Shown here: positions 1-64,000 of the stretch, piece by piece | Layout of the letters: each line of letters opens with the position of its first letter | Numbering within the stretch: position 1 is the stretch's first letter | NCBI GenBank assembly: GCA_029167225.1 | Contig: JARFNK010000004.1 | Span: forward strand, 62,001 to 126,000 | From: Sphingobium arseniciresistens | GTDB taxonomy: Bacteria > Pseudomonadota > Alphaproteobacteria > Sphingomonadales > Sphingomonadaceae | Reading direction: 5' to 3' | DNA: 64,000 nucleotides | Notes under the pieces: model-generated | What the model saw: only the letters and a program-made list of their open reading frames with translations | Told to the model about the DNA's origin: nothing | The model's database searches: none | Translations under genes and position numbers: made by a program

Positions 1-1589
<1,589 letters not shown>

Positions 1590-1607
1590 GATGATCCTTC
1601 GTGGAGA

Positions 1608-2414
1608 TTAGGATTGGGCGAAGGCGATGCACGCCTTCAGGATGTCGGAAAGGGTGGCGGTGATCGGCGCGGCGCGCGCGGGATCGAAGGGCGGGGGCCA
1701 GTTGCCTTCGTCGGGCAGGCCGGGCTCGTCCATATAGCCGCGGATCGCCAGTTCCATCTGGATGGCGTGGATGCCCTTCTCCGGCTGGCCATAGTGGCGC
1801 GTCGTCCAGCCGCCCTTGAAACGGCCGTCGACGACATGGCTGTGGCCGCTGGCGGCGCAGAGCTGCTCGACCGCCGAAGTCAGCGCGGGCGCGCAGGTCG
1901 TGCCGCTGTTGGTGCCCATGTTAAATTGCGGCAGTTCGCCGTCGAACAGGCGGGGCACATGGCTGCGGATCGAATGGGCATCATAGAGCACGACATCGTC
2001 ATGCTGCTGCCTGAGCCGCGCGATCTCGCCCGCCAGCGCGGCGTGATAGGGATCGAACCATGTCGCGCGGCGCCGGCCGACCTCGGCATCGTCCGGGCCA
2101 TCGCCCACATAGAGCGGCGCGCCGTCGAACGTCGTCGTCGGGCACAGTTCCGTCGTCGCCATGCCGGGATAGAGCGATGCGCCGGATGGATCGCGATTGA
2201 CGTCGATCACGCTGCGCGAAATCGCGGTATGCACCGTCGTGGCGCCCAGATCACGGGCAAAGGCATAGAGCTGGTCGATCCACCAGTCCGCATCCCGCCG
2301 CGCCAGCCATGGCGAGACGAAGCGCTCGCCGACATCGGCCAGATCCGTGCCGGTGTGCGGGAAGGCGACGATGAGCGGCGCCTCTCCTCGATGGATGTCG
2401 AGCCAGCCGGTCAT
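1608..2414 (-). CDS. hutG: N-formylglutamate amidohydrolase (HutG)
   Basis: Hydrolyses N-formylglutamate to glutamate and formate, the last step of the five-step histidine pathway that uses HutF. The 268-residue protein starts [20 protein letters not shown] and has the family features [31 protein letters not shown] and the [11 protein letters not shown] segment; the Asp-Ala-His and other His residues are likely metal ligands. Its ATG overlaps the hutH stop by four bases (ATGA), indicating translational coupling. A longer reading frame upstream is only the shadow of hutH in another frame. The co-occurring hutF confirms this is the formylglutamate amidohydrolase rather than an agmatinase-type formimidoylglutamase, which would not need HutF. 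Confidence 0.95.
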
Positions 2415-3940
2415 GCCACACCGGGCAGCATGTCGCCGGCGATGGCGACCAGCGCGCCCGAACGGATGAGGGCGTTGGCGGCCTCCATGTCCGGGTGGAA
2501 ATGCCGGTCGTCGGACAGATGCGGCACTTCGCTGCGCAGCAGGCCGTGGGCGGCGCCAAGCACATCGCTGGTCGCGAGCGGCGCGTGGAAATCGATGCCC
2601 TGCGCAGCGGCGAGAAATTCGATGCCGATCACGGCAGTCGCGTTCTCGGCCATGTCGAGCAGGCGGCGGGCGCCATGGGCGGCCATGGAGACATGATCTT
2701 CCTGGTTGGCGGAGGTCGGGATGGAATCGACGCTGGCCGGGTAGGCGCGCTGCTTGTTCTCGCTTACCAGTGCCGCCGCTGTCACCTGCGGGATCATGAA
2801 GCCGGAGTTGAGACCGGGCTTGGGGGTGAGGAAGGCGGGCAGGCCGGACAGGGCTGGGTCGACCAGCATGGCGATGCGGCGCTCGGCGATCGATGCGATC
2901 TCGCAGATGGTGAGGGCGATCATGTCGGCGGCAAAGGCGACGGGCTCGGCATGGAAATTGCCGCCCGACAGCGCCTCGTCGGTTTCCGGGAAGATCAGAG
3001 GGTTGTCGGAGACGCCGTTCGCCTCGATCTCCAGCGTGGTCGCGGCCTGGCGCAGCACGTCGAGCGCGGCGCCCATCACCTGCGGCTGGCAGCGCAGGCA
3101 ATAGGGATCCTGCACGCGCGCGTCATTCTCCAGATGGCTCGCGCGGATGGCGGAACCGGCCATCAGCGCCCGGAGCGCGGCGGCGGTCTCGATCTGCCCG
3201 GCATGGCGGCGCAGCGTGTGGATGCGCGGATCGAACGGTGTGTCGGAGCCCTTGGCCGCCTCGGTCGAGAGCGCGCCGGTGACGAGGGCGGACTGGAACA
3301 GCAATTCCGCCTCGAACAGCCCGGCCAGCGCATTGGCGGTCGAGAATTGCGTGCCGTTGAGCAGGGCGAGGCCTTCCTTCGGCCCCAGTTCGATCGCGGT
3401 AAGACCGGCCTTCGCCAGTGCCTCGACAGCGGGCAGGCGATCGTCTCCGAAGAAGATCTCGCCCACGCCGATCATGGCGGCGGCCATGTGGGACAGGGGC
3501 GCAAGATCGCCGCTCGCGCCCACCGATCCCTGGCAGGGGACAACGGGGGTCAGGCCCTTGGCCAGCATCGCTTCGAGCAGGGCGACGGTCTCGGGCCGCA
3601 CGCCCGATGCGCCCTGCGCAAGGCTGGCGAGCTTGAGCGCCATCATCAGGCGGATGACCGGAACGGGCGAGGGCGCGCCGGTGCCCGCCGCATGGCTGAG
3701 CACGATGTTCCGCTGCAGCGTGGCCAGATCCTCGTCACCGATGCGCACGCTCGCCAGCTTCCCGAAGCCGGTGTTGATGCCGTAGACCGGCTCGCCCCGC
3801 GCCAGGATGCGGGCGACGGCGGAGGCGCTTTCCGCAATGCGCGGACCGCAGGCCGGGTCCAGCCGCACCGGGGCGCCGCGATACAGCGCACGCCATTGCG
3901 CCAGCGTCACTTCGCTGGGGGTGAGGGTGATTTCGTTCAT
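2411..3940 (-). CDS. hutH: Histidine ammonia-lyase (HutH)
   Basis: Deaminates L-histidine to trans-urocanate and ammonia, the committing step of histidine catabolism. The 509-residue protein starts [20 protein letters not shown] and carries the signature [14 protein letters not shown]. Its Ala142-Ser143-Gly144 forms the MIO cofactor, the same numbering as the well-studied Pseudomonas enzyme. [11 protein letters not shown] and the HSTA-like and [10 protein letters not shown] segments of the lyase family are also present. The start is set by the four-base ATGA overlap with the hutI stop; longer upstream codons fall inside hutI. It lies mid-operon (hutI-hutH-hutG-hutU), behind the putative HutC operator. 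Confidence 0.97.
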
Positions 3941-5136
3941 TGACCACTCCAGATGCGAGCATGGAGCGGATTGTACCCCATACGATAGACAAGTTCGGCC
4001 GGGCGCTCGATGTCCCAGATGGCAAGGTCGCAGCGCTTGCCCGCCTCCAGCGTGCCGATCCGCTCGCCAAGGCCCAGCGCGGGGGCGGCGTTGCGGGTGA
4101 CGCCGGCGATGCATTCGTCCACCGTCAGGCGGAAAAGGGTCGCGCCCATGTTCATCGTGAGCAGCAGCGATGTCAGTGGCGAGGTGCCGGGGTTGCAGTC
4201 GGTTGCGAGCGCGATCGGCACGCCTGCCTGGCGCAGGGCGTCGATCGGCGGCAGCTTCGTCTCGCGCACGAAATAATAAGCGCCGGGTAGCAATGTCGCG
4301 ACCGTGCCGGCCCTCGCCATCGCGGCGACGCCGGCATCGTCCAGATGTTCGAGGTGATCGGCCGACAGGGCGCCATAGTCAGCCGCCAGACGCGCGCCGT
4401 GGAGGTTGGAAAGCTGTTCCGCGTGCAGCTTGACCGGCAGGCCCAGCGCGGTCGCGGCCCTGAATATCCGTGCGGTCTGCGCGCGGGAAAAGCCGATGCC
4501 TTCGCAAAAGGCGTCCACTGCATCGGCGAGGCCGAGCGCGGTGACCTTTGGCATAAGATCGTCGCACAGCATCGCGATGTAACCATCTGCATCACCGGCA
4601 TATTCGGGCGGCAATGCATGGGCGCCCAGGAAGGTTGTGGCGATCCTGACCGGGCGTTCCTCACCAAGCCGCCGGGCGGCGCGCAGCATCCGCAGTTCGG
4701 AATCCGCATCGAGGCCGTAGCCCGACTTCACCTCGACCGTGGTGGCGCCTTCCGCAATCAGCGCGTCGAGGCGAGGGAGGGCGCCCGCGACAAGATCATC
4801 CTCGCTGGCGGCGCGGGTGGCGCGCATCGTCGAAACGATCCCGCCACCGGCCCGCGCGATCTCCTCATAGGAGGCGCCGGCCAGCCGCATCTCGAATTCC
4901 TGCGCACGGTTGCCGCCATGCACAAGATGGGTGTGGCAGTCGATCAGTCCGGGCGTGATCCAGCGGCCATCGCAGCCAATCGTCTCTTCTGCGTCCAGCG
5001 CGGGCGCCTCGTCGGCGGGGCCGGCATAGACGATATCTCCATCCTTCGCGGCGACGATGCCATCGTCCACGATGCCCAGATCATGGCCCGCCAGCGTTGC
5101 CAGCCGGGCATCTTTCCATAGCCTGTCACATCGCAT
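3937..5136 (-). CDS. hutI: Imidazolonepropionase (HutI)
   Basis: Opens the imidazolone ring of imidazolone-5-propionate to give N-formimidoyl-L-glutamate, the third histidine-degradation step. The 399-residue amidohydrolase has the metal-binding [14 protein letters not shown] (H68, H70), EVKSGYGL, the KLHAEQLSN histidine and the ATDCNPGT aspartate. The chosen start [12 protein letters not shown] gives the usual family length; in-frame codons upstream run through the promoter and have no hut homology. It is the first gene of the minus-strand hut operon and faces hutF across an 88-bp divergent promoter that holds a HutC-like operator. Confidence 0.96.
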
Positions 5137-5190
5137 GTTCGGATCACCATCTGCCGTGTCGCCTCTGGTGATTGCACCATTCGAAAATAA

Positions 5191-5200
5191 TGTATAGACA
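5191..5200. promoter_or_regulatory. Putative HutC operator in the hutI/hutF divergent promoter
   Basis: The near-palindrome TGTATAGACA lies in the 88-bp gap between divergent hutI and hutF, about 55 bp from the hutI start and 25 bp from the hutF start. HutC repressors of the GntR family are known to bind TGTATA-type near-palindromes and to be released by urocanate. The surrounding 14 bases, TAATGTATAGACAA, recur exactly upstream of the TonB receptor at 12466-12475. Binding by this HutC is inferred. Confidence 0.75.
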
Positions 5201-5224
5201 AAAAATTCACGAGGGAGTTGATTT

Positions 5225-6604
5225 ATGCAGGCAGCCCAGGCTGGCCCCGATCGGGCGCTTTTCTTCACCCAGGCATTGCTGCCTGACGGGTGGGCGCGGG
5301 ACGTCCGCATCGTCATCAAAGCCGGGCGAATCGCCGCAGTTGATACGGGCGCCGCCCCGCTGCCGGATGACGAAAAGCATGGCTGCGCGCTGCCCGGAAT
5401 GCCGAACCTCCATAGCCATGCGTTCCAGCGCGGCATGGCGGGGTTGGCGGAAAAACGCGGCCCTTCGGACGACAGTTTCTGGACGTGGCGGGATGTCATG
5501 TACCGTTTCGTGGAGCGGATGACGCCGGAGGACGTGCAGGCCATCGCCGCGCAGGCCTATGTCGAGATGCTGGAAGGCGGCTTCACCCGCGTCGGCGAGT
5601 TCCATTATCTCCACCATGACCGGGGCGGGCAGCCTTTTGCCGACCGTGCGGAGATGAGCGCTGCCATCGTTGCGGCTGCTGCGGAGAGCGGGATCGGCCT
5701 GACGCTGTTGCCGGTCTTCTATGCCCATGCCGGCTTCGGTGCCACGCCACCGCGCCCGGACCAGGCCCGCTTCATCCACGACCTTGATGGCTATGCCATG
5801 CTGCTGGAAGGGGCGGAACGCGCCGCGCGGTCGCTGCCGGATGCCGTGGTCGGTGTCGCCCCGCACAGCCTGCGCGCGGTGTCGCCCGAGGAATTGCGCG
5901 TGCTCGACGGCATGGCGAAGGGGCGGCCTGTCCATATTCATATCGCCGAGCAGACGGCAGAGGTCGAGGCGTGCCTTGCGTGGAGCGGGCAGCGGCCCCT
6001 CGAATGGCTGCTGGAGCATGTTGCTGTCGATGATCGCTGGTGCCTCGTCCATGCGACGCACATGACCGATGCCGAAGTCGCCGCCATGGCGCGCAGCCGG
6101 GCGATCGCCGGACTTTGCCCGATCACCGAGGCCAATCTGGGCGACGGGCTGTTCCCGGCGCAGGCCTTTCTGGCAGCGGGCGGACGCTATGGCATCGGTA
6201 GCGATTCCAACGTGCTGATCGATGCGACCGAGGAACTGCGCCTGCTGGAATATGGGCAGAGGCTGCTGCATCGCGGCCGCAATCTTCTCGCCGGTGAGGC
6301 GGGGCGATCCACGGGCGCGGACGTCTATGGTGCCGCCCTCGCCGGCGGCGCGGCGGCGCTGGGTGCGGCGGTCGGTCTTGCGGTGGGCCTGCCTGCCGAT
6401 ATCCTCAGCCTCGATCTTGCGCATCCCTCGCTGGCTGGCCGAAAGCCGGACAGCCTGCTCGACGGGCTGATCTTCGCCGCCGGCCGCTCCGGCATCGATT
6501 GCGTCTGGCGGTACGGCGAAAAGGTGGTTAGCCATGGTCGTCACCGGGAGCGCGATCGGGTGGGCGCACGCTATCTCTCGGTATTGGGGAAGCTTACCGC
6601 GTGA
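5225..6604 (+). CDS. hutF: Formimidoylglutamate deiminase (HutF)
   Basis: Converts N-formimidoyl-L-glutamate to N-formylglutamate plus ammonia, feeding HutG. The 459-residue metal-dependent amidohydrolase has [14 protein letters not shown] (H63 and H65), [15 protein letters not shown] and the GSDSNVL aspartate region expected of the family. The start [20 protein letters not shown] is preceded by GAGGGAG. It is divergent from hutI and overlaps hutC by four bases (GTGA), so enzyme and repressor are co-transcribed and the operon is self-limiting. The HutF/HutG pair shows that this organism uses the Pseudomonas-like five-step route, not the direct formimidoylglutamase route. Confidence 0.95.
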
Positions 6605-7338
6605 GACAGCCGCTGCATGAGCGCATCCGTTCCGATTTCGAGACGCGCATCCTTTCCGGCGAGCTGGCCCCCGGCGATCGCATCCCGATCGAACAGGATC
6701 TGATGCGCAGCTATGGCTGCTCGCGGATGACGGTCAACAAGGCGCTGTCCGCGCTGCTTTCAGCGGGGCTGATCGACCGGCGCAAGCGGGCGGGCACCTT
6801 CGTCGCGCGCCCGCGCGTGCATTCGATGGTGCTCGACGTGCCCGACCTGCCCTCGCAGATCCGCGAGCGCGGACAGCATTATGCCTATGCGCCGCTGGTG
6901 CGCTGCCAGCGCCGGCCGCTGGACGGCATGGCCGAGGAGGCGTTGCTGGCCGGCGAGGGCGATCTGGTGCAGATGGAGGGGCTCCATCTCGCCAACGAGA
7001 TCCCGCTGGCGGTGGAATATCGTCTGGTCAGCGTCGATGCGGTGCCGGCGATTGCCGACGCGGACATCGACAGTGTCTCGCCGGGCAGCTGGCTGCTCCA
7101 GCATGTGCCTTGGACCGAGGCGGAAACCCGGATTTCGGCCGTTGCCGCCGATAGCGACGAGGCGCGTCTGCTGCGGATCGCCGAGGGTTCGGCCTGTCTT
7201 TGCGTGGAGCGGCGCACATGGCGCGGCAGCGATCGCATCACCTATGTCAGGCAGCTGTTCCTGGGCGATGCCTATGATCTCGTCGCGCGCTTCGGCCCCG
7301 CGGGCGGAAACGCAACGGTGGATGCGGCGTCCCGGTAA
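6601..7338 (+). CDS. hutC: Histidine-utilisation repressor HutC, GntR family
   Basis: A 245-residue GntR/HutC-subfamily repressor. The N-terminal winged helix (about residues 3-70) contains RIPIEQDLMRSYGCSRMTVNKALSALLSAG, and the C-terminal UTRA domain (about 90-235) is expected to bind urocanate. It starts with GTG inside the hutF stop (GTGA overlap), which implies translational coupling to hutF. Candidate operators are TGTATAGACA at 5191 and at 12466, so its targets probably include its own operon, hutIHGU, and the TonB receptor/peptidase pair. Confidence 0.93.
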   Translation: MRQPLHERIRSDFETRILSGELAPGDRIPIEQDLMRSYGCSRMTVNKALSALLSAGLIDRRKRAGTFVARPRVHSMVLDVPDLPSQIRERGQHYAYAPLVRCQRRPLDGMAEEALLAGEGDLVQMEGLHLANEIPLAVEYRLVSVDAVPAIADADIDSVSPGSWLLQHVPWTEAETRISAVAADSDEARLLRIAEGSACLCVERRTWRGSDRITYVRQLFLGDAYDLVARFGPAGGNATVDAASR

Positions 7339-7386
7339 TTAGCCGATGCACCGGGCGGCGGCGCCCAAGTAGAGCCAGCCTTGCAC

Positions 7387-7426
7387 AAAAAAGGGGCGGA
7401 CCTGATCCCAGGCCCGCCCCCTTTTT
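7387..7426. terminator. Bidirectional intrinsic terminator between hutC and the M14 peptidase
   Basis: A run of six A is followed by a 12-bp stem with one mismatch (GGGGCGGACCTG / CAGGCCCGCCCC), loop ATCC, then CTTTTT. The A-tract and T-tract make it usable from both directions, and it lies between two convergent genes. Confidence 0.85.
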
Positions 7427-7429
7427 CCG

Positions 7430-10054
7430 TCATTTCTTTGCGCTGTCCGGGTAAAGAGTGTTGAACAGCAGCTTGTAGGTGCCGTGCGACTGGGCGCGCC
7501 ACTGCGGCTTGAAGCCGTAGAGGAAGATCTTGCCCTTGCCATAGTCCACTTCGATCGCGGCTGCCTTGCCCTGGATCATCTCCGGGTGGAGTAGCACGCC
7601 GCTGCGCAGCGGGTTCCCGGTGGGGGCGTAGGAGGCGAGGATCTCGCCCTTGAAGCCCGGCTTGGGCGCAAAGGCGGGGCCGCGCTCGAACATCACGATC
7701 GGGTCGGCGGGCATGCCGGCCGAAACCGAGGTGCCTTCCTTCAGGTCGACCGCGAGCAGTGCTCCCGAGCAGAAGAACTGTTCGCTCTTCACATTCTTCA
7801 GGATGTTGGTGACGGGCAGGTCGAACAGGTCGATGATCGCATCCGACGCATTGTTGAGCGCCACCAGTGTACCGCCGGCCTTGACGAACGCCATCAGCTT
7901 TTCCGCGCCGTCCTTGCCGATGCCGCCGGCATAGGGAGCGGGCATCTGGCTGGGGCTGAAGCCGTCCATCAGGCCCGCGAGCGGCCCCTTATAGGCGGAA
8001 ACCGTATCGGGCGCAGGCGCGGTGTCGCCCGGCCGCGAACGGGGCGGGCCGCTCAGGTCGGGGATGATGATCGTGTCATATTTGCCGGCAAGCCCGGCCT
8101 TCACGTCGGCATTGTAGACGTTCTTGGGCTGGAAGGCATATTGCTCCAGCAGCCAGCGGGTCCAGCCCTCGTCGATGTTCGAACCCCATGGCCGATAGAG
8201 CGCGACGCGACCCTTGTGGACCGCCGTGCCTTCCGCCTTCTGCGTGCTCGCGGTGACGGGCACGCTGAAGTCGGCAGCGATCTTGCCCATGGCGGCCGGC
8301 GACAGGCCGGTAATGGCGATGGCGGGCTCCGGCGCGCCGCCGGCTGTCAGCGCAGCGCTGGTCCATGTCGCCTTGCCACCGGCCGCAAGCGCGGTGTTCA
8401 ACACGCGGTAGCTGTTGTTGATCTTGCGGCTGACCAGATAGGTGCTGCCTTCGCCACTGACGCTGCCGGCGGGCGGCGTCGCCTGCGCGATCTTGTGCAT
8501 GTCGCCGCGCACCGCGTCGATCGGCTGGACGATGCGGTCGACCCGCACACCCATCTGCATCGGCAGCGTCCATCCGGTCACGTCATAGGGCAGGTCCACG
8601 GGCTTGCCGTCGCCATCCAGGATCGCATCGGGATAGGCCTGCTTCTCGAACAGTTCCCGGGCGAGGCCGGCAAAGGGCTGGTCGGTCGGCACCACGAAAC
8701 TGCCGGCGGCATAGCTCTGGGTGCCGATCGTCGTCGGCTTGTCGAGCTGCAGTACGTCGAGGCCATGGGCGATCATCAGCTGGGCGAGCGATGCCGCTTC
8801 GGGCATGTCGGTCTGGCCAGCCGGGATCACATAGGCGGCCGGGCCATCCTTGGCAGCGGCGGCGACCATGTCGCGCCCGGCCTGATAGCGGTTATAGAGC
8901 AGCGTCTCGCGATATTTCTGCGCGGTCTCCAGCACGGACATCGACGCGGTCATCATATAGTCGACCGAGTTCTTGAGGTGCCATTCGCCACCACGCCACG
9001 GGTTCGGGTACATGATCTGCGCCTTGAGGTCGCGCATGTTCTCCGGGAAATCCTCGACCTTGGTGTTCATCGGCGTCGCGCTGTCATGCGCGGTCTCGGT
9101 GAAGAAGGAGATCGTGTTGCGGAAGACGTGGATATAGTCGAGGAAACCCGCATACCAGTTGTCGAAGCGGGCCTGCGCGATCGCGCCGGGCTTACCCTCG
9201 CTCTCCATCCGCGCCATGATGTTGGTGCCGATGGCGTTGGTCCAGATACGCATATAGGGGCTGATGTTCGACGATACCGGATCGGCGAAGGGCGGCACCC
9301 AGATGCGTGCGGGGAAGGGCGCGGTCTGGTGCTGCGAATACCAGATGACCGGGGCATAGGTCTGCTCGGTCGCGTTGACGACCTGGCTTTCCTTCATGTT
9401 CAGCATATAGCCGTCACGGTTGTTATCGTGACCGACATATTCCTGGTAGAGCCAGGGCGTGCGGCTGGTTTCCCACTTCGTGCCACGCTGCTTGCGATAC
9501 CAGTCGACGACCATGTCCTGGCCGTCGGGGTTGAGCGTGGGCCACAGCACCAGGATGACATTGTCGAGGATCGCGTCGATCTCTGCATCGTCCTTGGCCG
9601 ACAGCAGCTTGTAGGCGAGGGCGAGGGGCAGCTGGTGGTCGGCCACTTCGCTGGCGTGCATGCCGCCGTCGATATGGACGATGATCTTGCTGTCCTTGGC
9701 GAGCTTGCGCGCTTCCGCGTCGGTCAGGCCGCGCGGATCGCCGAGGCGCTTTGAAATGGCGGTATATTTGTCGAAATTGGCGATGTTGGCGGCGGACGAA
9801 ATGACCGCATAGGTCATCGTGCGGCCCTGCGTCGTCTTGCCGGTATTGAACAGCTTGATCCGGTCGGACGCCTTGGCCAGCGCTTGGAAATAACGGACCG
9901 ATTCCTCGTAGTTGGCGAGATAATAGTCGTCGCCCGGATCATGTCCCAGAACCGCCTTCGGGCTCGGCACGGTATCGGCCAGCGCCGGGGCGGAAAGCCC
10001 CAGCGCCGACGCCATAAGCAATACGCGCACCGCGCGCGAAAGCGGTCTGGTCAT
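7430..10054 (-). CDS. Exported M14-family zinc carboxypeptidase-like metallopeptidase
   Basis: An 874-residue protein with a signal peptide (residues 1-26, cleavage near SAPALA/D), so probably periplasmic. The M14 zinc-binding HASE motif lies at H133-E136 (GGMHASEVAD), followed by NPDGQDMV, GHDNNRDGY, the third-ligand region YSQHQTAPF and a TETAHDS segment likely to hold the catalytic Glu. A long C-terminal region of about 500 residues is beyond the catalytic domain, as in many bacterial M14 proteins annotated simply as peptidases. It starts 28 bp after the TonB receptor stop and is almost certainly co-transcribed with it. A HutC-like operator in front of the pair suggests that it trims peptides into free amino acids, including histidine. 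Substrate unknown. Confidence 0.85.
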   Translation of the reverse strand: MTRPLSRAVRVLLMASALGLSAPALADTVPSPKAVLGHDPGDDYYLANYEESVRYFQALAKASDRIKLFNTGKTTQGRTMTYAVISSAANIANFDKYTAISKRLGDPRGLTDAEARKLAKDSKIIVHIDGGMHASEVADHQLPLALAYKLLSAKDDAEIDAILDNVILVLWPTLNPDGQDMVVDWYRKQRGTKWETSRTPWLYQEYVGHDNNRDGYMLNMKESQVVNATEQTYAPVIWYSQHQTAPFPARIWVPPFADPVSSNISPYMRIWTNAIGTNIMARMESEGKPGAIAQARFDNWYAGFLDYIHVFRNTISFFTETAHDSATPMNTKVEDFPENMRDLKAQIMYPNPWRGGEWHLKNSVDYMMTASMSVLETAQKYRETLLYNRYQAGRDMVAAAAKDGPAAYVIPAGQTDMPEAASLAQLMIAHGLDVLQLDKPTTIGTQSYAAGSFVVPTDQPFAGLARELFEKQAYPDAILDGDGKPVDLPYDVTGWTLPMQMGVRVDRIVQPIDAVRGDMHKIAQATPPAGSVSGEGSTYLVSRKINNSYRVLNTALAAGGKATWTSAALTAGGAPEPAIAITGLSPAAMGKIAADFSVPVTASTQKAEGTAVHKGRVALYRPWGSNIDEGWTRWLLEQYAFQPKNVYNADVKAGLAGKYDTIIIPDLSGPPRSRPGDTAPAPDTVSAYKGPLAGLMDGFSPSQMPAPYAGGIGKDGAEKLMAFVKAGGTLVALNNASDAIIDLFDLPVTNILKNVKSEQFFCSGALLAVDLKEGTSVSAGMPADPIVMFERGPAFAPKPGFKGEILASYAPTGNPLRSGVLLHPEMIQGKAAAIEVDYGKGKIFLYGFKPQWRAQSHGTYKLLFNTLYPDSAKK

Positions 10055-10082
10055 GATGAATCAACCCTTAATCGAGGAATGT

Positions 10083-12383
10083 TCAGAAGCTGTGGCGCAG
10101 ATTGACGCCGATCGTGCGGGGCGCGGCCGAGGTGGCCGAGTAGGAGTTGGCGGTGGAAGACCGCGAAGCCCGGTTGATCGCCACGGAGTCGAACAGGTTG
10201 TTGACGAACAGATAGACGCCCGTGTCGCTTGCCGGCAGCTCGAGGCCGACGCGCAGGTTGGCGAGCGCATAATCCGCCATCTTCACCCGGTAGACGTTGG
10301 TCGGCCGGAATTCCGAATAGGAAGACCCGGCATAGTTGACGTCGGCGCGGGCGAAGAAGTTGACGCTGTCGCTGACCGGCACCGTATATTCCGCACCGAG
10401 CGATCCGCTCCAGTGCGGGATGTAGGGGATGCGATCCCCGGCGCGGCCGGCGGCGACTACTGCGTCGCTGATCTGATCTTCCGTCAGCTTGGCGTCGAGA
10501 TAATTGCCCGACAGGGTGAACTGCAGACCCTGGAGCGGCCGCAGGAACGCTTCTGCCTCAAGGCCACGGATGCGGGCAGCGCCGGCATTGGACAGGAAGC
10601 TGAAGGCGCCGTTGGTGGTGCGGCCGCTGACCTGCATGTTCTTCCAGTCGATCTGGTAGGCGGCAAGGTTCAGCGTCAGCTTGCGATCCAGCAGGGTCAG
10701 CTTGGTGCCCGCCTCATAGTTCCACAGGCGATCCGCCTCATAGGGCGTGAGGTCCGCGGAGAGCCCGATCACCTGGTTTGCGCCGCCCGGACGGAAACCC
10801 TGCGATGCGGTCGCATAGAACATCACGTCAGGCGTTGCCTGCCACGCGGCGTTGAACTTCAGCAGCGTGCCGTCTTCCGAGGAGTCGACCGTGGAGAGCG
10901 GCCGTGCCGGGGCACCGATCAGCGTCCAGGCAATGTCGGTGAAGCCCTGCACCGTCTTGTTATAGTCGAAATAACGGATGCCTGCCGTCAGGCTCAGCTC
11001 TGGCGTGGCGTGGAAGGTGCCTTCGCCGAACACCGCGAACTGCTCCAGCTTGTCGAAGATCTGGCGGCGATAGAAGAGCTGGACGGGCTTGATGATCTCA
11101 CCCGTGGCATCGTCGGCGCGTGCGTCGGACGAGGTCACTTCGTTCTTGCGGTTCTGGTAGAAGCCGCCGACCGTCCAGTCGAACAGGTTCGTGCCCACCG
11201 AACTCACGCGGACTTCCTGCGTGAAATCCTTGGTCGATCCGGGATAGTAGATCGCCGCGGGGCTGAGGCTGTCGATATAGCTGTAATAGTCGGTCAACTG
11301 GCTGCCGGAGCAGGCATTGGCGCTGCCACCGTTCAGATAGGAGCCGCAGCTTGCCGCGTTCCGATAGCTGCCGATATAATAGCTGTCGTCGGCCGCATAG
11401 GCGGACTTGCGGTGCTGGTAGGAGGTGATCGAGGTCAGCGATACGCCGCCAATGTCCCACTTCGCGGTCAGGTTATAGACCTGCGACTTGTCGTTATAGG
11501 GCAGCATGACCTGCGCGGCGGTCTTGTAGTCGCCCACCTGCGGGTTCCACGAGGCAGACACGGCATCGGTGTTCTCGAACATGGCCGAGGCATCGATGGT
11601 GAGGTTCGACGAAGGAGTCAGGCGCGCCATCAGGCGGCCGCCGGTCGCGGTATAGTCGTTCACATTCTTGCGACCCAGGAACGTGTTGTCGACATAGCCA
11701 TCGCTGTCGCGGCGATAGAGCACGGCGCGCACGGCGAGCAGGTCCTTCACCACCGGCAGGTTGACCATGCCGTTGACGAAATAGCCGAAGCCGCCGCCCT
11801 TGGTGGACATCATCTGGCCCTCGACGGTGCCTTCATACTCCTGCGTCGGTTTGTTGAGGATGACGCGGATCGCGCCGCCCATCGAGCTTGCGCCATAGAG
11901 CGTGCCCTGCGGGCCGCGCAGCACTTCGATGCGGCTGACGTCGAACAGGGTGAAGTCGGCGGTGCGGCCGGCGGCGTCGCTGGATACGCCGACGGAGCCG
12001 GTGACGGGCGTGTCGTCATAATAGACGCCCACCGTGGCTTCGCCCGATGCCTGCACGCCGCGCAGGCTGACGCGGCGTTGGCCTGGGCCGTTATCCTGAA
12101 TGCGCAGGCTGGGGACGAACTTGGCATAGTCTGCGATGTTGGTGACGCCGGCGTTGGTCAGCGTCTCTCCGGTCAACGCGGTGATCGCCATCGGCGTCTT
12201 TTGCAGGGTGGTGTCGCGGCGCGTTGCCGTAATGACGATGTCGCCATCCGCGTTCGCAGCGGCACCGGCCTCTTGCGCGGCCTGGGCATGGGCGATAGTC
12301 GGCAGCCCAGCCGACAGTGCCGCCACCGCCGTACAGACGGAAAGGCGACGAAGAACATCTTGAATTTTGGACCTATTGTTCAC
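10083..12383 (-). CDS. TonB-dependent outer-membrane receptor, probable HutC target
   Basis: A 766-residue TonB-dependent receptor. A signal peptide (about residues 1-33, ending IAHAQ) is followed by a TonB-box-like DIVITATRR, the plug domain (VLRGPQGTLYGASSMGGAI) and a 22-strand barrel ending in a C-terminal Phe (NLRHSF). It starts with GTG. It is the first gene of a two-gene minus-strand operon with the M14 peptidase. About 83 bp upstream lies TGTATAGACA, matching the hut promoter site. The ligand is not evident; a histidine-containing peptide or urocanate-linked nutrient is an inference from regulation. The hut locus here has no visible permease, which fits this receptor serving as an uptake component. 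Confidence 0.92.
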   Translation of the reverse strand: MNNRSKIQDVLRRLSVCTAVAALSAGLPTIAHAQAAQEAGAAANADGDIVITATRRDTTLQKTPMAITALTGETLTNAGVTNIADYAKFVPSLRIQDNGPGQRRVSLRGVQASGEATVGVYYDDTPVTGSVGVSSDAAGRTADFTLFDVSRIEVLRGPQGTLYGASSMGGAIRVILNKPTQEYEGTVEGQMMSTKGGGFGYFVNGMVNLPVVKDLLAVRAVLYRRDSDGYVDNTFLGRKNVNDYTATGGRLMARLTPSSNLTIDASAMFENTDAVSASWNPQVGDYKTAAQVMLPYNDKSQVYNLTAKWDIGGVSLTSITSYQHRKSAYAADDSYYIGSYRNAASCGSYLNGGSANACSGSQLTDYYSYIDSLSPAAIYYPGSTKDFTQEVRVSSVGTNLFDWTVGGFYQNRKNEVTSSDARADDATGEIIKPVQLFYRRQIFDKLEQFAVFGEGTFHATPELSLTAGIRYFDYNKTVQGFTDIAWTLIGAPARPLSTVDSSEDGTLLKFNAAWQATPDVMFYATASQGFRPGGANQVIGLSADLTPYEADRLWNYEAGTKLTLLDRKLTLNLAAYQIDWKNMQVSGRTTNGAFSFLSNAGAARIRGLEAEAFLRPLQGLQFTLSGNYLDAKLTEDQISDAVVAAGRAGDRIPYIPHWSGSLGAEYTVPVSDSVNFFARADVNYAGSSYSEFRPTNVYRVKMADYALANLRVGLELPASDTGVYLFVNNLFDSVAINRASRSSTANSYSATSAAPRTIGVNLRHSF

Positions 12384-12465
12384 TTGCTACCCCTTTTTGA
12401 TTGTCCTCGTCCCGCAATCTTTATCGTCAGGCTTTTTTCGAATCCGATCATAGAAGCAAAATTAA

Positions 12466-12475
12466 TGTATAGACA
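12466..12475. promoter_or_regulatory. Second HutC-like operator, upstream of the TonB receptor operon
   Basis: TGTATAGACA sits about 83 bp upstream of the receptor's GTG in an AT-rich promoter region. With flanks it reads TAATGTATAGACAA, identical over 14 bases to the site between hutI and hutF. No gene on the other side is close enough to be the more likely target. Confidence 0.7.
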
Positions 12476-12664
12476 AGATATTTTATTGCTCAAAAACTGA
12501 GCAAGAAACATCTAAAATGCTAAAAATTTAGGCAGGCAGATGACGGTGTGAACATATGATTGAAGACGCCGCGGCCTTGAAATGACGTTGGTCCAAGTCT
12601 GCCCGCGAGCGAGATATAGAGCGATGGCACTTGAAGGCCTGCAGGCAAATCCGGGGATATCGTC

Positions 12665-13273
12665 ATGAGCACGCTGCCCATCCTCTATAGCTTCCGCCGC
12701 TGCCCCTATGCGATGCGGGCGCGCATGGCGCTGCAGATCAGCGGGCAGGCGGTGGACATTCGGGAGGTGGTGTTGCGGGCCAAGCCGGCAGCGATGCTGG
12801 AGGCCTCACCAAAGGGTACGGTCCCGGTGTTGGTGCTGCCGGAGGGGCAGGTGATCGACCAGAGCCTCGACATCATGCGCTGGGCGCTTGCACGGCACGA
12901 CCCGGAGCATTGGCTCTCGGGCGATGATGCCGCGCTGATCGATCGGAACGACGGTTCGTTCAAGCATCATCTGGATCGCTACAAATATCCCGAAAGGCAT
13001 GGATCGGACCCGCTGGAGCACAGGGCCGGAGGCGCGGCGATCCTCACTGATCTGGAGGCCCGCCTTGGTGAGGCCGGGCAGTTCTGCGGACCGACCCGAA
13101 CGCTGGCCGACATCGCGCTTTTCCCCTTCATCCGTCAGTTCGCGGCGACCGATCAGCTATGGTTCGATCTCCAGCCCTTGCCGCGATTGCAGGCGTGGTT
13201 GCAGGGGCATCTCTCGTCGGCGCTGTTTGCCGATGCGATGGTGCGGCGCGCGCCCTGGATGCCGGCGGATTAA
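12665..13273 (+). CDS. Glutathione S-transferase family protein
   Basis: A 202-residue cytosolic GST-like protein. The N-terminal thioredoxin-fold domain has YSFRRCPYAMRARMAL with a CPYA motif, PKGTVPVLVLP with the cis-proline, and DQSLDIMRWAL, which is the glutathione-contact ESxxI-type segment with Gln-Ser. The helical C-terminal domain runs from about residue 90. The CPYA cysteine suggests an omega- or beta-like thiol-transfer enzyme rather than a Tyr/Ser GST. It starts MSTLPILYSF and is convergent with ridA, with only 16 bp between stops. No regulator is adjacent and the substrate is unknown. Confidence 0.85.
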   Translation: MSTLPILYSFRRCPYAMRARMALQISGQAVDIREVVLRAKPAAMLEASPKGTVPVLVLPEGQVIDQSLDIMRWALARHDPEHWLSGDDAALIDRNDGSFKHHLDRYKYPERHGSDPLEHRAGGAAILTDLEARLGEAGQFCGPTRTLADIALFPFIRQFAATDQLWFDLQPLPRLQAWLQGHLSSALFADAMVRRAPWMPAD

Positions 13274-13289
13274 GCGTCCTGTGGCGCGG

Positions 13290-13688
13290 TTACTCCCGAA
13301 GCACCCCGATTGCGTCGATTTCGATCAGATATCCATAGTGAAGCTCCGTCACCGGCACGACCGTCCGCGCCGGCCGGGCATTGGGCAGCATCGAGGCATA
13401 GACGGCATTGAAACGCGGCCAGTTCTCGACGCCTACAATATAGGCAGTGACCTTCGCGAGATGATCCGCATCGCCGCCGGCGGCCTTCAGCACTGCGAGC
13501 ATATTGGCGATCGCCTGCCGTGCCTGATCCTCGAAAGAAGCGTCGGCGCGCTGTGTGCCGTCAGGCGCGATCGGCAACTGACCCGAGACATAGATGGTGC
13601 CGCCCGCGATTGTCGCCTGCGCATAATGGCCGGCGGGTCTTGGCGCATTTTCCGTCAGCACGACAGTCACGGCGTTCTTGTCCGGCAT
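13290..13688 (-). CDS. RidA family enamine/imine deaminase
   Basis: A 132-residue Rid-family protein (YjgF/YER057c/UK114). It shows the fold's hallmarks VSGQLPIAPDG, QARQAIANMLAVLKAAGG, VTAYIV and the PARTVVPV segment, whose Arg binds the carboxylate of 2-iminoacids. RidA hydrolyses reactive enamines and imines released by PLP dehydratases. The start MPDKNAVTVVL overlaps the stop of the upstream PLP enzyme by one base (TGATG), so the two are coupled. An in-frame upstream Met would add eight residues inside the neighbour. Context makes it the partner of the dehydratase-like enzyme. Confidence 0.9.
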   Translation of the reverse strand: MPDKNAVTVVLTENAPRPAGHYAQATIAGGTIYVSGQLPIAPDGTQRADASFEDQARQAIANMLAVLKAAGGDADHLAKVTAYIVGVENWPRFNAVYASMLPNARPARTVVPVTELHYGYLIEIDAIGVLRE

Positions 13689-14851
13689 CACCAGCCTCCG
13701 AAGCGCGGCCATTGGGCCTCGACGATGTCCGACGTGCCGTGCACGACATGATAGCGATCATGCTGTGCGCCCGTCGCGCAGGCATGGTTGGGCAGGATGC
13801 GGACGCGATCGCCCACGGCCAGTTCGGGCAGTGTTCCACTCGCCCCCGGCCGCAGCGCGATGATGCCATGTTCCTGATTGGCATCGACCAGGATCAGGTC
13901 GCCATAGGGATTACCCGAAAGATCGCACACCAGGCCATAGCCCTGATCGACTGCCTGCTTCGCCGTGCCCCGGTCGCGCGACATCGCCATCCATCCGGCA
14001 TCGACCAGGATCCAGCCCTTGCCGTGCTGATGCCCGATGACCGTGGCCAGCACCAAAAGCGCGATATCGTCGATCGCGCAGATGCCGATGCCGGCCATCA
14101 CCAGATCGAAGAACACAAAGACGCCGGCGCGGACCTCCGTCACGCCGTCAAGGGTGACGGCATGGTGCGCGGTGGGGCTGGAGCCGACGCTGACGACGGG
14201 GCAGGCAAATCCATCCTCGCGCAGGATGGTGGCGGCTGTGACCACACTCTGGCGCTCGATTTCCGCGCATTGCCGCAGCGCGTCGATGCCCTGCGCGCCA
14301 TAGCTGCCGCCTGCATGGGTCAGCACGCCGCGCAGTTCGGCATGCGTCCCCAGCGCCCGGCCGATCGCCAGCAGCCTATCCGCGTCCGATGGCAGCACGC
14401 CAGAGCGGTGCCCGTCGCAGTCGATCTCGATCAGCGCCGGGATCGCGGTGCCGGCGGCGCGGGATGCATCGGCGACCGCCGCCGCCTGTTCAGGCGAATC
14501 CAGTACGACCGCAAGGTCCACGCCCTGATCGCGGAGCGCCAGGACGGCAGGCAGCTTGGCCGGCGTGATCCCGACGGCATAGATCATGTCGCGCACGCCC
14601 GCCGCCGCGAATTGCTCTGCTTCCTTGAGGGTGGAGACGGTCGCCGGTCCGACAGGGGTCTGCATCATCCGCCGGGCGACATCGGTCGACTTGGCCGTCT
14701 TGAGATGCGGGCGAAGGCTGACGTCCAGCGGCGCGAGGCGCTCGTGCAGGCGCGCGATGTTACGGTCCATGCGATCGGTGTCGAGCACCAGGCAGGGCGT
14801 GGCGAGATCGCGCAATGTCGCCGGAGAGGGTGCCGCCTGTGGTTCTTCCAT
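13688..14851 (-). CDS. D-threonine aldolase / D-serine dehydratase-like PLP enzyme
   Basis: A 387-residue fold-type III PLP enzyme: an alanine-racemase-like N-terminal barrel with LRPHLKTAKS, whose Lys is the likely Schiff-base residue, and a C-terminal domain ending with ILPNHACAT. The His and Cys of that last motif are the metal (Zn/Mn) ligands of eukaryotic-type D-serine dehydratase and D-threonine aldolase. The likely reaction is cleavage or dehydration of a D-3-hydroxyamino acid (D-serine, D-threonine or D-threo-3-hydroxyaspartate). The one-base overlap with a RidA gene favours a dehydratase, because dehydratases release enamine/imine intermediates. It lies downstream of an MFS transporter on the same strand. 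Which of these substrates is used cannot be read directly. Confidence 0.85.
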   Translation of the reverse strand: MEEPQAAPSPATLRDLATPCLVLDTDRMDRNIARLHERLAPLDVSLRPHLKTAKSTDVARRMMQTPVGPATVSTLKEAEQFAAAGVRDMIYAVGITPAKLPAVLALRDQGVDLAVVLDSPEQAAAVADASRAAGTAIPALIEIDCDGHRSGVLPSDADRLLAIGRALGTHAELRGVLTHAGGSYGAQGIDALRQCAEIERQSVVTAATILREDGFACPVVSVGSSPTAHHAVTLDGVTEVRAGVFVFFDLVMAGIGICAIDDIALLVLATVIGHQHGKGWILVDAGWMAMSRDRGTAKQAVDQGYGLVCDLSGNPYGDLILVDANQEHGIIALRPGASGTLPELAVGDRVRILPNHACATGAQHDRYHVVHGTSDIVEAQWPRFGGW

Positions 14852-15010
14852 CTATCCCTCGACGCCCGTGTTACATCGCGGCCCTTATCGATCATCGCGG
14901 TGCTGGGCGCTGCGAAAACGCGACCGGTCCTGCATGTCTTTCTGTCGCGCGAAAGGCAATGCACTTCCTTGCGGGATTCGCTTGCTTCACTGCCTCGGGC
15001 TTACTCGTCG

Positions 15011-16246
15011 CTATTTTGTGAGCGGCGTATGTCGCGGCAGGCTGGCGAGGGCGAGGCTGCTTGCCACCATGAAGGCCATGGTCAGCCAAAGAAAGGGCGC
15101 ATAGCTGTGATACTGATCGAAGACCGCCGAGGCGCCGAGCGGCCCTGTCGCGGTGCCAATCGACAGAGCGGTCAGCAGACCACCGTAGAGCGCACCGAAA
15201 TTCTTCAGGCCGAAATATCGTGTCGTGAGATAGACGATGACATCCACCTCCGCGCCCAGGGTCAGCCCGACCAACGCGGCGGCAATGGCCTGCCCCGCAA
15301 GCCAGTCGCCGGCCACCAGCAGCAGGATGCAGCCTGCCGCGGGAAGCAGGAAGACCACGGCGCCGACAAGAGATCCGCTAAAACGGTCGAGCAGCAGGCC
15401 GGTGCCCAAACGCCCGATGATCGAGAAAAGCCCGACCAGCGCGGTGATCCCCGCGGCTTTCAGCGGGTCCGCCCCGCGATCGGTCAGGATCGGCACGAAA
15501 TGGACCACGAGTGCGATGATCGTGAAGGTGAACAGCAGGCTGGCAAGCAGCAGGCGAAGATAGATCGAGGATTTGAGCCCTTCCGACAGGCTGGCGCCCG
15601 TCAGTTCGCGCCTTTTCTCCGGCACGGCGTCCATATGCTTGCGCTGCTTGTCATGCGCGCCGCGGAAGAAGAGCAGGATCACCGGAAATGCGATCGCGGC
15701 CCAGATCGCTCCTTGCGCCAGAAAAGCTGTACGCCAGCCATAGGCGCCGATCAGCCATGTGCCGAGCAGCGGGAAGACGGCCACGGCCACGGACGCACCG
15801 CACAGGGTGATGGCGAAGGCCAGTCCCCGCGATGCTTCGAAACGGGTGGCCACGGCGCTGGTCCATATGGTGGCCTGCACCGGCAAGGTGGCGATCGCCA
15901 GGACGCCCCAGAGAAAATACCATTGCGTCTTGTCGCCCGACGTCATGCTGAGCAGGGCAAACGCGCCGGTGGTCAGCAGAACGCCGACGAGCCCGAACAA
16001 CCGGGGGCCAAATCTGTCCACGAGCAGGCCTATGGGGATGCCGAACAACGCCTGGGTGAGGGTGGCGATGGTCAGGCCGACCGTCGTCTGCGTGCGTGTC
16101 CAGCCGAAGGACTGGCTGATCGGCTCGATATAGGGGCCCAGCCCATAGATGTGGATGACGCTCGTCGCATATCCCAGGGCGGCGGCGATCGGGAGCATGT
16201 AATAGCGCTGCCATTCGGCGCTGGCGTTGCCGGCGATCGTCGTCAT
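15011..16246 (-). CDS. MFS transporter
   Basis: A 411-residue major facilitator with about 12 predicted hydrophobic helices. The loop 2-3 signature appears as GLLVDRFGPRLFG, and a related GTGLLLDRFSG occurs in the second half. The start MTTIAGNASAEWQRYYMLP is chosen because upstream in-frame codons run through a palindrome and lack hydrophobic character. The protein resembles the oxalate/formate-antiporter-like and monocarboxylate-type MFS subfamilies. It lies upstream of the D-hydroxyamino-acid enzyme and RidA on the same strand, with a 159-bp gap, and is likely their importer. Substrate inferred from context only. Confidence 0.85.
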   Translation of the reverse strand: MTTIAGNASAEWQRYYMLPIAAALGYATSVIHIYGLGPYIEPISQSFGWTRTQTTVGLTIATLTQALFGIPIGLLVDRFGPRLFGLVGVLLTTGAFALLSMTSGDKTQWYFLWGVLAIATLPVQATIWTSAVATRFEASRGLAFAITLCGASVAVAVFPLLGTWLIGAYGWRTAFLAQGAIWAAIAFPVILLFFRGAHDKQRKHMDAVPEKRRELTGASLSEGLKSSIYLRLLLASLLFTFTIIALVVHFVPILTDRGADPLKAAGITALVGLFSIIGRLGTGLLLDRFSGSLVGAVVFLLPAAGCILLLVAGDWLAGQAIAAALVGLTLGAEVDVIVYLTTRYFGLKNFGALYGGLLTALSIGTATGPLGASAVFDQYHSYAPFLWLTMAFMVASSLALASLPRHTPLTK

Positions 16247-16261
16247 TGCGGCTCTCTGCCG

Positions 16262-16278
16262 GGGACCGTTTTGGTCCC
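16262..16278. promoter_or_regulatory. Palindrome upstream of the MFS transporter
   Basis: GGGACC-GTTTT-GGTCCC is a perfect 6-bp inverted repeat with a 5-bp centre, 16 bp upstream of the MFS start codon. Its position suggests an operator or a leader hairpin. No regulator gene is adjacent, so the cognate factor is unknown. Confidence 0.4.
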
Positions 16279-16631
16279 GCAACATCTCTGATCGGCAATG
16301 TCCGGCTTTGCTGCCCCCACCTGTTCCTGCTCCCTCATTATTTCCTGCGGCAAGTCTATGGGGCGAAACGCAACATCGCCAGCCGCATCTCCTGTGGATC
16401 GCTACGCTGGAGCGATGTTTCTTCGCGCAGCCGGTGGGCTCCGGCCTGCCCGGTAAAGGCAGGGCAGGGAACATGGAAGTTACGTCAACTGCGCGAAGCG
16501 GAACGAATAGCGGGGCTGTGGCGGTCCGTTTGCATGTCTGCTGAAATGGTCGGCGGTGAAGCAGGGCTATTTCGATAGCGAACTGTCTTGCTCCTTTCGG
16601 AGAACACGCGCCGCTTAATGTTCTGAAAAGA

Positions 16632-16650
16632 GATTCGATTAAAACGACTC
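16632..16650. promoter_or_regulatory. Two GANTC (CcrM) methylation sites upstream of ctrA
   Basis: GATTC at 16632-16636 and GACTC at 16646-16650 lie about 150 bp upstream of ctrA. In Caulobacter the ctrA P1 promoter contains a GANTC site, and CcrM methylation silences it until the fork passes. A similar cell-cycle gate is plausible here, by analogy only. Confidence 0.5.
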
Positions 16651-16798
16651 GCCTGTTTTCGGCGGTTATCGGAAAATTAACCTTTTGCGTTCACAACTGG
16701 TTTGGTTAATAGATACGAGCGGCTGTGGCATCCGACTGGGGGCCGCATTGGGGGGCAACCGAGCGTACCTTTTTGGGCGACAACAAGGGGCTGGCATA

Positions 16799-17506
16799 AT
16801 GCGCGTGCTGCTGATCGAAGACGAACCGACAACGGCAAAGGCCATCGAGCTGATGCTGACGACCGAAGGTTTCAATGTCTACAACACTGACCTGGGTGAG
16901 GAAGGCCTCGATCTGGGTAAGCTCTACGATTATGACATCATCTGTCTCGACCTGAACCTGCCTGACATGCACGGCTATGACGTGCTGAAAAAGCTGCGCA
17001 GTGCGAAGGTACAGACACCGGTGCTGATCCTTTCGGGCATCAGCGAGATGGACAGCAAGGTTCGTTCCTTCGGCTTCGGTGCCGACGATTATGTGACCAA
17101 GCCGTTCCATCGCGAGGAACTGGTGGCGCGCATCCATGCCGTGGTCCGCCGTTCCAAGGGGCATTCGCAGTCGGTCATCCGTACCGGCAAGCTCGCGGTG
17201 AACCTGGATGCCAAGACCGTGGAAGTGGACGGCAACCGCGTCCATCTCACCGGCAAGGAATATGCGATGCTGGAGCTGCTTTCGCTCCGCAAGGGTACGA
17301 CGCTGACCAAGGAAATGTTCCTGAACCACCTGTATGGCGGGATGGACGAGCCTGAACTGAAGATCATCGATGTGTTCATCTGCAAGCTGCGCAAGAAGCT
17401 CGCGCTGGCTTGTGGAGGCGACAACTATATCGAGACCGTGTGGGGCCGTGGCTATGTGCTGCGCGATTCCGACGAAGAGATCGAGCCCGAAGCGCGCGTC
17501 GCCTGA
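16799..17506 (+). CDS. ctrA: Cell-cycle response regulator CtrA
   Basis: A 235-residue OmpR-type response regulator. The receiver domain (1-120) has the acidic pocket E7/D8 and phospho-acceptor Asp51 ([13 protein letters not shown]), with Lys at [14 protein letters not shown]. The winged-helix DNA-binding domain has the highly conserved [20 protein letters not shown] and [14 protein letters not shown], nearly identical to Caulobacter CtrA. CtrA controls division, motility and replication genes through TTAA-type boxes. The start MRVLLIEDE is the conserved one; upstream in-frame extension is non-conserved. The C-terminus ends ARVA, with Val-Ala rather than the Ala-Ala that marks Caulobacter CtrA for ClpXP. 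It stands alone between unrelated metabolic genes, with its own terminator downstream. Confidence 0.96.
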
Positions 17507-17563
17507 CGCGGATCGGCTCGTATCAGACTATTGCTATTCGGAAGGCTTTCGAAGGGGGCAGGG

Positions 17564-17599
17564 AAGACCGGCGTTTCGAGGGGGAAGCGCCGGTCTTTC
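17564..17599 (+). terminator. Intrinsic terminator downstream of ctrA
   Basis: The hairpin AAGACCGGCGTTT / AAGCGCCGGTCTT (13-bp stem with one G-T pair) is followed by a short T-rich tail, about 60 bp after the ctrA stop and before the convergent P450 gene. Confidence 0.75.
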
Positions 17600-17658
17600 T
17601 ATGTTTGTCGTTTCCGGCGTCGTGCGCGTTGCTCCGGATCGGCCAGCGCGCCGTGATC

Positions 17659-18879
17659 CTACCAGGTAAGCGGCAGTAATTTGGGGCCGACGACGCCGCC
17701 GGGCCAATATTCCGTGGACATGCCGGCTTCGAGCTCGAAATCCGGGATGCGGCGGAGCCACTCCTGCAGCCCGATCTTCACTTCCAGCCGAGCGAGATGG
17801 GCGCCGATGCAGCTGTGCACGCCGCCCGCAAAGGACAGGATCGGCTTGCGCGGGCGGTTGAAATTCACCTCCGTCGGATTGGGGAAGACGTCCGGATCAT
17901 AGTTGCACGCGGGCAATATGCTGGTGAACTTGTCCCCGGCCTTCATCTTCACGCCGCGCATCTCGATATCCTGCGTCAAGGTACGGCCCGAGAAGGTGAC
18001 GGCGAACTTGCGCAGCAGTTCTTCCACCTGCGCGTTGATCTGCCCCGGATTGTCGATGATCTCCCGGCGTCGTTCCGGGTTCTGGGCGAGCCAGAGCCAG
18101 ATATTGTTGAGCGTCGCGAACACGGTGTCGAGGCCGGCGATGAACAGGAAAAAGGTAAAGCCAAAGATCTCGCGCTCGGTCAGTGGTTCGCCTTCCGGCC
18201 GGGCCTGAATGATCGTGCTGATAACGCGGTCGTCCGGTTTCGCTGTCTTCTCGACGATGACTTGCGCCAGATAGGCTTCGATCCCGCGCATCGCGAGCCC
18301 GGCCTTCATCCGGTCCTGCGAATGGAGCAGGTCCATCGCCCATCCCACGAAAGTATCGCGCATTTCCTGCGGCAGGCCCATCAGGTCGAGGAAGATCGAC
18401 ACCGGCAGCGGCCGTCCGAAATCGGTGGTAAACTCTGTCTTCCCCTTGTCGATGAACTCGTCGATCAGGTCATTGGCCAGCCGCCGCATATAGGCTTCGA
18501 GCTTCAGCACGCCCTGCGGCGAGAATGTCGTGTCCAGGATGGCGCGATATTTCCGGTGGTGAGGCGGGGCGATCTCCAGCGGGATGAAGTAGAAATAATT
18601 ATTGGGATCGCGCGGAAAGGGCGTTGCGCCCGCCGTGGTGAAATATTCCGGGTGACGCAGCGCGAAGAGGGCGTCCTCATGCTTGATCGTCACCCACGCA
18701 TTGCCCACCATTGCATTGCTGCTGTAGAAAATCGGCGGATGGGTTTCGTGCAGCTTCGCCATGAAATCATGCGGCGCGGCGAGAAATGCCTCGCCGGTCG
18801 TCAGGCCGATGTCGAAGACGAGTTCGGGCGGGACATGGGCCGGGATTTCGGCGGCGCGCATGCTGTGTGTCGTGGCCAT
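17659..18879 (-). CDS. Cytochrome P450
   Basis: A 406-residue soluble bacterial class I P450. It has the heme-binding FAGGVHSCIGAHLA with Cys357 as the axial thiolate, the I-helix oxygen-activation segment FIAGLDTVFAT (AG-x-D-T) and the K-helix ELLRK (ExxR). Electrons should come through the 2Fe-2S ferredoxin gene directly upstream in the same operon; no ferredoxin reductase is adjacent. The protein hydroxylates a small hydrophobic substrate, but the CYP family cannot be fixed by eye. Related stand-alone P450-ferredoxin pairs in sphingomonads act on terpenoids, steroids or alkyl chains. It is divergent from a TetR gene across a strong palindrome. Confidence 0.93.
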   Translation of the reverse strand: MATTHSMRAAEIPAHVPPELVFDIGLTTGEAFLAAPHDFMAKLHETHPPIFYSSNAMVGNAWVTIKHEDALFALRHPEYFTTAGATPFPRDPNNYFYFIPLEIAPPHHRKYRAILDTTFSPQGVLKLEAYMRRLANDLIDEFIDKGKTEFTTDFGRPLPVSIFLDLMGLPQEMRDTFVGWAMDLLHSQDRMKAGLAMRGIEAYLAQVIVEKTAKPDDRVISTIIQARPEGEPLTEREIFGFTFFLFIAGLDTVFATLNNIWLWLAQNPERRREIIDNPGQINAQVEELLRKFAVTFSGRTLTQDIEMRGVKMKAGDKFTSILPACNYDPDVFPNPTEVNFNRPRKPILSFAGGVHSCIGAHLARLEVKIGLQEWLRRIPDFELEAGMSTEYWPGGVVGPKLLPLTW

Positions 18880-18891
18880 CGCCAGGCTCCC

Positions 18892-19215
18892 TCAATATTG
18901 TGTTTCGGGCAGATGGACGACCAGCCCATCGAGCGAGGCGTCGACGACGATCTGGCAACTGAGGCGGCTTGTCGGACGGCGCTCGGCAGAGGTGCATTCC
19001 AGCATGTCCAGTTCCGCCGTGTCGGGCGTGGAAAGCTGCGACGTCCAGGCATCATCGACATAACAATGGCAGGTGGCGCAGGCGAGGCCACCGCCACATT
19101 CGCCGATGATCCCGTCGATGCCGTTGTTCAGCGCCGCGCGCATCACATTCTCGCCATCGGGCACGTCGATCACATGCTCGTTGCCGCTTGCCTCCACATA
19201 GGTGACGGACGCCAT
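18892..19215 (-). CDS. 2Fe-2S ferredoxin (putidaredoxin/adrenodoxin type)
   Basis: A 107-residue ferredoxin with the cluster ligands C40-x5-C46-x2-C49 (GECGGGLACATC) and C87 (LSCQIV), the vertebrate/adrenodoxin-like spacing used for P450 electron transfer. The start MASVTYVEASG is preferred over an upstream MRMERL. It ends 12 bp before the P450 start, so the pair is co-transcribed and it is the evident redox partner. Expression is probably controlled by the divergent TetR gene through the palindrome at 19242-19258. Confidence 0.93.
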   Translation of the reverse strand: MASVTYVEASGNEHVIDVPDGENVMRAALNNGIDGIIGECGGGLACATCHCYVDDAWTSQLSTPDTAELDMLECTSAERRPTSRLSCQIVVDASLDGLVVHLPETQY

Positions 19216-19241
19216 CAGTCTCTCCATTCGCATTTCTTGAA

Positions 19242-19258
19242 TGAGAACATTGTTCTCA
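19242..19258. promoter_or_regulatory. Palindromic operator between ferredoxin/P450 and tetR
   Basis: TGAGAACA-T-TGTTCTCA is a perfect 8-bp inverted repeat about a single central base, placed 27 bp upstream of the ferredoxin start and 61 bp upstream of the TetR start. The geometry is that of a TetR-family operator controlling a divergent pair. Confidence 0.75.
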
Positions 19259-19318
19259 GTGCTGGCACTATAGCGTGACGCTGTTAAATGGAAAGAGGTT
19301 TTCCTGGGGGCTGGTGGA

Positions 19319-19975
19319 ATGCGCAACGCGGTGATAACGAATGACGGGCCGACGCCGCCTGCACAGGATCGCCGGGATGTCATCGTCGCGGCTGCTTATG
19401 ACCTGCTCGACGAGGCGGGGCTGGAAGGGTTGACGATCCGGGCTGTACTGCATCGTACCGGACTGGCACGGCGCGCCTTTTATGACTGCTTTGCCGGGAA
19501 GGACGATCTGGTCCTGGCCGTATTCGCCCATACGCTGCACCGCGCGGCGATCCAGTTTGGCGAGCATGTGCGGGCCTTGACCGATCCGATGGCCAGGCTG
19601 CGCTTCATCGTGACCGGCGTGGTGCTTGGCCGGATCGCGATGGGCGGCGATGAGGCGGAAGGCGGGCAGCGTCGGGGAGCGGCGCTCAGTCGCGAGCATC
19701 TGAGGCTGGCCGAAGCGCGTCCGGCGGACCTGCAGCGGGCGATCGGTCCGCTGATCGATCTGATCGCGGCGCAGCTTTCCGACGGCATGAAAGCGGGGCT
19801 GGTCCGGGAGGCTCCGGCCCAGTGGATGGCCGTGCTCGTCTACAATCTCGTGTCGACGACGGTCCACAGCCAGTTGCTGGCAGAGGAAGGGGCGGAGCCC
19901 GACCGCCGACAGCGCGAGGAACTTTCCGGTCAAATATGGGAATTTTGCCGTCGGGCGATCGTCGCGGACACATGA
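19319..19975 (+). CDS. TetR-family transcriptional regulator (likely controls the P450 operon)
   Basis: A 218-residue TetR-type regulator. The N-terminal helix-turn-helix (about residues 18-65) reads RRDVIVAAAYDLLDEAGLEGLTIRAV with recognition helix GLARRAFYDCFAGKDD, followed by an all-helical ligand domain of the AcrR/TetR_C type. It is divergently transcribed from the ferredoxin-P450 operon with an inverted repeat between them, which points to local repression relieved by the P450 substrate or product. It is convergent with the esterase gene, and a strong hairpin separates the two stops. Confidence 0.88.
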   Translation: MRNAVITNDGPTPPAQDRRDVIVAAAYDLLDEAGLEGLTIRAVLHRTGLARRAFYDCFAGKDDLVLAVFAHTLHRAAIQFGEHVRALTDPMARLRFIVTGVVLGRIAMGGDEAEGGQRRGAALSREHLRLAEARPADLQRAIGPLIDLIAAQLSDGMKAGLVREAPAQWMAVLVYNLVSTTVHSQLLAEEGAEPDRRQREELSGQIWEFCRRAIVADT

Positions 19976-19976
19976 A

Positions 19977-20010
19977 CGAAGGGATGTAGCGGGAAGCCGA
20001 TCCCTTCGTG
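19977..20010. terminator. Bidirectional hairpin terminator between tetR and the esterase
   Basis: A perfect 10-bp inverted repeat, ACGAAGGGAT / ATCCCTTCGT, with a 14-nt loop lies between convergent stops. The following bases are only moderately T-rich (GCCTTGTTGCTT). Confidence 0.6.
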
Positions 20011-20019
20011 CCTTGTTGC

Positions 20020-21114
20020 TTAACGGCGAAGCTTAAGTTCTGTTGTGAAGAAACGGGTCATGACATCGAATGCCTCGCGGGATTCGGGCAGTGTCGGATC
20101 ATAGAAAAATGCGTGCCCCAGCCCGTCCCACATGTGCAGGTCGGCATCGACACCCGCCTTCACCAGTTCACGGTGCGTATTGACCGCGGCGCTCATTTCA
20201 AAGGCGCGTGTGCCGGTGATGATGAGGGTCGGCGGAAACTGCCGGAGCGTTTCGGGTGACACGACGGGAGAAACAAGCGGATCGGCCAGATTAGCGCCAC
20301 TGAAATAGGATCGGCTGTCTTCCCGCTGGCCCAGCGCCTGGAAAGGGCGTCCGAATGCGCGGCTGTCGCCACCCCAGCGGGCATCCGCCGAAGCGCAGAA
20401 AATCCCTATGGCGCGGGGCAGGGGCAGCTTGTCCCTGATGAACGCTGCCATTGCCTCTGCCGTGAGCAGTCCGCCGGCGGAGCAGCCGAACATGCCGATA
20501 TCCTCCGGCTTATGGGTCTTGAGCAGTTCGCGATACACCTTGGTCACATCTTCGGTCGCGGCGGGATAGGTATGTTCCGGCCCCTGCCGATAGGTGATGC
20601 TGACGATTTCGACACCGGCGAGGCCCGCGAGCGGGATCGATTCCATCATGCCGGTGCCGCCCGCGACCCCCATGATGAAGCCGCCACCGGGAAGATTGAG
20701 CAGGATCTTGCCGGCATTGCCCTTGGGAACGCCCCCTGCGGGCCGTGCCCGGACAGCGGGAACGCCCGCAATCTGTTCGTCGCTCGTAACGACACCGTAC
20801 ATCTGTTTCAGCCTGTCGATGCGGGGTGCGACGAGTTGCGGCATGCGCTGGCGCAGCGCTCCGGCCTGTCCTGCGGCGACGGCCTTCATCATGGGCTCTT
20901 CCGGGTCGCTGGGCGTTCTTGGCAGTGCCTTTTTGGCTTCTTCGCTCAGATAGACGGAGGGTGGCAGGCGAAAGGATGGAACGACGACGGTGCCGTCCGG
21001 TTCGATCGTGCCGGGGCCTGCAAGTTGCGCATGTGCGGCATCGGTCAGGATGCTGAGCCCGGCAGCCGCTATGATCGCGGCAATAGACGTCGAGAAACGG
21101 GATAGGCACTTCAT
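20020..21114 (-). CDS. Exported alpha/beta hydrolase (HSL-type esterase/lipase)
   Basis: A 364-residue alpha/beta hydrolase of the hormone-sensitive-lipase group with a signal peptide (about residues 1-29, ending AHAQ). The nucleophile elbow is GCSAGG, the acid is likely in the DPLVSP segment, and the His is in GLGHAFFYD. The oxyanion-hole motif normally written HGGG reads PGGGF here, so the conserved His is Pro. It probably hydrolyses a carboxyl ester in the periplasm. It is divergent from a MarR gene with a palindrome between them, suggesting substrate-induced expression. No operon partner lies downstream. Confidence 0.88.
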   Translation of the reverse strand: MKCLSRFSTSIAAIIAAAGLSILTDAAHAQLAGPGTIEPDGTVVVPSFRLPPSVYLSEEAKKALPRTPSDPEEPMMKAVAAGQAGALRQRMPQLVAPRIDRLKQMYGVVTSDEQIAGVPAVRARPAGGVPKGNAGKILLNLPGGGFIMGVAGGTGMMESIPLAGLAGVEIVSITYRQGPEHTYPAATEDVTKVYRELLKTHKPEDIGMFGCSAGGLLTAEAMAAFIRDKLPLPRAIGIFCASADARWGGDSRAFGRPFQALGQREDSRSYFSGANLADPLVSPVVSPETLRQFPPTLIITGTRAFEMSAAVNTHRELVKAGVDADLHMWDGLGHAFFYDPTLPESREAFDVMTRFFTTELKLRR

Positions 21115-21155
21115 ACTCGCTCTCCTGCTTGTGGATCGGTCGTTCCGATTCTATA

Positions 21156-21173
21156 TTATGTTATGAAACATAA
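21156..21173. promoter_or_regulatory. Palindrome between the esterase and marR genes
   Basis: TTATGTT-ATGA-AACATAA is a perfect 7-bp inverted repeat, 42 bp upstream of the esterase start and 44 bp upstream of the MarR GTG. Its length and AT-richness fit a MarR operator. Confidence 0.65.
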
Positions 21174-21217
21174 ATCGCAGACTTGAGGGGATCACGCAAG
21201 ATGTCTAGGAGAAGGGG

Positions 21218-21700
21218 GTGGACCCTTCGAATGACAGCCTGCCGGACCTGACCGATCCCTTTGCGGACATGCTGGGTTTTCACCTGCGCAGGACGTCGGT
21301 GGCAGTGATGTCCGCCCTGTCCGATCAGTTGCAACCCCTTGGCGTCAATCCCGGCGAGGCGACGTTGTTGCTTTGGATCGGCGCTAATGAAGGGCGGACG
21401 CAGAGTGATGTCGGTCGCGCGCTGCGTGCCCAGCCGGCCAATCTCGTTCCCCTGATCAACAAGCTGTCGCTGCTGGGCGCCATAGACCGGACGCCCGGCA
21501 AGGGGCGCGCGATCACCTTGTCGCTATCGCCGCAGGGCAGGGATCTTCATGCCGGTGTGAAACGGGCATTTGCCCGGCATGAAGCCCGCATTGGCCGTGC
21601 GCTTCCCGCGGGGCGGCGCGCGGAACTGGTCGGGCTGTTGCGCCAGATCTGCCTCGACGCCTGTTGCGCCGATATGGACGGCAACGGCGAAGCGCGCTGA
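21218..21700 (+). CDS. MarR-family transcriptional regulator
   Basis: A 160-residue MarR-type winged-helix protein. The core GVNPGEATLLLWIGANEGRTQSDVGRALRAQPANLVPLINKL is the DNA-binding helix pair, followed by the wing TPGKGRAITLSLSPQGRDL. It starts with GTG behind GGAGAAGGGGG; an upstream ATG is out of frame. It is divergent from the exported esterase and separated from it by a palindrome, so it likely represses that gene and responds to an aromatic or lipophilic ligand. Its stop is adjacent to the stop of the convergent SDR gene. Confidence 0.9.
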   Translation: MDPSNDSLPDLTDPFADMLGFHLRRTSVAVMSALSDQLQPLGVNPGEATLLLWIGANEGRTQSDVGRALRAQPANLVPLINKLSLLGAIDRTPGKGRAITLSLSPQGRDLHAGVKRAFARHEARIGRALPAGRRAELVGLLRQICLDACCADMDGNGEAR

Positions 21701-21701
21701 G

Positions 21702-22484
21702 CTACTCCGGGTCGGCTTCGACCCATTTGGTGGTCAAGGCGCGGGGGGAGAGATATTTGGTGGTCGTCCACCCGCCATCCACGACGATCGTCTGGCCGTT
21801 GATGAAGGCTGCCCCCGGCGAGCAGAGGAAGGCAATGGTACTCGCCACATCCTCGACCTCGCCAAGGCGCGGGAAGGGCGTGGTCTCCACGTTCACGCGC
21901 TTGAACATCTCATCTTCGAAGCGATGACGGACCATGTCGGTCATCGTCACGCCCGGCGCCACGCAATTGGCGCGGATGCCCTTTGGACCATAGTCGCAGG
22001 CGATGTGCTGTGTGAAGGCGCCAAGGCCACCCTTCGCGGCGGAATAGGCGCCGCCGCGCCGGCCGCCGATCATCGCATAGGTGGAGGTGACGTTCACAAT
22101 GCCGCAGCCCTCGCCCATGTGGACGATTGCTTCCCGGCACAGGCGGAAGGGCGCGCGCAGCATCAGGTTGAGGAAATAGTCGAGCGTTTTGTCGTCGGTT
22201 TCGTGCAGCGGCTTCGGGCTGCCGGCACCGGCATTGTTGATGAGGAAATCCAGCCGGCCGAAGCGCTCGAGCGCGAGCGCGACGATCTTCTCCGGCGCGT
22301 CGTCCGCCGTCACGTCGATCGACAGGGTGGCGACGCGCTCCGGGTCGGCGATCGTCTTTTCCAGATCCGCCAGCTTCGCCGCGTCGCGGCCGATGCCGAC
22401 GACCGCCATGCCGGCATCATGCAGCATCTTCGCCGTTCCCAGGCCAATGCCGCTTCCCGCGCCCGTGATGATCGCAACCTGCAT
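21702..22484 (-). CDS. SDR-family oxidoreductase
   Basis: A 260-residue classical short-chain dehydrogenase. The cofactor motif TGAGSGIG lies near the N-terminus, NNAGAG follows, and the catalytic Ser-Tyr-Lys appears as TSTYAMIG...YSAAKGG, with PGVTMTDM after it. The acidic/basic residue after beta-2 is GRD, which favours NADP(H) weakly. The ATG at MQVAIITGAG is chosen; an upstream TTG would add four residues. It is divergent from the MFE-2-like SDR gene at 22698. Substrate unknown; the surrounding genes suggest a hydroxy- or keto-intermediate of the catabolic island. Confidence 0.85.
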   Translation of the reverse strand: MQVAIITGAGSGIGLGTAKMLHDAGMAVVGIGRDAAKLADLEKTIADPERVATLSIDVTADDAPEKIVALALERFGRLDFLINNAGAGSPKPLHETDDKTLDYFLNLMLRAPFRLCREAIVHMGEGCGIVNVTSTYAMIGGRRGGAYSAAKGGLGAFTQHIACDYGPKGIRANCVAPGVTMTDMVRHRFEDEMFKRVNVETTPFPRLGEVEDVASTIAFLCSPGAAFINGQTIVVDGGWTTTKYLSPRALTTKWVEADPE

Positions 22485-22697
22485 CGCTCGCCCCAACCCT
22501 GTCTTGTGCCAAATTCTCTTGCTTGCTGTCGGCTATATCCAATCGCATCGAAGGCGCGAACCTCCGGGGCATAACGTCGCCGGAGCGATGCCTTGCGGCA
22601 CGCGGCGATGTCCGTTGCTTGCGGGTTGAACCACGGGTCGGGGAAGCTACCCAAGGGGGCTGCCCCCCTGTCCGGGACGGCATGCAAAGGACTGTCT

Positions 22698-23606
22698 ATG
22701 TCGGAACTGAGATTCGATGATCGAGTGGCCGTGATCACCGGTGCCGGTCGGGGGCTGGGGCGCGCCTATGCGCTGCTTCTCGCCGAGCGCGGCGCGAAGG
22801 TCATCGTCAACGATCCGGGCGGGCAGATGAACGGCGAGGGCGGCAGCGCAGGGCCCACCGAGGATGTCGTGCAGGAGATTCGCGCGGCCGGCGGCGATGC
22901 CTTCGCATGCACGGAATCGGTCGCCACGCCGGAAGGCGGCCGGGCAATCATCCAGTCGGCGATCGATCATTATGGCCGCATCGATATCCTGATCCACAAT
23001 GCCGGCAATGTGCGATACGGATCGCTCAAGGATCTGAGCCAGGGGGATTTCGACGCGGTTCTGGACGTGCATCTGCGTGGCGCCTTCCATGTCGTGCGGC
23101 CGGCCTTCCCGATCATGTGCGAGCAGGGCTATGGCCGGGTCGTGCTCACCTCCTCGATCGGCGGGCTCTACGGCAACCGCAATGTTGTGAACTACGGCAT
23201 GTCGAAGGCCGCGATGATCGGCCTCAACAATGTGATCGCGATCGAGGGCGCGGACGAAGGGGTCAAGTCGAACATCATCGTGCCGGGCGCCGTCACCCGC
23301 ATGGCGGAGGGGATCGACGTGTCCGCCTATCCGCCGATGGGGCCGGAACTTGTCGCACCCATCGTCGGGTGGCTCGCGCATGAAAGCTGCTCGGTGACGG
23401 GGGAAATGCTGGTCTCCATTGCCGGGCGGGTCGCGCGGGCGTTCATCGGCGAGAGCAAGGGCGTGTATCAGCCCTCATGGACGGTCGAGGATGTCGGTGC
23501 GCAGGCGGAGGCGATCTTCGACAGCGCGGACCCGTTGATCTTCGGTATCGAGGGCCATGTCGACCATATACGCTACAGCTTCGAGCGGGCGACCAAGGGC
23601 GTTTGA
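22698..23606 (+). CDS. MFE-2/HSD17B4-like SDR dehydrogenase (copy 1 of 3)
   Basis: A 302-residue SDR resembling the N-terminal (R)-3-hydroxyacyl-CoA dehydrogenase domain of peroxisomal multifunctional enzyme 2. It has TGAGRGLGRAYALLLAERGA, VNDPGGQ, HNAGNVRYG, SSIGGLYG...NYGMSKAAMIGL and the PGAVTRMAEG stretch typical of this subgroup. The start MSELRFDDRVAV matches its paralogue at 58135. A C-terminal tail of about 40 residues (VYQPSWTVEDVG) extends past the usual SDR core. Likely role: oxidation of a hydroxyacyl-CoA or ring hydroxyl during beta-oxidation. It is convergent with the acyl-CoA ligase gene. Confidence 0.88.
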   Translation: MSELRFDDRVAVITGAGRGLGRAYALLLAERGAKVIVNDPGGQMNGEGGSAGPTEDVVQEIRAAGGDAFACTESVATPEGGRAIIQSAIDHYGRIDILIHNAGNVRYGSLKDLSQGDFDAVLDVHLRGAFHVVRPAFPIMCEQGYGRVVLTSSIGGLYGNRNVVNYGMSKAAMIGLNNVIAIEGADEGVKSNIIVPGAVTRMAEGIDVSAYPPMGPELVAPIVGWLAHESCSVTGEMLVSIAGRVARAFIGESKGVYQPSWTVEDVGAQAEAIFDSADPLIFGIEGHVDHIRYSFERATKGV

Positions 23607-23613
23607 GGGCGCT

Positions 23614-23659
23614 GGATCGGCGGCACGCGGGCAAGCGTTCGCCCGGGTGACGCCGATCC
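23614..23659. terminator. Nested inverted repeat between convergent SDR and ligase genes
   Basis: Outer arms GGATCGGCG (23614-23622) and CGCCGATCC (23651-23659) are perfect complements, and an inner GCGGGC...GCCCG pair can form inside. It lies just after the SDR stop with no T-tract, so it is a possible factor-independent terminator or mRNA-stabilising structure. Confidence 0.45.
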
Positions 23660-23687
23660 GGTCCAATAAGGGCTGGTCCAATAAGGG
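23660..23687. repeat. Tandem 13-bp direct repeat
   Basis: GGTCCAATAAGGG occurs at 23660-23672 and again at 23675-23687 with a 2-bp spacer. It lies in the 85-bp gap between convergent genes, directly after a nested hairpin. Confidence 0.8.
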
Positions 23688-23691
23688 AGCG

Positions 23692-25299
23692 TCAGCCAGC
23701 GGTCAGCGTCGTGCGGATCGCCTGTTTCAGCACCTTTCCGGCGTCATTCTTGGGCAGGGCGTCCCAGAGAAGGACGGCCTCGGGATATTTGAACCGCGCG
23801 ACGCCATGCCCCGCCAGAAATTCGGAGAGGGAGGCGATGTCGGGCGCGGCGCCCGCGCGCGGCACGATGACGGCGACAGCGCGCTCGCCGGTGCGCGGAT
23901 CGGGAATGCCCACGATGGCGATTTCCGATATGGCGGGATGGCCGACCAGCAGATCCTCGATCTCCTTGGGCGAGATATTCTCCCCGTTGCGGATGATGAG
24001 ATCCTTGATCCGCCCGGTGACGACCAGATGGTCGCCATCGACCCAGCATCCCTGGTCGCCGGTCCGGTAGAACCCATCCTCGTCGAAGCTGGAGACTTCA
24101 TCCTCGCTGTGGATGTAGCCGACCATCATCTGCGGTCCGCGCGCCCGGATCTCGCCGTCCGCTGCGATGCGAACGGTGGCGATGCCGGGGCGACCGTCGG
24201 TGTTCGCGCCATGGGTCACGTCGTCCGGGTCGATCACCCCGACCGTGCTCACCGGCACCTCCGTCGATCCATAGACCCGGCTGACGATCGCCTTCTCGAA
24301 ATAGTCCGAAGCCTCACGGATAAGCGCCGGCGGCACGGAGGCGCCACCGCAGATGAAGACTTTGAGGTCTGGCAGGCGGGTCTCGGCGGCGCGCGCTGCG
24401 GAAAGCAGATGCTGCAGGAAGGGCGTCGCGCCGGCCATATGCGTGCAGCCCTGCTCCACCATGTTCCCGACCGCGTCGACCGGATCCCATTTCTCCATGA
24501 GGATCGCTGTCGCGCCCAGCATCAGGGGGGTCTCGAACGCATAGATCGATCCGCCGATGTGGCTGATCGGTGATGGCACGAGAAAGCGGTCCCCTGGCGC
24601 GACCAGCCAGTGCCGGCCGATCTGCCGGATCAGGGCATTGATGGAATTGTGCGTGTGCAGCACGCCCTTGGGGCGGCCGGTGGTGCCGCTGGTGTACATG
24701 ACCATCCGCACGTCATCGGGGTCGAGCGTGGGCAGCGGGGCGTTGCCACCCTCGTCCAGCAAGGTCGCATAATGGCGATGCTGCCCGGCATTGCCGCGCA
24801 CCACGATCGTTTCCGGCCCTGACGGAAGCTCGGCGCCGACGCGGCTCATCATCTCGGCATAGTCGAAGCCGCGGAAGGCCTGCGGAACGAAGATCATGCG
24901 GCTGTTCACGTCGGCTAGCATGAAGCGCAGGTCATGGTCGCGCAGCGACGGCAGGATGGGATGGGCGACCATGCCCGCCAATGTCGCGCCCATGTAGATC
25001 ACGGCGGCTTCGTGCCAGTTGGGCAGCATGAAGGAAATGACGCTGCCGGGTTTGAAGCGCGCGAGCAGGGCCTGCGCGAGCCGGCTCGCCTGGGTATGGA
25101 GCGCGCCGGCGGATAGCGATGTGTCGCCATCCTGCACGAGGAGGCTTTCGGGTGCGTCAGCGGCGAGCCGATGCAGCGCATCGGCGCAGGTGTCCGTCCG
25201 CCACCAGCCATCGGCATAGGCGTTTCGCGCGAAGTCCTCATCCCAACGGATGTTCCAGCCGCTGCTGGTGATGCGCCTCGATGTGCTCGGCTGGGTCAT
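23692..25299 (-). CDS. AMP-forming acyl-CoA synthetase
   Basis: A 535-residue ANL-superfamily ligase that activates a carboxylic acid with ATP and CoA. The P-loop YTSGTTGRPKGVLHTH is intact, as are YGSTEVP (A5), YRTGDQGCW (A7), GRIKDLIIRNGENISP (A8) and the C-terminal catalytic Lys in KNDAGKVLKQ. Sequence character is close to the cyclohexanecarboxylate/medium-chain type ligases. It is divergent from the LysR/mmsA block and convergent with the MFE-2-like SDR. It presumably activates an acid intermediate for the beta-oxidation genes downstream in the window. Exact acid unknown. Confidence 0.88.
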   Translation of the reverse strand: MTQPSTSRRITSSGWNIRWDEDFARNAYADGWWRTDTCADALHRLAADAPESLLVQDGDTSLSAGALHTQASRLAQALLARFKPGSVISFMLPNWHEAAVIYMGATLAGMVAHPILPSLRDHDLRFMLADVNSRMIFVPQAFRGFDYAEMMSRVGAELPSGPETIVVRGNAGQHRHYATLLDEGGNAPLPTLDPDDVRMVMYTSGTTGRPKGVLHTHNSINALIRQIGRHWLVAPGDRFLVPSPISHIGGSIYAFETPLMLGATAILMEKWDPVDAVGNMVEQGCTHMAGATPFLQHLLSAARAAETRLPDLKVFICGGASVPPALIREASDYFEKAIVSRVYGSTEVPVSTVGVIDPDDVTHGANTDGRPGIATVRIAADGEIRARGPQMMVGYIHSEDEVSSFDEDGFYRTGDQGCWVDGDHLVVTGRIKDLIIRNGENISPKEIEDLLVGHPAISEIAIVGIPDPRTGERAVAVIVPRAGAAPDIASLSEFLAGHGVARFKYPEAVLLWDALPKNDAGKVLKQAIRTTLTAG

Positions 25300-25466
25300 G
25301 TCGGGGGCCGCTCGCTCCGCTCCGTTGGTTCAGGATGGCGCGTCAATCAGGGGCACCATCCGGGCGAAGCCGAGCAATGCTGGAGAAGATGGGGGCGGGC
25401 AAGCGAGGCAGGACATCCAACGTCCCGGCGATCAAGCGTGCTGGCGCGGCAACATCCAGAGCGATG

Positions 25467-26357
25467 TCAAAGCAGGGGCCGGAAGCGCGCAATCAGGTCA
25501 TCCATGAAGTCGATCACTGCGCGCGTGCGCGACGACTTCTGATGTTCGGGCCGCAGGACCAGCCAGTAGCTACGGGTGATCTCCACCTCCCTGGGCAATA
25601 TTCGCACCAGCCCCTGCTCGCTCTCCGCGCTGAAGCGGTGAAGCAGGCCAAGGCCGACGCCGGACAGCACCGCCCTTTGCTGGGCCACGATGGAACTGGA
25701 GCGGAACACGGTGCGCGCCTCGGCGGTCACTTCCGACAGGTAGCGCAGGCCCGGCATGTCGATCATCTGGTCGATATAGCCGACAAAGGGATGCGCCGCG
25801 ATGTCCTCCAGCGTGTGGATCGGGCCGTGGCGATCCAGATATTCGGCGGATGCATAAAGGCCCAGCCGATAGTCGGTGAGCTTGCGGACGACCAGCCGTC
25901 CACGTGGCGGCCGGTCGATGGTGATCGCGATATCCGCTTCGCGGTTGGCGAGGCTCACGGATCGCGATTCGGGCATCAGTTCGAGCAGAAGATCGGGATG
26001 GCGGGCATGAAATTCCGCTATATATGGCGCGATCATATAAGTGCCGAACGCCTCGGCGGTCGCCAGACGGACGGCGCCGCTGATCGCCTGTTCCCGGCCT
26101 GACAGCGCGGCCGCGGCTTCGTCAAATTCCCGTTCCGCCCGCTCGGCATGTTCAAGCAGCACCGAGCCGGCCAGCGTGATCGTCACCCCCCGCGATGTCC
26201 GGTCGAACAGCCGCGCGCCGAGCGCTTCCTCCAGGGCGGTCATCCTGCGGGCGATGGTGGTATGGTTCACGCCCATGCTCCGCCCCGCCGCCGTGAAGCG
26301 GCCTTGGCGGGCGACAGCCAGGAAAAGGCGAAGGTCATCCCAGGAGAGCATATACAT
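25467..26357 (-). CDS. LysR-family transcriptional regulator
   Basis: A 296-residue LysR-type regulator. The N-terminal helix-turn-helix reads LRLFLAVARQGRFTAAGRSMGVNHTTIARR, close to the standard pattern, and a type-2 periplasmic-binding effector domain spans about residues 90-290. Two starts are possible (MYMLSWDD or MLSWDD, two codons apart). It is divergent from mmsA with 89 bp between, the usual arrangement for a LysR regulator activating its neighbour. No clear T-N11-A box was picked out by eye. Confidence 0.88.
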   Translation of the reverse strand: MYMLSWDDLRLFLAVARQGRFTAAGRSMGVNHTTIARRMTALEEALGARLFDRTSRGVTITLAGSVLLEHAERAEREFDEAAAALSGREQAISGAVRLATAEAFGTYMIAPYIAEFHARHPDLLLELMPESRSVSLANREADIAITIDRPPRGRLVVRKLTDYRLGLYASAEYLDRHGPIHTLEDIAAHPFVGYIDQMIDMPGLRYLSEVTAEARTVFRSSSIVAQQRAVLSGVGLGLLHRFSAESEQGLVRILPREVEITRSYWLVLRPEHQKSSRTRAVIDFMDDLIARFRPLL

Positions 26358-26446
26358 CCATGCACAACAGATACGCAGATATGATTATTCCTGCACGGGC
26401 CGTCCTACAGTATTGCCACTCCCGGACCAAGCTTTGAGAGGGTGTC

Positions 26447-27946
26447 ATGCGTATCATCAGCAATTTCATCGGTGGACAGTCCAAGGATGCGGCTTCGACC
26501 CGCCTTGCAGACGTGTTCAATCCCTCGACCGGGCAGGTCCAGGCCCAGGTTCGCCTGTCCGATCCCGCGGACCTCGACGAAGCGGTGGCGAACGCCGTGG
26601 CCGCGCAGCCCGCCTGGGCTGCCATGAACCCGCAGCGGCGTGCGCGCGTCATGTTCAACCTCAAGGCGTTGATCGAGGAGAATATGGACGAGCTGGCCGA
26701 GCTGCTCTCGTCCGAACATGGCAAGGTGCATTCGGACGCGAAGGGCGACATCCAGCGCGGTCTGGACGTGGTCGAGTTCGCCTGCGGCATCCCGCACCTG
26801 TTGAAGGGCGAATATACCGAGGGCGCCGGCCCCGGCATCGACGTGTTCTCGATGCGGCAGGCGCTGGGCGTCACCGCCGGCATTACGCCGTTCAACTTCC
26901 CCGCGATGATCCCGATGTGGATGTTTGCCCCGGCCATCGCGTGCGGCAACGCCTTCATCCTGAAGCCTTCCGAGCGTGACCCTTCGGTGCCGCTGCGGCT
27001 GGCCGAACTGGCGATGGAAGCGGGTCTTCCCGCCGGCATCCTGAATGTGGTCCAGGGCGACAAGCAGGTGGTCGACGCCATCCTCGATCATCCCGCGATC
27101 AAGGCGGTCAGCTTCGTGGGTTCTTCCGACATCGCCCAATATGTCTATGGCCGCGGCGCCTCGAACGGCAAGCGGATGCAGTGCATGGGCGGTGCGAAGA
27201 ACCATGGCATCGTGATGCCTGACGCCGATCTCGACCAGGCCGTTGCCGATATTCTGGGTGCGGCCTATGGCTCCGCCGGGGAGCGCTGCATGGCGCTGCC
27301 GGTCGTAACGCCGGTGGGCGAAAGCACGGCGATCGCGCTGCGCCAGAAGCTGGTCGAAGGCATTGCCGGTCTGCGCGTGGGCATTTCGAGCGATCCTGAC
27401 GCCCATTATGGCCCTGTCGTCACACCGATGCACAAGGCGCGCGTCGAAAATTATATCGCGATGGCGGTCGACGAAGGCGCCGAACTGGTCGTGGACGGTC
27501 GCGGCTTCTCGCTTCAGGGTTATGAGGACGGCTTCTTCCTGGCGCCGACCCTGCTCGACCATGTGAAGCCGGAGATGCGCAGCTATCGCGAGGAGATTTT
27601 CGGGCCCGTGCTGCAGATCCTGCGCGCGGAGACCTTTGAGGAAGCGGTCAGCTATCCTACCAAGCATGATTATGGCAACGGCGTCGCCATCTTCACCCGC
27701 AATGGCGATTTCGCGCGCCGCTTCTGCGCCAATGTCGAAGTGGGCATGGTCGGGATCAACGTGCCGATCCCGGTGCCCGTGGCCTATCACAGCTTCGGCG
27801 GCTGGAAGCGCTCCGGCTTTGGCGACATGAACCAATATGGCATGGACGGCGTGCGCTTCTACACGCGCGTCAAGACCGTGACCCAGCGCTGGCCCAGCGG
27901 CGGCGCGGTGATGGACCAGAGCTTCGTCATTCCGACGATGTCGTAA
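26447..27946 (+). CDS. mmsA: CoA-acylating methylmalonate-semialdehyde dehydrogenase
   Basis: A 499-residue aldehyde dehydrogenase of the MmsA class, which converts (methyl)malonate semialdehyde to propionyl-CoA or acetyl-CoA with loss of CO2. It has ITPFNFPAMIPMWM, FVGSSDIAQYVY, the catalytic C281 in GSAGERCMALP, and PFNFP in place of the PWNFP of ordinary ALDHs. The usual catalytic Glu in LELGGK is replaced by the CMGGAKNH segment, a known MmsA trait. It serves valine, inositol or propionate-type pathways. No mmsB is next to it, so here it may also clear the semialdehydes of the catabolic island. It is probably controlled by the divergent LysR gene. Confidence 0.93.
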   Translation: MRIISNFIGGQSKDAASTRLADVFNPSTGQVQAQVRLSDPADLDEAVANAVAAQPAWAAMNPQRRARVMFNLKALIEENMDELAELLSSEHGKVHSDAKGDIQRGLDVVEFACGIPHLLKGEYTEGAGPGIDVFSMRQALGVTAGITPFNFPAMIPMWMFAPAIACGNAFILKPSERDPSVPLRLAELAMEAGLPAGILNVVQGDKQVVDAILDHPAIKAVSFVGSSDIAQYVYGRGASNGKRMQCMGGAKNHGIVMPDADLDQAVADILGAAYGSAGERCMALPVVTPVGESTAIALRQKLVEGIAGLRVGISSDPDAHYGPVVTPMHKARVENYIAMAVDEGAELVVDGRGFSLQGYEDGFFLAPTLLDHVKPEMRSYREEIFGPVLQILRAETFEEAVSYPTKHDYGNGVAIFTRNGDFARRFCANVEVGMVGINVPIPVPVAYHSFGGWKRSGFGDMNQYGMDGVRFYTRVKTVTQRWPSGGAVMDQSFVIPTMS

Positions 27947-27969
27947 GCCAATTGATTGTAACGATAAGG

Positions 27970-27996
27970 AAAAGGCCGCCTTCGGGCGGCCTTTTT
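27970..27996. terminator. Intrinsic terminator between mmsA and tetR
   Basis: An 11-bp perfect stem AAAAGGCCGCC / GGCGGCCTTTT with a TTCG tetraloop and an extra T lies between convergent genes. A-tract and T-tract allow function in both directions. Confidence 0.9.
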
Positions 27997-28045
27997 GCGT
28001 GTCGGGAAACCGGGCGGGCATGAGCGCCCGTGGTTAAGCCCTTGG

Positions 28046-28687
28046 CTAAGTCCGTGGTGCGAGGCCGGCCGTCAGAATGTCGACAAGCGATGCGGCGACG
28101 TCATGCACCGGCATCGGCCCGGCGGGGTCGTGCCAGCGCGCCGGCCAGCTGAGCGCCCCGGCAAGGGTGAAGGCCGTAAGCTTTACGTCCAGCGGAGCGA
28201 TCGACCCGTCGGCAATGCCTTGCTCGATCAAGGCGCGCATCGCCATGTCTATTTCCCGCTTTCGCGCGCGCAGCAGCGTAGTGCCCTCCTGCGAGAGCGC
28301 TTCGTCGCCCGTGCGGATCACGCAGCGCCCGAAATCGTCCATGGTGATTTCCGCATAGAGATGCAGGAACCGCTGAAGTTTGCTCAGCCCGCTGCCCGGT
28401 TCGTCCATGACGAGTTCCGCCGCAGATGCCAGCATGCCCAGGCCGCGCACGATGCACTCGATCAGCACCTGCTCCTTGTTGCCAAGATAGTGGTAGATCG
28501 TCGGCTTGCTGATCCCGAGGGTCGCCGCGACATCGTCCAGCGACGTGGCGTGGAACCCGCGTGCGTTGAACATGCGGACGGCGCCGCGCAGCACGGCCTC
28601 CCGTTTTTCCTCACGATCCTTGAGCCGTTCTTCCCGCGTTCTGAACGGGGAAGGGGCGGCAGCATTGGCGCTGATGGGCAAGTGCAT
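28046..28687 (-). CDS. TetR-family regulator of the beta-oxidation operon
   Basis: A 213-residue TetR-type repressor. The DNA-binding region contains GAVRMFNARGFHATSLDDVAATLGISKPTIYHYLGNKEQ (about residues 32-75), of the type found in fatty-acid and CoA-catabolic repressors, and the C-terminal domain is of the TetR_C kind. The start MHLPISANAAAP has a long basic lead-in; a longer in-frame extension lies over the operator and is less likely. It is divergent from the acyl-CoA dehydrogenase operon, with a perfect 16-bp palindrome in the gap. The likely inducer is an acyl-CoA made in this pathway. Confidence 0.9.
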   Translation of the reverse strand: MHLPISANAAAPSPFRTREERLKDREEKREAVLRGAVRMFNARGFHATSLDDVAATLGISKPTIYHYLGNKEQVLIECIVRGLGMLASAAELVMDEPGSGLSKLQRFLHLYAEITMDDFGRCVIRTGDEALSQEGTTLLRARKREIDMAMRALIEQGIADGSIAPLDVKLTAFTLAGALSWPARWHDPAGPMPVHDVAASLVDILTAGLAPRT

Positions 28688-28730
28688 TCCTCCGGGAGAC
28701 ACTATTGACAAGAAACGGAACGATAAGCAA

Positions 28731-28746
28731 TATACTCGCGAGTATA
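28731..28746. promoter_or_regulatory. Perfect 16-bp palindrome, probable TetR operator
   Basis: TATACTCGCGAGTATA is fully self-complementary and lies between divergent tetR and the acyl-CoA dehydrogenase gene, ending 10 bp before the dehydrogenase ATG. It would block both promoters when bound. Confidence 0.8.
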
Positions 28747-28756
28747 GAAAAGACGA

Positions 28757-29890
28757 ATGGGTTTTATGCTGACAGACGTACAGCTTGCCATCCGCGATAC
28801 GGTGAGAGGATTTGCGCAGGAGGCGATACGCCCCCACTCCGCGCGGTTCGAGGCTGACGGCGGATATCCCCGCGCTCTGTTCCAAGAGATGGCGGGACTT
28901 GGTCTGTGGGGCATGACCGCGCCGGAGGCCTATGGCGGCGCGGAGACGGACGCTGTGTCCTATGCGCTCGCCCTCATTGAGCTTGCCGCCGCCGATGGCG
29001 CGCTCTCGACGATCGTCTCGATCCAGAATTCCATTATGGTGGGCGGCCTGCTCAAGGACGCGAACGAAGCGCAGAAGGCGCGCTTCCTGCCTGATCTGAT
29101 CGCTGGACGGACCATCGGGGCCTTCGCGCTGACGGAAGCCGACGCGGGCTCCGATGCGTCTGCGGTTCGGACGCAGGCGGTAAAGGTCGATGGCGGATGG
29201 AAGCTGAACGGCGCCAAGCAGTTCATCACCTCCGGCAAGATCGCGGGCCTCGCCATGGTCGTTGCCGTGACGGACAAGGATGCGGGCAAGAAGGGGCTTT
29301 CCGTCTTCCTCGTGCCCACGGATCGTCCCGGATATGTGGTGGACAAGGTCGAGCACAAGATGGGGCAGGGTGCCTCGGACACGTGCGGGCTGCGCTTCGA
29401 GGATCTATTCGTCGAGGACGACCTGCTGCTGGGGGAGCCGGGGCAGGGCTATCGCATCGCGCTCGCCAATCTGGAGACGGGGCGCATCGGCATCGCCGCG
29501 CAATGCGTGGGCATGGCGCAGGCCGCGCTGGAGATCGCCATCGCCTATGCCAAGGACCGTCGGTCGATGGGCAAGGCGATCATCGAGCATCAGGCGGTCG
29601 GCTTCCGGCTCGCTGATCTCGCCGCCCGGCTTGAGGCTGCCCGCCAACTGGTGCTCTCCGCCGCGTCGCTGCGCGACGCCGGACAGCCGGCGCTGACGCA
29701 GGCGTCGATGGCGAAGCTCTTTGCATCCGAAACGGCGGAAGCCGTGGTGTCGGGCGCGCTGCAGACGCTGGGCGGCTATGGCTATCTGGAGGAATTCGGC
29801 GTCGCCAAAATCTATCGCGATGTGCGTGTGTGTCAGATCTACGAAGGTACGTCCGACATCCAGCGCATGGTCATCGCCAGGGCTCTTTGA
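28757..29890 (+). CDS. Acyl-CoA dehydrogenase
   Basis: A 377-residue FAD-dependent acyl-CoA dehydrogenase that introduces an alpha-beta double bond. It has the N-, middle- and C-domain signatures ALTEADAGSDASA, KQFITSGKIAG, RIGIAAQCVGMAQAAL, LGGYGYLEEF and the catalytic base E363 in YEGTSDIQR. It is the first gene of a plus-strand operon (dehydrogenase, thiolase, SDR, crotonase, thiolase, flavoprotein). Two starts nine bases apart are possible (MGFMLTD or MLTD), and neither has a strong ribosome site. Similar to short/branched-chain enzymes; chain specificity is not readable. Confidence 0.92.
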   Translation: MGFMLTDVQLAIRDTVRGFAQEAIRPHSARFEADGGYPRALFQEMAGLGLWGMTAPEAYGGAETDAVSYALALIELAAADGALSTIVSIQNSIMVGGLLKDANEAQKARFLPDLIAGRTIGAFALTEADAGSDASAVRTQAVKVDGGWKLNGAKQFITSGKIAGLAMVVAVTDKDAGKKGLSVFLVPTDRPGYVVDKVEHKMGQGASDTCGLRFEDLFVEDDLLLGEPGQGYRIALANLETGRIGIAAQCVGMAQAALEIAIAYAKDRRSMGKAIIEHQAVGFRLADLAARLEAARQLVLSAASLRDAGQPALTQASMAKLFASETAEAVVSGALQTLGGYGYLEEFGVAKIYRDVRVCQIYEGTSDIQRMVIARAL

Positions 29891-29902
29891 AGGGAATTTA
29901 TC

Positions 29903-31087
29903 ATGCAGGACGATCCCGTAGTCATCGCCAGCTACGCCCGTACGCCGATGGGCGGCTTTCAGGGCGCGCTGTCTCCGCTCAAGGCGACGGAACTGGGCGC
30001 AGCGGCCGTGAAGGCGGCCGTCGAGCGTGCCGGCGCGTCCACCGATAGCATCGACCGCATCTACATGGGCTGCGTGCTGCCCGCCGGCCTTGGCCAGGCG
30101 CCCGCGCGGCAGGCTGCGCTGGGTGCTGGCCTTGGCCTCAATACCGAGGCGACGACCGTCAACAAGATGTGCGGATCGGGCATGCAGGCGGCGATCATGG
30201 CGCATGAGGCGCTTGCGGCTGGCGCGGCCGATGTCGTCATCGCCGGCGGCATGGAAAGCATGACCAACGCGCCCTATGCCCTGCCCAAGCATCGCGGCGG
30301 CGCCCGCATCGGCCATGACCGGATCGTCGACACGATGATGATGGACGGCCTGGAAGACGCCTATGAGCCCGGCAAGGCCATGGGCGTGTTCGCCGAGGAG
30401 GCCGTGCGCGACTATCAGTTCACCCGCGCGGATCAGGATGACTATGCCATCCGTTCGCTCGAACGCGCCAATGCCGCGATCACCAGCGGCGCCTTCTCGC
30501 GCGAGATCACGCCGGTCACCGTGTCCGGGCGCGGAGGCGATACGCTGATCGATACCGACGAGCAGCCCGGCAAGGCCAAGCCTGACAAGATCCCGACGCT
30601 CAAGCCCGCCTTCGTCAAGGACGGCACGATCACGGCGGCCAATGCCTCCTCCATCTCCGACGGCGCCGCCGCCATCGTGATGACGCGGCAGAGCATCGCC
30701 GAAAAGCTGGGCCTGACGGTCGTTGCAAAGGTGGTCGCGACCGCCGGTCATGCACATGAACCGTCCAAATTCACCACCGCGCCGGTCCCCGCGATGCGCA
30801 AGCTGCTGGAGAAGGCCGGCTGGAGCGTCGAGGATGTCGACCTGTTCGAAGTGAACGAGGCCTTTGCCGTGGTCGCGATGATCGCCGCCAAGGAACTGGG
30901 CATCCCGGCCGATAAGCTCAATGTGAATGGCGGCGCGACTGCGCTTGGCCATCCCATCGGTGCTTCGGGCGCGCGGATCATCGCCACGCTGCTGGGCGCG
31001 CTGGAGAGCCGTGGCCTCAAGCGCGGCGTCGCCAGCCTCTGCATCGGTGGCGGCGAAGCCACTGCCATGGCCGTCGAACTGGTCTGA
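29903..31087 (+). CDS. Acetyl-CoA acyltransferase (thiolase), first of two
   Basis: A 394-residue thiolase with the acyl-accepting C90 in NKMCGSGMQAA, the His-containing GHPIGASGARI and the C-terminal Cys in CIGGGEA. These are the three catalytic elements of biosynthetic/degradative acetyl-CoA acetyltransferases. The ribosome site GAAGGGA precedes ATG. It is 12 bp after the acyl-CoA dehydrogenase and 22 bp before the HSD10-like SDR. It catalyses thiolytic removal of acetyl- or propionyl-CoA from a 3-ketoacyl-CoA. Confidence 0.92.
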   Translation: MQDDPVVIASYARTPMGGFQGALSPLKATELGAAAVKAAVERAGASTDSIDRIYMGCVLPAGLGQAPARQAALGAGLGLNTEATTVNKMCGSGMQAAIMAHEALAAGAADVVIAGGMESMTNAPYALPKHRGGARIGHDRIVDTMMMDGLEDAYEPGKAMGVFAEEAVRDYQFTRADQDDYAIRSLERANAAITSGAFSREITPVTVSGRGGDTLIDTDEQPGKAKPDKIPTLKPAFVKDGTITAANASSISDGAAAIVMTRQSIAEKLGLTVVAKVVATAGHAHEPSKFTTAPVPAMRKLLEKAGWSVEDVDLFEVNEAFAVVAMIAAKELGIPADKLNVNGGATALGHPIGASGARIIATLLGALESRGLKRGVASLCIGGGEATAMAVELV

Positions 31088-31109
31088 CCTCAAAAGGGAA
31101 CGCACGCAT

Positions 31110-31871
31110 ATGGATATCAAGGGTGTAGCCGCCATCGTAACGGGCGGCGCGTCCGGCCTTGGCAATGCGACGGCCAGGATGCTGGCGGCCAATGGCGCGA
31201 AAGTGGCGATCTTCGATCTCAATGAGGAAGCGGGCAAGGCCGCTGCCGGGCAGCTGGGCGGCCTGTTCGTCTGCGTCAACGTGGCGGACGATGCCAGCGT
31301 AGCGCAGGGGCTGGAAGCGGCCGAAAAGGCGCATGGCGTCGCCCGCATCCTCGTCAACTGCGCGGGCATCGCGCCGGCCGTGAAGACGGTGGGCAAGGAA
31401 AATGCGCCGCACCCGCTCGACACCTTCCGCAAGACGATCGAGGTCAACCTGATCGGCTCGTTCAACGTCATCTCCAAGTTCGCGGCGCGTGCGGCGGCCG
31501 CAGACGAAATCGAGGGCGAGCGCGGCGTGATCGTCAACACCGCGTCGGTGGCGGCCTATGACGGGCAGATCGGCCAGGCGGCTTATAGCGCATCGAAGGG
31601 CGGCATCGTCGGCTTGACCCTGCCGGTCGCACGCGACCTTGCGCAGCACAAGATCCGCGTGATGACCATCGCACCCGGCATCTTCCTGACGCCGATGCTC
31701 GAGGCGTTCCCGCAACATGTGCAGGATGCCCTCGGTGCGCAGGTGCCGCACCCCAGTCGCCTGGGCAAGCCGGCGGAATATGCGCAGCTCGTGGAGTCGA
31801 TCGTCCGCAACCCAATGCTGAACGGCGAGGTGATCCGCCTGGACGGCGCCATCCGCATGGCGCCGCGATGA
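31110..31871 (+). CDS. HSD10-like 3-hydroxyacyl-CoA dehydrogenase (SDR)
   Basis: A 253-residue SDR resembling type-10 17-beta-hydroxysteroid dehydrogenase / 3-hydroxy-2-methylbutyryl-CoA dehydrogenase. It has TGGASGLGNATARML, FDLNEEAG with Asp after beta-2 (NAD+ preference), NCAGIAPA, NTASVAAYDGQIGQAAYSASKGG, and the characteristic PHPSRLGKPAEYAQLV tail. The start is ATG at MDIKGVAAIV behind AAAAGGGAA. Its stop overlaps the next gene by four bases. Expected job: oxidation of a (2-methyl-)3-hydroxyacyl-CoA to the ketoacyl-CoA used by the adjacent thiolases. Confidence 0.9.
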   Translation: MDIKGVAAIVTGGASGLGNATARMLAANGAKVAIFDLNEEAGKAAAGQLGGLFVCVNVADDASVAQGLEAAEKAHGVARILVNCAGIAPAVKTVGKENAPHPLDTFRKTIEVNLIGSFNVISKFAARAAAADEIEGERGVIVNTASVAAYDGQIGQAAYSASKGGIVGLTLPVARDLAQHKIRVMTIAPGIFLTPMLEAFPQHVQDALGAQVPHPSRLGKPAEYAQLVESIVRNPMLNGEVIRLDGAIRMAPR

Positions 31872-32667
31872 GCATGGAGAGTGCCGGCCTGCTGGTTGAG
31901 CGGGAGGGTGCGGTCGCGCGCCTTACGCTCGATCGCCCGCAGGTTGGCAACGCCATCGATATCCCGATGGCGCGGGCGTTCATGGAAGCCGCGATCGCTT
32001 GCGACGAGGATGACAGTGTCCGCTGTGTCCTCGTGACGGGCAATGGCCGGCTGTTCTGCGCCGGTGGTGACGTGGCGGCCTTTCATGGCGCGGGCGACCG
32101 GCTGCCGGCCTTCCTCAAGGAAATAACCGCCTATCTGCATTCGGCCATCGCGCGGTTCGCGCGCATGGACAAGCCGATCGTCACCGCCATCAACGGTCCG
32201 GTGGCGGGCGCCGGCATCGGCCTCGCGCTGATGGGCGACATCGCGCTGGCGGACCCGTCGGCGCACTTCACGCTCGCCTATACTGCGATCGGCATGACGC
32301 CCGATGGCGGCACGACCTGGCTGCTGCCCCGCCTTGTCGGGATGCGCCGGGCGCAGGAACTGGCGCTGCGCAACCGGCGCGTGGGTGCGCAGGAGGCGGC
32401 TGAGATTGGTCTGGTGACGCGTGTGGTTGCCGAAGGCGCGCTGGCGCAGGAGGCCGGAGATTTGGCGCGGGAGCTAGCGGATTCCGCCACCGGCGCGCTG
32501 GGCGCGACCCGGCGTCTTTTGCTCGACAGTTTCTCGACCCCGCTCGAAACCCATATGGAACAGGAAAGCCGGGCCATCGCCGCACGCGCCCGCACGCCCG
32601 AGGGGCGGGAAGGCATTGCGGCCTTCGTGGAAAAGCGCAAGCCGCGCTACAATCTGGAGCAAAACTG

Positions 32668-32668
<1 letters not shown>
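31868..32668 (+). CDS. Crotonase-family protein, PaaG-like isomerase candidate
   Basis: A 266-residue crotonase. The oxyanion-hole segments FCAGGDVAAF and GPVAGAGIGLALMGDIALA are present. By alignment the two hydratase glutamates are missing: the first position (CEL in rat enoyl-CoA hydratase) is Gly, and the second (QPE) is Tyr. An Asp in GMTPDGGTTWLLPRLVG matches the single catalytic Asp of PaaG/ECI-type isomerases. It is therefore more likely a double-bond isomerase than a hydratase, despite its beta-oxidation setting. It overlaps both neighbours (ATGA upstream, TGATG downstream), indicating tight coupling. Confidence 0.85.
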
Positions 32669-34826
<2,158 letters not shown>

Positions 34827-34899
34827 TCTCCGGCAGAAGTTTGACAGTGGTTGCCAAGGCCAAATAGCCTCTTCCTCAAGAGCATGAGGGAGAGGATGG

Positions 34900-35760
34900 A
34901 TGGCTGAGCCAGCACAGCGCGTAGCGGTCGTCACCGGTGCGAATTCGGGTATCGGCAAGCAGGTGGCGAAGGCCCTCGCCCGCCAGGGATGGCGGGTGAT
35001 CGGCACCGGGCGCGACGCGGACCGGATAAAGGCGGCGGAAGCCGAAATCCGGGCGGCGGCCCCCGATGCAAAGATCGACATCCTGCGCGCCGATCTCTCC
35101 CTGCTCGCCGAAGCGGAGATACTGGCCGATGCCATTGCCGCGCGGACGGACCGGATCGACCTGCTCGTCAACAATGCCGGCGGGATGACCGACGCGCTTG
35201 TCATGACGTCGGAAGGGCTGGAGGCCAATTTCGCCGGCAACCATCTGGGGCCGTTCGTGCTGACGAGGCGCCTGCTGCCCTTGCTGCGCGCGACGGCTGC
35301 GGATGCGCCCAAGGGGAGCGTGCGCATCATCAACACCGCATCTGATGCGAGCGAGATGATTTCGGGCATCAATCTCGACGACATGCAGAATCTGGAGCGC
35401 TTCAGCCCCGGCCTCGCCTATTGCACCGGCAAGCTCGCCAATGTCCTGTTCGCGCGGGCGCTGGCGGTGCGGCTGGCGGACGACAATATCGTCGCCCATG
35501 CGGTGCATCCCGGTGCGGTCGCCTCCAACTTCTTCTCCCATGCGCCGGCCGACACGCAGGAACGTGCCAAAGGCATGGAGAAGGCGAGCGAGGAAGAGGG
35601 GGCGGATACCATCATCTGGCTCGCGACGGCGCCTGAAGGCGGGCAGAGCAGCGGCGGCTACTGGCATCACCGCGCGCCCCGCACCCCTAATCCGGTAGTG
35701 GAGGACGCCGCAGTGGTCGCGCGCTTCTGGGACGAGAGCGAGAAGCTGACGAACAGATAG
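34900..35760 (+). CDS. SDR-family oxidoreductase, retinol-dehydrogenase-like
   Basis: A 286-residue SDR of the RDH/WWOX-like subgroup. It has TGANSGIGKQVAKALARQG, GTGRDADRIK (Arg after beta-2, favouring NADP(H)), NNAGGMTD, NHLGPFVLTRRLLPLL and the active-site YCTGKLAN. The start ATG is preceded by GGGAGAGGATGG; a nearby ATG four bases earlier is immediately followed by a stop. It lies 73 bp after the thiolase-flavoprotein operon and may be transcribed from it. It is convergent with the MFE-2-like SDR. Likely substrate: a hydrophobic alcohol or ketone. Confidence 0.86.
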   Translation: MAEPAQRVAVVTGANSGIGKQVAKALARQGWRVIGTGRDADRIKAAEAEIRAAAPDAKIDILRADLSLLAEAEILADAIAARTDRIDLLVNNAGGMTDALVMTSEGLEANFAGNHLGPFVLTRRLLPLLRATAADAPKGSVRIINTASDASEMISGINLDDMQNLERFSPGLAYCTGKLANVLFARALAVRLADDNIVAHAVHPGAVASNFFSHAPADTQERAKGMEKASEEEGADTIIWLATAPEGGQSSGGYWHHRAPRTPNPVVEDAAVVARFWDESEKLTNR

Positions 35761-35817
35761 GCAGCGGCGGCAGTAGGCCCTGAGTTCAGATTCTACCTGC
35801 CCCGGGACATGCCCCGA

Positions 35818-36741
35818 TTATCCCTCCTGAGGCAGCCCCGCCCGCGCCATGTCGAAGCTGCGGGTCAGATGCTCGAAATAGCCGCCTTGAGCGGGATGCA
35901 AGGCCCACTGCCGTTCCATGTCGCGAATGCCGTTCAGATTGTCGGCGACGTCGTCGATGCTCCATTCCGGGCGATAGACGCCCTGGGTCTCGGCGACGAA
36001 GGCACGGGCGACGCGGCCCGCCATGGAGACGAACATCTCGCCGGAGACGGCGCAGCTCTCATGCGCAAGATAGCCGACCACCGGCGCGACAAGGTCCGCG
36101 CCCATGGGGGGATATTGCGAGACGTCGAGCCCCTCGGCCATGCGCGTCACCGCGCCCGGCAGGATGATGTTGGACGTGATGCCCTTGTCCGCCCCTTCGA
36201 TGGCGATGACATTGTTGAGGCCGATGGTCCCCGCCTTCGACACGCCATAGTTGACGACATTGTGGGTGCCGTAGAGCCCGCCGATCGATCCGGTCAGCAC
36301 GACCCGGCCATAGCTCGCCGCGGCCATCACCGGGAAAGCCGGGCGCACGACGTTGAAGGCGCCCGTCAGGTGGACATCCAGCACGGCCCGGAAATCCTCA
36401 TGGCTGATCTCTTCCAGCGAACCGTAACGGACATTGCCGGCATTGTGAATGAGGATGTCGATGCGGCCCCAGGTGTCGAGCGCCGCCTCGATGATCGCCC
36501 TGCCGCCCTCGGCCGTCGCGACAGAATTCGCGGAGGCTGCAGCTTCGCCGCCGGCTGCCATGATGGCCTGCACGACCTCCTGCGCCGGGCCTTCCTGCAC
36601 GCCGTCGCCGGCCATGGCGCTGCCATTGTCGTTGACGAGAACCTTCGCGCCCTTCGACGCCAGCAGTTCGGCATAGGCCCGGCCGAGCCCTCGTCCCGCA
36701 CCGGTGATGACGGCGACACGGCCGTCGAACCTGCGTTCCAT
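35818..36741 (-). CDS. MFE-2/HSD17B4-like SDR dehydrogenase (copy 2 of 3)
   Basis: A 307-residue paralogue of the SDRs at 22698 and 58135, with TGAGRGLGRAYAELLASKGA, HNAGNVRYGSLEEIS, TGSIGGLYG...NYGVSKAGTIGL, PGAVTRMAEGLD and the same C-terminal extension (GVYRPEWSIDDV). The start is MERRFDGRVAV. It is the last gene of the minus-strand NTF2/SDR operon, 21 bp after the second Phe-type SDR. It probably acts as an (R)-hydroxyacyl-CoA or ring-hydroxyl dehydrogenase. Unlike the two upstream SDRs, its catalytic Tyr and Lys are intact. Confidence 0.88.
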   Translation of the reverse strand: MERRFDGRVAVITGAGRGLGRAYAELLASKGAKVLVNDNGSAMAGDGVQEGPAQEVVQAIMAAGGEAAASANSVATAEGGRAIIEAALDTWGRIDILIHNAGNVRYGSLEEISHEDFRAVLDVHLTGAFNVVRPAFPVMAAASYGRVVLTGSIGGLYGTHNVVNYGVSKAGTIGLNNVIAIEGADKGITSNIILPGAVTRMAEGLDVSQYPPMGADLVAPVVGYLAHESCAVSGEMFVSMAGRVARAFVAETQGVYRPEWSIDDVADNLNGIRDMERQWALHPAQGGYFEHLTRSFDMARAGLPQEG

Positions 36742-36762
36742 TGATGACGTCTCCCTATATTC

Positions 36763-37617
36763 TCAGACTGGCTGCCACAGCGGCGATCCACGCTCCGCCC
36801 GCAGCGACGGGATGGTGCGTCCGTCGATGTCGGTCAGGCCATAGTCGCGGGTGAGTTCCGCGTTGATGAAGGTGCCGCCCGAGCGGGCCATGATCTGCGG
36901 ATCGCTGGCGAGCGCGGCGATGACACGGCCGGGAAACTCCGGCGAACTGCCGGCCAGGCTGTTGAGCTGGCTCGCCATGCCGGGCACGGTCTTCAGATTT
37001 TCCTGCGCGCGTTCGGTGAAGGTAAAGCCCTGCCACAGGGAGAGCGAGGCCACATTATGCGGCTTCAGCTCGATCGCCATGTCATGGGCCATCCTGTCCG
37101 TCGCCGTCTTGGTGGTGCCGAAGATCGTGTCATAGGTGTAGGTGACGCCGACATAGCCGGAAAGCGCGACGATCAGGCCCGACCGCTGCGGCACCATGAT
37201 GCGCGCGGCGTGCCAGGCGGCGATGAAGGCGGCCCGCACCCCGGTATCGTAGATTTCCCAGTTCGACAGCGGCTTTTCCCAGAAGCCCTTGCGCTGAGTC
37301 ATCTCCGGCGGAATGGCCATGGCGTTGTTGACGAGGATGTCGAGCCGGCCCTGCTCCCGCGCGATCTGCGCAAACAGGGCCGCGATCTGCTGGTCGTCGG
37401 CAAGGTCCAGCGGCACGCCGATGCCCTTGCCGCCGCGCCGGTCGACCTCCGCGACCGTGTCCCCCACCGTGCCGGGAAGGGGCTGCCCATCTGCAGAGAC
37501 CGTCCTGCCGGTGACGTAGACTGTCGCGCCATGATCTGCGAGCGCACAGGCGATGCCCTTGCCGATCCCGCGGCTGGCGCCGGTCACGACCGCAACCCTT
37601 CCCGACAGGCTATCCAT
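36763..37617 (-). CDS. SDR-like protein of tandem module 2, catalytic Tyr replaced by Phe
   Basis: A 284-residue DHRS1-like SDR. The Rossmann motif TGASRGIGKGIACALADHGA and VTGRT (NADP-type Arg) are intact, NNAMAIP is the NNAG counterpart, and GFWEKPLSNW is a family-specific insert. The active site reads ALSGYVGVTYTYDTIFGTTKTA, so YxxxK is FxxxK; the codon is TTC. Its paralogue at 38174 has the same change, so this is a trait of the pair and not an error. The tail ends RTIPSLRAERGSPLWQPV, also shared. It starts MDSLSGRVAVV, 2 bp after the NTF2-like gene. Either another Tyr substitutes or the protein is not a conventional dehydrogenase. Confidence 0.85.
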   Translation of the reverse strand: MDSLSGRVAVVTGASRGIGKGIACALADHGATVYVTGRTVSADGQPLPGTVGDTVAEVDRRGGKGIGVPLDLADDQQIAALFAQIAREQGRLDILVNNAMAIPPEMTQRKGFWEKPLSNWEIYDTGVRAAFIAAWHAARIMVPQRSGLIVALSGYVGVTYTYDTIFGTTKTATDRMAHDMAIELKPHNVASLSLWQGFTFTERAQENLKTVPGMASQLNSLAGSSPEFPGRVIAALASDPQIMARSGGTFINAELTRDYGLTDIDGRTIPSLRAERGSPLWQPV

Positions 37618-37619
37618 GG

Positions 37620-38174
37620 TCAGTCCTTTGCGGGATTATGCGGCGGACGGCGATTGACGAGAGGGCGCTGATAGGAGGGGTCCGCCGGGCTCCGTGATGG
37701 GGCGCCGTTGTCCAGAATTCCCGGCACATCGGCAAAGGGCAGGGGCATCGTCGGCAGCACGCCCGACCATTCGATCGCATTGTTGCGCAGGGCGATCTTC
37801 CACTGGCCACCCCGCTTTTCCAGCCGGTCGATATAGCGTCCGCCGGCCATCCAGTTGCTCTCATCGCGATTGCGCGCGACGAACATATAATAGGTTTCGC
37901 TATGGGCAACGTCGCCGTCGATATCGATGGTGACGTTGAGCAGGCTGTGATGGGTTGCGACCTGCCCCTGTTCGTGCATCGCCGCCGCCCAATCGTAGCA
38001 ATCCTCCGCGCTGCCGACGAACGGCCCGGCGGCCATTTCCGCATCGGGATGGAAGGCGGAGAGGAAACAGGCCTTGTCGAACCTGTCCATGCCGCGGCTG
38101 AAGCGGGTGAGGCATTCCACTATGTCCTGCTTGTCCAGCAGTTGCTCAAGCCGCGCGAGGCGATCGGCGTCCAT
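37620..38174 (-). CDS. NTF2-like (SnoaL-type) protein, tandem module 2
   Basis: A 184-residue protein with the SnoaL_4/NTF2-like cone fold pattern: an N-terminal helix (LEQLLDKQDIVECLTRFSRG), then RFDKACFLSAFHPDAEM, and beta strands ending GGQWKIALRNNAIEWSG. Members include polyketide cyclases, dehydratases, isomerases (ketosteroid isomerase shares the fold) and small ring-hydroxylating-dioxygenase subunits. The start shares one base with the upstream SDR stop (TGATG). A proline-rich tail of about 35 residues follows the domain. Catalytic role unknown; pairing with an SDR suggests isomerisation or dehydration of the same intermediate. Confidence 0.82.
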   Translation of the reverse strand: MDADRLARLEQLLDKQDIVECLTRFSRGMDRFDKACFLSAFHPDAEMAAGPFVGSAEDCYDWAAAMHEQGQVATHHSLLNVTIDIDGDVAHSETYYMFVARNRDESNWMAGGRYIDRLEKRGGQWKIALRNNAIEWSGVLPTMPLPFADVPGILDNGAPSRSPADPSYQRPLVNRRPPHNPAKD

Positions 38175-39049
38175 CAGCGCGCCTCCGCGATCGGTTGCCA
38201 GATCGGCGATCCGCGTCTTTCCCTCAGCGAAGGGATTTCGCGGCCATCTATGTCCACGATCCCATATTCCTTGGCCAGTTCGGCGGTGATGAAGGTGCCC
38301 CCGGAATGGCGCATGACATCGGCGTCCTTGCCCAGAGCGGCGATCACGCGGCCGGGGAACTCGGGTGAGCAACTGTCTTCCGGGCGAGTTGCGGAACGGC
38401 CCTTGAGCCCCGGTATTTTTTCCAGATTCTCGATGGCGCGCTCGGTCAGGGTCAGTCCCTGCCACATGGAGATCGAGCTGACATTATGAGGCTGTAGTTC
38501 GATCGCCATGTCTCGCGACATGCGGTCGACCGCGGACTTGCAGGTGCCGAAGATCACCCCATAGGTATAGCTGACCCCGACATAGCCGGAGATTGCGGCG
38601 ATCAGCCCGGAACCCTGCGGCACCATGATCTGCGCGGCGTGCCAGGCGGCAACGAAATTGGAGCGCACGCCCACTTCGAACATCTGCAGGTTGGATAGCG
38701 GCTTTTCCCAGAAGCCCTTGCCGTCCGTCAGGTCGTCGGGCAGGGCGAAGGCGTTGTTGACGAGAATGTCGAGCCGCCCCTCATCCTTGCGGACCTGATC
38801 GAACAGCGCTGCCACCTGCTCGTCATCGGCATGATCGACGGCGACCGCGACGCCCCGGCCTCCGCGCTCGGTGCACAGCGCGGCGGTCTCGCCGACCGTG
38901 CCGGGCAGTGGATAGCTGCCGGGCGTTACCGTCCGCCCCGTTGCATAAACGGTCGCCCCTTCGCTTGCGAGTGCCAGTGCGATGCCCTTGCCGATGCCTC
39001 GGCTCGCGCCGGTGACGACGGCAACCCTGCCTGCAAGCGCGCCGCTCAT
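38174..39049 (-). CDS. SDR-like protein of tandem module 1, catalytic Tyr replaced by Phe
   Basis: A 291-residue DHRS1-like SDR clearly paralogous to that at 36763. It shares TGASRGIGKGIA, GATVYATGRTV, KGFWEKPLSN, AISGYVGVSYTY and the C-terminal PSLRERRGSPIWQP. The active-site region reads VIFGTCKSA, with TTC (Phe) where the SDR Tyr should be and the Lys kept. It has a short insertion relative to the paralogue (TRPEDSC). Its ATG overlaps the NTF2 gene upstream by four bases and its TGA overlaps the next NTF2 gene by one base. Function unassigned beyond SDR fold and probable NADP(H) binding. Confidence 0.85.
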   Translation of the reverse strand: MSGALAGRVAVVTGASRGIGKGIALALASEGATVYATGRTVTPGSYPLPGTVGETAALCTERGGRGVAVAVDHADDEQVAALFDQVRKDEGRLDILVNNAFALPDDLTDGKGFWEKPLSNLQMFEVGVRSNFVAAWHAAQIMVPQGSGLIAAISGYVGVSYTYGVIFGTCKSAVDRMSRDMAIELQPHNVSSISMWQGLTLTERAIENLEKIPGLKGRSATRPEDSCSPEFPGRVIAALGKDADVMRHSGGTFITAELAKEYGIVDIDGREIPSLRERRGSPIWQPIAEAR

Positions 39050-39591
39050 GCGGGCACCTTCTGGCGAAAGAACGTCTCGCTAAAGTCGCCCTGGGCGCGG
39101 CCGGAGAAATGACCGGCCGAGAACGGCAGACCCATGACCCCGGTTGACCAGTCGTTGGATGCGCCCCAGTCCTGCACCCAGTCATAGAGCATCAGCCGAT
39201 GGGCGATGCGCCACACGCCGTCGCGCTTTTCCATCTTGTCGAGATAACGCCCGCCGATGCAGGTATCGTGCTCGTCTCCCCCGCCGAAATCGACGCGGTG
39301 ATAGGACACGACATGGGTTTCTGCCCTGGCCCTTTCCCCTTCCAATTCAATCACGCTTTGCGCAAGCACATGCTGGGTGTTGGTGATCGCCTCCGATCCA
39401 GGCACGACCCAGGCCAGATATTCCGCGAAGCTGCCTTCGAAAACGCCATAGTCGATGCGGGAATCCGGCCAGTAGCATGCGCTGATCGTCGCGGCATCGC
39501 GGCGATCTTCACCCCGGGCGAGCATGGCGATGCAGTCGCGGATCTTCTCACGATCGAGATAGGCCTCAAGGCCCTCCGCACTGCCATCCAT
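39046..39591 (-). CDS. NTF2-like (SnoaL-type) protein, tandem module 1
   Basis: A 181-residue NTF2-like protein: LEAYLDREKIRDCIAMLARGEDRRDAATISACYWPDSRIDYG is the helix-strand start of SnoaL_4 domains, and KRDGVWRIAHRLMLYDW closes the sheet. It is more diverged from the 37620 protein than the two SDRs are from each other. The start MDGSAEGLEAYL is preceded by a purine-rich AGGAGAGAAGAT; an upstream in-frame Met is possible. It is the first gene of the five-gene minus-strand operon, divergent from an AraC gene 87 bp away that probably regulates it. Confidence 0.82.
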   Translation of the reverse strand: MDGSAEGLEAYLDREKIRDCIAMLARGEDRRDAATISACYWPDSRIDYGVFEGSFAEYLAWVVPGSEAITNTQHVLAQSVIELEGERARAETHVVSYHRVDFGGGDEHDTCIGGRYLDKMEKRDGVWRIAHRLMLYDWVQDWGASNDWSTGVMGLPFSAGHFSGRAQGDFSETFFRQKVPA

Positions 39592-39678
39592 ATCTTCTCT
39601 CCTATGCGCCGGTGAGCGACGATTTTGTTCCGGAAGACTAATCCGCTCCTTTGCGGTACGCTTGACTGATTCAGACAA

Positions 39679-40773
39679 ATGCGCGGCATCGCCGTGCCGC
39701 TAATGCCGGAGGGCTCAGTGGAAACAGGCGCGAAGGATCAAGGGACGACGGGCACAGAAATCTTCGACGTCGTACATGCCCGCATCCTGCGCTTCTTCCC
39801 TGAACTGGTGGACGAACTGGGCGGCAATATGGCGAAGATTGCGCAGTCGGCTGGCATTCCTCCGGCCGTCTTTTCGGATCGCAGCCCAAGTCTCACCTAC
39901 CGGCAGTTCGTGCGGCTTCTGGAGCGCGCGGCCGTCGATCTGTCATGCCCGGATTTCGGGATGCAGCTTGCCCGCCGTCAGGAGGGCGGCGGCATGTTCG
40001 GCCCGCTGGGCACGGTGATGCGGCATTCCAGTACCTTCGGCGACGCGCTGGCCTATGTCCGTACGCATATCTACGCGCACAGCCTGGCCGCCCGAGTCTG
40101 GCTCGAACCGCTGCCGCTGGAGGAGGATATGGTGTTTTCCGGCCATGATATCCTGCTCGACCGGCTGCCCAACCGAGCGCAGGCGGTGGAGCAGCTCATG
40201 CTTGCCGGGCATCTGGCCGCGATGGAACTGACGGGCGGGCATGTTCGAGTCAGGCGCGTGCATTTCCGGCATCAGCCAGTGTCCCGCCCCCGCGTCTATC
40301 GCCGCTATTTCGGGTGCGAGGTGCGTTTTGGCGAAGCGGCGGACGGCGTTGTGTTCTCGCGCAGCGATCTGGCGTGCCCCATCCTCGATCCCGATGCGGG
40401 CGCTCTTGCTGAGATCACGGCGTTCATCGACCGGCACTTCACACGGCAACAGCCGCCGCTGCACGCGGATGTCCGGGGATTGATCATGCGGTTTCTGGGG
40501 ACAGGCGATTGCTCGAACATCAGCATCGCACTGGCACTCAACCTGCATCCGCGCACGCTGCATCGGCGACTGGCCGCAGAGGGCACCTCATTCCAGCAGA
40601 TCAAGGACGAGGTGCGCCGTGACATCATGCTCTATTATCTGCAGGAAACCGATCTCGATTTCACACATGTCTCTGAGAAGCTGGGCTTTGCCGAGCAATC
40701 AGTGATGACGCGGAACTGCAACCGCTGGCTCGGCCTGTCGCCGACGCAGGTTCGCAAAGCGGCGCGGGGATAA
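39679..40773 (+). CDS. AraC-family transcriptional regulator
   Basis: A protein of up to 364 residues. The N-terminal domain is of the OruR/arabinose-binding type (LRFFPELVDELGGN, YRQFVRLLERAAVDLSCPDFGMQLA), with a C-terminal AraC helix-turn-helix (ISIALALNLHPRTLHRRLAAEGTSFQQIKDE, DFTHVSEKLGFAEQSVMTRNCNRWLGLSPTQVRK). The start is uncertain: ATG 39679, ATG 39703, or GTG 39718, which has the best ribosome site (GGAGGG four bases upstream). It is divergent from the NTF2/SDR operon, its probable target, and convergent with the TonB receptor. Confidence 0.88.
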   Translation: MRGIAVPLMPEGSVETGAKDQGTTGTEIFDVVHARILRFFPELVDELGGNMAKIAQSAGIPPAVFSDRSPSLTYRQFVRLLERAAVDLSCPDFGMQLARRQEGGGMFGPLGTVMRHSSTFGDALAYVRTHIYAHSLAARVWLEPLPLEEDMVFSGHDILLDRLPNRAQAVEQLMLAGHLAAMELTGGHVRVRRVHFRHQPVSRPRVYRRYFGCEVRFGEAADGVVFSRSDLACPILDPDAGALAEITAFIDRHFTRQQPPLHADVRGLIMRFLGTGDCSNISIALALNLHPRTLHRRLAAEGTSFQQIKDEVRRDIMLYYLQETDLDFTHVSEKLGFAEQSVMTRNCNRWLGLSPTQVRKAARG

Positions 40774-40793
40774 GTGGGAGCAGGGAAATCTCT

Positions 40794-40822
40794 CCCGCTC
40801 CGACAACCTATGCCGGAGCGGG
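40794..40822. terminator. Hairpin between convergent araC-type and TonB receptor genes
   Basis: A perfect 9-bp inverted repeat CCCGCTCCG / CGGAGCGGG with an 11-nt loop lies between the two stops. It lacks a T-tract, so termination is probable but not textbook. Confidence 0.6.
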
Positions 40823-40838
40823 ACGCTGTAACGGAGCC

Positions 40839-43169
40839 TCAGAACTTGGCGCCAAACTGCACGCCATAGGTGACGGGCGTATTCCATACGCTGCCGATGC
40901 CCAGCGTGTTGAACAGAACCTGCGTCTGGAACCGCTTGTTGGTGACATTGTCGCCAAAGACCGCGATCGAGAAATGATCGCTCGGGTCGGTCCATTCCGC
41001 GCGCAGCGACAGCACTTCATAGGCATCTTGCCGGAACTGTTCCGCCGGATCGAAATAGAAGTCGCCGGAATAATAGAGATTGCCTGAGAGCAGCAGGCGC
41101 CCCTTCGCGACGTCGAGACCATAGCTCGCGCCGAGGTTGAAGGTGAACTCGGGCGCGCGCTGCATGTGCAGGCCCGACGCATCGGTGGTGGTCTGCGCCA
41201 GCGTGCCCGCACCGGTTGCACAGAAGAGAGCGGAGGTCGCCGGGGCCACCGGATCGCAATAGGTGTAGTAAGGCGCGTTGGGGAAGGACTTGTACCGGGC
41301 ATGGGTCCACGCCGCGCCGCCATTGACGTTGAAGTCGGTGCTCACCTTGTAGCGCAGCTGCCCTTCGAGGCCGTAGATTTCCGACGACGCCGCGTTGCGA
41401 ATCTGCGCTGCGCCATTCTGGTAGCTGGAGACCTGAAGATCCTTATAGTCGTAATAATAGCCCGCGAGGTCGATCGCGAGGACGCGATCGTCATATTTGT
41501 AGCCGACCTCAAACGCGTTGATCTTTTCGGGGCGGACCGGCTGCTGGGACTGGCCACCGACATTGAGGATGCCTGCCTTGTAGCCGCGCGTGAACGACGC
41601 ATAGGTGCTGGAGTCGTCGCTCGGCTTGAAGCGCAACACCAGGCGGGGCGTCACGCTGTCATTCTTCAGATCGTCGACGGCGACCTTCGTTTCCGGCGGC
41701 AGGCCGATCGCCGAAACGGGCTGGCCGTCGGGGCCTTCATATTGAAAGGTGAACTGGTTGGTCTTGAAATAGGCGTCGGTCACGACATCGTGGCTGTAGC
41801 GCGCGCCGACCGTCACGAAGAAGCGATCCGTGACCTGATAGGTCAGGTCCGCGAAGGCCGCATAGGATTTCGTGAAAGTGCTGGAGCCGCCAAAGTCACC
41901 GAAGGGCGCTGTGCCGAAGGCGGCGTTCACGTCCCATGTGTCGCGGATCTGGAAATAGTTGAGCCCGGCGGTCCATTGCAGCGGCGAGCCCGGCTTGGAC
42001 GTCAGCAGGAATTCCTGCGAGGCGCTCTTGTCGATCACCGGCACGTTGATCTGGAAGAAGGGCAGGGTGGTCGCGTCCAGATCGCCGAAATAGGGCGTGT
42101 TGTCATGCCGGTACTGGGTATAGGAAACCAGATCGGCAAAGCCGAGATCAGCCTTGATCGTGCCCTGGACGATATCCGATTTCGCCCGGAAGCTGACAGG
42201 ATCGTTCAGCGCGATCCGGCCCGGTGCGGTCGTGACCGAGCCGGCGGGCGCGTAATAATAGACGAGCGGCAGGCCGGCGGAGCTGCTGCGGCCATAGATC
42301 GCCTGGCCGGCGGCGGACACCTTGTCGAAGAAGCCGGCCTTGCCGTCCTTGTCGACAAAGCCGTTCACGAGCTGCGAGGTGGGATCGTTCACTTCGGAAT
42401 GGGTATAGCGCAGCAGCACCGAGACATCGTCGGAAAGGTCCGCCTTGAAGCCGGTGCGGACCGACCAGCTCCGGCTGCGGCCGACATGGTCGTCGCCGTT
42501 GAGCGTGTTGGTCTGGAAGCCGTTGCTATAGCTGTAGACGCCCTCGACATCCACGGCGACCTTGTCCGTGATACCGAACGTCGCATAGGCCTGTGAGCGG
42601 ATCGTGTCGAAACGCCCGTAGCGGACGCGGAATTCGGCGCCGGTTTTGGTGCTGGGATCGGCCGTGGTGACGATGATCGCGCCGCCGGTGGTATTGCGGC
42701 CGAACAAGGTGCCCTGCGGCCCCTTGAGCACCTGGATGCTGCTGACCTTCATCAACTGGAAGTCGGAGACATAGGTGTTCGCCTGGAAGAAACCATCGAC
42801 ATAGATGCCGACATTGGGCCCGCCGCCGGAGGTCGACACGGCGGTTCCGACGCCGCGGATCGTGGGCTGCACGGCCGGACCCTGGCTGTCGAACCGCAGG
42901 CCGGGCGTGACCTTCACGGTATCGGACAGCTGGTTGACGTTGGCGGTGGCGAGTTGCTCGTTATTGATGCTCGTGACGCTGATCGGCACGTCCCGCGAGG
43001 CTTCCCGTCGGCGCTGCGCGGTGACGATGATGTCTGCTTCCGGCCCGCCGTTCGCGGTGGTGCCCTGATCGGCAACGGAATCCTGGGCCTGGGCCGCCGA
43101 AGTGGCCATGGCGGCGGCGCCGAGCAGCGCAAAGCCGGACGTCATTGTGCGAAACAGCATAGCAGTCAT
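40839..43169 (-). CDS. TonB-dependent outer-membrane receptor of the catabolic island
   Basis: A 776-residue TonB-dependent receptor with a signal peptide (about residues 1-28, ending SAAQAQ), a TonB-box-like ADIIVTAQRRR, the plug domain (QVLKGPQGTLFGRNTTGGAI) and a beta-barrel ending in aromatic Phe (YGVQFGAKF). This sphingomonad receptor class imports diverse hydrophobic catabolic substrates, not only siderophores. It lies between the AraC gene and the BVMO operon and is transcribed alone. A role in taking up the island's substrate is inferred from position. Confidence 0.92.
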   Translation of the reverse strand: MTAMLFRTMTSGFALLGAAAMATSAAQAQDSVADQGTTANGGPEADIIVTAQRRREASRDVPISVTSINNEQLATANVNQLSDTVKVTPGLRFDSQGPAVQPTIRGVGTAVSTSGGGPNVGIYVDGFFQANTYVSDFQLMKVSSIQVLKGPQGTLFGRNTTGGAIIVTTADPSTKTGAEFRVRYGRFDTIRSQAYATFGITDKVAVDVEGVYSYSNGFQTNTLNGDDHVGRSRSWSVRTGFKADLSDDVSVLLRYTHSEVNDPTSQLVNGFVDKDGKAGFFDKVSAAGQAIYGRSSSAGLPLVYYYAPAGSVTTAPGRIALNDPVSFRAKSDIVQGTIKADLGFADLVSYTQYRHDNTPYFGDLDATTLPFFQINVPVIDKSASQEFLLTSKPGSPLQWTAGLNYFQIRDTWDVNAAFGTAPFGDFGGSSTFTKSYAAFADLTYQVTDRFFVTVGARYSHDVVTDAYFKTNQFTFQYEGPDGQPVSAIGLPPETKVAVDDLKNDSVTPRLVLRFKPSDDSSTYASFTRGYKAGILNVGGQSQQPVRPEKINAFEVGYKYDDRVLAIDLAGYYYDYKDLQVSSYQNGAAQIRNAASSEIYGLEGQLRYKVSTDFNVNGGAAWTHARYKSFPNAPYYTYCDPVAPATSALFCATGAGTLAQTTTDASGLHMQRAPEFTFNLGASYGLDVAKGRLLLSGNLYYSGDFYFDPAEQFRQDAYEVLSLRAEWTDPSDHFSIAVFGDNVTNKRFQTQVLFNTLGIGSVWNTPVTYGVQFGAKF

Positions 43170-43679
43170 CTCCCCTCAACCGCCCTGGCGGCCTGTTGGG
43201 CGAGTGATTTTTCACCCGCCTTTATCATTGCGACATGTCATGCTCCGGGCGTTCGACCAGCGTCTTGACCAATCGTGACAAAATATCGCCTCGCCCAGCG
43301 CGCGCATTTCGGGGCTTCTATGCCGCATAGCTATGGCAAAGCCCATGACAGGCAGCGTGCATCATGGCGTTATCGCCCGGTCGATCCTTCGCGATTGCCG
43401 CCAGCGGGTTATTGACGCTGTTTTGCGCGGACTTCACATATTGCGCGATCGCTCCGCAAAGGGACGTCGGCCTTGCCCGCGGCTTCTACATCCGCGATTT
43501 CGCGCGGGCGTGGCGCGAGGGTGAGGCGCTGGAGGTTGGGATGATCGAAGTGGATACCGGCGTCATCTCAGCCGATGGCCGCGCCCCTCGGCGGGATCCG
43601 GGGATGCAATATCCCTGCATGGCCGGCCTGTGAGCGACCATCGGCAGCACTATCGACCAAGAGCGTGGGAGAACAGGCG
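43170..43679. other. 510-bp region upstream of the TonB receptor
   Basis: Contains the receptor promoter region, an 8-bp palindrome GACATGTC at 43232 and, on the plus strand, a doubtful 89-codon frame listed separately. Otherwise I see no gene, RNA or mobile element. Confidence 0.5.
43364..43633 (+). CDS. Doubtful small ORF, possible exported hypothetical protein
   Basis: An 89-codon frame starting MALSPGRSFAIAASGLLTLF, whose first 30 residues look like a signal peptide or short membrane helix. The rest (GFYIRDFARAWREGEALEVG) resembles no family I know. It ends 46 bp before the SDR gene on the same strand, so it could be a leader gene of that unit. No good ribosome site is obvious. Chance occurrence in high-GC DNA is quite possible. 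Confidence 0.25.
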   Translation: MALSPGRSFAIAASGLLTLFCADFTYCAIAPQRDVGLARGFYIRDFARAWREGEALEVGMIEVDTGVISADGRAPRRDPGMQYPCMAGL

Positions 43680-44351
43680 ATGACGGGAATTGTGGCAGTG
43701 ACCGGAGCGGCGGGAGCGCTTGGCCGCAAGGCGGCTGAGGTGCTGGCCGGCGCGGGATGGAACGTCGTCGGCATCGATCTGGGCGATGTGCAGGGTGACG
43801 GTATCGCGCTGGCGCTGGGCGGTATCGACCTGGCCGACGAGCAGGCGATGGCTGGTGTCGCAGCGCGGATCGAAAGCGAATTGGGGCGGCTGGACGGGTT
43901 GGTCAACATCGCGGGTGGCTTCTCTTGGGAGACCGTGACGGAGGGCGCGGTCGCGACATGGGACAAGCTCTACGCCATGAATGTTCGCACGGCGCTGGTG
44001 ACGACGCGCGCGTTGCTGCCGTTGTTGTGCGCAAATGGCGGCGCGATCGTGAATATCGGTGCTGCCGCCGCGGCAAAGGCGGGCGCTGGCATGGGGGCCT
44101 ATGCTGCCTCCAAGGCGGGTGTTGCGCGGTTGACGGAAGCGCTGGCGGAGGAGCTGAAGGATGAAGGCGTGCGCGTGAATGCCGTCCTGCCCAGCATCAT
44201 CGACACGCCGGCGAACCGGAAGGACATGCCCGAGGCGGACTTCACGCGCTGGGTCTCGCCTGATCAGTTGGCGGGCGTGATCGCCTTCCTGCTGTCGCCG
44301 GCGGCTGCACCCATTACCGGCGCGCTCATCCCCGTTACCGGCCGGGTCTGA
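43680..44351 (+). CDS. SDR-family protein lacking the catalytic Ser
   Basis: A 223-residue compact SDR. It has TGAAGALGRKAAEVLAGAG, GIDLGD (Asp, NAD type), NIAGGFSWE and the active-site YAASKAG with Tyr and Lys intact. The catalytic Ser, expected about 13 residues before the Tyr, falls in the Ala-rich NIGAAAAAKAGAG and is Ala. This recalls dihydropteridine-reductase-like SDRs, which also lack that Ser. The ATG is at MTGIVAVTGA behind GGAGAACAGGCG. It stands between the TonB receptor and the BVMO operon. Function unknown. Confidence 0.83.
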   Translation: MTGIVAVTGAAGALGRKAAEVLAGAGWNVVGIDLGDVQGDGIALALGGIDLADEQAMAGVAARIESELGRLDGLVNIAGGFSWETVTEGAVATWDKLYAMNVRTALVTTRALLPLLCANGGAIVNIGAAAAAKAGAGMGAYAASKAGVARLTEALAEELKDEGVRVNAVLPSIIDTPANRKDMPEADFTRWVSPDQLAGVIAFLLSPAAAPITGALIPVTGRV

Positions 44352-44780
44352 CGCAACGATCCGCCCGGCGCAGGAGTCTGCGGCCGGGCTCTGCCGCACG
44401 CGGCATCATGATCCTGCAAACATCGCTCCGGCGCTGAAAGGATTCTGCCAGTCGGAAAAATCCGTCGGCAGCGGGTTTTCGGGCCATTGGATCTGCAAGG
44501 AAGGCGCTGTTCGGGACGGTCGCTGCCGGCGCGCCTTCATGAACTTGGTCTCGGCGCGCCGAGCATTGATCGCTCGGGCGAAATCGACGGGCCACCGGCT
44601 TTCATTCTGGCCCATTTTAGGGGCAGGTGGTTGAGCTAAACGACAGATTTCCGGGCTTTTGACCTTTTCGACGGCCCTTGGTGCGCATTCGATGCAGTGC
44701 CGGGCTCGCTAGAGCAGCATTGCAAATAAACATCATTGTTGATTATTATATCAGCACAACAGGGAATGATGGGAGAGGAA
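44352..44780. other. 429-bp region upstream of the BVMO operon
   Basis: No confident gene. A 69-codon minus-strand frame at 44406-44615 (MGQNESRWPVDFARAINARR..., ending NPFSAGAMFAGS) is unassigned and listed separately. The last 80 bp are AT-rich (AAATAAACATCATTGTTGATTATTATATC region) and probably hold the BVMO operon promoter. Confidence 0.5.
44406..44615 (-). CDS. Doubtful small hypothetical ORF or gene remnant
   Basis: A 69-residue frame starting MGQNESRWPVDFARAINARR and ending WQNPFSAGAMFAGS. The C-terminal part, rich in Asn, Pro, Trp and Phe, looks more protein-like than a shadow frame. No family recognised, no partner gene on the same strand nearby. It may be a small protein or a fragment of a former gene. 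Confidence 0.2.
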   Translation of the reverse strand: MGQNESRWPVDFARAINARRAETKFMKARRQRPSRTAPSLQIQWPENPLPTDFSDWQNPFSAGAMFAGS

Positions 44781-46610
44781 ATGAGCTGCAGCCCGACGCG
44801 GACGCCCGCGCCCGATACATTTAGCATCGCTGCCCTGCGCGAGAAATATCGCGAGGAGCGCGACAAGCGCCTGCGTTCGGACAATCAGGCGCAATATGCG
44901 CCGACCACCGAGGACACGACGCATAGCTATGACATCGATCCGCACCTGCCGGTCGTCCCGCGCGATCCCATTTCGGAAGAGCTGGATGTCGTCGTTCTGG
45001 GCGCCGGGTTTGCCGGCATCCTGGCGGCCTATCACCTTACCAAGGCAGGCGTGACCAACTTCCGCAATATCGACCATGCCGGCGATTTCGGCGGTGTGTG
45101 GTACTGGAACCGCTATCCCGGCATCCAGTGCGACAACGACGCCTATTGCTATCTGCCGCTGCTGGAAGAGACCGGCTTCATGCCGTCGAAGAAGTTCGCC
45201 GACGGGGCGGAAATCTACGGCTATTGCAAGCAGATCGCCCAGACCTTCGGCTTCCACGACAAGGCGCTGTTCCACACGCTGATCACATCGCTGCGCTGGG
45301 ACGAGGGTATCCAGCGCTGGCGCGTGGGCACGAGCCGGGGGGACGAGTTCCGCGCGCGCTTCGTCGTCATGGGTTGCGGCGTGCTCAACATGCCGAAGCT
45401 GCCGGCGATCGCAGGCATCGACCAGTTCAAGGGCAAGATCTTTCACACCGCGCGCTGGGACTATGAGTACACCGGCGGCAGCTATGAGAATCCCGTGCTG
45501 GACAAGCTCGCCGACAAGCGTGTGGCCATTATCGGCACCGGTGCGACGGCGATCCAGGCGGTGCCCTATCTCGCCCGCCACGCCAAGCAGCTCTATGTCA
45601 TCCAGCGGACCCCATCGACCGTCGACGAGAGGCCCAATCCCCCGACCGACCCCGACTGGATGAAGTCGCTGCAGCCCGGCTGGCAGGCGGAGCGGCAGGC
45701 CAATTTCCACCGCGCGGCGATGGAGTTCTTCGCGCCCGGCGAGCCCGACCTGATCTGTGACATCTGGACCGAGATCGCCCGCAACATGGCGGCGGAGCTG
45801 GAAGCTGAAGGCTGGCCGCAGCTGACCCCCGAGGAGTTCATGGCACGGCGCGAGGTTGTCGATTACGCCGTGATGGAGCGGCTGCGCGCCCGCGTCGACG
45901 CGATGGTGGAGAACAAGGAGGCGGCAGAGGCGCTCAAGCCCTGGTATCGCTTCCTTTGCAAGCGGCCGCTGTCCAGCAACGAGTTCTACAGCGCCTTCAA
46001 CCAGCCCAATGTGAAGCTGGTCGACGTGGCCGACACCAAGGGGCTGGAGCGGCTGACGGAGACGGGCTTCGTCGCCAACGGTCAGGAATATGAGATCGAC
46101 ACCCTGATCTGCGCCAGCGGCTTTGAGGTGACGAGCGAACTCAAGCGCCGCTGGGGCATCGATGTGGTCGAGGGCCGGGGTGGCAAGTCGATCTATGACC
46201 ATTGGGCCAACGGCCCCCGGACGCTGCACGGCACGATGACGCATGGTTTCCCGAACCAGTTCTTCATCGGCTATATCCAGGGCGGGCTCAACGCGAGCGT
46301 CACCGAGCAGTTCGGGCGCCAGGCGCAGCATATCGCGCATATCATCAACGCCACCCTCGAGCGCGGCGGCAAGGTGATCGAGACCACCGAGGAAGCGCAG
46401 GAAGCCTATGTCCGGCACTTCGAGGAGGTGGAGATCGACATGTCCCAGTTCCAGCGGGAATGCACGCCGAGCTACTTCACTAACGAGGGCCAGGTGAAGG
46501 CGCCCTGGGCGCTGTTCCGCAGCTATGGGCCCGGATGGGGCGCGTTCCAGGCGCTGCTCGAGGAATGGCGCGCCACGGGCGATCTGGAAGGCATGGCGCT
46601 GGAGCGCTGA
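44781..46610 (+). CDS. Flavin-dependent Baeyer-Villiger monooxygenase
   Basis: A 609-residue type I BVMO that inserts oxygen next to a ketone, giving an ester or lactone, using FAD and NADPH. An N-terminal extension of about 68 residues (ALREKYREERDKRLRSD) is typical of the cyclopentadecanone/acetone-monooxygenase-like branch. FAD-binding GAGFAG lies at 74-79, then GGVWYWNRYPGIQCD, the BVMO fingerprint FKGKIFHTARWD (F216, G218, H222, W226; Asp instead of the usual Pro), and NADPH-binding GTGATA. ATG 44781 is chosen for its GGGAGAGG site; ATGs at 44766 and 44769 are alternatives. First gene of the BVMO-Rieske-ThDP-ALDH-propeller run. Confidence 0.92.
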   Translation: MSCSPTRTPAPDTFSIAALREKYREERDKRLRSDNQAQYAPTTEDTTHSYDIDPHLPVVPRDPISEELDVVVLGAGFAGILAAYHLTKAGVTNFRNIDHAGDFGGVWYWNRYPGIQCDNDAYCYLPLLEETGFMPSKKFADGAEIYGYCKQIAQTFGFHDKALFHTLITSLRWDEGIQRWRVGTSRGDEFRARFVVMGCGVLNMPKLPAIAGIDQFKGKIFHTARWDYEYTGGSYENPVLDKLADKRVAIIGTGATAIQAVPYLARHAKQLYVIQRTPSTVDERPNPPTDPDWMKSLQPGWQAERQANFHRAAMEFFAPGEPDLICDIWTEIARNMAAELEAEGWPQLTPEEFMARREVVDYAVMERLRARVDAMVENKEAAEALKPWYRFLCKRPLSSNEFYSAFNQPNVKLVDVADTKGLERLTETGFVANGQEYEIDTLICASGFEVTSELKRRWGIDVVEGRGGKSIYDHWANGPRTLHGTMTHGFPNQFFIGYIQGGLNASVTEQFGRQAQHIAHIINATLERGGKVIETTEEAQEAYVRHFEEVEIDMSQFQRECTPSYFTNEGQVKAPWALFRSYGPGWGAFQALLEEWRATGDLEGMALER

Positions 46611-46765
46611 TCGCCGGGGGGATGTTCGCGCATGCGGGCTGTCTTTGGGTTGGGAGCCCGGGGCAGTTGCGATACGAAGTCTGAAAATTCTGGCCTTGCG
46701 GCGGCCGTGAGCGTGGATGCGCGGCGCCGCATCCACCCGGCAAGGTGATGGTGCAGGAGGATGTC

Positions 46766-48142
46766 ATGAGCAAGCCGATCAACATCAGCGTCGAGGAGCT
46801 TTCCAAGCCGCTCACCTATGGGGCCGAGGCGTTCCTTTCGAAGGAATATGCCGAGGCCGAGAAGGAAAAGCTGTGGCCCAAAGTGTGGCAGATGGCGGCG
46901 CGGGTCGAGGAACTACCCGATGTCGGGGATTTCCTGACCTACGACATCTGCGACGAGTCGATCATCATCGTGCGGACGGCGCCCGACCGGCTGAAGGCGT
47001 TCTTCAATGTCTGCCCGCATCGCGGACGGCAGCTCGTCAACGTGCCCGAAGACGTGCATTCGGTGCGCGGCAGCAATCGCAAGAGCTTCATCTGCGGCTT
47101 CCATGGCTGGACCTTCGATACCGAGGGCAACAACACCTACATCCTCGATCCGCAGGATTGGCAGGGCGCTTTGACGCCCGAATGCACGCATCTGTCCGAG
47201 GTGAAGGTCGATATCTGGGGCGGGTGGATCTGGATCCACATGGATCTGGATGCGGAGCCGCTGGACGAGTTTCTGGGTGATGCCGGGCGCATTCTTTCCC
47301 ATTTCGCGCTCGACAAGATGCGCTACAAATGGCGCAAATGGGTGACCTATCCGTCCAACTGGAAGACGGCGCTGGAGGCGTTCATGGAACCTTACCATGT
47401 CGCCGGCACGCACACCCAGTTGCTCGCCTATGGCGATTATTACGCCTATAGCGCGGCCTACGGCCTGCACGGCGTCAGCGGCTTCGATCAGCGCGATCCC
47501 GCCTTCAGCATGAGCCAGAGTTCCAGCGTGACACGTGCGGGCAAGGGCGATGATCCGCGCCGCTCGACCTATGATCTGATCCGCGAAAATTACGAGACGC
47601 TGAACTATGCGGCGTCAACCGAAACGCTGGTCAATGCGGCCAGCCGGCTGGTGGACGAACTGCCCGAACGCACGCCTGCGCCGGACGTGATCGCGCACTG
47701 GCTGAAATCCGCCAAGGCAGACGATGCCGCGCGTGGCGTCCTATGGCCGGAGATCCCGCCTGAAGTGATGTCGGAAGCCGGCCTTGCCTGGCACATCTTC
47801 CCCAACATGTCGGTGCTTCAGGGCGTGACCTTCGCGCTTTGCTACCGGGCGCGTCCCTATGGCGACGATCCCAACATGTGCATCTTCGAATCCTACGCGA
47901 TCGAGCGCTGGCCCGAAGGCGATGAACCCGAAACCGAATGGGAATACGCCGAACCGACCGCCGAAGGGTGGGGCTCGGTGCTCGCGCAGGACTTCTCGAA
48001 CATGAAGTGGGTGCAGAAGGGCATGAAATCGCGGGGCTTCCGCGGCGCGCTGCCCAATCCGCACCAGGAACGAAAGATCACCAATTTCCACCGCAACCTA
48101 GCCACCTTCATGGGTAAAGGCGCACCGAGGTTACTGAAATGA
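46766..48142 (+). CDS. Rieske non-heme iron oxygenase, large subunit
   Basis: A 458-residue ring-hydroxylating oxygenase alpha-type protein. The Rieske ligands are C83-P-H85 (CPHRGRQL) and C110-G-F-H113 (CGFHGWTF). The H85-C110 gap is 24 residues, longer than the usual 15-17. The catalytic iron site is in FMEPYHVAGTHTQ (His-x4-His), with an Asp in LAQDFSNM. ATG 46766 follows AGGAGG at ideal spacing; GTG 46745 upstream is less likely. No small subunit, ferredoxin or reductase gene is adjacent, so an alpha-only monooxygenase with remote electron partners is likely. It overlaps the ThDP gene by four bases. Confidence 0.92.
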   Translation: MSKPINISVEELSKPLTYGAEAFLSKEYAEAEKEKLWPKVWQMAARVEELPDVGDFLTYDICDESIIIVRTAPDRLKAFFNVCPHRGRQLVNVPEDVHSVRGSNRKSFICGFHGWTFDTEGNNTYILDPQDWQGALTPECTHLSEVKVDIWGGWIWIHMDLDAEPLDEFLGDAGRILSHFALDKMRYKWRKWVTYPSNWKTALEAFMEPYHVAGTHTQLLAYGDYYAYSAAYGLHGVSGFDQRDPAFSMSQSSSVTRAGKGDDPRRSTYDLIRENYETLNYAASTETLVNAASRLVDELPERTPAPDVIAHWLKSAKADDAARGVLWPEIPPEVMSEAGLAWHIFPNMSVLQGVTFALCYRARPYGDDPNMCIFESYAIERWPEGDEPETEWEYAEPTAEGWGSVLAQDFSNMKWVQKGMKSRGFRGALPNPHQERKITNFHRNLATFMGKGAPRLLK

Positions 48143-49935
48143 GCTATGACGACCCCAAGCCTGCAAGCACAGTGAACTTGTCCGCAGACGGCAGCAAGAA
48201 AAGCGGAACCCCGGTCTACAAGCGGGTTCTGGACCTGTTCGAGGCCGAAGGGATCAATACCCTGTTCGGCATTCCCGATCCGAATTTCGTGCATATGTTC
48301 CTTGAGGCGGAACGTCGCGGCTGGACCGTGGTTGCCCCCCATCATGAGGCCGCCGCCGGCTTCATGGCAGAGGCCGCTTCGCGCATCACCGGCAAGCCTG
48401 CGGTCGCCGTCGGCACGCTTGGGCCGGGCATCGCCAACATGGCGCCGGCGATCCAGTGCGCGCTGGTCGAAAATTCGCCGGTCATCTTCCTCTCGGGCCA
48501 GCGCGCCCGCGTGACGGAGCAGCGCGTCCGCCGTGGCCGCATCCAGTTCGTCAAGCAGATGCCGCTGTTCGAGAATTCGGTGAAGTACGCCGCCTCGATC
48601 GAATATGCCGACCAGACCGACGAAGTGATCCGCGAGGGCATCCGCAAGGCGATGGGCGGTACGCCCGGCCCGGTCTATATCGAATATCCCAGCCACATCA
48701 TCCTGGAAGAGCTGGACCTGCCCGCGCCGCTGCCGCCGGCACGCTATCGCCTGGTCAACCAGGGCGCCGATATCGACCGGGTGCATGAAGCCGCCAAGCT
48801 GATCCGCGAAGCCAAGAACCCGATCCTGCTGGTCGGCCATGGCGTCCACACCTCGCGTTCGGGCGCGGCGGTCAAGGATCTGGCCGAGCTGATGAACTGC
48901 CCGGTCATCCAGACCTCGGGCGGCACCTCCTACATCAAGGGGCTGGAGGACCGCACCTTCCAATATGTCTTCTCCAACGCCTCGATCGAGGCGGTGACGG
49001 AGTCCGATCTGGTCCTGGCGCTCGGCACCGAGCTGGGTGAGCCGGTGCATTTCGGCAAATGGCGTTACTGGCAGAAGAACGAGGCGATCCGCAAATGGAT
49101 CTATGTCGAGCAGGATCCCGCCGCGATCGGCGTGAACCGTCCGATCGACGTGCCGCTGGTCGGCGACCTGCGCGGCGTCGTGCCGCAGCTGGTGGCCGCG
49201 CTCAAGGATACGCCGCGTGCCCCGGCACCCGGTCTTGAGAAGTTCATGAAGGACGGTCAGGCCGAACTGGATGAGCTTGCAGCGGAATCGCTGACCAAGA
49301 GCGACGGCACTGGCGAACTGGCCATCCATCCCGCGCGTCTGGCCGTGGAAGCGACGCAGGCCTTCCCGGAGGACGGCATCCTCATCCGTGATGGCGGCGC
49401 GGGCGTGATCTTCCAGTGGACCTATTCGCAGTGCAAACCGCATGACGTGATCTGGAACCAGAATTTCGGCCATATCGGCACGGGGCTGCCATATGCCACC
49501 GGCGCGATGCTGGCGGACAAGGCGGCGACCGGGGTTTCGCGCCCCGGCATGCTGATCTCTTCGGACTCCTCCTTCCTGTTCCACATCGGCGAGCTGGAAG
49601 TGGCCGCGCGGACGAAGCTGCCGCTGGTCTGCGTCGTCGGCGTCGACCATCAATGGGGCCTGGAAGTGGGCGTTTACAAGCGCACCTTCGGGCAGGGCAC
49701 CGAGGAGACGGGCACCCACTGGAGCAAGGACGTGCGCTTCGACAAGATCGCCGAAGGCTTCGGCTGCTATGGCGAATATGTGACGAAGGCGGAAGACATC
49801 AAGCCGGCCATCGCGCGCGCCTATGCCAGCGGCAAGGTGGGTGTGATCCATGTCGTGATCGATCCCAAGGCGAATTCGGAAGAAATGCCCAAATATGCCG
49901 AGTTCCGCACCTGGTATGCCGAGGGCACGCAGTAA
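48139..49935 (+). CDS. ThDP-dependent enzyme, acetolactate-synthase-like fold
   Basis: A 598-residue three-domain ThDP enzyme. The N-terminal Pyr domain has the ylide-activating E70 in VVAPHHEAAAGFMAE. A middle domain follows (about 210-360), then the C-terminal PP domain. The cofactor motif normally GDGS-x25-NN reads SDSS (D476) with Asp503 where the metal-binding Asn should be. It may cleave an acyloin, a 2-ketoacid or a 2-hydroxyacyl-CoA; the adjacent aldehyde dehydrogenase fits an aldehyde product. It overlaps the Rieske gene (ATGA). Annotation as acetolactate synthase would be misleading, since no regulatory subunit or branched-chain context exists here. Confidence 0.88.
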   Translation: MSYDDPKPASTVNLSADGSKKSGTPVYKRVLDLFEAEGINTLFGIPDPNFVHMFLEAERRGWTVVAPHHEAAAGFMAEAASRITGKPAVAVGTLGPGIANMAPAIQCALVENSPVIFLSGQRARVTEQRVRRGRIQFVKQMPLFENSVKYAASIEYADQTDEVIREGIRKAMGGTPGPVYIEYPSHIILEELDLPAPLPPARYRLVNQGADIDRVHEAAKLIREAKNPILLVGHGVHTSRSGAAVKDLAELMNCPVIQTSGGTSYIKGLEDRTFQYVFSNASIEAVTESDLVLALGTELGEPVHFGKWRYWQKNEAIRKWIYVEQDPAAIGVNRPIDVPLVGDLRGVVPQLVAALKDTPRAPAPGLEKFMKDGQAELDELAAESLTKSDGTGELAIHPARLAVEATQAFPEDGILIRDGGAGVIFQWTYSQCKPHDVIWNQNFGHIGTGLPYATGAMLADKAATGVSRPGMLISSDSSFLFHIGELEVAARTKLPLVCVVGVDHQWGLEVGVYKRTFGQGTEETGTHWSKDVRFDKIAEGFGCYGEYVTKAEDIKPAIARAYASGKVGVIHVVIDPKANSEEMPKYAEFRTWYAEGTQ

Positions 49936-49957
49936 GCGACATAACGATAACGGTTCT

Positions 49958-49989
49958 CCCCGCGCTGCCCTTTATCGGGCGGTGCGGGG
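49958..49989. promoter_or_regulatory. Intercistronic hairpin between the ThDP and ALDH genes
   Basis: CCCCGC (49958-49963) pairs with GCGGGG (49984-49989), and an inner CTGCCC/GGGCGG-type stem surrounds TTTATC. It sits in the 105-bp gap within the operon with no T-tract, so it may be an attenuating or mRNA-stabilising element. Confidence 0.4.
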
Positions 49990-50040
49990 AAAGCCGACGA
50001 TAAAGACCGGATAAACCAAAGGCAGGCGTGGGAAGAGGCT

Positions 50041-51456
50041 ATGCGCAACTATCTCCAATTCTATATTGACGGCCAATGGGTCGATCCGGTCGAACCGAAG
50101 ACGGCGGAGGTGATCAATCCCGCGACCGAGGCGGTGGCGGGAACCATCTCGCTTGGGTCTGTGGCGGATGTGGAGAAGGCCGTCGCGGCGGCGCGCAAGG
50201 CCTTTGCCAGCTGGTCCGAGACCAGCCGCGAGGAGCGGCTCGACGTCCTGCTGGCGATCCAGTCCGAATATGCCCGGCGTCAGGGTGAGATCGGCGAGGC
50301 GATCATCGAGGAAATGGGCGCGCCTGCTTCGCTCGCCAATGGCTTTCATGTCGGCCTGGGCGCGGGGCATCTGCACACCGCGATCGAGGTGCTGAAGGAT
50401 TTCCCGTTCGAGGAACTGCGCGGTTCCACGATGATCCGCAAGGAACCGATCGGCGTCTGCGCGCTCATCACGCCATGGAACTGGCCGATGAACCAGACCT
50501 GCGTGAAAATCTTCCCGGCGCTGGCCGCCGGTTGCACGATGATCCTCAAGCCGCCGCAGCTCGCGCCATTCTCCGCGCAGATCCTCGCTGAGATCCTGGA
50601 TGCCGCGGGCGTGCCGGCGGGTGTCTTCAACATGGTCCAGGGCAGCGGCAGCGTCATCGGCACCGCGCTTTCGACGCATGAGGATGTCGACATGATCTCG
50701 TTTACGGGGTCGGAGCCCGTCGGCGTCCAGATCCAGAAGGACGCCGCGACAACGGTGAAGCGGGTCGGCCTCGAACTGGGCGGCAAGAGCCCGTTCATCG
50801 TGCTCGACGATGAGGCGCTTGCCGATAATGTCGCTGGCGCCACCGGCGGCATGATGGGCAATTCTGGGCAGACCTGCAGCGCTGGCTCGCGCCTGCTGGT
50901 GCCGAGCGCGCGTCTGGACGAGGCCGTCACTGCGGCCCGCGCTGCTGCCGAAGCCGTGACGGTCGGCGATCCCAAGGGCAATTTCGCGATGGGGCCGGTC
51001 GTCTCCAAAAGCCAGTACAACATCATCCAGGACTATATCCAGAAGGGGCTGGACGAAGGCGCGACGCTTGTCGCGGGCGGCCTCGGTCGTCCCGAGGGGC
51101 TGGACAAGGGCTGGTTCGTGAAGCCCACGGTGTTCGTCGGCACCAATGACATGGCAATCGCGCGCGAGGAAATCTTCGGGCCGGTGCTGGTGATCATCGG
51201 CTATGACGATATCGACCATGCTGTCGAGATTGCGAACGACACCAGCTTCGGTCTGGCCGGCTATGTGAACGGCACGGACAAGGAACAGGTCCATGCCGTC
51301 GCCCGCCGGCTGCGCACGGGCTGGGTCAGCATGAACGGCGGCTTTGATTTCCATGCGCCCTTTGGCGGCTACAAGCGCAGCGGTAACGGGCGTGAGTGGG
51401 GCGAGTTCGGTTTCCACGAATATCTCGAGACCAAGTCGCTGCTTGGCTACGCCTGA
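50041..51456 (+). CDS. Aldehyde dehydrogenase
   Basis: A 471-residue NAD(P)+-dependent aldehyde dehydrogenase. It has the catalytic C279 in GNSGQTCSAGSR, the general base E245 in LELGGKSPF, ITPWNWPMNQ, FTGSEPVG and the C-terminal PFGGYKRSGNGREWGE. It oxidises a non-CoA aldehyde to the acid. Directly downstream of the ThDP gene, it most likely takes that enzyme's aldehyde product. The start MRNYLQFYIDG follows GGAAGAGG. The next gene starts two bases after its stop. Confidence 0.93.
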   Translation: MRNYLQFYIDGQWVDPVEPKTAEVINPATEAVAGTISLGSVADVEKAVAAARKAFASWSETSREERLDVLLAIQSEYARRQGEIGEAIIEEMGAPASLANGFHVGLGAGHLHTAIEVLKDFPFEELRGSTMIRKEPIGVCALITPWNWPMNQTCVKIFPALAAGCTMILKPPQLAPFSAQILAEILDAAGVPAGVFNMVQGSGSVIGTALSTHEDVDMISFTGSEPVGVQIQKDAATTVKRVGLELGGKSPFIVLDDEALADNVAGATGGMMGNSGQTCSAGSRLLVPSARLDEAVTAARAAAEAVTVGDPKGNFAMGPVVSKSQYNIIQDYIQKGLDEGATLVAGGLGRPEGLDKGWFVKPTVFVGTNDMAIAREEIFGPVLVIIGYDDIDHAVEIANDTSFGLAGYVNGTDKEQVHAVARRLRTGWVSMNGGFDFHAPFGGYKRSGNGREWGEFGFHEYLETKSLLGYA

Positions 51457-51458
51457 GC

Positions 51459-53072
51459 ATGGCGGTGCAATCGGGGCGCTATAGCGCGGCGACTGGCATT
51501 CTGGTCGCACAGGAGTGGGTGCTGGAGCGATTGACGCCGCCCAGCCGCCTGTTCGGAGCCAACGGCATGCGGACCGGGCCGGACGGCCGCATCTATGTGG
51601 CGCAGGTTTCGGGAAGCCAGATCAGCGCCATCGACGTCGATAGCGGCGCGATCGAGGCGATCAGCCCCATGGGCGGCGATATCGTTGCGCCAGACGACCT
51701 TGTGTTCGACGCGCAGGGCAATCTGTTCGCCACGGAAATCACCGAGGGACGGGTCAGCATGCGCGCGCCCAATGGCGTCACGCGGACGATCTGGGGCGAT
51801 ATGCCCTGCGCCAATCCCATCACCATGTATCAGGGCCGGCTGTTCGCGGGCGACTGCCGGCCGGGCGGGCGGATCATGGAACTGGACCTGAACGGCGGCG
51901 CGCCGCGCATCCTGCTGGAAGATGTGCCGATGCCGAATGCCTTCGAGGTCGGGCCGGACGGGATGCTCTACGCGCCGATCATGGGCACGAACGAAATCTG
52001 GCGGATCAGCCTGGATGGCGGCGCGCCAGAAGTCGTGGCGCGCGATCTGGGCGTGCCCGATGCGGTGAAGTTCGACGCGCAGGGGCATATCGTCTCGACC
52101 CAGGTGCATAGCGGACAGGTGCTGCGCATCGACCCCCGCACGGGCGAGCGCAGCGTGCTGGCGGATCTCAGCCCGGGCCTCGACAACCTGACCTTCGTCG
52201 GCGAGCGGCTCTTCGTCTCCAATATCTCGGGCTATGTGACGGAGATCCTGAAGGCTGGCCAGAACCGTTCCGTAGTGCCCGACGGCCTTAACTGGCCTCT
52301 GGGGCTTGCCATGGGGGATGATGGCGCGCTGTTCGTGGCGGATGGCCCGTTCAGCTACACCCTGAAGCCGGGCGGCGAGCGGCAACTGGCGGGGATGCTC
52401 TTCACGCCGGGATGCCCCGGCTATGTGCGCGGGGTTGCGGCGGCGGGCGACGGCGTGTTCATCGTGACCACCGCCAATGGGCAGGTGGCGCGCTGGAATC
52501 CGGGCGCGCAGCAGAGCGAGATCCTGGCCGAGGGCTTCGAGCGGCTTTATGGCGTTGCAGTCGGGGCAGATGGCACCGTAGTTTTCGCCGACGCCGGCAC
52601 GGGCCGGGTGCTGTCCGCGCGCGCCGGGCATGTCGAGGTTCTGGCCGAGGGGCTTCGGGAACCGATCGGCGTCGCGCTGGACGATGACGGCCGTTGCCTT
52701 GTGTCGGAATGCCATGGCGGACGGGTCGTGGCGCTTTCGGGCGGCCGGACGGAAACGATACTCGATGGCCTGCAGCAGCCGCAGGGCATAGTCGTGTATG
52801 ACAGCACGCTCTTCGTCGTCGATGCGCTCGCCAAGCAACTGATCGCCAGCGATTTGGTCACGGGCAAGCGCAGCATCGTCGCGTCGAACCTTCCCGTGGG
52901 CGCGCCCGCAGGGGTGACGCCGAAATTCCTGCGTGCCATCCCGCCTCTGTCAGGCCCGATGGGGCCGTTTGCGGGGATCGCTGCGGGGCGTGACGGAACG
53001 CTCTATCTTTCCGCCGATGCGGAAGGCAGCGTGCTGGCGATCCGGCCATCGGGCATCTCTCCGCAGAGTTGA
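51459..53072 (+). CDS. Cytosolic beta-propeller protein (SMP-30/NHL-like)
   Basis: A 537-residue protein made of about 10-12 repeated blade-like segments, each with a variant of GPDGRIYVA, FDAQGNLFATE, GPDGMLYAP, GDDGALFVAD or GADGTVVFAD. These are typical of SMP-30/gluconolactonase and NHL propellers, and the number implies two propellers or one large one. There is no signal peptide. ATG 51459 lies 2 bp after the ALDH stop, so it is part of the operon. A lactonase acting on the BVMO product is an attractive inference, but metal-ligand residues cannot be assigned by eye. Its last 70 bp overlap the convergent iclR gene. Confidence 0.82.
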   Translation: MAVQSGRYSAATGILVAQEWVLERLTPPSRLFGANGMRTGPDGRIYVAQVSGSQISAIDVDSGAIEAISPMGGDIVAPDDLVFDAQGNLFATEITEGRVSMRAPNGVTRTIWGDMPCANPITMYQGRLFAGDCRPGGRIMELDLNGGAPRILLEDVPMPNAFEVGPDGMLYAPIMGTNEIWRISLDGGAPEVVARDLGVPDAVKFDAQGHIVSTQVHSGQVLRIDPRTGERSVLADLSPGLDNLTFVGERLFVSNISGYVTEILKAGQNRSVVPDGLNWPLGLAMGDDGALFVADGPFSYTLKPGGERQLAGMLFTPGCPGYVRGVAAAGDGVFIVTTANGQVARWNPGAQQSEILAEGFERLYGVAVGADGTVVFADAGTGRVLSARAGHVEVLAEGLREPIGVALDDDGRCLVSECHGGRVVALSGGRTETILDGLQQPQGIVVYDSTLFVVDALAKQLIASDLVTGKRSIVASNLPVGAPAGVTPKFLRAIPPLSGPMGPFAGIAAGRDGTLYLSADAEGSVLAIRPSGISPQS

Positions 53073-53851
53073 TGCGAGAGCGAGCGGGCTGCGGAGAGCA
53101 GTCCGTCCTGCAGCGCGGTCAGGCCATTGCGCTTGAGGGCGCTGCCGATGCCGATGGCTACAAGCGCATGGATCGGGCGCCCCGGCGTTTTCCACACCGG
53201 CGCGGACACCACTGTCACGCCCGCGATATACTGCCCCTCGTCGACGGCGAACCCCTGCGCGCGGGTCTGGCGGACCTGTTCCCGCCACTGCGCGAAGCTG
53301 GGCGGATCGTCCCAGCGGAGCGTGTGAAAACGCGCCTCCAGTTCAGCCTCGGGACAGTCGCCGAACGCCGCGATGCAGCGCCCCGTGGCACTGATGAGCG
53401 CCGGGAAACGGCCACCGATCTGGGTACTCAACTGAAAGCTCTGGCCGGACTGCGACATGGCCACCACGATCATATGATCGAGCCCCACGGCCTGCACGCC
53501 CAGCATGGTCAGCCCGAAACCATGGGCCAGCCTGTCCAGCACCGGCTGCGCGAGATCGTTGAACTGGTCCCGCTTCAGCCAGTTGCGCGCCAGCGTGAGC
53601 ACGCCGGCCTCAAGGGAATAGCGCTTGGTGTCATGGTCGAAGGCCACCAGTTCCTCTTCGGCAAGCGCGCGGAGGACATAGAGGCAGGTGCTGGGCACGA
53701 GCCCCAGTTCCCGGGCGATCGCCTGTACGCCCAGCGGCGCATCGCTCTTGCCAAGCAGCCGCAATATCGCCGCCGCGCGGGCGATTGCGGGCGCCTTGCT
53801 GTCCTTTGTGGCGGTGCGGGTGGCTGAAATTGGCGGCTGGGCATCTGGCAC
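53003..53851 (-). CDS. IclR-family transcriptional regulator
   Basis: A 282-residue IclR-type regulator. The N-terminal winged helix has AIARAAAILRLLGKSDAPLGVQAIARELGLVPSTCLYVLRAL (about residues 22-65), and the C-terminal effector domain (about 90-265) includes ISATGRCIAAF. The last about 20 residues are encoded opposite the end of the propeller gene (70-bp antisense overlap). It is divergent from the AMP-forming ligase gene across a 137-bp AT-rich region and probably regulates the downstream CoA genes and perhaps the BVMO operon. Confidence 0.9.
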   Translation of the reverse strand: MPDAQPPISATRTATKDSKAPAIARAAAILRLLGKSDAPLGVQAIARELGLVPSTCLYVLRALAEEELVAFDHDTKRYSLEAGVLTLARNWLKRDQFNDLAQPVLDRLAHGFGLTMLGVQAVGLDHMIVVAMSQSGQSFQLSTQIGGRFPALISATGRCIAAFGDCPEAELEARFHTLRWDDPPSFAQWREQVRQTRAQGFAVDEGQYIAGVTVVSAPVWKTPGRPIHALVAIGIGSALKRNGLTALQDGLLSAARSLSHQLCGEMPDGRIASTLPSASAER

Positions 53852-53890
53852 GGCATCGCTCCTGCGATAGAATATCGTTCAATATATAGA

Positions 53891-53931
53891 ATGTCATTTC
53901 GATATTTACAACAATATTCATTCGATGACAT
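53891..53931. promoter_or_regulatory. AT-rich inverted repeat between iclR and the acyl-CoA ligase gene
   Basis: ATGTCAT (53891-53897) and ATGACAT (53925-53931) form a perfect 7-bp inverted repeat around an AT-rich core (GATATTTACAACAATATTC, itself roughly symmetric). It lies in the divergent promoter and is a candidate IclR site. Confidence 0.45.
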
Positions 53932-53988
53932 CTAGGGGCTGCGGCGACGCTGATGATTCTGTGTTCGCTATGTTGAATGGGTGGATAG

Positions 53989-55554
53989 ATGGCGAAGCTG
54001 ACCGACTACACGCGCTATGCCGATGCACAGAGCCACGCCAATGGGCAGGCGCTCTGGGAGCTGTTTGATGGCGACCGTGACGCGCTGAACATTGCCCATG
54101 AATGCATCACCCGGCACGCCGACGGGTCGGGCCGTCCCGCCGTCCGCATCGCCCATGCCGACGGGCGTGACGAGATATTGAGCTTCGACGAGATCTCCGC
54201 CGGGGCGGCACGGTTCGCGCACTGGCTGGACAGCGAAGGCGTGAAGCCGGGCGAGCGCATCGCGTTCATGCTGGAGCCCTCGCTGCCCTTCTATGTCTGC
54301 CTGTTCGGCGCGATGCAGACCGGCGCGATCTCAGTGCCTTTGTTCACGCTCTTTGGTCCTGATGCGTTGCGCCTGCGGGTGGATGACTGCAAGCCGAGTA
54401 TCCTCATCACCAACGCCGAAAAGGCTGAACTGGCGCGCAGCCTGGACGGTCCGCGCGTTATCATCGCCGACGAGGGGCTGCTGGACGAGATCGCGCACTT
54501 CCCCGCGACCTATACGCCCAAGACCAAGGCGGGCGACCTCGCCGTATTCCAATATACGTCCGGCACGACGCGGGAACTGCCCGAGGCGGTGAAGCACACG
54601 CACAAGGCGCTCGTCACGCTGATGTTCGCCGCGCTGTACGGCACGGGCATCCGGCCGGACGACCAGTTCTTCTGCCCGTCCTCGCCGGCCTGGGGCCATG
54701 GCCTCTGGCATGGCACGCTCGCGCCATTGGGGCTGGGTGTCACCACCGGCACCTTTGCCGGCCGGTTTGATCCGGTGCGGCTGATGAAGGCGCTGAGCGA
54801 TCACAAGATCACCAACATGTCCGCCGCCGCGACCCATTACCGGATGATGAAGAATAGCGGCAAGGCGCAGGATTACAGCTTCCATTTCAAGAAGCTCTCC
54901 TACACCGGCGAGCCGATCGACCCCGCGACGCTGGATTTCATCGACGCCTATTTCAAGGTGCCGGCGTGCTCGATGTACGGGACGACCGAGATCGGCGTCG
55001 TGCTGGTCAACTATCCGGGTGCCGACGACTTCACGGTCAAGCCCGGATCGCTTGGCAAGGCCGTGCCGGGGCAGAATCTGCAGGTGCAGCGACCCGATGG
55101 CACGCCGAGCGCGCCGGGTGAAATCGGCGAGCTTTTCCTCTGGCGCCGGGACCAGTGGGAAACCACCAAGGACCGCGCCAGGATCGACGAGGACGGCTAT
55201 TTCTATCATTGCGGCCGGGCCGACGACGTCATCATCTCGGCCGGCTGGACGATGAGCGCGGTGGAGATCGAAAACACGCTGCTCAAGCATGACACCGTGC
55301 TTGAATGCGCGGTGATCGGCGTCGCCGACGACAAGCGCGGGCAGGTGGTGAAGGCCTTCGTCATCGCCAATTGCGCGGGCAGCGACGCGCTCATCACCGA
55401 GCTTCAGAACTTCACGCGGGAAAAGCTGGCGCAGCACGAGTTTCCCCGCGTCGTCGAATTTGTGAGCGAGCTTCCCAAGACCCCGGCCGGGAAGGTCAAT
55501 CGCAAGGTTTTGCGCGATCAGGAAGCCGCGAAGGCGGCCGAACTCGCACACTGA
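53989..55554 (+). CDS. AMP-forming acyl-CoA synthetase with atypical P-loop
   Basis: A 521-residue ANL-family ligase, acetyl-CoA-synthetase/ACSM-like. The phosphate loop reads YTSGTTRELPEAVKHTH instead of TSGTTG-x-PKG: both the second Gly and the PKG Lys are absent, though a Lys follows four residues later. Other motifs are intact: MYGTTEIG, DGYFYHCGRADD, SAGWTMSAVEIE, and catalytic Lys in KTPAGKVNRK. It activates an acid for the MaoC/CoA-transferase/SDR steps that follow on the same strand. It starts 138 bp from iclR and 19 bp before the MaoC-like gene. Confidence 0.88.
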   Translation: MAKLTDYTRYADAQSHANGQALWELFDGDRDALNIAHECITRHADGSGRPAVRIAHADGRDEILSFDEISAGAARFAHWLDSEGVKPGERIAFMLEPSLPFYVCLFGAMQTGAISVPLFTLFGPDALRLRVDDCKPSILITNAEKAELARSLDGPRVIIADEGLLDEIAHFPATYTPKTKAGDLAVFQYTSGTTRELPEAVKHTHKALVTLMFAALYGTGIRPDDQFFCPSSPAWGHGLWHGTLAPLGLGVTTGTFAGRFDPVRLMKALSDHKITNMSAAATHYRMMKNSGKAQDYSFHFKKLSYTGEPIDPATLDFIDAYFKVPACSMYGTTEIGVVLVNYPGADDFTVKPGSLGKAVPGQNLQVQRPDGTPSAPGEIGELFLWRRDQWETTKDRARIDEDGYFYHCGRADDVIISAGWTMSAVEIENTLLKHDTVLECAVIGVADDKRGQVVKAFVIANCAGSDALITELQNFTREKLAQHEFPRVVEFVSELPKTPAGKVNRKVLRDQEAAKAAELAH

Positions 55555-55573
55555 CATTCATAGGAGAAGATCA

Positions 55574-56725
55574 ATGGCTACACTGGCAGAAGCGCCAACC
55601 AACAAGTTCCCCAAGATCACCGAGGAGGGGCTGGACGATCTGCGCAAACGCATCGGCGTCAAGATCGAGAACACGGTCGAGCCGTGGAACTATGAAGCCA
55701 CGCGCGACGCGATCCGCCACTATGCACACGGTATTGGCGACGATAATCCGCTGTGGTGCGACCCGGAATATGCGGCGAAGACCCAATATGGTTCGGTCGT
55801 CGCGCTGCCGAGCTTCCTGTTCACCACCAGCCGCATCATTTCGGGCTATTGCGGTGGCCTGTCGGGTGTCCATGCGATGTGGGCGGGCGCCGACTGGACC
55901 TGGCACAAGCCGGTGCTGCGCAACGACACGATCCGCACCGAAGCTTATCTGAAGGATCTGGTCGAGCATCAGACCAAGTTCGCCGGCCGCAGCTTCCAGC
56001 AGATCTACCATGTCGACTTCTTCAACCAGTCGGGTGACAAGGTGGCCGAGGGCGACAGCTGGGTGTTCCGCACCGATCGCGACGAGGCCCGCGAACGCGG
56101 CACCAAATATACTGAAGCCCGCGGCCGCGTGGAGCAGTATACCGAGGAAGAGCTGGCCGAATTCACCCGCCTGTACCAGGCAGAGGAAATTCGCGGTTCG
56201 ACCCCCCGCTATTGGGAGGATGTGAACGTTGGTGACGAACTGCCGCGCATGATGAAGGGGCCGATGACGGTCACGGGCTTCATCTGCTACGCGCAGGGCT
56301 GGGGCGGTCTCTATATCCGCGCCAACAAGCTGGCGAACCAGATGCAGCAGGCGCATCCGGGCCTTGGCATCCGCAACCGCTTCAATGTGCCCGATTGCCC
56401 CGAGCGCGTGCACTGGGACGAAGCCTTCGCGCTCGAAGTCGGCGCGCCGGGGGCCTATGATTACGGTCCAGAGCGTTGCAGCTGGCTTACCCATCATGTC
56501 ACCAACTGGATTGGCGACGATGGCTTCCTGACCAAGTCGAAGTGTCAGATCCGCCGTCACAATCCCGATGGTGACGCGATCTACATCGACGGTTCGGTGA
56601 TCCGCAAGTTCGAGGAGAACGGCAAGAAATTTGTCGAGATCCAGCAGCAGGCGGCGACGCATCGCGGCGAAGTCTCTGCCTTCGGCACTGCGATTGCCGA
56701 ACTGCCGAGCAAGGCCGGAAAGTAA
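55574..56725 (+). CDS. Double-hotdog MaoC-like acyl-CoA dehydratase
   Basis: A 383-residue protein with two hotdog domains. The N-terminal half resembles the FAS1-type dehydratase N-domain (YAHGIGDDNPLWCDPEYAAKT, ALPSFLFT). The C-terminal half resembles MaoC (YWEDVNVGDELPRMMKGPMTVTGFICYAQGW). The family hydrates or dehydrates enoyl-CoA thioesters of bulky or alicyclic acids. The start MATLAEAPTNKFP follows AGGAGAAGA. It is co-transcribed with the ligase 19 bp upstream. It could supply the hydratase activity that the crotonase at 31868 seems to lack. Confidence 0.88.
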   Translation: MATLAEAPTNKFPKITEEGLDDLRKRIGVKIENTVEPWNYEATRDAIRHYAHGIGDDNPLWCDPEYAAKTQYGSVVALPSFLFTTSRIISGYCGGLSGVHAMWAGADWTWHKPVLRNDTIRTEAYLKDLVEHQTKFAGRSFQQIYHVDFFNQSGDKVAEGDSWVFRTDRDEARERGTKYTEARGRVEQYTEEELAEFTRLYQAEEIRGSTPRYWEDVNVGDELPRMMKGPMTVTGFICYAQGWGGLYIRANKLANQMQQAHPGLGIRNRFNVPDCPERVHWDEAFALEVGAPGAYDYGPERCSWLTHHVTNWIGDDGFLTKSKCQIRRHNPDGDAIYIDGSVIRKFEENGKKFVEIQQQAATHRGEVSAFGTAIAELPSKAGK

Positions 56726-56733
56726 GTGGGGGG

Positions 56734-56765
56734 CATTCCCCTCTCCGGCGACGGAGAGGGGAATG
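56734..56765. terminator. Perfect 14-bp hairpin with GCGA tetraloop
   Basis: CATTCCCCTCTCCG and CGGAGAGGGGAATG are exact complements around a GCGA (GNRA-type) loop, 8 bp after the MaoC stop and 38 bp before the CoA-transferase start. No T-tract follows. It may act as a terminator, a 3'-end stabiliser or a site of differential expression inside the operon. Confidence 0.65.
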
Positions 56766-56802
56766 AACGGCCCTTTCAAATGCATATGACGAGGGCATTG
56801 TC

Positions 56803-58005
56803 GTGACGTCCAGCTGGACCGGTCCGCTGCAGGGCATCCGGGTACTTGATTTTACCCGTGTGCTGGCCGGGCCTTCGGCCTCGCTGGCGCTTGCGGACCT
56901 GGGCGCGGAGGTCATCAAGATCGAGCCGCCCGGGACGGGTGACGACACCCGCACCTTCCCGCCGATGCGCGAAGGAGAAAGCCATTATTTCCTGAGCGTC
57001 AATCGCGGCAAGAAAAGCATCGTCATCGACCTCAAGAGCGAGGCTGGGCTCTCGCTCGCGCGCGATATGGCCGCCAGATGCGACATATTGGTCGAAAATT
57101 ACCGGCCGGGCGTGATGGATCGGCTGGGGCTCGGCTATGAAGCGCTGTCGGCGATCAATCCGGGGCTGATCTACTGCGCGATCTCTGGCTTCGGCATGAC
57201 CGGGCCGCTCAAGGACCGGCCCTCTTTCGACATCGTGCTTCAGGCCATGTCTGGCGCGCTCAGCGTCAATGGCGAGCCGGGCGGGCTGCCGACCAAGCTG
57301 GGCATTCCGCTGGGCGATCTGGTCGGCGGGGTCAACGGCCCGATCGCGATCCTGGGAGCATTGCATGAACGCCATGCGACGGGGCGAGGGCGCCTGATCG
57401 ACATCAGCCTGATGGACGGGCTGGTCGGCATGCTCGGCTATCTGGCGCAGCTTTCCTTCTTCACCGGGCAGGATCCGGTGCGGCAGGGGTCCCAGCATCC
57501 CAATCTCGTGCCTTACGGGATCTTTCCCGCCAGGGATGGCTCGATCGTCATCGCCTGCCTGACCAACAGCTTTTGGGGACGGATTTGCGACGCGCTCGGC
57601 ATAGCGCAATATGCCAATGACCCGCGGTACGACACGCTGGAAAAGCGGCGCGACAGCCGGGCGGATGTGAACGCGCTGCTCTCGGATGTCACGACAGGCA
57701 AAACCGTGGAAGAACTGGCGGCGCTGTTTACCGAACATCAGGTGCCGCATGCGCCGATACTTGGGATCACCGAAGCGCTTGCCCAGCCGCAGGTCAGGGA
57801 GCGGGAAATGGTGGTCGAGACCGATCACAAGCTGCTGGGCAGGATCCCGATCATCAATCGTCCCATCAAGTTTCCGGGCAATGACCAGCCGGTTCCCACC
57901 GCACCCCCGGTGCTGGGCGAGCATACCGACGAGATCCTGAGCGATCTGCTCGGCCTGACGCGTGCCGAGATCGCGAGGCTGCGCGCCAGCCAAACCGTCG
58001 CCTGA
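56803..58005 (+). CDS. CaiB/BaiF family (class III) CoA-transferase
   Basis: A 400-residue formyl-CoA-transferase-like protein. It has VLDFTRVLAGPSASLALADLGAEVIKIE, NRGKKSIVIDLK, ENYRPGVMDRLGLGY and the catalytic D143 in RPSFDIVLQAMSG, which forms the aspartyl-CoA anhydride. It moves CoA between acids. It starts with GTG. It lies between the MaoC-like dehydratase and the third MFE-2-like SDR, so it may recycle CoA in the same pathway or activate a second acid. Confidence 0.92.
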   Translation: MTSSWTGPLQGIRVLDFTRVLAGPSASLALADLGAEVIKIEPPGTGDDTRTFPPMREGESHYFLSVNRGKKSIVIDLKSEAGLSLARDMAARCDILVENYRPGVMDRLGLGYEALSAINPGLIYCAISGFGMTGPLKDRPSFDIVLQAMSGALSVNGEPGGLPTKLGIPLGDLVGGVNGPIAILGALHERHATGRGRLIDISLMDGLVGMLGYLAQLSFFTGQDPVRQGSQHPNLVPYGIFPARDGSIVIACLTNSFWGRICDALGIAQYANDPRYDTLEKRRDSRADVNALLSDVTTGKTVEELAALFTEHQVPHAPILGITEALAQPQVREREMVVETDHKLLGRIPIINRPIKFPGNDQPVPTAPPVLGEHTDEILSDLLGLTRAEIARLRASQTVA

Positions 58006-58134
58006 GCGATGATCGCGAGCCGGCCAGGTTCGCCTCTTGGGATCGAGCGGGGAGCCGCTACACTCCCACAGGTCATGAAACGCGCCGGCGCCATTGCGCG
58101 ACTGGCCGTCAAAGAAAACGGATGAGGACCGCCG

Positions 58135-59046
58135 ATGGCTGAACTGAGATTTGATGAACGGGTGGCGGTCATTACCGGCGGTGGGCGCGGATTGGGCCGT
58201 GCCTATGCGCTGCTGCTCGCCGCGCGTGGGGCGAAGGTCATCGTCAACGATCCAGGCGTCAGCATGCAGGGCGAGGGCACTGATGCCGGGCCTGCTGAGG
58301 AGGTGGTGCGGGAAATCAGGGCAGCGGGCGGAGAGGCGATCGCGTCGACCGATTCCGTCGCGACGCCGGAAGGCGGCAATGCGATGATCGACGCGGCGCT
58401 GGCGCATTTCGGTCGGATCGACATTCTCATCCACAATGCCGGCATCGTTCGGCGCGGGTCGCTCAGTGAACTCAGCTATGCCGATTTCGAGACAGTGCTG
58501 GACGTGCATCTCCGCGGCGCCTTCCATGTCGTGCGTGCGGCCTTTCCGCACATGCAGGCGGCGGGCTATGGCCGTATCGTGCTCACGGGATCGATCAACG
58601 GGCTTTATGGCAACGCCAATGTCGTGAACTACTCCGTCGCCAAGGCCGGTATCATCGGCCTGTCGAACGTCGCGGCGATCGAGGGTGCCGAGCATGGCAT
58701 CAAGAGCAACATCATCCTGCCGGGCGCCGTCACGCGCATGGCGGACGGGCTGGACACCAGCGCCTATCCGCCGATGGACCCGGAGATGGTCGCCCCGGCG
58801 GTCGGCTATCTGGCGCATGAAAGCTGCACCGTTTCGGGCGAGATGCTGATCGCGATGGCGGGACGGGTCGCGCGCGCCTATATGGCCGAAACGCCGGGCG
58901 TCTATCATCCGAGCTGGACGATCGAGCAGATCGCGCAGGAGCTGGATGCCGTCCGCGATACGCAGCAGCCCCTCGTCTTCCCGCCCGTACCAACGGGGCA
59001 TGTCGATCATCTGCGCTATTGTTTCGCGATGGCGAGCAAGGGGTAA
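58135..59046 (+). CDS. MFE-2/HSD17B4-like SDR dehydrogenase (copy 3 of 3)
   Basis: A 303-residue SDR nearly colinear with the copies at 22698 and 35818. It has MAELRFDERVAVITGGGRG, VIVNDPGVSMQGEG, HNAGIVRRGSLSELSY, TGSINGLYG...NYSVAKAGIIGL and PGAVTRMADGLD, plus the C-terminal GVYHPSWTIEQIA. Tyr and Lys are intact and VNDPG (Asp) suggests NAD+. The start is behind GATGAGGACC. As last gene of the plus-strand CoA set, it likely oxidises the hydroxyacyl-CoA produced by the MaoC-like hydratase, which mirrors the domain pairing inside eukaryotic MFE-2. Confidence 0.88.
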   Translation: MAELRFDERVAVITGGGRGLGRAYALLLAARGAKVIVNDPGVSMQGEGTDAGPAEEVVREIRAAGGEAIASTDSVATPEGGNAMIDAALAHFGRIDILIHNAGIVRRGSLSELSYADFETVLDVHLRGAFHVVRAAFPHMQAAGYGRIVLTGSINGLYGNANVVNYSVAKAGIIGLSNVAAIEGAEHGIKSNIILPGAVTRMADGLDTSAYPPMDPEMVAPAVGYLAHESCTVSGEMLIAMAGRVARAYMAETPGVYHPSWTIEQIAQELDAVRDTQQPLVFPPVPTGHVDHLRYCFAMASKG

Positions 59047-59216
59047 GCCGGCCTATCCGGGGCTGACTGCATCTTTGGAACGGCTTTCGTCACATGTTGG
59101 GTTCAAGGTTTCCGATAGAGGCGAGCCTTTAACAGAATTCCGGACTCATGGATGGGTCTGCGGGGCGGAGAGTCGACGGTTTGACGTAGGCGCCAGCCGC
59201 CGCTACCGCCGCGACG

Positions 59217-59969
59217 ATGATCACCCTTTTGTCCCCCGCCAAGACGCTCGATTTCGAGCGTCAGCTGCCGCCGCTTGCCGCCACCAAACCGCATTTCACC
59301 GAGGAAGCGCATAGCCTTGCCAAATCGGCTTCGAAGCTGACGCAGAAGCGGCTGGCGGAACTGATGCATATCTCGCCGCGGCTTGCGAAGCTCAATGCGG
59401 ATCGCTTCCGCGACTTCGCAGACCTGCCCGAGCGCCCGGCGCTGTTCGCCTTTGCCGGCGACGTCTACACAGGCTTTGAGGTGGACACGCTGGATGAGGC
59501 GGGCGTCACATTCGCGCAGGACCATGTGCGGATGCTGTCGGGCCTTTATGGCCTGCTCCGGCCGCTCGATGCGATCCGGCCCTATAGGCTGGAAATGGGC
59601 ACGCGCTGGGCACCGCGCCATAAGCGTCTGACCGACTGGTGGGACGACCGCATTGCGCAGTTGCTGCGCGTGCAGCTTGCGGAGGAGGGATCGGGCGTCG
59701 TGCTCAATCTCGCCAGCCAGGAATATTTCGCGGCCGTCGCCGGCAAGCTGGAAGGCGTGCGGGTGATCGAGGTGGAGTTTCGCGAACCCGGCCCGAACGG
59801 CCCGCGCTTCGTGAGCTTCAACGCCAAGCGTGCGCGCGGCATGATGGCGCGCTGGATGTGCGAGCATCATGTCACGGACGTCGAAGCGATGCGTGGTTTC
59901 GACAGCGACGGATATCGCTTCGACGCGGATGAAAGCGATGCCGATCGCTGGCGGTTCACCCGGACATGA
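59217..59969 (+). CDS. yaaA: YaaA / UPF0246 peroxide-stress protein
   Basis: A 250-residue protein of the YaaA (DUF328) family, which lowers intracellular free iron during peroxide stress. Family marks are MITLLSPAKTLDF at the start, FAGDVYTGFEVDTL, MLSGLYGLLRPLDAIRPYRLEMG, VLNLASQEYF and FVSFNAKRARGMMARW. Length is typical. It overlaps the following SDR gene by four bases (ATGA), an unexpected partner. This is probably housekeeping DNA beyond the catabolic island. Confidence 0.93.
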   Translation: MITLLSPAKTLDFERQLPPLAATKPHFTEEAHSLAKSASKLTQKRLAELMHISPRLAKLNADRFRDFADLPERPALFAFAGDVYTGFEVDTLDEAGVTFAQDHVRMLSGLYGLLRPLDAIRPYRLEMGTRWAPRHKRLTDWWDDRIAQLLRVQLAEEGSGVVLNLASQEYFAAVAGKLEGVRVIEVEFREPGPNGPRFVSFNAKRARGMMARWMCEHHVTDVEAMRGFDSDGYRFDADESDADRWRFTRT

Positions 59970-60676
59970 GCGGCGTGAGCAAGGCGTCCGCAGTGGTCAT
60001 CGGCGCATCCGGCGGGATCGGCGGCGCTTTTGAGGCTGCGCTGATCGAGGAAGGCGGGTTCGAGCTCGTCCATGGTTTCGCGCGCTCGCGGACCGGGGCG
60101 CAGTATCTCGATCTGCTCGACGAGGCGAGTGTCGCCGCTGCTGCTGCACATGTCGCGAAAGGCCCGGCGCCTACGCTGGTGATCGTCGCCACCGGCCTGC
60201 TTCATGCAGGAGACCGTGGTCCCGAAAAGGCGTTGCGCGATCTGGACCCGGAGTGGCTGGCACAGCTCTATGCCGTCAATGCCATCGGACCCGCGCTCGT
60301 GGCGAAGCATTTTCTGCCGATCATGCCGAGAAGCGGGCGCACGGTTTTCGCTGCGCTCTCGGCGCGGGTCGGTTCGATCGGCGACAACCGGCTGGGCGGA
60401 TGGCATGGCTATCGCGCATCAAAAGCGGCGCTGAACATGCTGGTGCGTAACCTGGCGATCGAGGAGCGCCGCCGCAATGATCGCGCGATCGTCGTTACGC
60501 TGCATCCCGGCACGGTCGATACCGCCTTGTCGCGCCCCTTCCAGCAGAATGTCCAAGATGGGCGGCTTTTCGATCCAGAGCGTGCGGCGCTGCAATTGCT
60601 TGATGTGATCGAGGGGTTGAAGGTGCCCGACAGCGGCAAGCATTTCGACTTTGAAGGCGAGGAAGTTCCATTCTGA
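59966..60676 (+). CDS. SDR-family protein, CsgA/C-factor-like
   Basis: A 236-residue SDR of the short C-factor-like group. It has VIGASGGIGGAFEAALI, NAIGPALVAKHFLP, LSARVGSIGDNRLGGWHGYRASKAAL with Ser-Tyr-Lys intact, and LHPGTVDTALSRPFQ. It is translationally coupled to yaaA through a four-base overlap. Small substrate unknown. It is convergent with the Dabb-domain gene, leaving only 12 bp between stops. Confidence 0.87.
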   Translation: MSGVSKASAVVIGASGGIGGAFEAALIEEGGFELVHGFARSRTGAQYLDLLDEASVAAAAAHVAKGPAPTLVIVATGLLHAGDRGPEKALRDLDPEWLAQLYAVNAIGPALVAKHFLPIMPRSGRTVFAALSARVGSIGDNRLGGWHGYRASKAALNMLVRNLAIEERRRNDRAIVVTLHPGTVDTALSRPFQQNVQDGRLFDPERAALQLLDVIEGLKVPDSGKHFDFEGEEVPF

Positions 60677-60688
60677 GCGCTGACATCC

Positions 60689-61096
60689 TCATGCCTTGGC
60701 GACAATCTGCATGTCGTAGACGATCACTTTCTCCCAGAGATGTTCGCAGGATGTGACGAACGCCTGATGGATGGGATGATCCTGATAGAGCTTCTGATCG
60801 GCTGCATTGTCGAAATACATCAGCTCCGAAACGCTATAGCTCGCATCGACGACATCGCGCTTTTCGGTACTGGCGGGAATGCCGATCTGCAGATCGCGAA
60901 TGACGGGAATGTCGTGAAGGATCCGCAAGCCTGCGATCAGCTGGTCGCGATCGGCCAGCGAACCGGGCCTCTTCAACCAGAAGAAGACGTGATGTACCAG
61001 CTTGGCCGGCGGCGTCTGCGCCTTGGCCGACGACAGGGCCATGCCTGCGCCGCCCAGTGCCATCATCGCCGTCATTTCCCTTCTGCTCTTTTCCAT
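60689..61096 (-). CDS. Dabb-domain (stress-responsive A/B barrel) protein with signal peptide
   Basis: A 135-residue protein. The N-terminal signal (residues 1-26, [20 protein letters not shown], ending SSAKA) has an Arg-Arg pair resembling a Tat leader, though not a full SRRxFLK motif. It is followed by a Dabb dimeric alpha/beta-barrel domain with [31 protein letters not shown], and the C-terminal [18 protein letters not shown]. Dabb proteins include small cyclases and stress proteins. It lies downstream of lacI and the GMC oxidoreductase on the same strand and may belong to that sugar- or alcohol-oxidising unit. Confidence 0.85.
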
Positions 61097-61153
61097 AATG
61101 CCGCTTTCCTTGCAAATGGGCTCGGAGAAGGCCCCGGCCGATGAGGATCAGTC

Positions 61154-62191
61154 TTAGGGTACGCCCGCGATGGATTGGCGCTGCACGATGTCGTGATCGA
61201 AAATTTCGTCGCGCACCTCGCCCGGTCCCTCGCTATTGCCGAGCGCGGCAATCAGGCATTGGGTAGCGCGAAAGGCCATGTCTTCAACAGGTTGGCGGAC
61301 AACTGTGAGCGGGGGCCAGATACGCGAGGCCAGGATGGTATCGTCGAAGCCGGTGACAGTCAGGTCGCACGGCAGGCGCAGACCCATATGGTTCGCCTGC
61401 GCGACGACGCCCGCCGCCAGATCGTCGCTGCTGCAGATGATCGCTGTCGGCCGGGACTGCAGGGACAGCAGTCTTCGCGCGGCTGCCATGCCAGAGGCAT
61501 AGTCGAACTCTTCATGCTGCACGATCAACTGGGGGTCTTCGAACAGGCCGTTCCTGTGCAGGGCTTCGATAAAGCCATCGCGCCGGGCTGCGACGACGCT
61601 GTAATGGTCGGGGCCGGCGATGTAGGCGATCCTGCGATGGCCGCTCGCGATCACCCGTTCGGTGATGGACAGCATCGCCGCGTGGTTGTCGATCCTGACG
61701 GTAGTGACATCGGTCATCGCCGTTCCGGTGGCGATCGCCGCAAGCGGCACGCCCAGATCGGCGATGATCGACGAACCGCTAAGCCGTTCGGCAAAGGGCG
61801 GGATGAGCAGCAGCGCCTCGGCGCCGCTGCGCACCAGATCCTGCGCGATGCGTTCGGCTTCCTCTCTGGTCACGCCATCGCCTTCGCGCAGGATGAGCTG
61901 GAGCCCGTGGGCGTTGGTTGCGCGCAACGTGCCGACGAGCACCGCATCGAGGAACGGCGTACGCTGGTTGCTGTAGATGAGGCCGACGGTCGTCGCCCGC
62001 GCCTTGGCCAGTCGGCGCGCGGCCAGATTGGGCACATATCCCAGTTCCGCGATCGCCGCCTGCACGGTCGCCACGGTGGCCGCGCTCGCCCGGCCGGCAT
62101 CATTGATGACATTGGATACCGTCATGGCGGACACGCCGGCCCGTTCCGCGACCGCGCGGATCGTGACGCTATTCTGTCTTCTTCTCGCCAT
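61154..62191 (-). CDS. LacI-family transcriptional regulator
   Basis: A 345-residue LacI/GalR-type repressor. The N-terminal HTH is TIRAVAERAGVSAMTVSNVINDAGRASAATV with the hinge helix NLAARRLAKARA, and the effector domain is periplasmic-binding-like (TVGLIYSNQRTPF, ICSSDDLAAGV, GFDDTILASRIWPPLTVV). The start MARRRQNSVTI is preferred over an upstream frame that crosses an inverted repeat. It lies downstream of the GMC oxidoreductase on the same strand and probably regulates that gene and itself in response to a sugar or polyol. Confidence 0.92.
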   Translation of the reverse strand: MARRRQNSVTIRAVAERAGVSAMTVSNVINDAGRASAATVATVQAAIAELGYVPNLAARRLAKARATTVGLIYSNQRTPFLDAVLVGTLRATNAHGLQLILREGDGVTREEAERIAQDLVRSGAEALLLIPPFAERLSGSSIIADLGVPLAAIATGTAMTDVTTVRIDNHAAMLSITERVIASGHRRIAYIAGPDHYSVVAARRDGFIEALHRNGLFEDPQLIVQHEEFDYASGMAAARRLLSLQSRPTAIICSSDDLAAGVVAQANHMGLRLPCDLTVTGFDDTILASRIWPPLTVVRQPVEDMAFRATQCLIAALGNSEGPGEVRDEIFDHDIVQRQSIAGVP

Positions 62192-62215
62192 CAAGCCCGT
62201 GCCCCCCTCCCGTCT

Positions 62216-62260
62216 GATAGCGTGTTTCCCATGGGTTCGTAGCAGCGAAAACACGCTATC
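62216..62260. repeat. 12-bp inverted repeat between the GMC gene and lacI
   Basis: GATAGCGTGTTT (62216-62227) and AAACACGCTATC (62249-62260) are exact complements with a 21-nt spacer that itself contains the palindrome CCCATGGG. It follows the GMC stop by about 20 bp and lies 25 bp upstream of the LacI start. No T-tract. It could be a LacI-family operator pair or an intercistronic hairpin. Confidence 0.65.
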
Positions 62261-62278
62261 GCGCAGGCGTTGCGACTA

Positions 62279-63961
62279 TCAGATCCTCCCGGCTTTCAAT
62301 CCTTTGACGGCATAATCCACGGCTCGGGCCGTCAGCGCCATGAACGTCAGCGATGGATTGACGCAGGAGACCGAGGCCATCTGTGCGCCATCGGTGACGA
62401 ACAAATTGGCTGCATCATGCGCCTGCCCCCATTTGTTCAGCACGGATGCGCGGGGATCGGCGCCCATGCGCGCGCCGCCCATTTCATGGATTGCGTCGCC
62501 CGGCACATGCTCCCTCACCTTGCTTTCCACATTCGTCAGGCCGGCGGCGCGCAGCATCTTTTCGCCTTCCTCACGGGCGTCGGCCATCATCCGCAGTTCA
62601 TTGTCGCGGAAAGTGACGTTGAACCGCATGAGCGGAACACCGAAACGGTCGGTCTTGTCCGGGTTGAGCGCCACATAATTGTCCTCATAGGGCAGGCATT
62701 CGCCAAAGGCGCCCATCTGGAACTTCCAACCCTCATAGCGACGCATCCCCGCCTTCATCGATGCGCCAAAGCCGACCGGCTTGGCGGGTTCGCGATAGGC
62801 TGCACCCTGATAGCCATAGCCTCGCTTGAACCCGACATCATCGTCCTTGCCAATATTGCGGAAACGCGGGACATAGATGCCGCCGGGTCGGCGGCCATAT
62901 TCGATATATTCTTCCATGCCGGGGATGTCGCCCTTCACATTGACCCGGAAAATATGGTCCATCACATAGCGCCCCAACGTGCCGCTGCTATCGAAATGGC
63001 TGCGGCCACCGCCCGGTAGACGCGAGTTCATCAGGATCTGCGTCGAGGCGAGCGCCGACGCGCACAGGAAGACGAGATCGGCGCTCACGGTTTCGGCTTG
63101 CCCGGTCTTGGCGTCGACGAAACGCACGCCCGTCACCCGTTTTGACGCAGCATCATAGTCGAGACTGGTGACGACCGCATCGGATCGCAGGGTCAGCCGT
63201 CCGGTCGCCCGCGCGGCCGGCAGCGTGACCGCCTGGGTCGAGAAATAGGCGCCGAAGGAGCAACCGTTGCTGCACTGGTTGCGCAGCTGGCATTTGGTGC
63301 GGTTCTGTTCCGGCTTGTCCTCGGTCATGTTGGACAGGCGGGCGTTGATCATCTTGCGGCCGGGGAATTGGGCTTCCAGCCGACCTTTCATCCATTTTTC
63401 CGCGATATTCATCGGCATCGGCGGCTGGAATTCGCTGTCCGGCAGATAGGGCAGCTTTTCGCGCGATCCCGACACGCCGATATATTTCTCGACATAGCTG
63501 TACCATGGAACCAGGTCGTCATAGCGGATCGGCCAATCGCCGCCGATCCCCTCCCGCTTGTTCGCCTCGAAGTCGGCTGGGCTCCAACGAAAGCTCCAGC
63601 GGCCCCAGATCAGCGACTTGCCCCCGACCGCGGCCGGACGGATCCAGTAGAATTTGCTGCCTTCGCCATAATCATAAGGGTTCAGCCGGTCATTATTGTA
63701 GAAGGCCTGGTTGCTGGGAGAGACATAGCCGTTCTGGGCAATGAAATAGTCGCTCTGCTTGAGCGGCGCAGGCATGATGTTGCGGGCGGGCACTTCATAG
63801 GCGGGCTTGCCGTCATAGGTATAGCCCTCGCCATGCTCGACCATGTGGCCGCGGTCCAGCATCAGTACGCGCAGGCCTTTTTCCGTCAGTTCCTTTGCGG
63901 CCCACCCGCCGCTGATGCCGGAACCGATGACGATCGCGTCGAACCTGTCGGTCGAAGCCAT
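62279..63961 (-). CDS. GMC-family FAD oxidoreductase
   Basis: A 560-residue FAD-dependent glucose-methanol-choline-type oxidoreductase. The dinucleotide motif is IVIGSGISGGWAAKELTEKG, with a GGKSLIWGRWSFRW segment, a Cys-rich CQLRNQCSNGCSFGAYFS, and a C-terminal GGARMGADPRASVLN...DGAQMASVSCVNPSLT with the catalytic His/Asn region. It resembles membrane-linked gluconate/sugar dehydrogenase large subunits, which usually work with a small Tat-exported subunit 3. A gene with the stop codon just inside the window edge (63985) is a candidate partner. There is no signal peptide of its own. Likely controlled by the LacI gene downstream. Confidence 0.9.
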   Translation of the reverse strand: MASTDRFDAIVIGSGISGGWAAKELTEKGLRVLMLDRGHMVEHGEGYTYDGKPAYEVPARNIMPAPLKQSDYFIAQNGYVSPSNQAFYNNDRLNPYDYGEGSKFYWIRPAAVGGKSLIWGRWSFRWSPADFEANKREGIGGDWPIRYDDLVPWYSYVEKYIGVSGSREKLPYLPDSEFQPPMPMNIAEKWMKGRLEAQFPGRKMINARLSNMTEDKPEQNRTKCQLRNQCSNGCSFGAYFSTQAVTLPAARATGRLTLRSDAVVTSLDYDAASKRVTGVRFVDAKTGQAETVSADLVFLCASALASTQILMNSRLPGGGRSHFDSSGTLGRYVMDHIFRVNVKGDIPGMEEYIEYGRRPGGIYVPRFRNIGKDDDVGFKRGYGYQGAAYREPAKPVGFGASMKAGMRRYEGWKFQMGAFGECLPYEDNYVALNPDKTDRFGVPLMRFNVTFRDNELRMMADAREEGEKMLRAAGLTNVESKVREHVPGDAIHEMGGARMGADPRASVLNKWGQAHDAANLFVTDGAQMASVSCVNPSLTFMALTARAVDYAVKGLKAGRI

Positions 63962-63984
63962 GATGATCCTCCCTTGGGAAATCG

Positions 63985-64000
63985 TCAGAAGCGCAGAGCG
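63985..64000 (-). CDS. Possible 3' end of an upstream partner gene
   Basis: A TGA stop on the minus strand at 63985-63987 would end a frame reading ...ALRF, 23 bp upstream of the GMC start, with an intervening GGGAGGATC ribosome site. In related loci a gluconate 2-dehydrogenase subunit 3-like gene sits here. Only about five codons are visible, so this is positional inference. Confidence 0.25.

Follow-up and report, generated by a model that had tools for sequence, protein, structure and literature searches.

A predicted HutC operator shared by the histidine utilization genes and a TonB receptor-M14 peptidase operon in Sphingobium arseniciresistens

Background

For the histidine utilization (hut) system of Pseudomonas, the available parts of two accounts report urocanate as inducer, a HutC operator footprinted as TGTA-N2-TACA, and binding of NtrC to two palindromic subsites in the hutU promoter (PMC12977541, PMC8871633). 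A consensus, GTMTAKAC, is given for the HutC subfamily in the accessible portion of PMC4494728. For Sphingomonadales and Caulobacterales, predicted HutC regulons include a TonB transporter of the outer membrane, which was proposed to take up histidine (Leyn et al. 2016; PMC5343134, consulted in part). HypR regulons in the same source include secreted collagenases, dipeptidases and a TonB transporter.

The hut locus analysed here lies in a window of 64,000 nucleotides of Sphingobium arseniciresistens. As in the regulons of Leyn et al., its predicted HutC targets include a TonB-dependent receptor; the receptor half of the finding is thus not new, although the published transporter could be either the receptor in the window or the type encoded on contig C23 (see below). 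By contrast, the HutC regulon as described in the available part of PMC5343134 names neither a peptidase nor NtrC boxes, whereas a peptidase gene and NtrC-type boxes are present here. The literature searched, part of it in partial text, contained no link between hut genes, M14 peptidases and receptors beyond that statement on the receptor, and what appears to be new is the peptidase and the layer of nitrogen control. HypR regulons resemble this locus in that an amino-acid catabolic regulon takes in outer-membrane import and peptidases, but they concern proline and hydroxyproline and have a different regulator and peptidase set (PMC5343134, same portion).

The hut locus and two HutC-type operators

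The identities of hutG, hutH, hutI, hutF and hutC were assigned with NCBIfam models (Table 1). The hutU product is 73-92% identical to the proteins encoded at the corresponding place in relatives and 53-60% identical to those in four Acidobacteriota loci; among these counterparts only one, from Acidobacteriota (L165), scored with the hutU model TIGR01228.

Table 1. Coordinates of genes and predicted sites in the window
Feature	Position	Strand	Basis or remark
hutU, urocanate hydratase	3..1589	-	open ORF past left end of window; named by identity to hutU of relatives
hutG, N-formylglutamate deformylase	1608..2414	-	TIGR02017; start checked
hutH, histidine ammonia-lyase	2411..3940	-	TIGR01225; start checked
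hutI, imidazolonepropionase	3937..5136	-	TIGR01224; start checked
HutC-type operator 1, predicted	5191..5200	+	divergent hutI-hutF promoter; position kept in relatives
hutF, formimidoylglutamate deiminase	5225..6604	+	TIGR02022
hutC, GntR/UTRA repressor	6601..7338	+	TIGR02018, 268 bits (cut-off 220)
M14 carboxypeptidase-like protein, 874 aa	7430..10054	-	PF00246; N terminus of exported type as judged by eye; C-terminal domain amidotransferase-like
TonB-dependent receptor, 766 aa, GTG start	10083..12383	-	PF07715, PF00593
Sigma70-like promoter TTGTCT-18-TATGAT of receptor-M14 operon, putative	12447..12476	-	consensus match only
HutC-type operator 2, predicted	12466..12475	+	upstream of receptor-M14 operon; covers -35 box
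Proximal NtrC-type box TGCTCAGTTTTTGAGCA, predicted	12487..12503	-	counterparts at nitrogen genes
Distal NtrC-type box TGCCTAAATTTTTAGCA, predicted	12518..12534	-	counterparts at nitrogen genes

The 14-mer TAATGTATAGACAA is found on the forward strand at 5188-5201, between hutI and hutF, and at 12463-12476, before the receptor gene, with none expected in the window (100 shuffles). Its core TGTATAGACA, allowing up to one mismatch, occurs in the window at these two places only, against a shuffle mean of 0.49. The first copy lies inside the 88-bp gap between the hutI start (5136) and the hutF ATG (5225); the second, which reads TGTCTATACA in the direction of the receptor-M14 operon, is 83 bp from the receptor GTG (12383), the distance already given in the first-pass annotation. 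The first-pass annotation had placed the repeat at both promoters, judged it improbable by chance and recognised the form of HutC sites, and on each point our results agree. The core matches the HutC-subfamily consensus (PMC4494728) and is one base apart from the Pseudomonas operator (PMC12977541), both sources being available in part.

Within the whole genome (6,600,125 bp, 120 contigs) the exact core occurs twice, both times in the window. A reversed-pattern control also has two exact occurrences, so that it is the positions of the core rather than its number that are remarkable. With one mismatch there are 48 copies genome-wide as against 113 for the control; good copies are neither in excess nor scattered. 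The genome scan proposed in the first-pass annotation thus found the exact core nowhere outside the two promoters and the 14-mer not scattered in unrelated places. Variants of the form TGTMTAKACA (the strict site) are present in three places, namely the two window sites and position 145484 of contig C23; with so few places, the idea of an extensive HutC regulon here was rejected.

The cluster contains no histidine permease, as had been remarked earlier, and a scan of 11 ORFs in the adjoining 12 kb, past hutU, revealed no transporter. The sole nearby transporter-like gene in the window, an MFS gene (15011-16474), is without a strict site. We consider it likely that the local HutC regulon includes the receptor-M14 operon, which would act as its uptake arm.

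The receptor and the M14 peptidase

Sphingomonads have many TonB receptors of unknown substrate. The plug and beta-barrel domains of the present one score above the Pfam cut-offs, and its predicted structure has a mean pLDDT of 76.8. It scores 165.5 bits on TIGR01783 (TonB siderophore receptor), below the cut-off of 223.5, and is thus not assigned to that subfamily. Matches at E 1e-100 or better were found in 10 of 94 same-genus genomes (its own included), the closest being 80% identical (G236) and the next 48%; with only G236 close, a genus-wide vertical trait is ruled out.

The M14 protein scores 68.1 bits on PF00246 (cut-off 21.6), and residues H133, E136, N212, R213, H242 and E320 are invariant in 35 sequences. 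By the roles usual in the M14 family, we take the HxxE motif (H133, E136) and H242 to be zinc ligands, E320 to be catalytic and R213 to bind substrate. The N-terminal fold and the HxxE, H, R and E residues are held in common with carboxypeptidases A, B and T, from which the protein differs in its length of 874 aa and its amidotransferase-like C-terminal domain. A phmmer search (E 0.01) found no PDB relatives by sequence.

Of 25 proteobacterial loci with the M14 gene, 20 also have hut enzyme genes near by, and no hut gene was found at 51 of 55 non-proteobacterial M14 loci. The remaining four, from Acidobacteriota, are receptor-M14-hutU-hutI-hutF strings with the same M14 family and an unrelated receptor type. 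An M20 protein encoded after hutF in Acidobacteriota was considered as a dipeptidase and rejected, as it scores as an ArgE-type deacetylase; it may stand in for HutG and was therefore not counted as a peptidase.

The operon might be under HutC control and yet serve a ligand other than a peptide, for example a metal-histidine complex, free histidine or urocanate, or a histidine-bearing siderophore, with the M14 protein trimming the carrier or having lost peptidase activity. The nearest NCBIfam models and PDB chains of the receptor, which are those of siderophore, pesticin and colicin receptors, would fit such a ligand, but the receptor does not reach the cut-offs of the models. In three genomes (G071, G057 and Sphingomonas sp. 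QA11) the M14 gene accompanies a HutC paralogue away from hut enzymes, and the inducer there may thus differ; in QA11, however, an S9 peptidase is found beside the strict sites. A second HutC equivalog of S. arseniciresistens is accompanied by a receptor and PepSY_TM-type proteins, a kind known from iron uptake. Against this stand the invariance of the presumed zinc and catalytic residues and the Acidobacteriota loci, where the same M14 family is linked to hut with a different receptor. On balance a non-peptide ligand seems unlikely, and we favour a histidine-containing peptide or conjugate.

A second HutC-type regulator

The second HutC equivalog of this genome is encoded on contig C23 and scores 273 bits on TIGR02018. 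TGTATATACA precedes the neighbouring receptor gene and TGTATAGTCA precedes the regulator gene itself, both resembling the operators of the window. This protein or another GntR/UTRA regulator, rather than the local HutC, might act at the receptor-M14 promoter, and in G071 the receptor-M14 operon does have its own linked HutC paralogue. Such a regulator is nevertheless quite improbable. At 30% identity, the C23 type falls in a remote clade, and it has a different recognition segment (VSRMTANRAL vs CSRMTVNKAL). Moreover, 15 of the 22 genomes searched hold a single HutC equivalog, and nine of these 15 show both sites. These nine genomes, together with the hutC gene of the window, are in keeping with the local HutC as a possible common reader of the two operators.

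Conservation of the operator and architecture of the promoter

Judged from sequence, the operator is kept at both promoters in loci of Sphingomonas, Novosphingobium, Sphingobium and Asticcacaulis. Among 21 other alphaproteobacterial loci with this M14 gene, 18 have a strict site no more than 350 bp upstream of the receptor or the peptidase gene, compared with 0.01 expected from shuffles, a count in which the positive loci are partly close kin and the site query was built from HutC-linked loci. Thirteen loci (L123-L128, L130, L131, L133, L134, L136, L158, L168) have it at both promoters. The three alphaproteobacterial loci without a strict site have one-mismatch sites (L135, L137) or a nearest match three mismatches away (L201). 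No strict site was found before the receptor or M14 gene in gammaproteobacterial loci, where there are one-mismatch sites (L138, L139, L145, L156), a site with two mismatches (L194) or none (L161). Receptor homologues of 45-50% identity located away from hut (L204, L205, L096, L097) have no HutC-type site with up to two mismatches in the stretch searched.

Upstream of the operator core, at distances of 28 and 59 bp, are two tandem NtrC-type boxes. They are 17-bp dyads of the NtrC type seen elsewhere in this genome, occupy fixed places in 8 of 8 near-clade receptor promoters, and have counterparts in the same genome at glnB-glnA, glnK-amtB, dusB-ntrC and a RelA/SpoT gene. The 10-bp linker between the proximal box and the operator is as conserved as the operator (0.87), so that part of the conservation belongs to the promoter as a whole. 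These boxes and the C23 HutC equivalog were both absent from the first-pass annotation.

In Pseudomonas, according to the parts available, HutC and NtrC both act at the catabolic operon, which has a sigma54 promoter (PMC12977541, PMC8871633). Here, unlike in Pseudomonas, it is the import operon that has the pair of NtrC-type boxes, and none was found at hutI-hutF. No sigma54 -24/-12 element was found before the receptor, downstream of the boxes, although NtrC of this genome carries GAFTGA; at glnK-amtB there is a TGGCACG-N4-TTGC sigma54 element.

The shared 14-mer might also have arisen by chance or be a conserved promoter word that no regulator reads. For this one could cite its overlap with the -35 hexamer, the conserved linker and the equal count of the reversed control. 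The idea can nevertheless be dismissed with near certainty, because those 18 loci keep the two half-sites, even where they extend beyond the -35 box, the same word occurs between hutI and hutF, a promoter without a sigma70-like match, and a chance repeat is ruled out by the two genomic positions and the conservation in relatives.

Proposed model and implications

For the receptor-M14 operon as uptake arm of the local HutC regulon, we suggest the following scheme. Without urocanate, a HutC dimer would occupy the operator that covers the -35 box of the operon, as well as the divergent hutI-hutF promoter, and would repress import, peptidase and catabolic genes together. Histidine would be converted to urocanate by basal HutH, releasing HutC and raising all these transcripts. 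NtrC at the two tandem boxes would add nitrogen-limitation control of the import operon, by a sign and mechanism that we infer. Peptides or conjugates that contain histidine would enter the periplasm through the receptor and there be cut by the exported M14 carboxypeptidase to give histidine or a shorter peptide, and a putative unlinked permease would pass the product on to HutH, HutU, HutI, HutF and HutG.

Histidine catabolism had been linked earlier to import and periplasmic proteolysis of a histidine-containing nutrient. The link is upheld by the shared operator, its conservation among the alphaproteobacterial loci and the nine single-HutC genomes, whereas the nutrient is something that we infer. 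With an importer and a peptidase apparently under the repressor of histidine degradation, this sphingomonad is probably able to live on peptides that contain histidine.

More broadly, the evidence is evenly poised on whether the M14 family is a dedicated histidine-peptide scavenging enzyme, joined independently to unrelated outer-membrane receptors and hut genes in Proteobacteria and Acidobacteriota, with the import arm of sphingomonads, not the catabolic arm, as the meeting point of nitrogen status (NtrC) and histidine status (HutC).

The shared HutC operator, the linked peptidase and the nitrogen-type boxes together suggest a concrete substrate class for the receptor, namely peptides or conjugates that contain histidine and serve as a nitrogen source. 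The locus would show how an amino-acid regulon can extend to the cell surface, and its import promoter, instead of the catabolic one, may be where HutC and NtrC meet.

Gene Organization and the Shared Operator

The hut genes, the TonB-dependent receptor gene and the gene for an M14 carboxypeptidase-like protein follow one another in the window (see table), and the HutC encoded there scores above the curated cut-off of its model (TIGR02018). The first-pass annotation had placed the 14-mer TAATGTATAGACAA in just two promoters, and it is indeed absent elsewhere in the window. One copy (site 1) lies inside the 88-bp divergent gap between hutI and hutF, whereas the other (site 2) is 83 bp from the GTG start of the receptor gene, the distance estimated at first. 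Nor are there many further copies in the 6.6-Mb genome, where the core TGTATAGACA occurs exactly twice, both times at these promoters. The reversed control of the core likewise has two copies; what stands out is therefore where the copies lie and not how many there are. With one mismatch the core gave 48 matches versus 113 for the control, and strict variants (TGTMTAKACA) are found at site 1, site 2 and on contig C23 (C23:145484). No strict site was found adjoining the four genes at 13688-18879. The initial observation of no visible hut permease holds for the 11 ORFs scanned in the 12 kb beyond hutU, none of which encodes a transporter.

Features of the hut-receptor-M14 region and its neighbours
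Feature	Position	Strand	Remarks
hutI-hutH-hutG-hutU		-	Order as listed
hutF-hutC		+	After hutI-hutH-hutG-hutU; hutC at 6601-7338
Receptor-M14		-	After hutF-hutC
M14 carboxypeptidase-like protein	7430-10054	-	874 aa
TonB-dependent receptor	10083-12383	-	GTG start
14-mer, site 1	5188-5201		hutI-hutF gap
14-mer, site 2	12463-12476		Upstream of receptor
Two tandem 17-bp dyads TGC-N11-GCA, 31 bp apart	12487-12534		Upstream of HutC operator, -28 and -59 from core
Additional sigma70-like match	12552-12525
D-serine dehydratase/alanine racemase-type protein	13688-14851	-
MFS transporter	15011-16474	-
Response regulator	16685-17506	+
Cytochrome P450	17659-18879	-

Conservation of the Operator

To collect loci of relatives, three M14 proteins (from the window and from genomes G071 and G057) were aligned and the alignment was run against genome contigs; 99 loci matched, of which the best 80 were analysed. 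All three queries come from HutC-linked loci, and thus the search leans towards such loci. Operators were sought at 21 loci besides the window (all 19 alphaproteobacterial loci among the best 80, plus those of G071 and G057), in the 350 bp preceding the receptor gene, or preceding M14 at loci where it has no receptor of this type in front of it. A strict site was present at 18 of the 21, compared with an expectation of 0.01 (400 dinucleotide shuffles per locus), the independent events being fewer than 18 because of close kin (L133, L134, L136; L126, L128; L129, L168). Of the three loci without one, L135 and L137 have one-mismatch sites, and the best match at L201, where M14 is distant (33%) and there is no hut gene, has at least three mismatches. 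Thirteen loci carry the site at both promoters (L123-L128, L130, L131, L133, L134, L136, L158, L168). No gammaproteobacterial locus has a strict site upstream of receptor or M14; one-mismatch sites occur at L138, L139, L145 and L156, a two-mismatch site at L194 and none at L161.

Judged from these sequence patterns, HutC very probably controls the receptor-M14 operon. The receptor half of this finding is already covered by Leyn et al., who predicted a TonB transporter in the HutC regulons of Sphingomonadales and Caulobacterales (PMC5343134). The main text of that paper does not contain "carboxypeptidase", and has "peptidase" twice, under TyrR and HypR.

Linkage of M14 with hut Genes

Among the best 80 of the 99 loci, a hut enzyme gene is present at 20 of 25 proteobacterial M14 loci, the others being L138, L139, L190 (HutC only), L194 and L201. 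In Shewanella mangrovi (L145) receptor, M14 and hut genes form one cluster, with an Na+/H+ antiporter-family gene among the neighbours, and in Asticcacaulis tiandongensis an amino-acid permease follows M14. Of the 55 non-proteobacterial loci in the same set, four have hut genes, all of them Acidobacteriota (L151, L165, L193, L199) with receptor-M14-hutU-hutI-hutF on one strand. The receptors preceding M14 in these are related to that of L165, which is of another type (PF25183 plus a carboxypeptidase-regulatory-like domain). An M20 gene of L165 scores as an ArgE-type deacetylase and has relatives after hutF in L193 and L199; in these three loci it perhaps stands in place of HutG. At the other 51 loci, some of which are short contigs, no hut gene was found at E 1e-4, and the M14 family may have other roles there.

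Which HutC Probably Reads the Sites

Of 22 genomes searched, 15 have a single protein over the TIGR02018 cut-off, 5 have two and 2 have three. Nine single-HutC genomes (G236, G240, G241, G242, G244, G245, G247, G248, G253) have both sites in the locus, so that, most simply, one HutC would read both operators. The window's own genome has a second HutC equivalog (273 bits), in a module at 8472-13494 of locus L106 (C23:132000-151999). It is accompanied by two PepSY_TM-type proteins, of which one passes the Pfam cut-off and the other falls below it, and by a TonB receptor; TGTATATACA stands 46 bp ahead of the receptor ORF, and TGTATAGTCA precedes the regulator gene. This is possibly a second HutC-type import module. 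The C23 HutC belongs to a clade remote from the window HutC and differs in its recognition segment, a comparison on which the 6% contamination listed for the assembly casts some doubt. Proteins of the C23 clade are also found in G243, G057 and G254.

In G071, G057 and Sphingomonas sp. QA11, M14 is linked to a HutC paralogue, apart from the hut enzymes. In G071 (L090, L091) 3.2 Mb separate the receptor-M14-HutC paralogue module from the hut operon, which has a HutC of its own, making the two a natural pair for comparing inducer specificity. The QA11 locus (L190, 9076-19084) comprises a HutD-like gene, M14, the HutC paralogue, an S9 peptidase and a TonB receptor. A 7-kb stretch of it holds four strict HutC-type sites, two of them flanked by the S9 peptidase and TonB receptor.

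NtrC-Type Boxes at the Receptor Promoter

The best sigma70-like match adjoining site 2 is TTGTCT-18-TATGAT, whose -35 box is covered by the HutC site. The places of the two tandem dyads (-28 and -59/-60) are kept in all eight near-clade promoters (window, L123-L128, L158), with one arm base changed in 3 of 16 dyads. Pairwise identity is 0.93 in the proximal box arms, 0.89 in the HutC core and 0.87 in the 10-bp linker joining these two, compared with 0.24 in the DNA between the boxes. The pair was found in none of 10 other receptor/M14 promoters examined; among these ten, a single related dyad occurs at L190 (-49) and a weak one at L132 (-20).

Allowing one mismatch, TGCNYAWWWWWTRNGCA matches 13 places in the genome versus 4 for the control; two of the 13 belong to the receptor-M14 operon. 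Dyads of this type also lie ahead of two P-II genes, one with glnA next (glnB-glnA) and a second with amtB next (glnK-amtB); at the latter they form a tandem pair, and a good sigma54 promoter follows the pair. Further dyads precede a RelA/SpoT gene and dusB, the latter located 2.2 kb before NtrC. Matches at C28, C29, C33:132737 and C88:176202 fall within or close to genes that have no evident nitrogen role; the remainder are at C77 and C88:27463. The outer bases of the dyads fit the Pseudomonas NtrC consensus reported as GCACCA-N3-TGGTGC (PMC12977541). The paired boxes are probably NtrC sites, at which binding is predicted.

The NtrC of this genome carries GAFTGA; a sigma54 element was looked for at the receptor promoter and not found. 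The dyad pair is absent from all 16 hutI-hutF promoters examined. Between the hutI-hutF operator and hutI (~5151-5176) there is a conserved word, GGTGCAATC, which includes one NtrC-like half-site and recurs at the same place in L123, L125, L126, L127, L131 and L158. Pseudomonas offers a documented case of HutC-NtrC interplay at hutU (PMC8871633, PMC12977541). Our search, made mainly in openly accessible papers, found no literature linking hut to an M14 peptidase or NtrC boxes to this receptor.

The M14 Protein and a Model for the Operon

By eye, the N terminus of the M14 protein is of the exported type. H133, E136, N212, R213, H242 and E320 are invariant across 35 aligned homologues. Sequence comparison turned up no PDB relative; Foldseek assigns the predicted structure to the M14 carboxypeptidase fold (best E 1.3e-7, target TM-scores mostly 0.45-0.65), with low model confidence at 207-219 and 291-308, both of which contain conserved residues. 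The predicted C-terminal domain is amidotransferase-like (2a9v, target TM-score 0.70).

It is fairly likely that the receptor and peptidase form an import and processing system under joint HutC and NtrC control. The substrate step is to be weighed lower: there is a modest balance in favour of a histidine-containing peptide or conjugate.
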